A stretch of DNA of 64,000 nt. Source: Larus michahellis. Its lineage: Eukaryota; Chordata; Aves; Charadriiformes; Laridae. Position 1 is the stretch's first letter. Each line of letters begins with the position of its first letter. The stretch is taken from assembly GCF_964199755.1 (NCBI RefSeq), contig NC_133896.1, forward strand, positions 82,675,815-82,739,814. Direction: 5' to 3'. Position numbers and translations under genes: made by a program. Below the pieces are notes generated by a model. It saw nothing but the letters and a program-made list of their open reading frames with translations, searched no databases and was not told the DNA's origin. Positions 1 to 64,000 of this stretch are shown here, piece after piece.

Positions 1-347
1 CGGACAATTGCACCAGGGTAGACTTATGTGATTTAAAGCCAGGAGGGTTGGTATTTAGTGAGATCACACAGTCCCTTTCCCAATCCTGTTTTGGCACAAA
101 GCACTCTGGAAAACCTGGGAAGAAGAAAGCTTTGCAGCCAAGTTTTCAGAATCAGACTCAGTTAGGGTGCCCAAGCACAACAATCAAACAGGGGTACCTC
201 AAGTCACTTCATTGGCATGGTTCTCTTCCTGTTCAAAACTCCACACCTCTAGACTCCTTCAATTTCCCCAGACCAAAATCCAAGCTAGCTTGACCCTGAC
301 GAGGTCAAGCTGTTGTTCCTCAAGTGTGTCTGGATATCTCTGCTTAC

Positions 348-429
348 CATGTGTTCCCTGGCTCACTTCCTTCCCCAAAGGCACTGTAGGAGCCGTCTGT
401 GTGCTTGTACAGGAGTTGCCGCTGGTATC
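348..429 (-). CDS. Minus-strand gene exon 25: last visible exon, start of the thioester domain
   Basis: 82 nt encoding (G)[22 protein letters not shown] and ending in phase 2 before GTAAGC. It matches exon 26 of the plus-strand gene in length, phase and sequence. The next family exon (beginning LTAFV) is not found between 1 and 347 on this strand, so that stretch is intron and the gene continues off the window. Confidence 0.9.
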
Positions 430-3400
430 CTGTGGGAAGAGGTTGGGTTAGTGAAGATGTTATGTTACTATCATGTTCTTAAGGTGACAAACTGCCCTGC
501 CAATCCTGCTGATCATTACAGAGAACATCGCCTCCGAGGAATTCAGCAAAGGGCTTTCAGAGGGGTGCCGTGCACCCATTGCTCAGCTGAGACACAGCAG
601 CCTGATTTACACTGCTGTAATTCCCATGATGTCAGGCAAGTGATGCTGCACAGATCCTGTTCAGCACCAAGCCTCTGCTGAGATCCTCACTGCGCAACTT
701 ATTGTAGCGGACATCACCAGCTTAATAACCCAACATGGACCAAAATCCACTCACCGCTTTCCAGATAGCCAATTGCCTTCTGTTTGATTTCTGGAGTCAG
801 TTGTCCTGTTTCTTCAAGGTACCGTGTGATAAAGACATTGGGGGCAAAATGAACCATGTTCTGCTCACCACAGCCACTGGACATCTGGAGGAGCTCATCT
901 ACGTTGTCCAGTGCTGTCCCCAAAATGTCACCTGTAGGACAGAACCACAACTTTGGGAGCGCTACATATTCTTGCACGTAAAACATTTCTCTTCTCACTG
1001 ATTCCCCAGATAACCCGCTTAAGACCGGTCTCAGTTCATCTCTGCTCACACTAGGATGACTTTAATGTCTATAGAGCCCTTTAGGAATGGTGATAGGGTA
1101 GTTGCCTATTTTTCCCGTGTCTGGGTGAAATTCTATGTCCATCTGTCCCAGTGGCACTTGTATAAGAGAAATGGGGTGTTTCTCTGGAAGACATACGGGC
1201 CCTCACTGGACACATTCCCTCTTGTTACTCTGTTTGCTAAAGCAGACATGGTGGCACTAGAAGAAAAGGCTCCTGCAGGGAAAAATCTTACTTTCCAAGA
1301 ACCCCCTAAATCTCACCTAAGAAAGAGATGTGGGCTCTCTCTGACCCAAGGATCCTGTTCTCTGGCATAGCAAAAGTGATTGTCTCTGAAGCTGGAGTTC
1401 CTGCAAATGGCAAAAACATCATAACACCACCACCCAGGAAGCAGATGGCAGACCCACAGGCATCCCTAGGAGATGGTGTAAGCAAGGCTGGGATCACCTC
1501 ATCGGCTGGTGAAATCAGCATTCAAAAGAGAGGATGACACGGAGATCAGGCCGCCCACTGATAAGTGACTGTGATGTGGTTAGGCAGTAGCTTGGTGCTG
1601 TCAGGAGCTTGAAGTACCGGCTAGAAATGAATGGCTTTGCCTTCCCATAAAAGCTCCAAAATCCCTGCCTTTCCCGCCCCCACTCACCCCCAGATAGTCC
1701 TAGAGTTGTTCACGGACCACACTGCACATGTATGGCCCGAGCAGTAAGGCAGTCCCTGTCTTGGGGATACCTGCACCTACCTTTAGGGCACAGGAGTGAG
1801 GTGTGGGTCTTTTCCTCCAGAAGCCCTTCTGCCTGGTGGGGAAAAGGCTGGTCAGCTCGGAAGGGAGAGCAGTAAAATGTGATAGCAGCTGCACAGCACC
1901 CCACCTTCCTGCAAGCACCTCTTCCATCCTCATGGGCTGTGCAAAGGGCCTCACACAGGCAGCAGGGATATGCTGTCAACAGTGAAGTTTCACTGGGAAT
2001 TAGGTTTCTAAGCTGCTACGTGTCTTCTGCCCCCATTGACCTGCTAGCAAGCACTTCTGACATCTCTGTCCCACCGAGTGGCTCACGCCCCCACCCAGCC
2101 TATCCTTAGAACCACTCCTTGATCAGCGTGCCAGAGAAACATGCCTACCTGCCTCACCAACTCTACCTTCCCAGAGCCACCCACTGGGCCATGTTGAGCC
2201 TGACCCAGTTCCGACCTCACCAGGACCCTGAAGCGTGCTCTGACCTTCACCAGCAGGTGTTTAACCACTGTGTCCTTCCCTCCAGACTCTGGCACAACAG
2301 CTGTACTCTCAGTGCAAACATCTTCTTGATCCATCGCCTCAGCAGTGACAGTGAAATTCACCTTCCCTAAAGAACAAAACATCAAGAGGCCAGTTGGCAC
2401 ATCCATGCTTAAGTTTTTGTTTGCTCAGCCTAAGGCTGCCCACTCATGCTTCGCATTGGAGGCCACTCTCCCAGCCCAGCTCTGGTTTCCTCAAGCATCT
2501 CTTCCAGTGCCTCCCACTTCTGCCCCTCCCTTGTTCCCTTACCTAATTTTGTAGCCTTCACATCCCAGAAAAATGTTTTTGCTGAATCAGGACACAGACA
2601 AATAGTGAACTTGACATTCGCATGCACAAATTCAAAATCCCTGGAGTCCATTAGGCTGAGCTGGAGCTAGAGGTGAAACAAAAGGAAGCCAGGGTTACAG
2701 AGCTGCTGTTGTATTTTTCCTTTCAGCTCCTTGATCTAAATGACAGTCAAGCCCAGGGTGAGTATGATGACCTTGTTGCAGTATCTGTGGGCCACCAACA
2801 GTTGCAGTCCTGTAGGGCTGAGCTTATGGGGAAGGATAAGCTGCACAGAGATGGCTCTGCATGAAGCTTTGTGAAGAGCTGCCTTGGAGTCTTTTGCCCA
2901 ATGTCTGAGGAGACCCCTGTCTGAGTGTCTATTAGTGAAGAACTGTTACCACACATTCCCCTGCCCAAAAGCCATCCTGGAGGGAGCCACTCACCACCAT
3001 GCACTGCTTCAGGTAGCTGAAGACTTTGACTTTCAGGGGAAATGACTCTCCCCGGAAGACCGAGTAGGGCAAGGTGGGTTCCACGAAGAAAGGCTTGAAG
3101 CTCCGCAGACTGGTGGTCTCTGAGATTCCCAGCCCATGGCTCTCTGAGGTGCAGAAGGTCATGGCTCTCCAGTCTGTGATACTGTCGGGTACTGTGACAG
3201 CTAGCTCAGCAACCCCTGAATCACTGAGGAGAAAAGAGAGTGGAAGGGGTTGTCCCCATCCCTGTAAAGATTTCTCTTGGGAAGACAAATGCAGAAGGCC
3301 TATTAACTGGAATGTGTGTAAAGGTTTGGGGATTCCTAGGAAGCAGGAGAGAGGTACAGGAAGGATAGGTGGTCAAGGAAGTCCTGAGAGGAAAATGCAA

Positions 3401-6400
3401 ATAAAAATTTGCTTCTGGACAGTGTTGCACCTTAAATTCTTGTTTTGTGTGGGCACACAGGGTTCTCAAGGGTCCATGTTATATACCAAGCCTGTGTCAG
3501 GGAGTACCTTCCACCACATTACCACCCAAACACCCAACCACAGCTCTGCAGTCACCACTATAAATGTCACTTACAGATCTGCATACACAAAACAGAAGAC
3601 AGTCCCTGCCCTGAAATGGGCATAATCCAGCATGGGGTGGAGAGGCAGAGATCTTATTTTATAGATGGAGAACATCGGCACATGGGAGAATTAAGAAAGC
3701 TAGGATGTGTGAATAAGGGGAGAACAGTGGGTGCTGCATAACTTGACTTTAGCAAAGCCTTTGACACAGTAGTCTCCCATTGTATCCTTGTAGCCACATT
3801 GTTGTGGACTGGACAAGTGGATGAAAAAATGAGCAGAAAATTTGCTGGACCATTGGAGACAAGGGATCGTTATTGGTGACACAAAGTCCAACCAGTGTCT
3901 GTTTACCTGTGGCATTCCTCAGGGATTGACGCTCAGGTCAATAGCACTTAATGGCTTTATTAAACCATTAAGACCTGTATAATAGAAGAGAGGACATCCT
4001 CAGCAAGATTAGAAGACTAATCTTGCTATATATTAGCAGATTATACCTTCTTGGGGAGGGGTTCCTGATATGCTGGAGGCAAAGGCTGCTATTAAGAGGA
4101 ACCTTGAAAATCTGGAAAAATGGTCTTGAAAATGGGTAAACACAAAATTCTATATCTGGGACAGGAAATGGCTAGTAAGCAAATTTGCAGAAAAAGAGGT
4201 GGGGGTCCTGGTGGATAACAAGTTGAGCGTGAGACATCTCATGTGCCCTTACAGTAATGAAGGCCATCTGCTTCTGGACCGTATTAAGAAGACTGCAGCC
4301 ACTGGGTTCAGAAAAGTTATTTTTCCCCTCTATTCCTCCCTTGTAGAACCACATCTGGAGTACTGTGTTCCATTTTTGCCTTCCAGTATAAGAAAGGTAT
4401 TGACATACCTGAATGCATCCAGTGCAGGACTACCAAGATGGTCAGAGGGCTGGGACATTTGGTGTAAAAGGAGAGGCTGAAAGAACTGGGGTTTTCAAAC
4501 TTAAGAGAGAAAGGCTAGGGGGAGATCTACATTCTACAGCTACCTAATAGAAAGGTGTAGAGACAGTGGAACCAGTCTCTTCAGGTGTATATTGATAGGA
4601 TGAAAGGTAACAGACACAAATTGGAACATGGGAAATTCTGATTTGAGATAAGAAAAAAAATAACATGAGGATAGTCAAACACTGGAACATGTGTCCAGAG
4701 AGTTTGTGGAATATCTATCCTTGGAGGTACACAGAACTTGACTACAACAGCCTGATCTAACTGGACCGGCCTTGTGCAAGATGTTGAGCTTACAGACCTC
4801 TGGAGGCCTCTTCCATCCTAGAGGATTCTGTGATTTTAGGTTCCCCAGGGTCATTTGGAAAATCTCAAGCGGAGCCAGGAACTGAACCAAACCTCCAATT
4901 TCCTTATTCAATTCTTCACACCTCTGTTTTCTTTGTGGGCACAGAAGGCACCAATGCCCTGGCTCTGCTCCTGCCCATTCCCCCTCTGCTGTGGCTGGTA
5001 GGAGGTCTGGATTCATGTGGGGTCATGGCCCATAATTACTCACCTGATGGGAACCAGAGTCCAGATGAATGTCTCTGGAAACCAGGTTCGTACTGGCCCT
5101 GCCTCGCTGCCCAGCTCTACGTGCTCTGACTCAGCGCGTTCAACAGCAGCATCTGTTTCTGGGTTCAAGTTGTCCAAGTCTGCCAGCTCATCATAAGCTA
5201 TTGAAAACACATGCATCCATTCAAAGGGAGAGCAACTGTGAGATCAGGGTAGAGTTCAGCTAGGAAAAGCTCAGTTCTCCATCCTTCCCACTCCCACTCT
5301 GATCCCCTTTGTCCTCTCCTAGATGCCCTCAACCTACTTCACCATTGTCTTCCACGGGACAACCAGGAGACTTTGTGGATTCCAACATGTGTGTGCTCCC
5401 CCATGAGGGAGCTACCTGCTCACACTTTTGCTCTCAGCTCCTGCAGAACGGCCTAGATGGTGCCCAGTGCCAATCTTGGCTCGTTCTCTAGTTTCCAGCA
5501 AGACCTTTCCTAGTCTTACAAACAGATGTTCCTTCCTGATACAGCTGCCTCATTTCCCTCCTAGACCGTATTATCTTCCTGCCTGCCAGCAGAAGCTTCC
5601 AAGTAGGTTCTTCCTATGTAGCCACCCCTCCACCCCTCCAGTGCACAGACACACGCATGTCAGGAACCTTCCCCTCTTCCTGTGGTGCACATCTCCTCTG
5701 CAACCTCCCACTCATCTCTGGAAGCCATCCCCAGTTCCTCAGCAAACTGCATGTTCAGCTGCCCTTGTGCAGCCTATATGTTACCCGTGATTTCCAAAGA
5801 AACAGGATAAATCGAGATGTACACATGTAGTCGTAGTAGAAATTGGTCTGGGTGCGGCACTCAATTGGAGACTTGATTTTAAGGCTGGTTAAAAATGTTA
5901 GACCTGAATTCTGGAGGAAAGATGGGGAGGAAAAGAAGGCAGATTTCAGTGGGAGCGGTGTTGTATCTGAGGGTCTGTCTCTGCTCCCACCTCCCAGCAT
6001 ATCAGCCACCCTGTGTTGTTGCATCTCAGTCTGACCTGTGAATTTATACGGGGAGAGAATGCAGAGCCATCCTGCTCACAAAGCCAGTCCTGGCCTCTCA
6101 TGCCAAAGGAGGCTCCCTCCAGGCAGAATTGTGGGGGTGACCACTCACATGTGCGTGCCCACACACAAAGTTATTGTTTTGGCGCCACAGTTTGCTGCCC
6201 ACCCTAGCAGAAGCTTGTTCTCATCTTTCACCTGCTATTTCTTTCTACTATTCTTTCCCTCCTTTCCTCAGTCCCTCTTTTCTTTTCATGTGCTTTGCTT
6301 TTCCAACCTCCAATTCTCTCTGACTCAGGCTGACACCCCTCTCTCCTTCCAAACCCTAGAAAGTCTGAGGGTCTTGAGCTTCGGATAAAAAGGGAGCCTG

Positions 6401-9400
6401 GTTCTAGGCATCTTCCTGATCGTTGTGAATTGTCAAGCTGCAAGCATGGAATGTCAGAGAACTCTTAGTTCAGAAGCTTGGCAAATTCAGAACCTGAATT
6501 TCCCGGTGTTTACAGGAAAGACAATCTGAAGCTACCCAGCGCTGTCCTGGGTGGGTTACAAAAGGACTCTGATATTTCAGTTTTTCTGGAAATTAGATTT
6601 ACCTTCAGAAGCTCATAAACATCTGGTTGGGATACTGCATAAGAGTATCTGTCGTACATGAATGGTGACGTTGTTCCTGGTGGAAGGGTGGTTTGAGGGG
6701 AACTGATGATTCCTGGGCTTTTGTGGATAGTACAGTAGTCACTGTAGGAGTCTGTGAGGGTGCTGGGGTGCTCCTGAGAATAGCTGAACATATTGTACAC
6801 CTGTAGACAGAGAATGAAAACAGCACAGGTCAGTGTGAGAGGTGGGAAGTTTTTCATTTCTATCTAAAGATTTTCTGTGACTGCAGAGACAGAGCTCAGA
6901 TCCTGCCTGCCACAAAAGCCCAGCCCCAAAGATTTTTGAGCTTCATGGAGAGCCTACACAAGTTTTAGATGCACAGCACCAGAGATGAATACAAACACCT
7001 CTGGGGTACAGCTGCATAGCTGTGGCCACTTCTAGCTCCTAGATTGTACCGGTGAGCTCAGTGCATACAGCGAGGACACCTTCCCCATAAGAGTCATTAG
7101 ATAGCTTCTCGTCTGACTGAAGGCACATCCTGGATCCACCGAGACAGTTTCAAGAGGCAACTCAAGGGTCCTTAGACGCAACGTATCCCATGTCTAGAGG
7201 AGAAATGGGACCCTTCAACTGCCAAGACATCACTTGCAGTCCAGTCTATGAATGGAAGGGCTGTCTGGTTCATGTGGGCTAGAACAAAGACATGGAGTCT
7301 ATCCATTGGTATTGGGTATTTGGGTATTTTTTTTAACATAACCCTTTTTTTCAGAGTTCTGTCATGAATTGGTTCAGGAGATGGAAGTGTCTTGCCAGCT
7401 GGTTGACAGTGTGGCAAAGCTCTCTGTGTTTAACAAGGATGCGACTTTGGGCAGTACCTGGGGATGACAATGGGTTATTCTATTAGATCCCTCTGTAGAA
7501 ACTGGATATTTTCACTGGTGTTTGATGTTGGCCTTCATTTTTTCATATTAAGCCATGTCCTGTCTCTACTCAAGTACGTATTACATCCACTGTTCCTTAT
7601 TAAACGGTGATTGCAACGAGATACTCAAAACGCATCTCTTCAATATTAGCAAGGCTCAACACTAAAGTAACTCACACTATCCCTAGATAGCTCAGCCTCT
7701 GGCCTCAGGAGAAGGACACTCCGGTCTACAGCACGGATGCTACATAGGGAGCCTGGTGCAGCCTGCAAATGGAGACGGACAGCCGATCCTGGGAGAGCCA
7801 CTGTGTCTGAGAAGCCAAGCTTCACCTGAAACAGAAGAAGAAAGAGGGACTGAAGACATTGATAGAGGAAGGAAAGGGGAGACTGTGGCTACTGGATTCT
7901 GCTGGGCGTCTATTGCCAATTTGCAGTTAACTAGCTACCCTCCAGCCTACCTGCCCACTTATGGTTTGTGCACTACTTACATGGTTCCTGAAGCACTTGG
8001 AGACTTTCAGACTGAAGATGTCAGCTGCCACTTGTCCCTCAGGGAAGGCAGTGTAAACAAAGAGGGTAGCCATGGGTGAAATGAGGTCAATGGCCAGAGT
8101 GACATTGAAAGCTCCACTATACTGACCTGAAGGAAGAAGGAGAAATAGAAAAAGTGAAGGAAGAAGCAAGGAAGTCCATCTCCAAGGATTACAGCAGCAA
8201 CATGCTCATCTTCTGTAATACTTCTGTACAGTTACTTGTAAAAAAAACTATTCTGCCTTGCTTCTGGAGAGGCCACAGCTAGACCAGGATGTAGGTTGGT
8301 GCCATTTTGTAGCAGTGACCTCACATCATGAGGTCTTGGCATGATCTCGGCAACAACATGCACTTGGAAGGGAAATGACTTTCTACCTGAGTCCAGAAAA
8401 GATTCTGTGAGTTTTCTTGGAGGTCTCTGATAATTCCTGCTTGAGAGATAAACTCTGACGATTTCATCATTTGATCAGAAAAAAAATTAGGGAAGTTAAA
8501 GATTTTTTGTGCCAGCTCTGTTGTTTCCTGTTGGTCTCAGATCTTTCTCTCCTTCCCCATTTAGGCTGGAAGGGCTTTCCTGTTGGGTCTTTAATCTGTT
8601 CCTGGTATTTAGATGCTCTTACCTGATGGTGGATCAAGAAGTACTGTTGTTTGGCCATGATGCACAAGGGATCCTCTCACCAAAACCTGAGGGGGTAATG
8701 AACAGAGCAAAGGGTTGATAGTGCCTCTGCTCCATGTGTCTGGACCAGCCAAGGTCTCTCTGCTGACACAGACCTGTCACAAAGCTGACCTCATTGCCAG
8801 TGCTGCCCTGCACTCACCAGGTGGTAGAAGTCTGCTGTAGCAGCCCTGTCCCCCAGCTCTGTGGCTAGGATGCGATAGTGCACAGTGACCTGCTGCACGT
8901 CCCCACAGGGCAGCATTGCCTGCACTGGCTGGATCCTCACAGAGCTGCGGCTGGAAGAGTAGAAGGCCCTCAGTGTGAGGGACGCAGTGCCATAAGACAC
9001 CCTCACATTTCGACTGCTTAAGTCCTCCGGCTGGGTCTTCGCCTGTGGCACAGGAAAGGTGTCTCAGTGTCTGAAGATTTCTTACAGATCTCCCTATACC
9101 AAAACCAAGACTGACTGGACAGTGGGCTCTGAAGTCTCCCAGGGTAAGGTGTCTATTTCCACCTAAGCCAAGCTCAGTCAGCCCCTTTCTGTGGAGATCC
9201 GCACGCTCTGGGATAGCTAGCAGCTAAATAGCAGCCAGGGATCTGTATACTACTAGGGCTTGGGCTAGAGCCTGAACTTCTGCAATGTTGTTGCTATCCT
9301 TGGAGCAAGGCAGACCATTAGATTGTGTAGAGTGGCTCATCAACCCCTGGGTTGAACCACTGAACCCTTTGCTTCTGTCTGGTATGTGCAGGGAAAATAT

Positions 9401-12400
9401 CAGCATGGATCTGCCCTGATAATGTATTTCACTGTTCAATGTTATTCCACTTGCACACTGTATTTCTTTTAGCACTTCCCCTGATTCATAGGGTAGAGGC
9501 GGCAGGGGACAACTGAAGATCAATAGCCTTGCTCATCTTTGACCTTTGACCTGTCTGCACTGAGACTATGATACTAACATCTTGTGGACTTCCAGCAAGG
9601 TCCAGATCCATCATCTAAGATACTGTATGTGCTCTCATAAAGAGACAGGACTTGACTCAAAGTCCCTTGACCTTGGAGTTTACATAGGACAGGTATTAGA
9701 AACCTACCCCTACAACCGGACAAGAGCCTTCGTTATTCATGGGAAAGCAGATCGAAACTTTTCTCTGTCCATTTGCTGTTGGTGGCATCCCTATTCAGCT
9801 CCTTACATCCTGGTTACCTGCTCTGCTCCAGATTGGATTGCAGCAATTGTTTCCTTACTAGCCTTCCTTCTTTCTCTTCCAAGTTTTCTGCCTCTTATAT
9901 CCCAGGTTTCTCCTAATTTTTGTGCTATGAGGAAACATAATGTAAATGGGTCACTGATGTTTTCTTCTCCACATGTATTTTCAGATGCTTCTTCCCTATC
10001 TCCTTTCCTATCTTCCTGTTCCATGCCATGTGGGAGTTCTTCCTTTGCTCTCTGTCCCTGCCCGGCCCCACATAGCCCTTTCCACCTCAAAGAGAGGTGT
10101 TATGTAGGTAGACCTCAGTCACAACTTCATGGGGCTTCTGTCCACTGCCCCATATCTCATCATATCTCCTGGCTGCTCAGAAACTGTGTATGACACCAGG
10201 GGTCGGAATGCTGACACTGCTATGGGCTATTCCTCTTGCCCTAGATCTGTCATTTCACTTCTCCATGCCTCAGTCTCCCTGGCTATATCAAGACAATGAC
10301 ATAGACGATTGGTCTGAGAGAGGCATTGCTTAGTGCTAGCCAAACCCAACATAATTATTGGGCTTAACCTGTAGGAGAACTTTAGTGCTGTTGTCCCATG
10401 CTGACGTCTCTAAGATGAAAGAGGCCATCCCATTGTCATCTGTGAAGTAGGACTTGGTCTGCTTCCTGCTACCATAGGACACTGTAAGAATCACCTCCTT
10501 GTTCTTAAGGTGTGTCCCATTGGCACTTTTGAGTTCCAGCTGTAATGAAGCAGAGAACAGTCAGAGAATTGGAGGCCTCAGGATTGAAAATCTACCTCCC
10601 AGTAGAAGTCCTAATTCCCTTCTCTGCAAAGGGACTCTAAGGGTGAACTCTTCCAACCCCTCCCCATTTATGCAGCAGCCATCTCATCTGGCAAAGCCAT
10701 GCACCTATCCTGTGGTCACACCTTTGGATTACCTCTTGGTAGAGATGTCAAAGGACAGACTGGGACAGAGGACTGTGCTAGCAGCTTTGAGCAGTTCAAA
10801 GCAAGGTGATCCCTCAGTACTTCTGTGCCCTCCATCCCCTTAGGTCCAGCTGCTGGACTTTCCATGTTTCTGCCCTGTTCACTTACATTTCCATAGTAGG
10901 GAGCTCCTTGCTGATAGTAGTAGCTTGTCTCCCAGAATTGGAGAGTTGTGATATCAAAAGTGACCTTGCAGTTTTCAGTGGTGTTGACCTCCACCCCTAG
11001 GAAAGACAGGAGGTGCATGCAGGTGAGTATCATGCCTCCGAGCAAAGGCAGCAAGATTGGATGGCCTGATGGAATGGGATGGACATTCACTCATAGGGGT
11101 TTGTAGTTTCCCTGTTTAACTACAGGAGTCATTTAACACACACGCTTGGCACTAGTGCCTCCTACATTCTGACCTGCTAGAATGACAGCAGTCTACTGGG
11201 ACGTCTCTGCCAGGCAGTTCTAAAATGCTCTTTCTGACTTTGTTTAAGATGGTCCTACTCATAATTGTCTAGTTGCATTCTCCTCCCATTCTCACATCAG
11301 AGCTGCTAGAAGGCAACATCTTTCCTTGCCTTCACCACATTAGTTTACAGTCTGCTGCCTTGTGATGTGGTGCCCATTTGAAATTATTGCAGTAGTTTGC
11401 TAAGTGAATGCGTGTCACTGTTTTCAGCAAGGGTGTGCAAAATATTTTCTTGTAAGGAAGGGGTTATAAAATTTTGTAAGAGAGGAAACTTTACAGGATG
11501 GAATATTTAACAGTAGCTCTGGACAAGTAGCCTCATCCTCCCTGTGGAGATAAATAGGACAAAGAGCTATTAAAAGTACACAGTCAGGGCCTTGGTTATC
11601 ACTGGTTGGTCTGAGTATCTCCTTGTTCCAACGGCCTTTCCTAAAGTATGGTTTAAGAGCAAAAGAACCTGGCCTGGCCCACTTCTGTGTGCATTTCTAC
11701 TGTCACTAGAAGACAAGAAAAAGCAGCTCTCACCCATCTCTGCCAAACCAAGGTGACTGTCAGAGCTAGACTGGCCACAGTAGCTTGAGGAGGAGCAACC
11801 ATACTGTTAAAGCCCATCCTGCAACTGGGAGAACTCACACGTCCTATGTGAGTCAGACCTGGGTGGTATGGTACACAAGAACACCCATGCTGCCTTGGTG
11901 CTCCCGTGGAAGACACAACACTTTGAACAGTTGACCCCATGGCAGCCAGTGCAGAAAGATGCAGTGGTCTGATGGGAAGACACAAGGATCCATAAGGAGT
12001 CTTCAGATGAAAACCCAAAGACAAGTATGTTGCATGAATGTAAAGTAAAAAATTTTCCACAAAGTCTAGAATCAGTTTTTGCTACCTGTTCCACTTTCTT
12101 TCATAAAAGCCACAGCTTCCAGGTTGAAATCATAATTGTCACCACGCTTCTGCTGGTAGCTCTTAAGATTCACCTCAGTGGCAAAGCAGCCATCCTCGTT
12201 TGTCTGGGGACGTGAAATTGTATCTGTTAACCAATCATGAATGCACTAATCCCTTCTGCAGTGCAGATCAAACCCAAGGCCCCGAAGTCTAAAAGTACAT
12301 GACTAAGGCACTTGAGTTAAAGGAGCAACTCCCATACTGGCATGAAACACACTTTTTTTCTGTGCAGCAGTCACTAATCGGAGATGCTGTTTCACACATG

Positions 12401-15400
12401 TGTCATCTTTACGTACTTGCTCATGTGCCAGTAGCAAACATGAGTTGTCATTTCTCCCTGACAACATGATTTCTTCTGCTAGGGCAGAATTTAGCTTTAC
12501 GATACGTGCTGGGTTACTTAAAAAGATGTAAACAAATATAGATACATCCATTCAACCCTAGAGATGAATGAGTAAAGTCTGTGTTGAGCTGAATTGCTTG
12601 CTTAGATGCAAGAGGTAATTTCTGTATCTCCAAAACAGCTGTTTCCAGGAAAGAGCACACAGGTATTTACACCAGATTAAAAGGTGGTGCTAAAAAGCAT
12701 CCAGTGGAATTGAATTGATGTCAACAGTGTTTGTATTTTTTTTTTTTGCCCTGTTGCAATACCTGTTTTGTGGGCAAATCTGCAACAGTTTGCCTACAGG
12801 TGCTTCTTCCTTTGAGTGTATCTAAGTGCAGTCAGAGAAATCATTGGGAGGGGTTAAGATTGATACAGTGGGGAGTTAAGGATATATCAGTCATTCATCC
12901 CTGAGAAAAGAGCATGCCGCTTCAATAGCTGTTGTCTGTCCCACTCCTTCCTTTAGTATTCTTCCCTCTCTTTGCCCCTGTTCCTCTCTTTTGCAGGAGG
13001 AGTGGAGGTTCCATGTGCTCACCTTACCAGTGTAATCCTTACAAATACTGTGCTTGGCTTTAGAAGACTTCCGATTATAGCGGATATGTTTACGGCATAC
13101 CACAGCCTTCACACTACCTTGGACTGGTTTCCCGTATGTGTACCTGGCAAACATAGGAGAGAGGACTTACACTCACATACAGAAACACTGGCTCAAGGAT
13201 GAATAATATCAGCATTAGCCTGTGGTTTGCAATTATACAACCCAGCAGCCTGCAGAATCTTCAAGGTTCACAAGCTCAGCAGAGGCCAAGAAGTTAAAAT
13301 GACTTAATCAGATTGAGAGAGAAGGCAGTGATGGGTGAGTTCTCTCCAAGTCAACACTAGTTCTACCAGGCAGTGTTAGGGGACACTGTGCTGGCCATAA
13401 GTTCAGTCATTATTTTTTCCACACTGGCACTAATTAATGCAGCATAGGTACTGTATTGTAGAGCACATGCCCCTCTGAGGACGTCCACTGCCACACTTGC
13501 AAACTGACAGAGAAAGAAGCAAGGAGAGAATATGGAGAAAGGTGAGAGTCCAGGAGGATTCCTTAGCAAAGGATGCCAGGGTAACAGACATTGGAACAGA
13601 GGTAGGGTTGGCAGAGACCATTTTTAGCTCAATTATTGATAGCTATGCAGTTTCCAAACTAGTAAGAATGCACGTTCTGTCATGGTAAGTCAGCTCACAT
13701 GCCACAAACGTGGAGATGGAAGTTCTCCTCCAAGATGGTGACCACCTGAGGCATCTGGATGGAGACACTGAACTTGGGCAGCACTGTGTGACAGCAAGAG
13801 AGATATAATTTAGTGAGAACAGAGTTCATTTGTTCCAATCCTTCCCAAATGGTTGTTCACAGAAAAGAAATCTCTCCTTTCATTCCCTGACTGGTAGCAA
13901 TGCACCAGCAACTCAGCCAGGGGAGTGTGGTGGGAATAGACAGCCTTAGTCTCCTCCTCAGAGCCCAGCTGTGGAACAGTGCCTCTGTCCATCCTCAGGA
14001 CACGGGGAAGGAGAAAGCCAATGGGCCTGAGTGAAAGCCAGTGGTTACACCTAATGGCAGGCAGTTGGACATCTCAGGTGCTAGCACAACTAGCACAGCT
14101 GTTCACAGCTCCATGGCCCGTTCAAATCTGTGTGAGAGAGGGGGGGTGGAGGCAATACACCTTTCTCTGCTGTAGTCAGCTCCCTGAGACTCTTACCGTA
14201 CTCCTCTACCCTGAAGGTATGCATGCGGTCAGGCATTTTGATGGTGTACTCTCCAACCGGTGCTTCTGCAGCCAGAGTGAAGGACAGATCCACAATGCCT
14301 CCCACAGGTGTAACATTCAGCCACTGCGCAATTCGATTCCCTTTGGGGTCCTGAATAGGCAGTAGTAGAGAGCAGTTATTTCCCAGTGCAAAAAGAGACT
14401 CCTTTGAAGGATGTACAAGCTATCACAGCATGGTTTGAGCACGTATCATCTTGTCCTAAGAGCCCGGGTCTATCACACCTACAGTGCTCAGGTGAGTCCG
14501 AGCTTGAAGAGGATAAGGCCTTTCTGCCTGTCTCATTGTCAAAGTCAATATATCATATTATTGGTCTCTGTTGGCACTGCCATTTCACTGACTGCTGCTG
14601 CAAAACTATGGTTTACTGCCTCCCTGTCTCACTAAGAGATAGGGGTGGCCCCTCTTTGAGATCCCTGTGGTGATCCAAGCTGGCATAGCCCCCAGGTCAC
14701 TGTGGAGAGGGTCAACCCTCTTAGGCAGCACATGCTGCCTAAGGCAGGAGCTACTTGGGTGTTAGGAAGAAGTTCTTCACCATGAGGGTGGTGAGACACT
14801 GAAACAGGTTGCCCAGAGAGGTGGTGGATGCCCCATCCCTGGAAGTTTTTAAGGCCAGGCTGGATGGGGCTCTGAGCAACCTGATCTAGTGGGAGGTGTC
14901 CCTGCCCATGGCAGGGGGGTTGGAACTAGATGATCTTTAAGGTCCTTTCCAACCGTAACAATTCTATGATTCTATGATTCTATGATTATGGGGGAGCCTG
15001 ATGTCTTGAATCCTCAGGGAAGTCTGGGGAAAAGAGTCCAGGACTTCATGCAGGGGACCATGAGGCCCAGTATAGAAAGCACATGTAAAGACCTAGGATG
15101 CAAGGGCATTTGGAGGCTGTGTTGACTGTCACAGTCAGTCCATGATGGATAGTGTTCTCCCACTCTTCTTGGGATGGCAAGATGCAGAACTCTAGCTACG
15201 GTCACACTGAACAGCTAGGAAGGACTTAACGATGAGTTGATGGGTGCTTTATAAACATAAGGAACAAGTGGGAACTGTTTGAAAGGGTGAAGCTGGATCA
15301 GAGTACTATGTTTGTATAAACTGGCATAAAGTACTGCATAGGTGTGTCAGAAACCATGCGTTTATGTATTGATTGCTTGGTGGGTAAGACATGCAAATGT

Positions 15401-18400
15401 ACATTAGCTACTACCAATTGCTAGTTGGAACTGTGACCTCTCTGTATGGGTTATTACAAACTCCCCATCGCTTTCAGGTATCTTTCCTCAGCTCAGGTGA
15501 TTGCAGTCCATATTTTACCTATAATATTGAAACTAAACTAACAGATTTTAAGAACAATATCCTGAAAGCTGCTTTGGGAAGTTTCTCTAGCTGTGTAGCC
15601 ACAACACTAACTGGTCAAACTTTTATTTTCTGTATGTTAAATATAAAAGTCTCTTTAAAGAAACTTGCGGATTTTGACAAATCTTCAATTCACAGGCTAG
15701 AGGGACTAAAAGTCCTGTGATCCTTCTAGGAAAGTTTGCTGGACTGGTTTTCAGTGGCACCCGTCATCTACTGCAGGGACCACCCCTGTGTGATCGGTAT
15801 CATGACACTGCACCGACAGACTTGTGTGGGTACTAAAGGGAAGAAGGGCAAGAAGTCGAGGACTGTTCCTATTCATTCTGAGGTAACTACTTTTCTGCAT
15901 TCATATTTCCCCACCACCATCTCCAAACCTGTATCTTCCCCAAGGTGAGAAGGGATGAACACTTTCAATAAAGTAAGTGCTTTACCTTCAGTTCCACCAG
16001 GCGGTGCTGTGGGGAGGAAATAACCGTTACTGGTGGGATGTTTTCAGGTAAGTTACCATCCCCCTCCCCGACATTTTTTAGCCCCCAACCATCCATGAGT
16101 CTTCCCTAAGCAATTCCCAGTGACTGCCCGTGACCCAACATCACAAGCAGCTCCTGCGTGGCAGGTGGTGCCCACTGCTGTTTGTAAGCACCAAAAGCAA
16201 CACGGAGACTAGCTGTCCACAGATGGATCACCTAGCTGGGCCAGGCACTGATCCAGAAGTCATGGAGGCAGCTCATAGCATTTTCAGACTTATTAAGGCT
16301 TCTTCCCTCTTGACTTACCGTTTCGTTGCTGGCAATAAATTTCTGATCCAAGGTAACAATTCGCAACTTGACTACAGAGCAAAAGAAAAACAGGACTGGC
16401 TGAAATGAAATCAAGTCTGTTAATAATAATAAGAATGGACGGCTAAGAAAGACGTGCCCATGTTCTTCACTGAGAGGATGTGAGCAGCAGCTAGAGCCAT
16501 CCACTCCTGGGCCTGTGCTCAAAGCCCTGCTAAGAGCTGGCAGCCTGCTAGAAAAGAAGTGGTAGGAGAGGCGGTGTGGGGTTTCTGGGAAAGCTGACTG
16601 TGCTGGTGAGAAACAGCATTTTTCTGGACATTGGACCTGTGGTGGGGCACTCAGTCTTGCCGGCAGTGAAAGTCATGCCAGTGGAAAGGGTGGAGAAACA
16701 CGGGGCAAAGAGCTGTACCCTGTGGTGATCTGAGCTGTGCCAGGGCAGTGGTGGGGCTTGCAGGACTGTGATCCTCGTCTGAGGAAATCTGTGGGAGAGA
16801 GAGGGATTTAGGGCACTGACAGACTATTGTGGCTTTGACTGGAGCAATCACGAATATAACACAGTGGTGTTGTTTGAACCTTTTCTCACACATCAGCCAA
16901 AACACACAAGCCCTGTTCACACTGGCATGCTGTCTGGCTAGTACTGGAGAAAACATGCACCATGCTGATGCAGGAGAGAAGTATTCCCAAATGCCTCAAA
17001 GAGTAGAAGGGAGATGAAGCCTGTGACCCATCTCCCTTGCAGAGCAGGCCCCACTCCAAGTGCTAGAGGATACCCCATATTTCATGGCCTGAGGACCGCT
17101 CTTTCTCTCACGAGACATGGCATTCTGCCCATACCAATCTGTCCAGGTTTGTACACAGATTTGTCTGTCTGGATAAAAGTCTTCTTGTCTGCGTGCTTGA
17201 TTAAGACTTTCTGTTTCTTCTGAAACTCTGAGTTGGCTTCCAGGACTGTGATAACAATAAAAGCCACTTCATCGGAATTTCCAACAGGAGGAGGGACCTG
17301 CAGGCACAGTTGTAACCATCATTCAGGATGGATCCCACTCGTGGATCCCCAGGCATTTGAAATAATGATTATAATACTGTTTTTATATTGCTCCAGAAGA
17401 GTAAAATATCAGTGGGGCTGGACTAGATGATCTCCAGAGGTCCCTTCCAACCCTACGATTCTGTGATTCTGTGTGATACTGGCAGACCTATATAAGCTGA
17501 AGCAGAAGATTCAGTGCCTAAGATGACCCCACAGGAAGACACAATTTTTTGCCTTCCTGCCCAGCAAGAGCAGAACTCATGCACTATCCACCCTACTGAC
17601 AACCCTTGAAAATACCTTCCTCACCTGGAAGGTTGTGCAATGAAAGAAGGTGAGCTGAGAGATGGACTGAGTGATCACAGTCTCATTCCCAGCTTTGCTC
17701 TGCAAGGTTACTGTCACATGGATTGGGACTGCTTGCTTTCTGCTGAGCTGGAGGCACACTGTCTCTGAGAAGGGGTAGTAGAGCTGTGTTGGTATTGCCA
17801 CGGCATAATTTCTATTAAAAAAGAAAAAAAGAAAAGTCAGGTGAAACTGTTGTCTAAAAAGACAGGTTTTGGCCATAGGGTTTGGGTACCTCCTAATAAG
17901 ACTTCTGGTCTCTTCATTCCACTGTCATGACGCCAGTGGGACAGGATCACACCGTTCTTCTCATCTATGGGTACTACAGCCATTAACACTGAGTCTGCAC
18001 GACATGTCGCGTGCACATGTAAAAAGATGAAGTCATTGCTTCCAAAACTGAAAGTCAAAATAAAGTGAATAGACCTCCCCATGTCACCCAAGGAATCAGC
18101 AACAGAGCTTGGCTACCTTGCAGCACTTCAGCTTTTTCACTGAACCACACTATGTATCACCATCAGCTTGCTTGGTTGGTTTTCTGCTTTCTGTCCTATC
18201 AGCTACTCTGGGGCTTGGAACCAACGCCATGCGTATGGGACCCAGTGCCCCAGCTTCATGTCCCAGATACAGAGCCTCATCAGCACATTCTCTTCAGCTG
18301 ACTCTTCTGTCCTCCTTGCTCTTTTCTGCCAGATCTCACACCTCTGTGGCTTCTCTGTGGCTTCTCCATAGCTGTGCCCATGGATAACACCAAGAAGCTG

Positions 18401-20020
18401 TTCATATTGTTGGGGTTTTTTTCATCTTATACTGCACTGCAGCAGCTAGGACCAAAGAAGAGCCAACATTCAAGCAGGTTTGAAAACTCTTTATCGCTGA
18501 CTCCTGCTTACTGTCTCTGGGCAGGTTCAGCCAACAGCCTATTTTGCAGCTGCAGGAGGGCAGGGCCTGGAAAGATCAGAACAGCAAGAGGCAGGGACAT
18601 GACCTGCTGGCAGTCCTTAGCTGGAGATCAGCACCCTGGCAAGAGGGAGTCAAAGTCCTGCTGGCCAGGAGCTTTGAGTGCTTTTTCACACTTGAGTGCT
18701 GTCGAGCTGCCTTGAGCAACTTGTCTGCTGCTAGTATTAGGGGGTCTGATAGCAGATGCCAATGACGTTTTGATTTTCCTACTTAAGCTGACTCATGGCA
18801 CCTCCCCTCTGCCACTGGGACAAAGGATGGGATAAGCACTAAAGGCTTACTGCTTGAACCTCCCATACCTCCCTTGTTTCTAATGACCCTTTATTCTGGA
18901 ATATTTTCTTACACCTCTTTGACAATTCAACCCTTGCCCTTGCCTTCTGAGCTATAAAAGTACAAGACAGCATCTCTGAGGCTGTCATTAAAGGATCCCA
19001 AGACCCAAACTGGATTACTTTCTCATGAACCTACAAAAAACATTGGTGTACAGGTGGGACAGCAGAAAGCCTACTGAAGCAAGCAGTATTTTCATAAAGC
19101 AAAGCTTCATGCTGAAGGGAACAGTGGGAAACAGGCAGCAGTAAAGCATCATTTGAGCGGGAGCTGTGTCAGGCTGTGGACCATGTCCTAGAGGAAGGGG
19201 CTATGCTCCCACTGGAAAGGATTTTTAAAATTAGACTTGTGCGTGCCACACCACACACGGCAGGAGGGATCCAGCTATGACCCAGTGACATGTTTCCCAC
19301 TGGAACACCTACTGTCTGAGCACAGCCATGTTTCTGTCTGCATTTACGCCATGGCTGCAAAAGCAAAAAGCCTTCAAAAAGCAAAAGCAAGTTCACAAGC
19401 CAGTATATCACAGCAGTGCCTGCTGGAAGAGGAGCTGCATTCCTGGTAAAGTATATGACGAGAAGCAGTGCTGGTAATTGTCCTCGACAGAGATCTGAGA
19501 AAAGGCATGGAGGGAGCAGATGGCCAGCGAAGCCAGAACGAACACACTGCTTTACAAAGAGCATCCCTATTAGATACCTCGGGCTCATGCGTGCCCAGTT
19601 TGTAAAGGCACCCAGCTTTGTCCACTAAAGATTTAAATGGTGATCTATGACTCTGGGGAGAAAAGCATAGCCCGAAAGGAAATATATTCCAGAGCACAAC
19701 AGGAGTTGTTCTGCCTGAGTCCTTGCAGAAATACACAGTCTACATGAAAGGCACTGAAGGGAGAGCCAAGTAGTAGGGAGAGTGTGAGGGGAGGGCACAT
19801 GAGAACCAAGTGAAACCTTGGGAATATGAGAAATTATGCCTCTCTGGAAAAACACTCCTGGTCTTAGGACTTCTGTTTCTGTCACACCTCCACCCCCCCA
19901 GGATTCCCCACAGACCAGAGCACGTATGCGAAGCAGCTGAGGTTCTTACAGCGTTGCAGGCGTTCCAGCCGTGCTAGGTAGGAGAAGGATGCTGCCCCAC
20001 AGGAAAGCGACGCTCCACAT
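348..20020 (-). CDS. Alpha-2-macroglobulin-like protein (A2ML1-like), 25 coding exons, 3' end beyond the left edge
   Basis: Secreted broad-spectrum protease inhibitor of the A2M family: a protease cuts the bait region, the thioester fires and the protease is trapped. Exons from 5' to 3': 20020-19950, 17811-17625, 17297-17135, 16371-16319, 16006-15986, 14350-14197, 13783-13699, 13143-13023, 12203-12086, 10996-10887, 10539-10369, 9042-8818, 8686-8623, 8126-7981, 7825-7676, 6800-6603, 5910-5823, 5197-5044, 3223-2995, 2666-2543, 2366-2245, 1832-1781, 1400-1317, 931-755, 429-348. All have AG/GT borders, and phases join without a stop to about 1050 codons. Recognisable segments are [11 protein letters not shown] (residues ~130-140), [44 protein letters not shown] and [21 protein letters not shown] and the segment around LQAAPGSLC favour A2ML1 over A2M. 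The rest of the thioester domain and the receptor-binding domain lie left of position 1. Weakest point: the junction between exons 17 and 18. The exact orthologue is not certain. Confidence 0.9.
755..931 (-). CDS. Minus-strand gene exon 24: thioester exon
   Basis: 177 nt, phase 1 to phase 1, identical in length to exon 25 of the plus-strand gene. It encodes [16 protein letters not shown] and then SSGCGEQNM. The Cys and Gln that form the internal beta-Cys-gamma-Glu thioester are encoded within 861-875. The thioester is therefore kept, unlike classical chicken ovostatin, which lacks the Cys. Confidence 0.92.
3740..4837 (+). mobile_element. CR1 LINE fragment with reverse-transcriptase remains
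   Basis: Lies in the minus-strand gene's intron between exons 19 and 18, antisense to it. Degraded coding remnants read FSKAFDTV (3' part of the RT domain), [10 protein letters not shown] and VEPHLEYCV (C-terminal CR1 motifs), in different frames. The end at GGATTCTGTGATTTT is the CR1 3' tail. It is interrupted by stops and frameshifts, so it is inactive. Confidence 0.85.
5044..6800 (-). CDS. Minus-strand gene exons 16-18: bait region
   Basis: Exon 16 (6800-6603, 66 codons) starts [11 protein letters not shown] and is rich in Ser, Thr, Pro and Tyr, as expected for an exposed protease target. Exon 17 (from 5910) starts [18 protein letters not shown], the counterpart of the Gly-Leu..Lys-Ile..Cys stretch that follows the bait in A2M. 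Exon 18 (5197-5044) is acidic ([14 protein letters not shown]) and returns to the conserved [10 protein letters not shown]. The exon 17 donor is ambiguous. One choice is 5823, phase 1, weak GTACAT, pairing with the acceptor at 5197. The other is 5785, phase 0, strong CGG/GTAACA, pairing with an AG that gives an exon start at 5186. Both pairs keep the frame. Confidence 0.65.
14750..14988 (+). mobile_element. CR1 LINE 3' end with octamer tail
   Basis: Contains the conserved CR1 3' segment (AAGTTCTTCACCATGAGGGT, GGTTGCCCAGAGAGGTGGTG, GGCCAGGCTGGATGGGGC) and ends in overlapping ATTCTATG octamers at 14961-14987. It sits in the intron between exons 6 and 5 of the minus-strand gene, antisense. This is the clearest avian marker in the window. 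Confidence 0.93.
17414..17475 (+). mobile_element. Short CR1 3'-end fragment
   Basis: Only about 60 nt remain: GGACTAGATGATCTCCAGAG, CCCTTCCAACCCTACGATTC and two TTCTGTGA-type repeats. Intronic, between exons 3 and 2 of the minus-strand gene. Confidence 0.8.
17625..17811 (-). CDS. Minus-strand gene exon 2: first macroglobulin (MG1) domain
   Basis: Begins [14 protein letters not shown] and ends FFHCTTFQ, the family pattern of a beta-sandwich MG1 start and a Cys before the FQ/VP exon border. The acceptor lies behind a pyrimidine tract and the donor is GTGAGG. Length is 187 nt, against 184 nt in the plus-strand paralogue. Confidence 0.85.
19950..20020 (-). CDS. Minus-strand gene exon 1: start codon and signal peptide
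   Basis: Start chosen at 20020-20018 because [19 protein letters not shown] is a compact signal peptide ending in a plausible cleavage site. An in-frame ATG at 20047 would add a polar nine-residue leader (MEGFDLQSA). The exon ends in phase 2 before a GTAAGA donor, the same phase as exon 1 of the plus-strand paralogue. Confidence 0.8.
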
Positions 20021-21988
20021 AGCTGATTGCAGGTCAAATCCCTCCATGGAAAGCTTAGCCTCTCCTCTGTCCCCCCTCGGCCCCTGCTTCTGCTGTCTTC
20101 CTTCTTCCCTCTCCCCCTCATCCAGAGCTGAAGGACTATGCAGCTCCTGCCCTGACAGAGTGCCTGTCTCTCTCTTGGCTTCAAAACCAAGGAGGTGGAA
20201 ATCATGCGGCGCGTGGCTGGGGCTGGGATGTGGGCGGGTGGGAGGGGTGGAGACAGCGTTCATTGCCTACAGAGCAAAGGCGCTCACCTTGAGGCTTGGT
20301 TGATATTTCTCTGGGGAACGTCTTGCTCTGTCTTCTGTAGCACAGCTGACAGCAGCACAAGTGCTCAGTTAGCGTATTTGGTCCAGGGGCCCGATTTCTA
20401 TACAGGTATCTTTACTGGGATTTCATCAGAAATGCGCTGGGACAAATCCATTCTTTGTGATGTCAGAGGATTTTGCTTCAAGGTTCTTCTTCTGTAGAAC
20501 TTCTTTTTTACGTATCATTTACTTCTTACTGAAATGTCACTCCTGCCCTCCAACCCTCCGGCCAGACCATCCCAGGGCTTCACACACAGCTCTGCCAGTG
20601 CCCCCATTCCTCCCTGGCGGAAGGGAAGAACTTTAGCATGTTATTATCTTTTTGTTGTCTGTCTGTTTTCATTTAACTTTAGAGGCAGCCAGCTTGATGA
20701 CCATTCAGAGATGCAGAGCCATGGGGAGTGTTTCTGAAATCAGACAGAACTCAAATTGTTTTTCGTCCTGCTAGTTCAGGCTTGAAGTCCAAATGTTGTT
20801 GATTTCGGAGAATCAAATACGCTCCTAGATCAGTGACATACAGTGCTTTAAACCTGCAGATTATCTGCAATGTCAGAGCTAGGTTAAAGGCTAGTGTGTT
20901 CCTGCTACATCAGACTGTGCACTAAGAGGGTAGATGCTAAGGACACACAGCGACTGTGCCAAAGTAAATCCCGGGGATTGCTTCAGCTGGCAGCAAAGAG
21001 TGGGTGGATGGCAAATTCACTCCATATTGTGTACTTTTGGTTATGCTCTGCAAAAATGCAGATGGGGCCAGGGTAGGACAAAGACATCCACCTTCAAATG
21101 ACGTAACTAGAGGGCAAATAACGTCCAAGCCCTGTTCACTTCTCTGCTGCCACCCAGGAAAAGGAAATACAGGGTTGCAGTGCCTGAGAAGAGCCTGGAG
21201 GAGGCGGGTGGTAGTGTCAGTGTGGAACTACCTTATGGCTGGAGGAAGCTGGCAGAAGATTGGACACCTGGCTTGGAAGGATGTAAAGTAGAGATTTGCT
21301 AAAATATGTGGGGACTTAAAATGCCTTGCCTTATTTGGAAAGGCTTTACTGTAGAGCTATGAGGGGATTTGGCAGTGGGTGGCAGGAGCAGTCCTGGAAA
21401 AGGTTCTGTACCCAGGAGGATCAGACATGGCTGGGATGGATGGGTGGACAGAGGCAGTGATGGAGGGAATGGAGGTGAATTGAAAGGTTTTTACTCCAAG
21501 CTCTGATTAAATACTGGATGAGGGGAGGATCACTAAAGATGCACAGAGAGAGTACTGAGGATGCTTTTTACAAGCTGAGGGCAGTAGCATGTGTGCAGCT
21601 TTGGCTGCCATCAGATGCTACAGCCAGGATCCAGACCATTCACAGCTGAGATGAGTTTTTCTCCTAAGTCCCTTTCTGCCTGGGTTAGAAGTCGCCCACC
21701 CCACATCTGCCCCTCAGTGCTCTGGCACTCCATGGCCTGGAATGCCATCTGAATGTAGATGTGGGTGGAGAACTGCGTGGTGTGGCCTTTACTCTGCTGT
21801 TGGTGGAAGCAAGTAAATATTAGCTAATGTCATTAGCCTGGAAGAGATACTATCTCCATATATCAACTTCCCCACTCTTTGGACTTAAGAGCATCTGAGG
21901 GGGGTATTTAGGATTGCTCCAGCCCATCAGTACAGGCAGTTCTCTCCTCCTGTGTGGATATTGTCAGCTGTCTGTCCCAGACCGAGCA
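20021..21988. promoter_or_regulatory. Shared intergenic region between two divergent A2M-family genes
   Basis: 1968 bp lie between the two start codons. It must hold the 5' UTRs and promoters of both genes unless distal noncoding exons exist. I see no CpG island, no RNA gene and no further A2M exon. The part next to the minus-strand gene (20040-20260) is C/T-rich with runs of C on the plus strand. Inference from gene geometry only; no transcription factor site is claimed. Confidence 0.5.
21905..21913 (+). promoter_or_regulatory. Possible TATA-like element of the plus-strand gene
   Basis: GTATTTAGG lies about 80 nt upstream of the ATG at 21989, which would place a start site near 21935 and give a short 5' UTR. 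The match to TATAAA is imperfect and no other support is visible. Confidence 0.25.
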
Positions 21989-22056
21989 ATGGGAGCACCA
22001 GTGCTCCTCTTAGCCCTGACCCTATTCCCAGTCGCAGCCGCAGCAAGCCTGGAACC
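21989..22056 (+). CDS. Plus-strand gene exon 1: signal peptide
   Basis: Encodes [20 protein letters not shown] then LE and two bases of a Pro codon; a Leu-rich core and an Ala-rich cleavage site make a classic signal peptide. Ends in phase 2 before GTGAGA. Joining to 22690 gives [15 protein letters not shown], the family MG1 start. Confidence 0.88.
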
Positions 22057-25000
22057 GTGAGATTATCTCCTTTTGATTTTGGGGGGCTTGGTGGAAGGGA
22101 CTGTCATTGAAGGGTGATGCTGGGTCGCTGCACTGTTTAGCATCACAGAACTGGACGGCGGGGGCCTTGTTCTCAGGGAGGCTGGGCAGAAGCAGCTCCT
22201 ACTGTGTCCCGTTGGGGAGCTGGGTGTCGAGCACCACTGCAGGCGAAGCCCCTGGTGTTTGCTTGTGCAGGCACTGCACACACCACAAAGCTACAGAAGC
22301 CACACGTTTTGCCTCTGTTCACCCTGTGCTGGTGGGGGAGAAGTTTGGTTGTGAGGACCGAAGCCTTATGCCTCCCCCACTGAGTCTTTGTCTTCGTTCC
22401 TCACACAGTCTTACTCTGTGTGTTTGCAACTGGAGTATTGTACGCTGGGCAGCTGTGTTCTGGCTGGTGGCAAGGTGGTGACAGATAGATATCAGGAGCT
22501 CTCTAGTTCCACATTGGGAGTGTTGCTTCTTTCTGGTATGGTAAGGGAGCTGCACTACGGTTCCTTCACTGCAGGCCTCCAGACATTTCTGACCCCTGGT
22601 CTATCTCTTCATGAAAGCAGCAGAACTGGATTCTGGCCTGTCCACCTCAGCCTCTGAATTGTTTTTGCACATCTCCTGCTCTCTTCTAGTCACTATATGG
22701 TGGTGTTCCCTGCTGTCATTCACTATTCCCAAGAGGAGAAGCTCTACATTCACTTCAGCTCCCTGGCTGGGGCCGTCCACCTGGCTGTCACCTTGGAGGT
22801 TAAAACCCAGAATTACACACTGGTGGAACAGGACGTGGAGAAGCCAGGCACTTTTCAGTGCATCACCTTCCAGGTAAGTGTAGCTATGGCTCCTGATTTG
22901 GCAGTGGCTGCTCTCACCGTCACTTCAGACAGTAGCCCACCACTTCTCTGATACGCTGTCTTTTGCTTTGCCATGGGTTGCAAGCAGATTAAGGGTATTT
23001 CCTTACCAGCACCACGCAAAATACAACAGTGTCCTGGAGCCTAGCAAAGTAGGGAATCTTTCCAGTGTGGATAACAGCCCATTCTTTTGATCTGTACCAG
23101 CCCATTTCCTCCTACTTAAAGGCTGATGGAAAACATTTATTTTCCGTTTACTCAGTGTTTAGTCCCTAAAAATGCTTGTGTAACACAGTGCGAGTAAATG
23201 CATTGGGAATACATTCTTTTCATCCGTGCTTCCTCAGAAGCCTGCGCCTCCAGCTCCAAGAGCACCATTCTGCTCTAAAGCTGCATCTATATTGCAAGAT
23301 GTAGCTGCAGCCTGCGTAGGCATTGAGCTTGCTTTAATTTAGCTGTGATGGGTGGTGATGGCGCTGAATCCACAATGAACTGAATTTTACCTAGGCAGTC
23401 TGGATATTTCTAGGGCGGCCTGAGTTCCTGTCGTTGCAACTTTGCTGCTCTAGTTAGCTTAACTAGACACACTCATGCTGCGGCACAAATACAGGACCCT
23501 CAGTTGCATTTCTGGAGAGCCATGGAGATGTGTCTGGTGCCGAGGCTCTACAAACTGCCCCTGTCTTCCTCAGCACCATACAAAGTTGCTGTGCCTACAC
23601 CCTGATCGTCCTGCAGATTCAGCAGAACTCAAGGAGGGGCTGTAGTCACGTCTGGTTCTTGCATCAACAAGACAATAATTAACTAAGTGTTTGGTGTCAG
23701 CCCTTAGGAGAGAGCAAGTCCTGGCTCTGGAAAGCCAAGGTAGTCTGCTGTTAGCAAGAAGAACCTTTCTCCTGGTGAGCTCGGTCTTTTTGATACTGAG
23801 ATGTCCTGGTTTTGCCTGATCTCTTCTCCTGTTACTGTCTTGGTCAGCTCCAGATCTGACTTCCCTATGCTTTTTCTTGGTTTCATAAAAATCTCACATT
23901 TATGTGAAATGGGAGAATGACATGTCAGTTGGTTCACTCTCGAGTTCATGACCAAGAGACAGGCAGTGACTGCTTCTTCTCCCTATAATGACAAGCGGGT
24001 TAGAGACAGAGTGATACAGTGGAATTTGGACTCTCAAGTTCAGGGATTTTTTGACAGTGAGATGATGTCTTACATCTGTGATAAGATGCAAAGTCTCTGA
24101 TGAATTTGTTTTCCATTTCGTTTATTGATCAAACTAGGTGCCAGAGTTCATCCTCGGGGAAAAAGATGATTCCACATCACACGTAAGACACCTCCCTTGG
24201 CTGCCTCTTTTACAAATTAGAGGGCTTCAGCCTCTCCTGTATCTGAGCCATGTTAATGTTGGAGATGCAAGGTGGGAAAGGTAGTAAAGGGGGGAAATAA
24301 ATGCAGAAATAGGCAATTATGACAAGAAGAAAGGCAGAGAAAAGAGAATGAGGAAACTGGGGAGCACAGAGAGGACTATGACCAGGGAAAAGAGAAAACT
24401 AAATCAAAGGAGGGGAAGGGAGGAGAGGCAAGTTGGAGATTTTGGTAGGACAGGTGCCTCTGTTTCTCCTTTAAGCTACTTGTAGTCTCAGGCAGTTTGT
24501 TTTTTTTTTTAAACTGACAGACAGAGAAGGTGGTTTCTCTGCATGTCCTGATCCACAGCGGGGACAATGTGCTTTTTGAGGGTCGCAAGAAGGTTCTGGT
24601 AAAGCCCCAGAAAAATGTAATTCTGGTAGAGACAGACAAGGGCTTATACAAACCTGGAGAAACAGGTAAGGCAAGAAGGTGGCACACGGAAATGGGGAGG
24701 GAAGGGTCAAGGTAGTAGCCACATCTAGGGGGAAGACTTCACCAAGTGCAGCAAGCTAACCTTGTTGGAGATGGAAGAAAGCAGATCTCTATTATCAGAT
24801 GTTTCCAGCAATCTCTTGTTTTTTGAAAGCTGTTGTTAATATTTGAGAAAAGCCTAGAGTGACAGTTCCAAGCTGTAGAAATACAGTGAGTTACTCCACA
24901 GTCTTCACAAAATGAACAGAATGTAGACAGAAGAACCCCAATGGTTAGCACATCATTGTAATCTTTCCACGTAAAGGCAGTGAGTTTCTACAGCCCACAG

Positions 25001-28000
25001 CTGCATATAAGCCTCCCAGACAAAGTCATTTGGGGTAGGAGATGCTGGGGTGGGCTGTCTGGGGAAAGACCCGAGTACCTCTGAGGTAAACAGATAGACA
25101 TGAATATTAGGACACAGAAAAGGAGACGCTGATTTGTGCAAGAACATGTTGCAGACAAAATGCTTTACTATCCTTTTCTTCACATCTCCAGTGAAATTTC
25201 GAATTGTGAACCTCGACGAGGACCTTAAGGTCATTAAAAACGAGGTGAGTGTCACCTTGTGCTTTTCTAGAAGTAGGAGCCTCAGCATGAGACACATTGA
25301 GAGGCTCATGAAAAAGACATCTCCCTTCATGCCTGTTAAACCATAAGAACAAATGATCTTTAAAGGTAAACCACTCATCCAGTGGTCCCTTGGAGAAAGA
25401 CTGCAGTGTAAGATAGCACAGAGGGAGGAGGAGACCTAGTGTGGGGTCTGGATGGGGCAAAACTTTCTGGTCAGCGTCCCGCATCAGGCACTGCTATTAA
25501 TACTGCTTCACATGGATGCTGTTTTGCTCTGTACAAAACTGAGTTTGTGTTTCTCTTTTTTTTTTTTTTTTTTTTTTACAGTATTCCCAGATATGGCTGC
25601 AGGTAAGTGACAAAGAACTGACCAAAGAGAGATGTCTGCCTCTTCTACTGTGCCCTTTCATTCCTGAGCACAGTTGTGCCACAAATGTAACTTCCCAAGT
25701 TTATGGTTATGGCTCAGGCTCAGCTGAAGTCTACTGGGTCAGCCTGGGTTCTTCATTCAGACTAGCACCTCTGTGATGCACATAGCTGATCTAGAGGCAA
25801 GGCAGTAATGAACCTTTGCCCAACACTTTGTTTGCACAGAGTACAAAGCACAAGGCTAAGTGCTCAGTAGATGCAGCACAGCTGCTTCTCTTTCCCGCGG
25901 TGTTATGGTGTTACAGCACTTCCCGGTATCTTTGGTGTTATTGGCAGCCTTTGCAATTCAAAAGTTCAGTAAAAAGATGCTGGAGGGAGGAGCAGGAATC
26001 TCACACGGTGATCTGGCGTCCTCTCTACTGGGGCAAGGATAAGCCCTTGTAGTGGCTTCTTGTGCCTGAGTATGGCTGCATCCACCAGGTACTCATGCTC
26101 TCAGTGCGACTTGGTGGCTCTGCATGTCCTTTCCCAAATAGGATCCTGAAGATAACCGGATTGCTGAGTGGCTGAACGTAAAGTCAAGACACGGCATTGT
26201 GGATCTATCCTTCCCCCTGGCCTCTGAAGCGCCCCTTGGAGAGTATACCATCTCAGTGGATCAAGATATGGCTGAAAAAACCTTCAATGTTGATGAATAT
26301 GGTGAGACTCGGACAACAGAGGTGAGGGAAAAGCTGTATGGGTAGCTGGAGAAGACAGCCGGGCGATGTGGCCATGTTCATCAGACCTTTTCCCCTGGGA
26401 GAACAGCAGACTGGGGACAGGGACAGATGGGTCTGTGCTCACATCTCATGCTGGGCTGGAGGTTCTGCAGCTGCATAGGGTACAAAGGAGAGGCTGTGGT
26501 CTGACATCTCGTTCTAGCTGCGGCTAAGCCCCGTGATGAGCGCATTCTGCCACCCATTGTTACCCTCTTCTAAGCTAGGTTTACTATCCACTCCAGTCAG
26601 CTGTTATAGTAGGATGCAGCATCATGTTTTAGTCTCATTCAGTTGCAGTGATGTAGGTGAGGACAAAACCCTGTACCATTTAAAATGTTTATGCTTCACT
26701 GAGCTCGAGTAGAAAGCAATCTCATGTGCAATTGTAGCAGCAAGAAGAGAGTGGTGTGGCTGAACCCTATTGCAGCATGGTGTTGAACAACTGGGGACAT
26801 TACTGTCTCTCCGCCCACCTGGACTGCAGCTGTAACAGAACTTACAGTCAGTGCCCATACTCTGCTTTTTTGCCTCCATCTTTATCTTCCTCTCTTCTAT
26901 GCAGTGCTGAAAAAATTTGAAATAAATATTGAGCACCCTCCATTTATCACTACAGTGGATGAGGAATTTCAGCTGACGGTCTGCGGCAAGTGAGTACATG
27001 ATACTGTCGTGATCTCTGGCTTTCAACTCCACAATCACGTCCAGATTGCCCATAGCTGAGAAGTGGCCTTCCAGTATGATGTTCTTGCATTACCCTGTGG
27101 TTGGAGGAGTCAGATCAGTCTCTGGAATGGGGTCCTTCTCACACCTGGTCATTTACCGTGAGGCTGAAGGAGACTAAGAATGCTGGGAATAGTGGGTGGA
27201 GAGGGATGCAAACTGATCTTAAGAGACAAGCTGAAGTTCCTGAGCAAACAAGGTACAAAGCTCTCCCGGGTTCCACTTCCCCCCAATGAGGGTGGGGGAT
27301 GGTTTGGATCAATATTTCTGCTGAAGTGGCCAGTCTTCAGGTGAATGTTTCTCCCCTTTGACACAGGTATACCTTTGGGAAGCCCGTTCAAGGGAAAACA
27401 GATATTACTTTTGTCACAGCATACCAGTTCTTGGAAGGCAATTTAGCAAATTCTACTCAGATGAGGAAGCAAAGCAGCTGGGTATGTGAACAAATAGGAA
27501 AGTGGAAAGTATATCCTGCTGGAAATGTATGGCCTGTCCTCTTAACCTGCCTCAATGCACCTCTGATGTGCACCAACCAGATTAATGTGGTGTCTTCCCG
27601 CTTGTGAGTCCTGATCAGACCATTGATTCCTCTTGCTGTGACTCTATCACTTGGGCTCCAGCTGCCCATATCTGACTCAGTGTTTCAGGAGAAGGTGTAA
27701 ACTCTGTGTAAGTAATGACCTCTGGGGTCTGTATCCCTCTGATCCCAAGGGTTTGTATCATACTCTATGCAATCCTGTGACTGCTCCCGCCAATAAGCAG
27801 GCTATCAGAGCATCAGATGGTCTGTGGCTTAATGCCCTGTTTCTTGCTGTATCCATGTAGTTAATGGGTCATCTTGACCTTGCAAGTCTCCTGTCTGAGA
27901 TTATGTCCGTGCTGGTTACATTTTCTGCACATTTGTGGTTAAGATCCACACTCAGTTTTCCCCATGGCTTTCAGACGCAGCTCTCTCAGCCTGAAAGTCA

Positions 28001-31000
28001 CAAGAAAATATTTCTAAATGTCAGACCAGCCAGCAACAAGCGAGAATATAAAAATCCAGCTGGATCTCTGCATCTTTTAAAATGTACCCAGTAGCAAAAT
28101 ATCTCCAGCTGGAATGCCGTGCAGTTTTAGCCGTGCAAAACACCAACTGAATGCCAGCTCCTTCTCACATTGCATGTAAAAGGCCCCGCAAGGTTCTGTG
28201 GAGAACTTAACAGGCACAGCTAGAAACACTTTGTCCACCACCCCTCTCTGGCAGACTGGCTGTACTCAGTCTCTGTCTTCATCCTTGGCAAAGCTCTTGC
28301 AATCTGTAACTGGCTGGATGCCCTTGTTCAACACGGCCATGTCACAGAGATGGTCGTGACTGGAAAGCCACACTGTCAGGCTTTATTCATGGGGACCATA
28401 TAATTCAGGGAGCAGGTTACTTTTAGCTCAGGAAAAGACATTCATACTCTTTCAGCTGCACGATCTGGGCTTAATCCAGTCTCCTGAGTTTGTCTGTGAC
28501 ATAATTAACCCTTACGTGATTTGCTTGAAGCCCTTTTTTCTGCCTTTTTTTTTTTTTGGTGACTGTCTGATCTAAGCATGTCGATTTTCTTCTCTGGCAA
28601 AGGTATCCATGATGCGTTTCTGCAGTTATAGATTTTTGAGCTTCCATCTGTTCCACAAGTATTTGGAAATACTTCTTTAGGGTTGTTGCCCAGCATCTAT
28701 GAAACAGCTCCTCTTCCTCCACACCGTGCTCTTTATTTCTGTTCATATCTCTTTTTCTCCAGACAAACAAGAATGGCTGCACTAATTTTACAGTGAAGAC
28801 GGAGACTCTGGAATTCAATGAAACTGACAGCTACATAGTTGTGATAGGACAAATGGTGGAAGATGGAACAGGTACTGGAGAATATATGAAACGTTCTTTT
28901 CCTTGCAGGCAACTTCTTTGGTTTTGGCCTTTCTGAGGCAGCTGAATTCCTTTTGGAAAAGTAACTTGAGGGTTCCCAAGTCTTCTGGCACGATGATGGT
29001 CTCTATTCTACTACGTCTTCCATCTATTATTACCATATTTCCTAATCCTCTCCACCCTTCATCTCCACTAGCATGTATATAACTTTTTAGTGATTGCCTG
29101 GACACCAAGGTGTTCCTCAGCCAGTTGCAAAGCCCTGGCTAGCCATTTTAAATTCTGCGACAAGCCCTTGTAGTCCTTGCCAACTGTAGTGCGCCATCCT
29201 GACAGGTAGTTCCCACCCATGCACAGTCTCTTGTCCTTTCTTTTCCTAAGCCTGAGACAGGGCTGCCTATGCACACTCCTGCTGTGAGGAATCCCGTTCT
29301 GCTCCCTTTTAGTCTGACACAACACTGACTACAAGGAGGTAGGTTTTCAGTATCGGTGTTAATGTGCACCTATCTCTGGCAGCTGGAGGTGTTCTTTGTT
29401 CGAACTGTCACACTGCAGGTGGCCTTCAGGCCACTTCTAGGCATCTACAGTGTAGCTGTCTATAACTAAACAGTCATTTAGTTTATCTTCAATAAAGAGA
29501 GATAAGTACTTACAGGGTACAATGCATCACGTCGTGAAGCAGAGGGCCCAGAAAGGTTGAGGGAATCACATCCTAGAAAAATGTATTTTCTCTCCTAAAT
29601 TTAGAGGTTGTAGATGTTGTAGATAGTGTTGAAGCATCTTCTTGTCTTCTACTTCACTAAGAGCCCTGCTAGGGTTTAACAGATTTCTCATCTCTCCACC
29701 CAGGAGCAGAGACTATGGAAACGGTTGGGATTCCTATTGCGACGAGAATGAAGTCTATAGAGTTTATCAACCTCCATTCATTCTACAAACGTGGACTACC
29801 ATACACAGGGAAGGTAACACCATGGATCCCTTCTCTGATGAGAATGCATCACAGGTCTAATCTTCTGTAGGCAGAAAGCAACAGTCTCCAGGGAAGTAAA
29901 TGCTGCTCTGCTGGTACATAGCAACTATGAGTGAAGTCTCCTGTAGAAGTAATTTCTTCTCCTCATCCTAGTATATTCCCTGGACAGGAATTTTGGAGCC
30001 AGCCGCAGTCTCTGCTGGTTTCTACGGGAGTAGCTCCTGAAACTAGCCTATGCAATAAAAGGCATATGGGATGGGGGTGGTGCCAGCAGGGAAATAACAT
30101 TCCCTTCAGACAAATGCTCATGGCAACTCGTCAGAAACCACTACAGCCTTGCATATCAGTTCACTGGCAGTCACTTCTGACTCACGTACCCTGCGTGATG
30201 TTAGGACTGCTGTCCCGTTGTGGCTAGAAACACTTTCACCTGGGCCAGTACTAACCCCAGCGTGAAGGAGGGCAAAGAATAGCAAGAGTTAAGTTGCTGG
30301 AGACAAGACTGTTTCTGATTGTCAGGGATCCTCCAGCATTGTCCAAGAAAAAGCTCAGGATCTGAGAAAATCACCTTTTTTCCCCAATGTAGGTGTCTCA
30401 TTTGGTTGCACTACCATTTATTTCTAGTCCTGAACAGCTGCACATTGTTGGTTTTGTGTATTCATCACACTTGTATTTGTATCCTTCCAACCTGTCTGAA
30501 AGATAGAAGGGCTGAGGAAGCCCAATGATAGAAACAATTAATATTAAGCATGGGCGGTGACTCGGAGTGTGGCACAATGGGGTATTAACTTCCTGCCCTT
30601 CTCTGCAGATGTTCTGCCACAGTGACGAGTCTCCGCTGAGAAATGAAATGGTCTACCTAACAGTTGACATCAATGATGAGGAGACACACCTGGCATTCCT
30701 CACAGATGAGAACGGGGAAGTCCACTTCTCTCTGGATACCACCAGCTGGAACAGCACACTGGTTTCTCTGAAGGTGAGCATCAGCCACAGGAAAAGGAGG
30801 ATAAAGAGAAGGTAGGCTGAGGAAAGGGATAGAAAGCGGAAGAAATTTGAGGTTTTGGAGCACAGTCCTCTGGCTCCTGATCTCATTTGTAGAATGATCT
30901 TTAATTACTCTTCAGTGCCATCTCCTCAGCGAAACTGGAGGCTGTGCTGCAACCGTTCAGCCAAATGGTTACCAAAGGTGCTCTACTGTCCTGAGCTGGA

Positions 31001-34000
31001 GCATGATCCTAATCTTTTGTATCTCCCCTCACCTTCCTTTGACTCCACTAAAAACGTCTGTTAATCTGAACACTGAATCTGAAAAGGAGGAAATCTCCCC
31101 TTCCTCCACTCTGGGACACGTTGGAAGTGGCTCAGTAGAACTGGCAGTTGACACCTGTCTCTGTTGAGCTCGACTTCTAGTGGCTGCCCGTGCCCTGCAG
31201 CAGCACATAGCTTGTCCAGGATCAGCTTGTCAGGTAGCTCTGGACCCCCCTTTCAATACCAGACCTTGAAGTACTTGTCTTCTTTTCCTCACAACTTCTT
31301 ATCCTACACCAGGAGCTCATTGTTACCAGTCTGGCAGTATACCCATCTTCCCGCTATCCGCATTTCTGCAGCTGATGTGGGATTCATGCCCAAGCAGTAC
31401 AATCTCCTATTGCCACCAGTTTCTCAGAGGCTGGAACCATTGCTCCAAATGTTTTTCCCTGAGACCCTCAGTCTACCCAGGGTGACGTCCCCTAATTTCA
31501 GTTGGGCTGGATTTGGTGATCAGAGGTTCTGTAATCTGGGAGGTAGATTTTTGACCCCAGTGAGCCTGGAGACAGGCTCAAGTTCTTGTTCCTACGCTTA
31601 TGGCTATTGTCTGCGGAGCCCTAAATTCTCTGGAGAGAAGTAGAACTCCACCATAAAAAAACTGGTTTGGTGTCTGTTGTGCTTCAGGGCATCTGACCAG
31701 AAATGCAAACTGAAAAACTGAAAACAGAGGTGCTGTGCTCGGTTAAAGTCTGATGTGGGATGTGGAAAGATAAAGGAGGAAAAATGAGATTGTGGGCAAA
31801 TCTACTTGATCTAGGTTTTTTCTAGAACTTCATAAGAGAAAGTCTCATAAGAGACTGTGAAATACCATATAAAAAAAAGAATATTTTAAGCATACAGATG
31901 TGTGGTCTGCCATCAGCTCAGGTAATAACTAAGTGTTTTCAGCAGGGGTACAAGCTCCTTTTTATCACTTGATACTGATTACCAACTCCTGTTTTTGTGT
32001 TCTGAAGGGTTCCTACAACCTCGGAAATCACGATGAGCAGAATTCTTCTGAAAGTCACTCAGGAGTCGAGGATAGCTTCCACTGGCTTAAAGCTTTCTAC
32101 TCTGAGAGCAACAGCTTCCTTGAGATAAAGGCCAGGAACGATGTGATGCCCTGTGACCAAGAGCACGAAGTGCAGGTGGATTATATCCTTGACTGAAATA
32201 AACTCAGCTCTGATGCAGACCACATTGATTTCCACTACTTGGTGAGCACAGAAGACAGATGATGCTTACTGGTACTTTATCCTTCTCACATAGCACATAG
32301 ATACTCACGGGAAAGGGTAAGCTGCTCCCAGGCCGGTATAAATCAGTTTGTGAGTTTTGTTCTCCCCAGACGTCCTCCTGTTTTCCAGTTCCTGGACCTG
32401 CTCCTAGACCCCAGCTGCTTTGCTTTGTTAGGAGTGCCTTGACATAAGCTTGGGTGATAAATGCCTGCCATTCACCCTACTTTCTATTATGTTCATATGG
32501 GTGACAGTGGAGGCCTAGCCTGGTTTCTGCCCAGCAAGTATGCCCCAGACTTCCACCTGTCTGTGAACTAAGAGGCAAGCTCTGGAGCAGCTGACCTCCT
32601 CTGGCCTGTGTCTTTACAATAAAAGTCTTGAAATTGCACAGGGCCTTGATGCACTTTAGAGGTATGTAATCGTGTTTTGATGAAGTCCACTTTCAAGAAA
32701 CTGAGTCCAAATCAAGAGTGCGAGTACAGCCTAGCTGAGAGGTTATGGCTGTCTTGGTTACTGAACTGGGCTTATTCATACAGTCAAAACATACTGTACC
32801 CTAGTAATGTGAAGATCAGAGTTCACTGAGGCTTAAGAGCAACTACTGTTTAGCTTCAGATGTAACTCTGGCTTTGCAAGCAGCCATGTCTTCTCGTTGC
32901 CTAACCAACACCTCTCAAGTACCTTCCCAGCTATGCTATCACCATCTCTGCTGCAGAGCTCTTTAGGTCACGTCCTGCCAGAGGAACTTCTGTGGCAACA
33001 TCTGCAGACATCTGTCTCTCTTCTCTTGTGCTTTTCCAACTCTCCCCACGCCTTCAGAATTCAGGCTGTTGAATGGCTCTTCTCTTTGGTCTTCAGGTGA
33101 TAGCAAAAGGCAAGATCCTTTTCAGTGGAGAGAAGAAGGTGCGAATTCTCCAGCAGGAGAGTGAGTAGAATGGCATGAAGTTGAGTGCCTCATAACACAT
33201 CCCAGAAAAGTGCAACCGCTATCCGGTGACAATCTTTGCAAGTGTTATTCTTATCCACGGGTGGGAGCTATTGAACTGAGTTCTTATGGTGTTCCACTTC
33301 ATTAGACCAACACAATCTCCTCTCGAATGCAGTTTAGTGTCCTTCTAGGTGACTGTCCTTCTTCTGTATTGTCTAATTGATCTAATATCCAAGCTTATGA
33401 CTTTACTGCTAGCTTGTATTTTTGGAGAAGATACAAAATTTGTGTAGCTTGCCTGTTTAAGGCAACCAACTGCACCCTAAGGTGCAGTAGGGAAGAGGAA
33501 TATTTTTGCCAACTTTGAGCCAAAGATGTGGCCAGTATCCTGGGTTTATTGTTAACCTTTATCAGTGTCTGCATGGGATGTTCTTATCTAGAGACAGAAA
33601 TTATTAAATTCTCTCTTTTGATTCTTATTGTGTGTCCTACACCAATGAGTTGATTCAATTGAATGTTTTCCACCTCTTCCTTGCTTGTATCTTGTACAGA
33701 TCTGCAGGGCTCCTTCTCATTGACTCTGACTATTGGTAATGACTTCCTCCCTGACATCAAGCTTCTACTGTATGCAGTCTTCTTGGATGGAGAGGTGGTG
33801 GCTGATGTGGAAGAGTTTGAAGTAGAAAAATGCTTTAGACACAAGGTGAGTAGAAACACAGAGTGTGATGGCATCATTGATGTGCTCTGACCTACTGTGG
33901 TTCCTGGTCCTGTTTTATCCCCAGCCAAGTGGTATAAGCTGGGTACACGCCAAACCAGATGCCCAGTATTTTTGTCTGGGAAACAAAACAGGCAACCTCC

Positions 34001-37000
34001 TTCTTCCCTGAATTCATAGTCCTGCCCTCCCTGACACCAGCTGCCAAGCCTTTCCCAAGGAGTAAACCAGGTCCCTCCTTGAACTCTGTTTTCTCCCCCC
34101 ATTCCCCGTGACTTGGGAACACACTGTCCCCTGTGCTCTCCCTAACACAAAAGAGAAGCCTGCCTGCTTAGATCCTTGTGATAGCTCTGGATCAGAGGGT
34201 GGTGGATGTGTGGTGGTAGGGGAATGCTGGCCGGGCTGTACACACTGCAGCCCCAGGAACCTTCCCAATGGGTTTCCAGAAGGGCCTGTCTCAGCATCTC
34301 AGCCCCCTTTGCTACCTTATTCTCTGTCTTTCCCTCTGCTGCCCAGACACCCGAGAGTCACAGAGTCCCACTCTCCAACAATAAGCCCCCTGACTCTGTC
34401 TTCTTTTACAGGTGGCACTGGACTTCTCGCGCAAGGAGGAAGTCCCTGGGTCAAAAGTCAGTCTGGACCTCAAGGCAGCTCCAGGGTCCCTGTGCTCTGT
34501 CCAAGCTGTTGACAAGAGTGTCCTCCTGAAAAATAACAATACCCTAACAGCAAACACAGTGAGTGCGGCCTGCCGTGACCAAGACCCTAATGTGTCCTTC
34601 TCTCTCCATGCATTTATGGGAGGAAGCCCATAGTCTGTCCCAGGACATGGCTGCAGTGTTAGGTGGATGCCCTGGCATTCCCCCTCCTCAGCCTCTTCTG
34701 AGCATGTGGTGATCATGTTCCTCATGCATCAGCCCTGCACTCTGGACCTCTGCCTGGGGAGTGGTGGACACCACACGGCGCTGCAGGGGCAGGCAGGGAG
34801 AGGAGCTTCAGAGAGATGCTGGTGCTTTCCACTTGGAGGGAGAGTGCTTAGCAGCTTTCCTCGCATCCACCTTCTCTCTGCTCCTCCATCTTCCACCAGG
34901 CAGTGAGGCTAAACCTTTGAAACTGAATTTTGCCCCAGTAGGGTCCTCCTATCCCTCTGCCCCAAACATTGCTGAATTGTAACCATATGACAGATGGCTG
35001 AGCACCTGAGCAGTTCTTTGGAAAACAGTAGCTAGGGGACAGCACCCAGTGCACACGGTGGCTGGTGAAAAGTGGTTAGGATTTTGTTGGCACCTGGGTG
35101 CATTCTGAGAATCTAGAAGGGTTGAAGAAACTCACCCGAAAGCAGCTGTGTGTTTCAGAGGAATGAACTTACAACTTAGAACAAAAATACTGCAAGAATT
35201 GAAAATCCCAACATAACTCCAGGATGTATACCAGAGATAATACATATGTATATGCCTCATGAAAAGTTGTAAGGTAAATTATAGGAGGCCAGACTGTTAC
35301 AAAGAAGCCTCACCAAATCCAGGGAGACTTGCTGCACCTGTAGATGGAACTCACAATGTGATCTCATGTTCCATTTTACAGGAATGCTGTTCTAGTGCAG
35401 AGCACTTGCATCATCTACTAACAGGCATATAAAGTAGTAATCATTAAATATGTAAGTCAGGTGTGCCAATGCCTTGTGCTCAAACTGAATCATGTGTTTT
35501 TATCCCAATCTTATACCCTAGAGTTAAAAGGATTGAACTGTCAGAGATGAAAGTCTGCAGACTAAGAGCTACTTGCCTACCCCCACTCCTTGGGCTTCAC
35601 GTCCTTCAGTATAAGCCAGGCCAGTGCTAACTTCCTCAACTGCAAATCTTTACAAAGTATAATAGAGGGCTACAATCCAAATATTTGACCCATACACATG
35701 CTTGTTGGCCAGTTCCTTATGAAGACCTCTGTTTTTCCATTGCAGCTGTATGAGGAGGTCTTTGATGACAGCTTTGCAATTGGAGGACGAGGGTTCCCTT
35801 ATCACTTGGAAGACTTTGAGGCATACCCTTGTCTGCCCCAGAAGTCCAGTCTCCACAAAAAGACTCGGATGGGAGCACCATGGTACCAAAGTGAAACTGA
35901 TGTCTTTAATCTGTTTAAGGTATCTACAACTGCACCAAACTTTTCCTGAGCCAGTGGTTGCCAGTATGTCATCTTGAATGCCTACAAGAATTTGCCCTCA
36001 GCAAACTTCAGCTGCCCTGGCTTTCATTGCTACAAGTCATCCGTACCCTGTTCTTCAGTGTAGCCACGCTCGTTCAGGGACCATGGGGAAAGATGAAACT
36101 TATGAGTAAGCATAGTGCAAAACACCTGAGTAGGAAAAGACAGTGTAAAAATGAACAAAGTTAGTTTAGGCTACCATATCTACAAGGGAGGAGTGGCAAG
36201 AATATCTCAGTAAGACCTGAGCACCGCACCATATTTTGACCGATAGCTGTTTGGCTATTATGTTATTTGCAAAATTCTTTACTCTGTGTTTCATTGAGTC
36301 TCTTCTTACTTCTCAAAGCATTTTTACTACAAAGCAGTCCTTCACAATTTGGCTTTAAAGCTAACTGTCAAGACAAATGACAACACAAGCTAATCTGCTA
36401 ACAAGCACAAAAGCCAGAAAAAGATTAACAATATGCCTGCTAACTGAAACCCAAGTAGTGCTGCTTCTGACAGAATGCTGTTTAAAGAAATATATGCAAG
36501 TAAAATCACCTCAAAATAGGAGAAGAGGGTAACAACACGCCAAAACCAACCCCAAATGGATCCTGAGTTGCATGGGCTTCTCAGGCTGACAGAACTCTAG
36601 CTTAAAAATGCAGGCCCTGGTTCCACCCAAAGGCATGGCACTCTGCTGTCTTCCAGATGCTTACTCCTAGACTATGTCAGATGCTAGTTAAAGAAGATCC
36701 CACTATATCTCAGTTATTAGTGATCCTGTAACAGATGACTGTCCTGTGGCATATGACTAAGTCCACAGGCATGGACAAGCTCTCACGAAGGCCCATGAAG
36801 GGTTTGGCACTTTAAGAAAGTGTAAGAGTTCTCAGTGACTCGCAGACCATTAAATGAAAGCGAAGATTGCTCACAGGATCAAATGCGTTCGTTTGGTGTG
36901 ATATCTTCTTCTCAGTCCATGCACGTGAGGGCGCATTCAGTCCAGTGTTTCCACCTTGTGAATCACAGGCCCTGAGAGTCTGACTCTCATTCACACAAAA

Positions 37001-40000
37001 GCAGAATCTATATTAAGTTGTGACCGAGCTCCCCCGCTAGTTTTCGAAGCCAGGACTGGTACTAACCTTTGTAAGAATGGTTGTGTATAAACAAACAGCC
37101 AGTCAGATCTTTCCATTCTAAAACTGTGCGGAGACTTAAAGCTTAATTATTTTTTTTCTCTTAAATTTTTCATGGGTTATATGACGTTTGACTCTGGCTC
37201 ATTATTAGGGTCAGGAATATGAAGGGCAGATCTTGTTGAAATTTACTTTTATGAAATGTAATAATTGGCCCCAGTATTCCCCAGAAGCTGGTTTTCATTC
37301 CTCGTGCATTGCCCAGAGTCTGAGCCTGTAAATCCATGTATGTGTATATAAAAAAGCAGCATTTTAAAGTGTTTCAGCTACCACCAGCCTCACTATCATA
37401 CCTGCTATCATGAGATGTTTTCAACATTCACCGTTCCCTTTTATTTATCATTGATTTACTCTCTTCACTCTTTTCCCAGAAATTGCGCATGAAAATATTA
37501 ACCAATACTAGAATCAAGAAACCAGTTTCCTGTATGCGACCAGGCTTTGAGAAAAAGATGTATTCTGGAAAAGAAAATGTTGTTGGTAAAGAATGGATGC
37601 GTCCACCTCCTTGCCTGAAGTGTCTGTCCTCTCCCAGTTCTGGCCAGCCTGCAGCTGAGAAAGCTGACTTTCACTCTGCTATGTCTCTTGTTTGTGTATG
37701 AGAGGAACAAAGCTTGTGTCCAGTTCAATGGACCTGATTTATAAATCACAGATAAAAGCTCAAATCTCTGTGCATGTGCATATTGGCTCTGCATATTGAC
37801 ATGAGATTGCAAATCTCATGTGCATATTGGCTGTCCCTGTGTTCTGTGCTCTTCACAGAAAATGTAGAGCGACTTCATTTGAGCATGCTGTCTCCCCCTG
37901 GATCCAGACCAAACTTGCTGGATCTGTTGGACTGAACCTCAGGCTAAACTCCATCCAACTTTGTCTCCCTAAGGCTGTGTTCCCCAAAGATACAGACACC
38001 GTGTCAGATTCTCACTGAGATGACAACCCTTGTTGTCTTTGCATGACTCTTGTTCTGTGTCACAAAGCATTCACGGTTTGTGTTAGATTGCCTGTGAATG
38101 AAGAACTAATTTCACCCATAGCTACATATGCTGTTTTCTGAGGTATCACTTGCTTTTCTGCAGAAAATCATGTTAGCTGTGGTGATTCTGCACCTCATTC
38201 TGATAACACGAAGAAGCCAAAACCACGGACACTTTTCCCAGAGACCTGGATTTGGGATTTGGTCTCCATTGGGTTGGTAACAGCTTCTACCTGCCTTCCC
38301 CAGAGAGACGCCTGGAGGCTTCTGATTGCTTCTGAGCAAGTTCTCCTCATTGTCTTCCTCCTGTAGGGATGAGGGGCAAGCATCTCTCCAAGTTGCTGTA
38401 CCTGACACCATCACAGAATGGAATGCCAACACCTTCTGTGTTGCTGATATTGGCTTTGGGTTCTCTCCTCTGGCTACTCTTAGGGTCTTCCAGCCTTTCT
38501 TTGTAGACCTGTCACTGCCGTACTCTGTGATCCAAGGAGAGACTTTCAGCCTAAAAGCCACTGTCTTCAACTACCTCAAGGACTGCATCCAGGTGAGTAT
38601 TCTCTGAATCACATGGCCTCTGTCGGACCAAAAGCTTGAGCCCAGAGATAAGCTATGAGCTTCTCGGGAGCCCTAGATACGGGCCACAAAGCACAGCCTC
38701 GCGCTTCATGACCCATGGTGTTTGCTCCTTTGTGCAGTGCCTGGTACTAATGCTACGTCAATGTGTGCTTGTACACCCCACCACATTCAGGTGCGCACCA
38801 CCCTCACAGAGACCCCAGAACTAAAGGTGAATGCCTGTCCAGGCTGCCAGTTCACCAGCTGCCTCTGCGCCAATGAAGCAAAAACCTTTGAGTGGAATGT
38901 GACAGCCACCACGCTGGGTGAGGTGGAGCTGAGGATGTGTGGCAGCTAGTGGGTGGACGAGTGGGATTTCCCTGCCTCTGCATGTCTGCTCCTGATGCCC
39001 ATAGGCACAGCTGTCTGCCGCAAGTGCTCAGCAATGTGTCCCCATGCTCCCTGCAGGCAAAGTGAATGTCACGGTGAGCAGCGTGGCAGAAGATTCACAC
39101 GATCTGTGTGCTAACAGGATTGCTGTGACACCTTTGCAAGGAGAGAGAGACACAGTGATAAAACCTCTGCTTGTGAAGGTTAGTCACACCTCTGAGTAGA
39201 GAACACCTGGGGACAGTGGGTCATCCCCTGAGGCAGTTAACAAGATGCTAAGAGGAAGTTTAGCCCCTTCTTGGAAGCAGAGAAGTCTGCTGAGGCAGGG
39301 TGACTTCCTCTCCTGCCTTCCCTATCTAAACTGCTCTATCTCTATCTGCAGCCAGGAGGTGTGTCACAAGAAAAGACCCAAAACGCCTTTCTCTGTGCTG
39401 CAGGTATGGGACAAAAATCCCTGACTACTGTTGATCATGAGAGCAAGATGGAAGGGACAGGGCTACTGTAAATACCCAGAGGTGGAGGGAATTTGTCAGA
39501 GAGCAAGTGCTGGTGGCACCATTCCCGCCTGGGAGAAGACGCGCTATATTTTGTCCATGTCTGTCTTCTACCTGGCAAAGTTTCCTGTCTTGAGGAATTT
39601 CTTTGCGAGCCTTGGCTGCTGTGACTCAATGTCACACTAAGTCTCAGCTGGGTCTCCTTGGGATGTTACACTTATGTGTGATACTTCTTCCATGGGATAA
39701 ATTTCTGGGTTCTGCCTTCCTCAGATAACGCTGTCTCCGAAGATTTCTCCCTGACACTACCTGCAGAAGTGCTGGAGGGATCTGGCCGAGCCACTTTGTC
39801 TGTGATTGGTGAGAAAGGCTTTCCCTGCTCTTGGGTCCCCAGTGGGAAGAGTTTGCACAGCGCTTTGGCCTTAATGATGTATCAACCCAGTTCCTCATGA
39901 GATAAACTGTAGGAGTGTGATGTTGGCCTCAGAAATGTGGATCAAGTAATCTTTTTCAATATTTATTCCTCTCATAAAGAATGATCCTGGGTGATCCCCA

Positions 40001-43000
40001 AATGGTGGGATATCTCCTCTGACTTCTCTCACTGCAATCCACCTAAGTGAACCAAAACCACGCCTGCAGATTTCCACCTAACCTCTATAATTCTTCTCCC
40101 TCCTAGATACCCACTCAGGAATGACAGCTCTCTTCACCTTTCTTCAGATTCCCTCATCTTCACATTCCCTCCCTTGTCCCAGAATCATGATGTCTTCCCT
40201 TTCTGTGCTGGACTAATCCAGGAGGGGTCAGCAGAAATCTTAATCATCTCCGTTCAGTGAGGCGCTGGCTCTTTTCCAGGATCCCAGTAGAGCTTAGAGA
40301 AGGCAGCAGTCCCTTCATTTCATACTGCTGAATTTCTGTGCTTTTCCTTTCTCCTGACCCTGCACCTCAAACTTAAGGGGACATCATGGGCCCAGCACTT
40401 CAAAATTTAGACCACCTGCTAGACCTGCCCTTTGGCTGTGGTGAACAGAACATGGTTCAGTTTGCACCAAACATCTTCATACTCCAGTACTTGAATAAGA
40501 CTAAACAACTGGACCCAGAAATTGAAGATAAAGCACTGATATTCCTGAGAACAGGTAAACATCATCCTTCTTCCTTCTGCTGCAAAATGAAGGTGCTATA
40601 CATCAAGAGTGTGGGGCACTGGTCTGGTGGGGATGTGCAAGGCGGGAGTGGGAGCACTGCCAGAGCTGTGATAAAGGAAGATATCACAGAGAATAAGGGA
40701 AATGTCTCATGGAAGGAAAAACATGTTTCTGAAGAAGGTTGTCTGTCGCTGCCTGTTATTGCAGTATTAAGTCTGCTTTTCTGAGAAGGGTGTGCGTAAT
40801 TAATGATCTCCATCATTACATGATACCTGTGGTTTGTTCCCTTATCAGTCCAAGGCAGACGAAGTCCCTTGTGGAAACAGGGCAGCACCTGCTATTATTT
40901 GGAATAAAGAGTGGCCTTTGGGGATAGATAGAAGTTTAGTAGCTTAGTGTTCCCCTGTGTTTTAGGACACATATTGTGGGGGCACATCAGCTCTGTCCAA
41001 TATAATCTGAATTTAATACTGTGCCCTTGTCTGTGTCCGATTCTGCAATGTGCCTCACGTTCCAGCTAGCTGTTGTGCTGAAAAACAAACAAGATTTCAT
41101 AATGTTCCCCTCTAGGAAAAGTCTTCCTCCTCATTCCTACATCTCTTTTCATTCACAGTAAGGTGCCTGTGAGGGTTCCCTGGGGCACAGGGAGACATGA
41201 AGTGGCGGAGCATGTCCCTGTTCTGCAAAACCAGCAGGGCAGATACCCACAGTACTGGCACATAGTAGCTCCAGTAACATAGAGCAGCTGCGTGGCGCAC
41301 TTCAGTGATGCTGTGCAACTGCCTCTTGTCATGCTGATGCTGTGGGATGCGTGGGGAATTGTGGGGTGTTAGGTTTGCCTCAACGTCGCTGACTGTAGGG
41401 TCTGGTGAAGTCTCTTGCGGTGAAGCCTTCTTCCCACAGCAAGGATACAGTTTGAAATGCTACAGGTCCTTGCACTGAGAATTGTGTCTTGGCACCTGTC
41501 TTCATAGGTTACCAGCGTCAGCTGCTCTACAAACATGATGATGGCTCCTACAGCGCCTTTGGGAAAGCTGACAACCAGGGCAACACATGGTGAGTGACCG
41601 AAGTTGGTACTGTCACCCTAAACCTACTGTCCTTGGTGGTTCAGCTCCTGTCTGTGACATGTATTCCTTCGTGCTCTGCTTACAGGCTGACAGCTTTCGT
41701 AGCCAGGTCCTTCGGACAAGCCAGCTCTCACATTTACATCAATAAGGATCATGTAAAAAGTGCTCTGCTCTGGCTGCAGAAGCACCAGCTGCCCAGTGGC
41801 TGCTTCCAGAGTGTGGGGAAGCTCTTCAACAATGACTTGAAGGTACGGCTCCCAGAAACGGGAGTGGGAGTGGGAATGGGAACGGGAACACAGTGTGGGG
41901 CACAGGGCTGCTTCCCCAGGCTCTTCCACTGTGCACAGTAGCACAAACCAATGTCCCCACGGCTTAGCACAGCCAAGGCAGCTTTCCAGAGCAGAATGAA
42001 AAAGTGTGGCCTAGAACAGCAGGCATTTCCTCTATGTGAGGTTTTAGTCTCTGATAGGCTTTTTTCATTTTTAATCTATCTGAAAGGCACCATGGCTAAC
42101 GGTGCCAAGGCACTTCAAGGGCACAGGGAAAAATATCTTTATATTTTAGTCCTTGTCTAGAATACCCTGGCTAGATTCTCCCTCTTCTCATGCCTTATGA
42201 TGCACGATACTGTCCAGATAGGCCTGACTATGTGTTCTAATATGGGATTATCTGAAGACTCAGTTGTCCCTCTGCTGCCCAACAAGTATGACTTCTCCTG
42301 AAGCCTGGCATTCCCAAAATGATCCCTGCAGTCTAGCTGGAAATGAATCAAACTCTTGGTGAACATGCCCTAGTACTCAGGTACCAAACGGTGTGCATGC
42401 AAGTGGCAATACTTGGGTTCATTGTCTTTGTAAAGGTAAGAATAATCCAGACTGGATGGATTGCAAAATTGCCCATATTAAATACAAGGCAAGTTTATGA
42501 AAGAAAGCAGGCTGCTATTTTAGTGGAACAAAGGCTACACTTTTTTCCTTAAAATTTGTATGCAGTACAAAATAAAAACAGAGTGTACGTGTAGACTGTT
42601 CATCCTTGTCTGGCTTTCATTAATTTCTCAGCTTCTGCTTTCTATTTGAACAGAACCTTTTTGAATAGGTTTTGCCCCCCACCCTGCTTGCACTTCAAAG
42701 TTTTTGCTATTCAGTGTGAATGATGCTTCTCAGCATCTCAGCCCAAATTTCCCCCTTCATTTTAGATGTAGTCTTGTCTCATGTCTGAGGATGCAAGCAG
42801 AGCTTCCCCAAGAACGAATGTCATCTGATAGGAAAAGAGGCTCCTGTGAACCTGTCTACCCGTATTAACTTGTAGCTTCTCACAGTTGCTTGAATTGTAT
42901 GTAAACTTGCATTGCTTCTTGTGTGCAAACCCTGCATCATAAAAACTTTGTTCATGTGTCAAATTGTAACATATTTAATAAAATACATAGCTCAACAGTT

Positions 43001-46000
43001 TCCTCCATGCCCTTCTATGAGAAGGCATGTCTAGGCTGTATGCACAATGTGGCTCTGAGGCTGCCCTTAACACCAGAATTTCATGACATTCAGTAAGTGA
43101 GCCTTGAGTGCTTTCCTTCAGTCCCCACATGTCCAAGAATGTCCAGAGGCATGTTACTGTGCTCTCTCAAGTATGCCATCCATAGGTAGTTTCAGTGGTT
43201 ATACTATGGACAGGCAAGCAATGATTAGTTTTGTCCCTTTCTGATGTCTGTCTGTGTGACTTGCAGGGTGGTGTGGATGATACAATCTCGTTAACAGTCT
43301 ATGTCACTGCTACGCTGGTGGAGCTCGATCTGGAGAAGAATGTAAGTCACCTACAAACTCTTGCAGGGCTTAGGAGTGTGCTTCATCCTTCATTCTTCCC
43401 CAGACCTGTTGTTTCAGGGAGTACCCAGCTTGAGCTGGTGAAAGGTTCTGTCATGTCCCACCTTTGCACACAATAAGCTCAACAGGAAATTTTTAACTTG
43501 GGTATGGAGCTCTTATGGCCATTCCCAACTGATCTCAGGGGAAACAATTGCCTCTGGAAATGGCTCAGGGCTTGCAGGGAGAGGCAACAGTTTTCGTTAA
43601 ACCGACCAACATAACTAGAAGGGAAAAAAAAGACGACCTTTCAGGTATGCAACACCCCCTCCTTCAGAGCTGAAATATAAGCAGTGATCTTCAAGTTGAG
43701 CGTAGACTGTTCTAGCCAGGAAGGGCTGATATTCCAGTTTTACTGGTACAGTTCTGAAAACAACCTCATACTCCCTCGGAAGTCGAGATCCACAGCATGC
43801 AGGTTTGAGCCAACTTGTTACCAGGCACTTCCTACAGCTGAATTGTCCAGTGTATTAACAATGCCCTGTCCCAGTGAACTGTCCGGTCACGTCTTTATTT
43901 TCAACCCACAGCGAGTGATGCTTTATCCACTCTACTTCATGTTCCACAGCCCTGAAAGATATGCTGGCAGTGAAATACATCAAGGATGTAGCTGGGATAC
44001 TTGAGGGTTGGGGATAGATTTTCACAACCAAAAGCAGTCAGTGGAAATTCACTGGGTTTGGATTCCTTTCTCAGGACACCATGCTGCATAATGCCTTACA
44101 GTGCCTCAAGAACATAACGCTTGCTAAGACAAGCCGCTATGTCAAGGCCTTGATGGCTTATGTCTTCACGTTGGCTAAGGACACGGAGATGAGAGAGCAG
44201 CTCCTGGATATGCTGGAGAAGGAAACCGGTAGGTTGCTGCTGTTTAGAAGATTTCAGGTTCTAGAGATAACGACTGTGTTTAAGGCCTGATATCTGTAGG
44301 ATTTAATTGCAGTGATTTGGGAAGTTTAACTATTCTCAGATTGGCTTTCGTGTCAGAAAATGGTAATTTATTGAAGCTGTGATAGTCTCTAGTTTTCTCA
44401 GGCCTGGGAAACAATTTCTAACTGAAAGCAGCAGAAGTGATCCATGCTTAACTTGTGTGGCCAGAGTACTCACTTGAGTTGTGGTGCTCCCATCATTCTT
44501 CAGCAATTCACACATAGTGCAAGAGATCTTGCAGAGGAAACTTGCCTCACCATGGCTATTCAGCTGTTGGTCAGGGCATTTACTTGCAGATTTCAAACCT
44601 TTTGACTGCTTTCCCATTGCTGCTCAGGGCCCTTGGGTGGATGCAACCTTTTTGTTGTGATGCTGAGCTTGGTTCTTCCTTTTGCCTCTTTAACTTGGAA
44701 AAAATGGACTTCTACACTGAATGAGGATGCCAGATGGGGGCTTCAAAGCACCTAAGACTATGTTTAAACAGTTGGTAACAATTATACCTGATTTGGCTTA
44801 AGTAAGTTCTCCCCCACATCTATTTATCCGGCAGTGTGGGGAACTGCATTGGGGACAGAAAAATAACACGGAAGAAAAAAGGGAGAGAGGATTTTTCAGC
44901 CTGACTAGCTACCAGTGCAGTTCACTGCAGAGCCACTCAAGCTGCCCAGCTGGCTTCACAGGGTGGCTAGTGGGCAAACTGGAAGGAGTAGAATTGCACA
45001 CACTTAGTGCAACACTTTTTCACAGCTGCCTCCGAGAAAGTACATATGGAACCGGTGACTGGAGCACTGATGTCCAGTCAGTCTGATGTTTCTAACTTAC
45101 CAAGCACTTTGGAAAACGTCCCCTTAAGGCCCTAGGGCATGGAGCACTACAAACTCTCTGTGGGTCAAGTGACAGTTTTCTTTGGCTCTTGCTTCCACTG
45201 CAAACAGTTAGAAATGACTTTTCAAGAGCAATGGAGTCGTAAGTAAGGGAAAGGTGTTGTCCTACAGGTTTAAATGGTCTGTGTTCTGCCTACTGAGTCT
45301 GACGGTATGACTGCAGCCACCTGCTTCAGCCAGTTAGCCTGCTGGAGAATCTCTGCACGAGAGGATTATCTTCGGCTGGCTACAGACACCTTCCGTGGCT
45401 TGGTGGCTGGGATTCTGTTAGCCTCGCTAACAGGATTACAGTTGGGTGTCAAATAGGAGTTTGGTGCTTTTTAAAGAATCTAGGTTAATCTGCAGGTCAC
45501 CTCTAGCTGCATCTCCGCGACACCTTCTGCCACTTCATGAAAAAGCTTTGTTCTGCTTATGTCACCTTGGAGGTAAAAAATCACAAATCCCTCATGCAAA
45601 AAACTTCCTTTGTGATAAACAATGAAGTAACACCAGTCCATAGAGTCTCTGAGCTAAATTCTAAAGTCTTTATGCTGGTTTTATGCAAACAAGTGATTTT
45701 GTGATTCTTATCTCAAAAGTGAAGTTTTGTTCTGAAAACTGACTTTGAATTTAAAAGCATTTCAGGTTTTCACATTTGTACCATCACAGAAGATGTCTAC
45801 ACTGGCACAATTAAGCTAAATTCTTATCTGAATTTTGGTTGGTCCCCTGCTATCACTACAGCAAAACGTTCAGCCAGACTCAGACACATTCATTACCTGT
45901 GAGCTTGGACCATAGGTTGGAGCCCAGCTCCAGATTAAATTGTCCTAGCCTATGCACTGCATAGTGAGGATGCCAACAAAATAAGTTGGGTAGTCTTGCT

Positions 46001-49000
46001 CCTCCAGTAGCCTGCCGGCAATTCTCCCTCAAAGAGTGAGAAATTCTTGCACAAAAGACACAAGTGACTGGAAATGAGTCCTAGAGCTTTTCAGCACAGG
46101 GAGCCCCGTTAGACTAGGTAAATGCAGAAATGCAGAAACAGCAAAAAAGCTGTTGAGTGGGGACATAGCTTTGAATATACACAGAGACGAATAAGGCTAG
46201 GACTGTACTTTAAACTAAAAGCTTCTGTTCAGAGTCAATCATTTTCTAGAGGAACTAGGATTGGGGGACTGGATGTCTCTCTGTGTTTTCAAAGGAAGCA
46301 ATGGAGCCTATCATAGATGGCCAGCCCTTCGGAGTGCAAAAACAGCAGGAGGCTTCTGCACTCTGAGGTGCCCCAGAAAGGCACAGGCATTTTGGATGGT
46401 GTACAGGGAACTGGCAGTCCTCGAGGGGTACCAGGGCAGGAAAAGCTGTTGTTCACAGGGATCTACTGTTCTTCTCTTCCACACGTTTCTCCCCCCATTG
46501 GCAGAGCTCCTGACATCACATTACAGTAGTGAAGAATCTTCTTCTTCTGTGATTGAGACAGTCGCCTACATCCTCCTGGCTCACATCTCCAAACCAGACT
46601 TGGCATTCAACGAAGCCTCAGTGAGCAAGCTTGTGCGCTGGCTCAGTGGACAAAGAAATGCCTTTGGCGGACTTGCTTCTACACAGGTAATAAGCTGGGG
46701 AAAGGAGAGAAATACTGTGTCTGGAATGCTGTGCACGTCTCTCATACACATGTCGCTCTAGATCCCTCCTTTGCAGACAGGCATACATGAGCTCTGCTTG
46801 GGAATGGGAATGACATGGGGAAACTCTTTTTCTGTGTGGTGCAACTGGGATTACTCAGGTTCTGGGACTGCTAACCACAGGGCTCAGAAGCCACCCTTTC
46901 CAGATAACAGAAGTCACCCTGCTGCCTGTACACTTCGTGGCATAGACCCCGCTTGAGTAAGAATGTGAATCAGGGCCACAATGTGTGTTGTTCTCCCTGC
47001 AGTGCTTGACTTAGTGTGCCAGACCTTGTACCACATGGCTCCATAGCAAAGTGACTCTCTCTCTTTCCCTTCAGGACACAGTCGTTAGCCTGCAGGCCTT
47101 GGCTCAGTATGCAGCCCTGATTCCCCAGGAGATCAGAGATGTAAAGGTGACAGTGAAAGGCAAGGCGGCTTCACCACTGGAGTTCCATGTGCACAGGAAC
47201 AACAAGTTGGTCCTGCATCAGGCATCTCTCCGTGGAGTCCCAGGGACATACACAGTGCAGGCGACTGGCAGTGGCTGTGTCTATGTACAGGTGAGTACAT
47301 ATAAGGAACAGAGCTGCCAGGTTTTGCCACTGACTCTTCAAATGAGGTTTGGCTCTAAGCAGGCACTACAGCCTCAAATTCTGAGTAAGATTTGGCTTCC
47401 TAGGCAGAATCATGTCAAATTTAAAGGAGGTCAGGCATACTCTGTTGACATGGCTTTATTGCAGCCATCTATGGTATCTTCTCAGAAATGTCTCAGCTTT
47501 GCTATCCCAAGCTACAGAGACATGTAATTGTTAAGAGATCAGTAAATCTGAAGTCAGGAGTAATGAGATACAAAAGAATACCTGCTTTTATATCAAACAT
47601 ATGTGGCTGATGTCACTGCTTCAGGAGCTGAGCACTATATATCTTCTGACATAGTATTCTTTGGGTTGTTATCACATGCATAGATGGGGAGTGACATAGG
47701 ACCAAGGTGTTCTTATCCCAGTACACCAACACAACTAGTCCATCAGCATGCATCTTATTTTTTGGGCATCTTTGATAGTGGTCTGTTTATGAGCCATTCA
47801 TGCAGCAAAGAACTGGAGGATCAAGTCGCTCCCTGTGGAAACCTCCCTCACTGGGTCACTTCTGTTCAGCCACCTCTTACGATGTTCACAGAGAATCTAT
47901 ATGCAGTGCACAGACAGGAGGACACAACAATTATTTATTGCTAATGCATGTAGGAAGTTGCTAGGACTCATACTACTTGGCTACACTCGAACATAGTTAA
48001 TAAGCATGAGACATCTAATGAGTACCTGCTGGCCAGACAGTCAGTCACCAGGCAGGTGGAAGAAGGTTGGCCTATGCCGCTCTTTGGAGGAGCATGATCA
48101 TCCCTCTTGCCAAGTTGGCCTCTTCTGATTCTCTGCTCTTTCTTTCTGTCGTAAGGGTTTTGTACTTGTTTTGTCAGTATTTTTCCCCTTGAGACCTAGA
48201 ACTACTATTATCACGTCAACAGGTAACAGTTACACTTCTTTCTCCTTGCGGGCAGGGTTTTAGCTAATGTACTTTCTCACATCTTAACAATATTTTTTTT
48301 TTTTTCAGAAAGACTGAGGCAATGTTGTACTGAATGAGGCCTTGGATCACAGATAGCTGTGCCTCCAGGCTGAGGGTTACATTTGTCAGATGTGCCTGAT
48401 GCTATGTGCTAAACACAGAACGTCTGAACTGAAAGCACACCCGGGCCCAACTGTCTGAGCCACTGGTTACCAATTCATTAAAAGCTGGAGGCACAGCTAG
48501 TCCTTTGGCTCATACAGGGAAGCTCCAGGGCACTTCACAGAGATGTTTTCTGTCCCACCAGACCACTTTGTACTATAACACCCCACCAGCAAAAAAAGAA
48601 GATGTCTTTGTCCTGGATGTGGAGACAGTACCAAGAGAATGTGATGGTGTCAGGAAACAGCTTGACATCCATGTGTCTGTGAGGTATGAGATCCCTTGAG
48701 GCTCTTTCTTCAGTGGAAAGAAGTGGGAGCCCCAGTAGCATGACCAGAACCCCATAAAAACCTTCTGTCTGTGGAGACAAAGACAAACAGGCACACTGTC
48801 TTCTCTGTAGATCCCAAAGAGATTGTGAACTGAAAATTAAGGTCTGGGGAAGTATGGGAAGGCACTGGCAGAACCGCAGGAATTACCTCAGTCAGCATGG
48901 AGCAACTCAGCAGCCCCCAGAGCACTAGGCAGCATTCCCAAGAGCCAGACCTCTTGCCTTGGAGACACTCAGCAGCCTGGGCTGAATCAGCCCTGAGGTG

Positions 49001-52000
49001 CATTCTCCTGCAGCGTGAACCTCTGCGGAAACCAGACAGCAGAAATTTCAGTCCCTATCCACATTTCACTTGCCTGCATCTGTCTAGGATAAGTGTCTTG
49101 GTCCGTATTGTCCTGTCCTGAAAGAGAACGATGCCAACATTGTCACTCTCAATCCGTAACATCAAAGATCACTTCCACCTGTTGTGGAGGGCAGCACGAA
49201 CATTAACCATAACACATTTGGTACATAATCTGTCTCCATACTGAACAAGTAGATGGGGGTATTTTTTTTTCCCTTTCTCCCATCAGCTAGACAAGCTGCT
49301 GAGCTTTCCCATCACTGTAGAGCAGGCCAGAGTTTGGCAGGGTTCATTGGTATCTCCTAGAAATTCTCCTAGAGATGCCTTCCACATCTAATGTACTTCT
49401 CTCCTGCCTTTTTTTCAGTTATGTAGGGGACAGTGAGACCAGTAACATGGTCCTGGTGGAGGTGGAGATGCTGTCAGGGTTCATTCCTGTGAAGAGCTCT
49501 GTGAAAGAGGTAAGACTTTTTCCTATGGCCTTCCTTGAAAATATGATAATCTATTTTCCAGATGTAGCTCAACCAGAAATACCCAAACCTCTAAGAGCTG
49601 CTGGAGAATGGTGGCTACTATGAGGTTATCTTACTACAAGTTAACTAAGCAAGTACAGATATCGTGGGCTATTTCAGCAGGCAACTTTCCACTTGCAGAA
49701 CTGATGGTGCAGTTTTTCATGTTCAGTAATGAGGATCACATATGTGTCAAGAAGTTAGAGACGAGCTGAAAAGCACCTAGTTAGAACCATCCAGGGTGCA
49801 CTGAGACCCTTCACTGTTGCCAGTGGCATTTGTAGAGATATTCTATAAAGCAGTGTTGGGCGCTCCAGGATATAGCCAAAAAGATCCATCATATTCTCCT
49901 ACTAACCATCTTTCCCTTTGCTACAAGTGCTGAAAACAGGAATGTGGTTCAAGGACACTTATTACAAAGCTGAAAAAAATCTTTTCTAATGCTTTGAGAG
50001 CTCCCAACAAATCTCAGTGCCGTTATAGTTGGGGAACGCAGGTCTTCCTTGACTAGGCTAAGTGCTTCAGTCAGCAGTGTTTCACTGACAAATACCAAAC
50101 TTAGTGTAAGACAACAGGGAAGGCCAATGAGTTGGTGCTAACCAAGCTCATCTCTTGCCTTCCTATACAGCTGGAGAAGATACCTCTGGTGAAAAAGACA
50201 GAGATAAACCCAGACAAAGTCACGATCTACTTGGAAGAGGTAAGAGGAAGACCACAGGGAGCTGCCCATTCAAGTAGTAGCAACTGCAGTACTTCGCATT
50301 GGGACTCTCAGAGATCAGAAATACAAATCTCTAGGCTGGTCAAGCAGGCTAAAATTTTGGCAGAAGAGGAAGAGGGTGGAAGAACCTGGAAAGATGAGAA
50401 AGAAATCTCTGATGCAGAGAGAATAAAGTTGATATGTAGGAGACTTTGAGATGGTCAGTACGTTTCTGCTCACTTCTATTCTTCTCTCCAGCTGGGTGAA
50501 ACTTCTCTGAAGCTTAACATCTCAGTGGAACAAGATGTTGAAGTGCAAAACCTGAAAGCAGCAACAGTGTGCGTCTACGACTACTATAAGCCAGGTGAGA
50601 TTTCACTGGGATAGGCAAAGCGTAACCATTATAACCCCAACTCAGACACAGTTCTGTCTCTGCCCCTTACCCCCTTATCTCCCTTGTTCCAGTGCATTTC
50701 CTCCTGCAACTTCAAGGTTGGGTTTTCTCTGTACAAAACTTCTATGTTCAAGTAGCAGAATCACTTGCTTTTCTGTTCTTGATGTGAGGCTGTCTGGCGC
50801 TATGATTATGTTGTGGTGTATATGTGTTCAAAGTGACTGCGCTTTTTGACTTCCTCTGTCTTCAAGCTACCTCTCTGTGGAAAGAAAGCTTCTCTGACAA
50901 TTTACCATGTCTTTTCCTGCTCCTTAGCTCACTTGAAAATATGTAGGCATTTATTTAAAATCAGTGTTACACGCTGCCAGCCCGATCCATCAGAAGGTAG
51001 AATTTAGATCTATGCTTTTCATGTATAGTGTAATAATCCTACCATATCTCAGAAGATAATAGGAAAATAATTTCTTACCCTTTAAAGTTCTAAATTAACT
51101 ATCAGCACACAGAAGAAAGATCTTGGAGTCATTTTGAGTCTCAGATTACTTCATGCTCGGTATCAGCCAAGCCAGCAGATGGAATATTAAGAATTATTAA
51201 AAAAAAAAAAAAAGAATTTGAGAACAAAATGGAAAAGCTACCACTGGAGATTTAGAAAGCAGCACCATAGGCTGTTGTATACTGAATTCCATTCCTGTTC
51301 TCCTTTCCATACCATGTCAAGCAGAGAAGACAACCTCTTAATCCAGCATTTACAGAGCTAAATATTGTCACCTAATATGCTCTCTCTTTGCTATTCCATT
51401 CTGTACAAGAATTTTTGTGCTTAGTATATGCAATTTAAAAATTGTTATCTGACATGACGATAGTCATTATCAGCAAAAACCCAAGGCCACCAGGATACAC
51501 TACTGAAAGGCTCTCTATTTACAAAAACGTCCTTGCGTAAGAAGGTATCACAATGCATAAAAGGGTCTTTTACAGCTGTACAGGAGACATGTTGGGGAGA
51601 CAGACCACTGGTCCAACCACTGTAGACATTTTCTGTTCCTGCATTCACAGTCTGAAGAGTAAAAAAAATTAAGGTAGCAGAATGGTTGTGTTAAAGAGAA
51701 AGAAGTTTGCCATTACCCTGCCATGCAGTTCTGCAGCTCACCACCCTTTCTCTTTTGTTTCTACAGATGACCGCACAGCAGGAGAATATGTTTTCCCTTG
51801 CAGTTCAGGTTAGTGTTAACAGGCTTCCAATGTAGGAAACACCTGAAACAGAGCAGAGGACTGGCAGTAAGCAAGCAAAGCAGCCCACCTCTGTTCTGTA
51901 TTTAATTCCACCACATGCTGTAGAGCCTTCTTGTACTGCAGGTTGAATTGGGATCTATTTGTCATGGTTTGGGATGGGTTGCCTAATGACAAGACGGCAG

Positions 52001-52888
52001 ATGCTCCCCTCCACCTCTTGCTCCAAGGAGAGGAGGAAGAGAGATAGAGAGATTTGTGAGTTTAGGAAAAACTAAACTACTTTAATGAAATATTAATAAT
52101 AAAATAATAATAAAAAAGGAAATAATAAAATAGATACAATATATGCAAATAGACACAAAACCATATCAAGCTCCTAGGGAGATGTCACCGGCAGGCACTG
52201 TGAAAGTTCCAGACTGGACTCAGTGACAAATGGGAACAGGAACACACTGACCAGGATCAAAGGGCAGATGAGCTGACGGGGTCCTCCTCAGACGTCAGTC
52301 ATCAAAGAAACAGTCCTTTGAAGAAGAGCCCACTGGAGAAGATTCAAAGAAAAAGAGTCTTTGGAGAGGAGCCAACCTAACCCCTTTGCTCCCTCAGCTT
52401 TTACAACTGAGCATGGCAGATGGGATGGAACACCCAACTGGTCAGCTTGGGTCACCTCACCTGTCCACAGGTGTAACCCTTCCAAGTCAGCGGACCCTGG
52501 TTGCCACAGCAACAAGTGTAAGCAAGAGCCTCTCTCACTGAACAGAAAGATGGCTCTGCTCCACCCCAAATCAGGATACTGTTGTGCTAGTTGTGGGCAC
52601 AGTTTCAAGTCTGGCTATAATCTCAATGCAGACCAAGGCTTGAATATACCACGGAAGGTTAAAAGGATATATTTTTATACCTTTTACATACAATCCTCAC
52701 AGATCCAGTCCTAGCAGCATCCCAAATCCGAATGCAACTGGAAATGCCTATGTCAGTGACAAAAAGATGTTGCAACTCATCTGCTAAGATCTCTTAGTCC
52801 TTAGATATCTTCCTAAAAAATTCAGCAGGCACTGTGCCTTTTCTTGCTCTTTCTTTCCACAGATGTGTTGAAGAAGGATTCCTACTAG
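21989..52888 (+). CDS. Alpha-2-macroglobulin-like protein (A2ML1-like), 37 coding exons, with an in-frame TGA in exon 13
   Basis: Exons: 21989-22056, 22690-22873, 24138-24182, 24521-24665, 25192-25244, 25582-25602, 26142-26301, 26905-26989, 27367-27481, 28763-28871, 29704-29813, 30609-30773, 32008-32241, 33097-33160, 33700-33845, 34412-34558, 35746-35919, 37480-37585, 38164-38272, 38367-38592, 38791-38917, 39057-39178, 39352-39403, 39725-39808, 40378-40554, 41508-41589, 41686-41842, 43267-43341, 44075-44228, 46505-46686, 47075-47290, 48562-48683, 49419-49509, 50171-50239, 50492-50594, 51767-51808, 52863-52888. They sum to 4347 nt (1449 codons with the final stop), the normal family length. 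Every junction is AG/GT and in phase. Domains in order: signal peptide, MG1-MG6 with the bait inserted (residues ~620-745), MG7, CUB/thioester domain (GCGEQ ~970-974), receptor-binding domain (~1310-1435). A premature TGA at codon ~483 interrupts an otherwise open frame. This is a young pseudogene, a polymorphic null or an alternatively spliced functional gene. Confidence 0.9.
24138..24665 (+). CDS. Plus-strand gene exons 3 and 4: family exon 3 split by an extra intron
   Basis: The minus-strand paralogue has one 163-nt exon here, beginning [11 protein letters not shown]. This gene has a 45-nt exon (24138-24182, [15 protein letters not shown]), a 338-bp intron with GTAAGA and AAACTGACAG borders, and a 145-nt exon (24521-24665) reading [11 protein letters not shown] then [12 protein letters not shown]. 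Both borders are phase 0 and the [10 protein letters not shown] motif aligns with [10 protein letters not shown]. The total is 27 nt longer than in the paralogue. Confidence 0.75.
25551..25578 (+). repeat. Poly-T tract upstream of the micro-exon
   Basis: An almost uninterrupted run of T ends three bases before the acceptor AG of the 21-nt exon. It probably acts as its pyrimidine tract. The length of such a run is often unstable in sequence data. Confidence 0.7.
25582..25602 (+). CDS. Plus-strand gene 21-nt micro-exon
   Basis: Seven codons (YSQIWLQ) between a long T-tract acceptor and GTAAGT. The paralogue has the matching 21-nt exon at 16006-15986 (HRLVELK). Size and phase (0-0) agree with the family's small exon between the two halves of MG2. 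Confidence 0.85.
32008..32241 (+). pseudogene. Plus-strand gene exon 13 with an in-frame stop (TGA at 32194-32196)
   Basis: The exon reads from [11 protein letters not shown] to EVQVDYILD, then TGA, then [15 protein letters not shown] up to a good donor (TTG/GTGAGC at 32242). The residues after the stop align with the equivalent MG5 strand of the paralogue ([16 protein letters not shown]) and with the phase-0 acceptor of exon 14, so the exon clearly continued through this codon. A single C-to-T change at a CpG (CGA to TGA) explains it. Read literally, the product stops after about 482 residues and lacks the bait, thioester and receptor-binding domains. A cryptic donor, CAG/GTGGAT at 32176, is in frame and would skip the stop. 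Confidence 0.9.
35746..38272 (+). CDS. Plus-strand gene exons 17-19: bait region
   Basis: Exon 17 (35746-35919, 58 codons) runs [16 protein letters not shown] to [10 protein letters not shown] and is rich in acidic and aromatic residues with Arg/Lys sites (HKKTRMG). Exon 18 (37480-37585) runs [18 protein letters not shown], then [14 protein letters not shown], and is strongly basic. Exon 19 (38164-38272) carries [21 protein letters not shown], closing with the conserved PETWIWDL. The bait offers many trypsin-like and some chymotrypsin-like sites. Its sequence shares little with the paralogue's bait, as expected for the fastest-evolving part of the family. Confidence 0.85.
37800..37820. repeat. 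Palindrome CATGAGATT-gca-AATCTCATG within a repeated motif
   Basis: A perfect 9-bp inverted repeat with a 3-bp loop, flanked by copies of TGTGCATATTGGCT (left copy starting near 37775, right copy near 37819). Lies in the intron between exons 18 and 19 of the plus-strand gene. Confidence 0.7.
40378..40554 (+). CDS. Plus-strand gene exon 25: thioester exon
   Basis: 177 nt, phase 1-1. Encodes [20 protein letters not shown] and then [14 protein letters not shown]. The GCGEQ codons are at 40434-40448, with thioester Cys at ~971 and Gln at ~974. The reactive site is fully preserved although a stop lies upstream. Confidence 0.93.
41686..41842 (+). CDS. Plus-strand gene exon 27: thioester domain with Asn at the isotype position
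   Basis: Encodes [18 protein letters not shown] to GKLFNNDLK, followed by GGVDD in exon 28. The residue facing the thioester in this family precedes ...KGGV/IGG; here it is Asn ~1085 (codon 41828-41830). From family knowledge, A2M has Asn and C3 has His here, and human A2ML1 has been reported with His. Confidence 0.85.
41860..41886 (+). other. Five G-triplets next to a 5' splice site (G-quadruplex candidate)
   Basis: GGG repeats separated by AGT/AGT/AAT/AAC begin 18 nt after the exon 27 donor at 41842, on the coding strand. Loops of three bases fit the G-quadruplex rule, and intronic G-runs close to donors can act as splicing enhancers. Sequence pattern only. Confidence 0.5.
46505..46686 (+). 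CDS. Plus-strand gene exon 30: atypical 5' border
   Basis: The clear part encodes [20 protein letters not shown] then [18 protein letters not shown] to FGGLASTQ, matching the end of the thioester domain in A2M. The acceptor at 46501-46504 has a strong pyrimidine tract, and 182 nt restores phase 0. With this border the usual family stretch with a conserved Trp upstream is missing. Alternatively the exon starts at 46295 behind TCTGTGTTTTCAAAG, also in frame (392 nt, no stop), beginning [19 protein letters not shown], which resembles the missing stretch. I saw no strong in-phase donor between 46334 and 46450 that would make it two exons. Confidence 0.65.
48562..50594 (+). CDS. Plus-strand gene exons 32-35: receptor-binding domain
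   Basis: Four exons (48562-48683, 49419-49509, 50171-50239, 50492-50594) encode TTLYYNTPP.., [40 protein letters not shown] and [20 protein letters not shown], ending YDYYKP. The helix with two Lys spaced by four (VKSSVKE) matches the pair used by A2M to bind LRP1. Order, phases and lengths are standard for the family. Confidence 0.87.
51960..52720. mobile_element. Probable LTR-type insertion in the last intron of the plus-strand gene
   Basis: Starts with TGTCATGGTTTGGGATGG, carries an A/T-rich block of AATAATAAA units (52085-52140) and then unique non-coding sequence, a composition seen in avian ERV long terminal repeats. No retroviral reading frame is present, so a solo LTR is the best reading. 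I could not find a clean target-site duplication, so the borders are approximate. Confidence 0.4.
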
Positions 52889-53090
52889 AATGCCCTGGCT
52901 CTGCAACCAATAATCTGAGTTTTCTGCTTCCATAAGGAAAACTTCATTGCTCTGGCTCTCCTCTTCCCTGCTGTGTTGGATGCACGCTATTTCCTTTGAT
53001 CTATGCCCTAAATTTTTATGTGAAACTTAGCTTGATACACAGTAGTTTGGGATCAAGTGGAATAAAGTATGTGGAACCTGGAAAGAAGGC
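52863..53090 (+). CDS. Plus-strand gene last exon: eight codons, stop and 3' UTR
   Basis: After TTTCCACAG the frame gives DVLKKDSY and TAG at 52886-52888, following ...EYVFPCSS in exon 36. The Pro-Cys near the C-terminus is where A2M-type proteins carry a conserved Cys. The 3' UTR is about 200 nt, ending after the AATAAA at 53061-53066; the exact cleavage site is estimated. Confidence 0.8.
53061..53066 (+). terminator. Polyadenylation signal AATAAA of the plus-strand gene
   Basis: First AATAAA after the stop codon at 52888, followed 10-45 nt later by GT-rich sequence (TATGTGGAACC, CAGTTGGTG). Cleavage would fall around 53080-53095. Confidence 0.7.
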
Positions 53091-54500
53091 AGTGACTTGA
53101 CAGTTGGTGAAGTCTGCACATATTTTAACACCTGAAAAAGAGAGAAACATTACTTAGGTCATGGTTACATACTTTGCTTTTCGTCACCATAGTAGCTTAA
53201 GTCTTCCTCTCCTCCCTGAGTACCATCTCTGGGCTACCTTCTCAAGAGAGTTAACACAACAGTTTGCCTGCAACCAAACTCCAAGCAAAAAAAAAAAATC
53301 ATTTTAAATCCTGGTCTGTTTCACTGCATGGCCCTGTGAATCACCTTTCTGTCACAACTGAAGAGCAGGAACAGGCAAGGGGAGGCTAAGGGAGAACTAC
53401 TTTACCAGTTCTTCCAGACAGAAAAGGACCATGCCTTATGAAAGGAGGCCATGAGACCAAAGTAACATCCTCTCTCTCTCAGGGTGTCTCCTTCTGCTCC
53501 GAGACCTGCTAACACTCCCATGAAGGCTCCAGCCCGCCTCCTGCTCCTGGGACAGTCTCTCCTCTGCCCGATGGTGTTCCTTGTCAACCCCTACATGCAG
53601 TCGAGGGGCCATAATTCCTGGTTCTCTGTCTCCCCTTCACACTGCCCTGCTCCTCCACTGCCCACACTATAACCCTCGGGCCCAGTCCCCACTGCCCAAG
53701 TGGCCTGCCTAAACTGCTGCCAGAGCTGCTTGTCCCAAGCACTTTTGTTCCCAAAAACGTCCCTGCCTTTTCCAAAATTCCCTGGACAGAAAGCATTCTG
53801 TCCACTCATGTGTTTCTTCTCTCTAATGGCTGGCAAACCTGTCTATCCCTAGTTGACCTAACCCTCCTGCCTGCTGTATATGCCTCTTTTCCATCTTTGC
53901 AAGACCCCTGCATACTCTTCCTCTTGTTTTCTATTCTGCTTTTGTCTTCTTTTACATCATTCGTTCCTTTGTATTTCTCCATTTCTCTTTTAGGCAAAGA
54001 AATTTTTCACACATACTATGCATTTCTGCAGTTGGTGTCCTTTTCATTGTAATCTCTCCCTCTGAATTGTATTGTTCTCTTTTTTTTTTTTAAGCTTTGT
54101 TTGTGTACCCAGGCATCCCTCATTGAACTATAATTTCAGCACTAACTACACCTTCTTTACTATTGTCTTTTATATCTTGTGACACTACACAATGTTCATC
54201 TTTTTTCTGTAAACAATCAGAAATGTCTCACTCTCTAGGTGTGATTTGTGGCATCACTTTCCTTTCCCCCTTTCCTTTTTGGAAAAATTGCAGGGCCAGT
54301 CACATAGCAATGTGTGTCCCTTCCTGTTTTCTTTGAAGGTCATCATCTCCCTGTCTTGGACTCTGACTTAGATGATGACTTCCCATAAAACTGGGTTCAG
54401 TTTTCCCATTTCAACTACCCACGCCCAGGCCTGGTGGATGGGTCATTCAACAGCCTCAGTCACTGTGCTTGTTTAGACTCTGGCAACACCCAGTCCCATC
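53091..54500. other. Intergenic stretch without a recognised gene
   Basis: Long C/T-rich tracts on the plus strand (about 53480-54260) and no exon-like open frame with family similarity. Nothing else recognised. Confidence 0.6.
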
Positions 54501-54779
54501 CTCTTAAGACATTAACTCAGATGGCTAATCCTTACCTGTGGCACTACTGAAAAAAAAAGATAACAATCTGAGGAATTTCAGGATGCAACGCATGCAACAG
54601 GACAGTAGAGTGCATGCAGATGGCTCATCAGGATATGCAGTGCCATTAGCAGGGTGTGGTGGTGTGCTCTCCCCCTTTCCCCACCCCCCGGCTCCTGCTC
54701 AAGGCATAACTGTCAGTGGGAGTTGTGATGAATTGCACTTGGACTTTGGGGGACGGCTGGCAACACAGCCAAAACACTG

Positions 54780-55369
54780 TCTGGCGTGGGGACCGGGATA
54801 TTTTGTTCCCATGCGAATATGACTATAGGTCAATTATCCTTACTCTATAACTAGTGGACAGCCCAAGAGCCTTTTGAGCTCTCCTGCACGGCAGCGGGCT
54901 GCACGCCAGGATCTGCCCTAGAGTGGGGACACTCGCTTAAGGTTCCACTCCTCGAAGCTGAGAGATTCCTTGCCACAACAGGTTCTCGGTAAGTGACTAA
55001 TAGCATGCTTCACTTTGAAATCTTAGCTAAGTGATATAAAGGACTGATTGCGCATGTGTAATCCTTTAGACATAAACTGTTGACCAGGTCTGGGACTAGG
55101 ATTGGATCCAGCCGCACCCAGACTCCTCTCTGAGAAGGAGTTTAGAAAGCAAGGGAGTCCTTTCTGAACCTCGTGACTCCACAGGAGGGTCTCCCTGACA
55201 GCTTGTCTGACCCTGGCCTCTATGCAGTAAATAACCAAGCATACCGTGCCATCGAATCTCATAAAACACTGTCGCATTCACTACTAACTTTGTTAAATCA
55301 CTGTTTTATTTAATAAATATTTCATACTACTCTGTTACAAGTGAAGTTAATCACTCCGCCCACAACACA
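54780..55369 (+). mobile_element. Probable solo LTR (first of two)
   Basis: A promoter-like TATAAAG at about 55036, an AATAAATA signal at about 55312 and an end at CCGCCCACAACA give an LTR-like U3-R-U5 layout. No gag, pol or env remnant follows. The family is not identified and the left border is a guess. Confidence 0.4.
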
Positions 55370-55371
55370 AG

Positions 55372-55915
55372 GTAGCACACGTAAAAGGTAGGATAAGAAA
55401 AAATGGGTACTATTTAGATAAAGCTGATTGCCAAGGGAGATGTCACCAGGAAAGTCATATTTATATATGAAGTAAGGCTATGAAGTCAACAAGACCAGGA
55501 CCAATGGAGAAAAAGTGAACTAGGTGGGGCTATGTATTTGGGAGGTGACAAGGCTTTTAAAGAGGAATTACCTAGGAGAGAAAAAAAGTGGGAAAAAGGA
55601 ATGTAAAGTGAAGGAAATCATGCAACCAGGGTTGCTTGGGGGATCCCTGTGTAGCATTCCTTGGCCTGATCAACAAAGCTTGCACGCTGAAAGCTTGAAA
55701 GCGAGAGCCTGTACTAACCAATAATTATAATTAAGGGTGCGTATTTCTGTGTTTTGAACTGTGTACATATACCAAGGAGTTTGTGGGCCGGTGTGCTAGC
55801 TTCGTGGATTACCACCTAGCACCCATCTCTGCAGAAATGATTTAAATAAATACCTCTACTCTGCGTGCATATTGGCATCTTGCACACGGGGTGAATGACC
55901 CCGCTTTAGGACACC
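55372..55915 (+). mobile_element. Probable solo LTR (second, different family)
   Basis: Directly follows the first LTR-like segment. It ends with AAATAAATACCTCTACTCTG, then a short U5-like stretch (TTGGCATCTTGCACACGGGG) and CTTTAGGACA, which resembles LTR 3' ends of avian endogenous retroviruses. No internal coding remnant is visible. Confidence 0.4.
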
Positions 55916-58900
55916 ACTTTGGAATTCTAAGCTGTTGACAAGCTCTTGTTAGCTGCAGGACAATAATAGACTTTTAAAACAACTACTACTGAGAACAACA
56001 TGAGACTGCATGGATCCGTCTCATGATCTGTACTGTCTCTGTGCAAGGTAAGCGTACCTGTAGAGTCACAGGTGATGGCTTACTAATTTTTAATCTTGCC
56101 CTACAGGTTAGGTTTCTACCAAGCTCAAATAGCTGCATTAAGGTGGTTGTATCAACCCACAGTTAAATCCAAGACATGCAACAGATGAGTAAGTAATTTT
56201 TAAAGCATGCTTGGACTTCTTTTATTAACGTGGTTTGTTTCAATTTAAGGGTAGAGGCCCTGGAGTGTGGCTTACCTTTGACATTCAAAGAGGCTTCTTT
56301 CCTGAGAAAAAGTCTAAACCTTGTGACTTCTTGTGTTGTACAGTTTGCCACACAGTGGGCTTATTTCTGCCTTCTCCCTTACGTTGATAAGAAACATAGT
56401 TGATACTGGCTTGACACTGGCCAGGTCCAGTAACATTTGGAAGCAGACTGATGCGTATCAGCTTTTGCTCGTTGACCTGGTTTTCCTTTCATATGCGGTT
56501 CACATCTTAATGGTGGCAGTGAGGAGAAGGGTGCCTTCAGGGTACTGCAGGTAATCGACCCCTGGTGCTGGCTCCTCACACACAGACAAAGCTATCTGAT
56601 CTTCCCTTTATGGGTTACGACTTCCCACTCCCTGCAGGGAGCACCCATTGACCTAGGTCTTTTTGAGGGATGGTAAACAAAGATGAAGCGCATGTGGTTG
56701 CAGCCTCTCTACTTTCTCAGCTTGCAATCTTGGAGAAGCCTTGTACTGGTAGGAAGCGCAGATTCATGCTAGGATCGGTCCTGCAGGACGTGTAAGGCAG
56801 GGATGTGGGAGAGGTGGTGGTATATAAAGACTTGTCTGAAATGCGGGGCTGGAGAGGTCAGAGGAGGTCTTAGAAACTAGCACACTCAGATGAGCTTTTG
56901 CTCAGAGACAGGACAGAGTGGCAATTAGACCCTAGGGTTGCTATGATCGTCTCCTGCCCACCTTCTTCCTTCTGGAGATGGTGACCAGCCAGACTGGCCA
57001 GGGCTAGCAAGAGGTTGCTGAAGAGATCCAGTGATGTGGTGGGCTGTGGATGGGCTGATGTCTATGTGTGGGGAGGTGTGGACACCAAAAGCAGCAACCT
57101 GGGCAGACTGTAAGAAGTACATTGCAGTAACTGCAACGTAGACTTATCCCACTTATACGTCCCAGTAAACTGGGAATGATGTCAACCTCTTCTCTGAGCA
57201 GGAAGACATCCCAGGCTTGCAGGTAGGTTTGAATCAGATTTCTGGCTCCCCTTGCACCTCCATGGTATAGATTTAATGATTAGCTCTTGGTGGCTGGGGC
57301 TGAGTACATTAGAAGCTGCCATGTTCCCTGACAGCATGTATGAAAACTGCAGTCTTCACCACAAGAGAAAGGATGGTCTCACTTCCAGACTGAAGTGAGT
57401 AAATGAGCGTGGGGAAGGGGAAGGGAAAGAAAGCAAATGCAGATACATAGGCTAGATGTCCATTTATATGCTTGTACTGTGCGAATCTGTGTGGCGCAGT
57501 ATGCAGATTCATCCTTATGCTAAGCAACGCTGTTTATTCACCTGTGTGTGAGGTTCATTTGCTACCACTGTCTTCCCGAAAAATTGGAAAAAACCGTGAA
57601 CACAGAAGGTGCGCTTTTCCTGCAGGGCCGCTGAGTGTCACCATCGCTCTGTGGCTTGCTCTGCAAGATGCCGTTTCTCCAGCAAAACAGCTTTGCTAAA
57701 ACGGGTTAGAATGGAAGGAAAAAAAAAAAGAAAAAAAAAGTCATTGGAATGAAAATGGACTACGTCTTGCTGAGAAGCCCAGAGCTGGGAAGATCTGCAC
57801 CTAAAATGCGAACAAGCGATGCTACATATGGAATGAATCCTGGGTTGTACTTAGGGATAACGCTTGACAGGTTTCCAGACAGACCCTGCAAACCACTCTT
57901 AACAAATTGTAGCATGAGCCTCAGTGACAACAATTCTGGGATGAAAGAAGTGCTTCATCAGGAGACGCAAAAAAAGGCTGGGATCCCACCATTTGGTGAG
58001 CAGAATGAACAGAATTTGGTGAGCAGATGAGGGATTTGAATTTGCAAAAATAACGAAGGCAGTGGATAAAGTGAATGGAAAACTGTTCTTCAGAAAATCT
58101 TTCCATGGCAGGCTGGGGGCACGTGATAAAAATAGTTGATAATCAATTTAAAACAAACAAAATGTACTTAACACTGTAAGAAGGTACTGCTACAGGAGTT
58201 ATGGGAGCCAATAATATCAGCAGGATAAAAAAGCTCATAGAAAACTAATGGAAAACCAGTCTATACCAAAGGGAATAGGTTGTGATGTAACCTCCAACAT
58301 CCCTACTACCACGCTCGGATGTGGGAGTAGAAGAAGGGGGAATGGACTGTAGATATTGGCCAGGTGCACCTGCTCTCTTTGAAGAGTATTAAGGGCAGCT
58401 GAACCTGGTGGACTGAAAGATCTGGAGGCTTCCTTCCTTCCTGGGCCAATGGAGACGAGTGGGAGCTTGTTACTTCTGTTTCACATCCCACCAGTAGTAG
58501 CAGGGGGATGTGCTAGGTATGATGGTCTCATCCTACTTGCTGGCTAGAAAGGCCTAAGTTTGTTATTGGATCACACACACACATGCACACAACAGAGAAC
58601 ACAATCATACAGGAAATAATTCCGATAATTTATTAGGAATATAGTACAGACTGTGGTGATCAGGTGTAAAACTTGCCCAAACATACTGATTGCATTTGAC
58701 CAGCTTCATTTACCCCTCTCTTCTCTTCATTCTCCCACGCTTATCTCTGACCCACCTTGATCCCTCCATTTCCCTGCTGTGATTCTTACCCCAAACATAC
58801 CAGTATAGTCTTGTAAATCCTCAAATTCTCCTCATCAATTCCGACATCCCTCTCCCCAGGCATACCCCAGTAAAGTCCTAAAGCCTCCTTATTGCAGTCG

Positions 58901-58960
58901 TTCCCCTTCGTTTGCATAGATGCCAGAGAGAGTTTCCTCCCTAGAATCGACTTCAGTGGG
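55916..58960. other. Intergenic stretch without a recognised gene
   Basis: No exon with recognisable protein similarity. Contains an A-rich run (57719-57742) and a short CA run (58571-58600). Otherwise unremarkable. Confidence 0.55.
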
Positions 58961-58962
58961 TT

Positions 58963-59001
58963 TTGCAACAGGGACAAGGGCTGTCCTTGTCCCTGTTGCA
59001 A
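58963..59001. repeat. Perfect inverted repeat, 17-bp arms and 5-bp spacer
   Basis: Left arm TTGCAACAGGGACAAGG (58963-58979), spacer GCTGT, right arm its exact reverse complement (58985-59001). Two more GGGACAAG copies follow at 59002-59016. It could fold as a cruciform or RNA hairpin; no gene context explains it. Confidence 0.85.
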
Positions 59002-59019
59002 GGGACAAGGGACAAGTCG

Positions 59020-60030
59020 TTCATCCAGTCGTTCAGGGGCTTAGGAGAGGTAGATTCACAGGGATTACGTTGGCTGGGTTCCCCGCCTTGCCATTGTTCC
59101 TCTGATGCTATCTGACCGTTTATTTGAATCGCCTTAAATATCTCCTATAGCTTTTTTCTTTTTTTTAAAAGAGAATCATCCAAACACTTTTCCATTTGAA
59201 TCAAAAAAGAACCCCCAGCATTTAGAGGAGGTGTGTTTGGTAACAGCCCAAACACTCTCCTGTACAGTGTGTTTTGCTGCTTTTCAGGCAGCAGCAAATA
59301 TTCTGTGATTCTAAGTCAATGGAATGGGATCTCCTGTGAACCGATAGTCCATCGCTTTAATTACCGAGCCAGATGCAATGTTCTTGCAACACGAAGCTCA
59401 AACATGTCATTTGCAAGAGAATTTATGATGCTCACAGCCTCAATGGTGCTTGAGCTTCGGCACCTTTTATAGGTAGATGGAGTGTGATAAATTTCTGAGT
59501 TTTTTTTTGGCTTCTTCCCACCCTTCCTTGGTGCATGAGCCATCATATGTAAAGGAAACTCACCAGCTCTATCAAGATGAGACACTGGTCTGACCCGATG
59601 GGGCATTTCTCATTTTCTTAGAAACAGTCACGCTGACTACAACACTTATTGTTACAAATGAGTAAGTTTACCATATTTGACCACTCTTAGCCAAAGTCAG
59701 GCAACTAGCAGAACTGATGTTCTTTAAGAGTAATCAAGGCAAGCAAGGCCCAAGTGCCTGTACAGTGAAACTTCTCTTCCAAAAGGTGCCAGCAAGCTCT
59801 GGCACTTGGGTTTCTTCACACTGTTCATGCAGGTTTCCACTGTGCACCTCTCCACGCGCTCTACGTGAGCAGGACAGAAAACCTCCCAGCCGCCGTTATT
59901 ACCGCTGTGTCCTTTTTGTTCACCAAGGCTTGTTCCAGGTACTAAGACAAACACCTTACAACCTACATAAAACTACCAATGCTTATCAAGGTTTGCCAGT
60001 GTCCAGAAGGACCGATCGCCCGGCAAGAGC
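59020..60030. other. Intergenic stretch left of the CpG island
   Basis: AT-rich up to about 59680, then more balanced. No recognisable coding exon on either strand. A divergent transcript from the CpG island could pass through it, but nothing in the sequence shows this. Confidence 0.5.
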
Positions 60031-60367
60031 ACCCGCTGTGAGTGGCAAGGTACGCCCTGGGGCCACAACACAGCCAGCCTCCGATGCTCATCAGCCCCTT
60101 GGTGCCGCCCCTCCCCTTCACCTGCAGGCCCGGCAGGAGGCCGCGACCCAGGTACCGAGCTCCCCCACCCCGGCGAGGCCAGGCAGGTGAGCGGAGCAGG
60201 CCGCGGAGAGGCCCGGGCCCCAGCCCCGGCGTTCCCGCACCCGCGTCGCGCCAGGCCCCGGCTGCCGTCACCAGGGCAACGGCAAGCGGTGCGCGGGGGA
60301 GTCACGTGCCCGGAAGCGTCGCGAGGGAGGAAGTGACGGAGCGGCGGGGAGCCCCAAAGGCCCAGAT

Positions 60368-60410
60368 TTAAAAAAAAAAAAAAGAAAAAGAGAAAAAAGA
60401 GAAAAAAACC
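60368..60410. repeat. A-rich tract inside the CpG island
   Basis: TTTAAAAAAAAAAAAAA followed by GAAAAAGAGAAAAAAGAG and more A's interrupts the GC-rich island abruptly. It could be a nucleosome-excluding poly(dA:dT) element at a promoter or an old A-tail. Confidence 0.65.
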
Positions 60411-60520
60411 CGGGGAGGGGGGCGGGAGGGGGGGGGAGGAGCGGCACCGGCCGGGGCGCGGCGTGGGCTCCGCCTCTGCCGCCCCGCCCCGCGCGGCTGC
60501 GCCGGGTCCCCTCCCGGGCT

Positions 60521-60555
60521 GCCCTGCCCTGCCCTGCCCTGCCCTGCCCTGCCCT
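60521..60555. repeat. (GCCCT)7 tandem repeat
   Basis: Seven exact GCCCT units lie in the CpG island, 39 nt upstream of the 60594 donor, so probably in the 5' UTR or core promoter. Pentanucleotide arrays like this are often length-polymorphic. Confidence 0.9.
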
Positions 60556-61420
60556 GCCAGGCCTCGGCCGGGCCCGCCGGGAGCCGCCGCGAGGTAACGC
60601 CCCCGGCCCCGCCCTCCCCCGACAACGGGGCCCCCGGGCACCGCCCAGCCCCGCCCCGCCCCGCCCGGCCCGGGCCCGGCCTGGCTGCCCGCGCGCGGGG
60701 GGCGTGTCAGGCGGCAGCGGCGGCGGCCCGGGGGCTCCGGTAACGCCGGCAGCGCGGGTCCCTCGGGCGGGCGATCCCGGCGGGGCGGGGGGTGGCGGCG
60801 GCGGAGCGCGGCAGCGCCGCGGCGGCTGCAGGTGAGGCCGGGCCCGGGGCGCGGGCGGCCGCGGCGGGGGAGAGTTCCCTAGGGCGGGCTGGAAGTTGAC
60901 AGCGGCGGCGGAGCAGCCATTGTCTGCCCGGCCCGGCCCCGGGAGCAGCAGCCGGGAACAACTGCCCCCTTCGCAGCCCCGCTCCCGCCTCCTGGGCAGC
61001 CGCCGCTCCCCCCGCCGGTGGTCGGGTGTTAAACACGCGCCTTTCTTTAGCTCCCCGCGGCGGGCATCCTGCGGCGGGTCCCCGCCTCCCGCCGCGGCGG
61101 GGCTGCCTGCACGGTACATTCGTCTGGCGGGCGGGCAGGGCGCACACGGGCGCCCGCACTCTCTCTGTCGGCTTAACTTTGCTGCCGGAGTTACCGGCGG
61201 CCCGGGGGGCTGCCGTCGCGTTGCCCACACCCTCCGCCCGGCCTCCCCGCTCCCGGGCGGCTGCGGCGCCGGCGGCCGGGCGAGGCGGGCGGCGGAGCGG
61301 TCCCGCGGTGCGGGTAGCAGGTGGTGGGAGGGTGCTGGGCTCTCGGGAGCCGGGCCGGCTGCTGCTCCCAGAGCATCCCGCAGCAGAGTTAACGTGTCCC
61401 GGCAGCTTCACGCCTCTGCT

Positions 61421-64000
61421 TGCGTGGCTTGGAGACCCCCTGGTAGAAAATTACAGTAAGAGAGAGGGGAGTGTGCTGCTGGCCCCGTTGCTAATTTTTC
61501 TCCCCAAAACCTGTGTTCGAACCTCTGCAAATTGTTGCTCCCTAACTTACCCCCTCGAGGACGAAGTGACAAAACCAGTTGTAAGGTTAGAAAATGTTCT
61601 GCAGGCAGCAGTGCAGGAGCAATGGATGGAGTGAGCAAGTAAAACTTTTCTACCTTCTACCTAGTGTTCAGTGACTAGAGCAGCTGTTTGGCCTGACTCC
61701 AGTACTCTTGCAGTTGAGAAAGGTCAGGAACTTGCAGATGGGCCACCTGTGGTGTTCTTGGTGTGTGGTGAGGTCAGCGGCATGGGTTAGACTCTGGACT
61801 GGCCAATATTCTCATGCTCCTACTGCTCTAGGAGCTAGTTTTCTCCCTTCTCCTTCCCTTCCTTTCTGCTGAGCTGTCATTCCTACCATGGTGTTAATAG
61901 GCTTTTGTATCTTTCTGTGTCTGCCTTTTTGGGGTGCAGTTCTGTTAGGCTTAATTCAATTTAACTGTTGTTCAAAGGTTAATTTCCAGTAAGGGCCACG
62001 TTGTTACCTCGTTGGGTTTTTTTTCGCTAAGGATCTACTGATTACATTTGCAAGTGAGTTGGTTAACTCAATCTTTTGGAAAACCCATCCTTTAATAATT
62101 TTTAGTAGGCTATCCATCTCATGGAGCAGCTAGCTGAGTCAAGTGATCTGATATCCCAGCGATCACTAGAGTTGTGTAAGAGTAGGGTGCTGGAAGATGC
62201 TCTTGGAGGAGGGGAGAGGGTGCAATCCATGTCATTTTGTGTGGGAATAGCCTGTGTTTGGATCAGATTACACTAACATGGAGCTGCATCCTTAGATGAA
62301 CTTGCTTGGGGAGATACTGTGCCTTGTCACTTTTCACTTTTGTGTTTGGAAAGGGTTTTTTGCTGGGTAACTCAGTTTGCTGTGAGTGACTTAAAATTCT
62401 TACCGCCCTCCTGCAAAGGGAGAGTATACCTCTCTATCCATGCCCCAAAAAGGGCTTTTGCCTGCACGGAGACCAAATTTTTTTGATGCCTCTCGTCCCA
62501 GAGGTGTTTCAGTAGGATTCCATTTGTGCTAGGACCCAGTTTTAAGAAGATTCCAACAAAAATGCTGGAAATCTTAAGAATGAGTGCTGCTGTTAACTGA
62601 GGAAACAGATTAGTGGAGCAGAGCACCAAGTCAGAAGCCAGGTTTCTCCTGGTGCAACTGTTGAGGGTAAGGGTATGTGCTACAGCTAAGCTGAACGTTA
62701 GTTACCTTCTTTTCTCTCTTGCTGGCACTTGGCAGTATCACAAGTGAACTAATTCAACTCACTGATCTGGCAGAAAATGACATTTAGGGTAGCTTTTCTG
62801 CTAAGTCAACAAGTTGATCTAAGTGAGCACCAGAAGCAAGGTAAATGCTGGGAGGAACCTGCACGGCGGGGCTGAGAGAAATTGTCTCCTAATGGTAGCT
62901 GAGCTAATAGGCAATGTGGTGTAATAATGTGTGTAACTTCACTCTGACTTGCATGTCAACCGCACTCTAAGTACTTCATTTATCTACAACAGTTTCTTTC
63001 TTTCAAGAAGTCTGTATTCTCTTCCTTCACGATTTATTTATTTTCAGGCTTCATTTACTTTTTGTGTTGCTGCAGCCTGGGAAGATCTTTCAGGTAATTG
63101 TCTTCTCCAGAGCTTCTGTGGTCTGGATAGGCATATTGAGCATACGATTCTAGCTGTAATAGAGTTGTGCCTGAAGAAAATAGTGGCCAGTTAGAAGGGG
63201 GTGTGACTCGGTTAAGGAGGAGATGGCTGCAGGGTGGGATTACTTATGGCCACTGCTGAAGCAGCGCAGGAAGCCAGTCTTGGATTAGCAGGGAGATGCG
63301 TTGGCAGGACTTGAGGGCGGAGGTGAAGGTGCGTGGGGAAGACAGGACTGGAGCAGCAGCTATCTGCTCATCAATTCTGTGTCAGTTATAGAATTTTCCA
63401 GATTTTGAGGAGCAGGTTTGGAGCAGCAGTTCCCTGATTTAGCCAGCCATTGTCTGCAGTGTTAATGCTGTTGCCCTACTTTAAAATCATCTGCTGCCCG
63501 TAACACTATTCCAGAACTTTAAAAGTTGTCTGGTCGAGACTTGTTGCACCTCCTTTACTGCTGCGCTGGTCTGTTTGTTTGCGCATCTGGAAAATTTGTG
63601 TTTGGTGAAGGATGTGAAGCTTGAAATCTCTGGATTTGAAAGGTTTAGATACCGAGGCTGTGTTGGTGCTGTGGGATCCTGGAAGCCTAGGGGTCTCATT
63701 TAGAGGTGTCGCAGGTAGGTTGCAGGGCAGCCAGCTGTTGTTTTGGAAATAAACAAGCTGTCAGTGATATTGAGACTCTCAGATTATTATTTTTTTTTAA
63801 TCTTACATGGAATGATATCCTTCTAAAGATTGAAATTTTTTTCAGTGGAATTCCATTGAATAATCACTTTTGTGCTTTCCCTTTTCTGCCTCTAATCCCT
63901 CCTACCGCTACTCCCTGTACAGCCCATGTTTCTTGCTGCAGGAAACTCCTCATCATCCTGATGTGTTACTCTTCTGCTTACAACTCTCTTCAGTCTCGCT
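61421..64000 (+). other. Probable first intron of the CpG-island gene
   Basis: Composition drops to ordinary T-rich, intron-like sequence right after the island. I found no exon with recognisable protein similarity up to the window edge. If the island drives a plus-strand gene, its first coding exon lies further right. Confidence 0.45.

Follow-up and report, generated by a model that had tools for sequence, protein, structure and literature searches.

Truncating alleles of A2ML1 have been described in humans, including the frameshift allele p.Ser829Trpfs*9 (PMC5088646) and knockouts reported from a biobank (PMC12114030), which suggest that A2ML1 nulls can segregate. In birds, A2ML1-like proteins have been reported from the egg vitelline membrane (PMC6992205), and A2ML1 is described as an outlier locus in prairie falcons in a report that also cites work on sparrows (PMC5885362). 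For the class of mutation considered here, a described parallel is PAX6, in which CpG transitions are reported to make up more than half of the nonsense records, and a single codon carries both CGA>TGA and CGA>CAA, giving R44X and R44Q (PMC1156885).

Here, a stretch of 64,000 nucleotides from Larus michahellis (termed the window) was found to carry an A2ML1 gene with a single premature stop codon. The allele in the window resembles the human truncating alleles as reported (PMC5088646, PMC12114030) in affecting the same gene and in having living carriers; however, those are other variants, whereas the window has a nonsense change in a bird, seen in one haplotype. Like the reported PAX6 pair R44X/R44Q (PMC1156885), the stop sits at a codon that relatives read as Arg or Gln, but the ancestral codon of the window is deduced from proteins, unlike that of PAX6 R44X. 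We propose, with a probability of roughly 0.83, that the window holds a real and very recent null allele of A2ML1, which arose by a germline C-to-T change at a CpG and is more likely segregating than fixed.

Overall organization of the A2ML1 gene

The gene was reconstructed by aligning a gull/razorbill A2ML1 reference to the window with splicing allowed, and the terminal exon was placed by motif search. Its features are as follows:

21989-52888, plus strand: A2ML1 gene, 37 coding exons from start codon to terminal stop (spliced alignment)
32008-32241, plus strand: exon 13 of 234 nt, symmetric (phase 0-0), encoding residues 421-498 (spliced alignment)
32194-32196, plus strand: premature in-frame TGA in exon 13, codon 483 of 1449 (sequence and spliced alignment)
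35746-37585, plus strand: exons 17-18, flanked by the Pfam matches to BRD and A2M, predicted site of the bait region (domain order)
40378-40554, plus strand: exon 25, with the thioester motif GCGEQNM intact (spliced alignment)
48309-48333, plus strand: candidate alternative terminal exon, located after exon 31 and before exon 32 (match to gull model ends)
48562-52888, plus strand: exons 32-37, open, covering the receptor-binding domain and the C-terminus (alignment and Pfam)
52863-52888, plus strand: last coding exon, exon 37 (motif search)

All 36 introns have GT-AG boundaries, and the spliced alignment has zero gaps in either direction. The coding sequence comprises 4347 nt and is free of frameshifts, with stops at codons 483 and 1449 only. 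The premature TGA lies 45 nt before the exon 13 donor, with 24 exon junctions downstream. The preliminary description of a lone TGA in an otherwise complete 37-exon macroglobulin gene, with frame, splice sites and thioester preserved in the 24 exons after exon 13, is thus borne out by the spliced alignment. Pfam search gave matches above the curated cut-offs to MG2, MG3 and MG4 upstream of the stop, and to the bait-region domain, A2M, TED and receptor-binding models downstream of it. Exon 13 itself takes in the last part of the MG4 match and the first part of the region matched by the bait-region domain model. When a second nucleotide copy of this exon was sought in the window, exon 13 was the sole match.

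Homology search revealed that, among the best 120 of 542 homologues, the best matches to the window exons are the A2ML1 proteins of Chroicocephalus ridibundus (1282/1303 residues identical), Rissa tridactyla (1275/1295) and Alca torda (1322/1420), and A2ML1 is the name given to most of the 120, the best match included. The Alca torda model (P0003) carries a LOW QUALITY flag and lacks 11 residues close to the end of exon 30. The tree places the window together with C. ridibundus, a member of the Laridae, inside the three gulls (support 80). Judged by its sequence, the window gene is A2ML1 of the alpha-macroglobulin family. Bird A2ML1 and the window protein align across their whole length, the difference being the window TGA in exon 13. 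Human A2ML1, for which a structure has been solved (7q1y), matches the first 454 residues of the window protein (E 4e-70), and at the position aligned to codon 483 the human protein has Pro, whereas the window has TGA.

The candidate terminal exon at 48309-48333 has two acceptors 4 nt apart, which give the endings KD* or TEAMLY*. These match the ends of two gull models, TEAMLY that of the black-headed gull and KD that of the kittiwake, both of which lack the receptor-binding domain. A search with the part of the protein that holds this domain found no gull protein with it among the best 120 of 219 matches, the best being from the razorbill; because cluster members are hidden behind the listed representatives, there may be gull models of full length.

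A second alpha-macroglobulin gene lies upstream in head-to-head orientation on the minus strand (17810-338), has the thioester motif GCGEQNM and extends beyond the start of the window. Its exon matches are ~50-77% identical to A2ML1, and it seems, from its alignment, to be open over ~1000 residues. Between its exons, positions 3742-4477 hold a reverse-transcriptase-like remnant, which we take to resemble a bird CR1 LINE. Downstream of A2ML1, the segment 60001-64000 is G+C-rich (0.564) and is possibly the start of the next gene. Among the protein models retrieved, one from swallow (P0121) joins macroglobulin domains to PF00536, a SAM domain, and one from pigeon (P0137) with macroglobulin domains is named Phc1.

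Residues at codon 483 and the origin of the stop

Column counts were taken from the best 120 of the 542 homologues, of which 108 have a residue at the codon 483 column. The composition of this column is Gln 61, Arg 28, Pro 6, Trp 3, Lys 3, Ser 2, Leu 2, and one each of Gly, Glu and His, in addition to 12 gaps; eight of the gaps come from models in which exon 13 is garbled, the other four from clean exon skips. A stop or X occurs in none of the 108, in line with the earlier expectation that the family has a sense codon here. In the nearest relatives, the residue is Arg in C. ridibundus and Alca torda and Gln in Rissa tridactyla, while Trp is found in Nyctibius, Apus and Falco (P0013, P0022, P0024). 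The three following columns are mostly Asn (96), Lys (102) and Leu (100) among the 120 proteins; these neighbours being conserved, the changeability belongs to codon 483 itself. On a tree of 117 rows, 104 of which have a letter at this column (four garbled rows were dropped), codon 483 accounts for 27 changes, as many as are found in 39 of 1441 scored columns with this one included, against a median of 5.

Arg in the nearest gull and the razorbill and Gln in the kittiwake are the outcome that CpG decay on both strands of a CGA codon would be expected to give. Trp would fit a relative with CGG, and the mixture of Arg, Gln and Trp as a whole is consistent with recurrent decay of an arginine codon that contains a CpG. 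The origin suggested earlier, CGA to TGA at a CpG, is therefore well supported by the proteins, with Arg in the nearest gull, Gln in the kittiwake and Gln, Arg or Trp in other birds. Beyond mutability, the changeability may partly reflect a tolerated surface position.

Enumeration of all 13032 single substitutions of the coding sequence showed that 522 create a stop, only six of which are CpG transitions. A uniform random error would thus land on one of these routes in about 1 of 87 stop-making cases, whereas natural nonsense alleles include a large proportion of CpG transitions, as reported for PAX6 (PMC1156885), and we judge that the class of the change favours a real mutation over an error by a factor of at least 10. 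It is nevertheless conceivable, at rather long odds, that the TGA arose as an error of base calling or assembly and that the codon of the animal is intact. The isolation of a single lesion within a constrained gene speaks for such an error, and some long-read chemistries err systematically at methylated CpG sites. Against it stand the absence of indels and of any other internal stop across 4347 nt, the fact that the change belongs to the most mutable type, and the matching Gln and Trp that relatives already show at this column. The neighbouring minus-strand macroglobulin offers a weak check on sequence quality: it aligns over ~1000 residues with its sole stop at a forced alignment end, although its bait region is poorly modelled and the aligner is able to bypass stops.

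Exon 13 as a possible cassette

An allele with this TGA could be hypomorphic or tolerated if exon 13 were an optional in-frame cassette, since its skipping would bypass the stop and leave an A2ML1 of 1370 residues. The exon has the necessary geometry (234 nt, phase 0 on both sides), and exon 12 is joined straight to exon 14 in four of the 120 listed homologue models, three from parrots and one from a duck (Neopsephotus bourkii X5, Pezoporus flaviventris X5, P. wallicus X5 and Cairina moschata; P0044, P0046, P0047 and P0106). For P. flaviventris and P. wallicus alike, all that separates model X5 from model X2 is exactly the 78 residues of exon 13 plus one inserted Val, and within each species the two models lie on equally long contigs. 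In addition, the exon 13 acceptor ends in AAG, one of two such acceptors among 36. Nevertheless, neither gull model skips the exon, and its splice scores are unremarkable, with the acceptor the 14th weakest and the donor the 11th weakest of 36. Loss of the MG4 end together with the start of the next domain may yield a product that does not fold. Moreover, the skipping forms are predicted models, of which that of Cairina moschata also lacks further exons, and exons other than 13 are absent from some models too. Given the four skipping models, the allele may be less than a complete null; they make a bypass possible, but not likely as a rescue, and we regard this explanation as quite unlikely.

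A broader form of the same idea is that the optional exon 13 gives a shorter macroglobulin with rebuilt MG4/MG5, and that the TGA is tolerated, or is kept as a switch either to this shorter protein or to a short N-terminal one; this, too, would be a surprising outcome. If the switch were true, a parallel for the short form would be the turkey model P0134 (ovostatin homolog isoform X2), which has 487 residues, shares 83% identity with chicken A2ML1 across 498 columns and ends, with VSKEDI, six residues beyond exon 13. In the window, the start of intron 13 (32242-32262) reads VSTEDR followed by TGA, so the turkey model looks like a read-on into intron 13.

Recoding and the age of the lesion

Recoding of codon 483, whether by read-through, as selenocysteine or by RNA editing of UGA to UGG (Trp), deserves hardly any credence. 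Trp in 3 of the 108 homologues suggests that an edited product might be tolerated; however, Cys occurs in none of the 108, and the TGA is followed by AAT rather than CTA, as had been noted and as is read directly from the sequence. The base preceding the A of the TGA is G, and ADAR disfavours G before the edited A, which counts against editing. A search of the whole window with Rfam at the gathering score gave zero matches, and a permissive Rfam search over 51700-60000 gave seven weak matches, none of them SECIS. Three pairs of inverted repeats of at least 14 nt are present in 30700-33800, none over the TGA, and the 200-nt context of the TGA folds no better than shuffles (z 0.06). The edited or read-through codon entertained in the preliminary description thus found no support in the Rfam, inverted-repeat and folding searches.

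The age of the lesion was assessed from protein changes along the three gull branches. Counted two against one, derived amino-acid changes number 6 in the window, 11 in C. ridibundus and 14 in Rissa; after removal of changes to the majority letter, the numbers are 5, 10 and 11. Tip lengths are 0.0061 for the window, 0.0117 for C. ridibundus and 0.0091 for Rissa. The window branch is thus the shortest of the three, which indicates that the lesion is very young, because a long-dead gene should show the opposite; the earlier suggestion of a very recent event fits this timing. Relaxed constraint, the mark of an old loss, is accordingly not seen in these protein data. Among the window changes, A1100V alters a column that is invariant in 117 of 117 rows, a weak hint of relaxation, and R716C also fits a CpG transition. 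Both other gulls have likewise changed at near-invariant columns, and Rissa lacks two exon 13 residues beside an otherwise invariant Trp, so other gulls also carry odd changes here. Relaxation of the receptor-binding domain, hinted at by the gull models without it, was looked for and not seen: this domain differs from that of the razorbill at 10 of 142 residues, against 81 of 1270 in the body, and has diverged about like the body.

It is highly improbable that the gene is a long-established pseudogene, already inactive during much of gull history: the premature stop, the LOW QUALITY flag of the Alca torda model and the Chroicocephalus and Rissa models without the receptor-binding domain would suit it, but they are outweighed by the shortest branch, the absence of indels, the uniform GT-AG splice sites, a receptor-binding domain whose divergence is close to that of the body, and sense codons at the site in both other gulls and the razorbill.

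Discussion

The reading we prefer is a young null allele. A C-to-T transition at the CpG of an arginine codon would have created the stop in exon 13 very recently in the gull lineage. With 24 splice junctions after the stop, nonsense-mediated decay is expected, and the mRNA carrying the TGA would probably be destroyed. Any residual product of 482 residues would be devoid of the bait region, thioester and receptor-binding domain and, from the mechanism of the family, would not trap proteases, so that the allele would presumably be null. As the rest of the gene is undamaged, a segregating loss-of-function allele in the sequenced haplotype is likelier than a fixed loss. In agreement with a polymorphic or unitary pseudogene, the disabling lesion is accompanied by a sense residue at the site in two gulls and the razorbill.

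A search among cluster representatives for proteins that end at the stop gave 23 matches among 7997 scored (0.55-1.75 times 482 residues), of which none is named as a gull's and four are unnamed. The lesion is unreported in the titles and abstract openings examined from the literature on avian A2ML1, bird macroglobulin pseudogenes and loss of function, and the main text of PMC11576641 makes no mention of A2ML1 or OVOS2. On the best reading, the allele adds one more case to a familiar class, being a nonsense allele of the ordinary sort at a CpG hot spot.

If real, it would represent a naturally occurring null, in a wild bird, of a protease inhibitor associated with eggs, and one that has yet to undergo any secondary decay. 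Should it be segregating, the allele would offer a natural test of the role of this protein in eggs.
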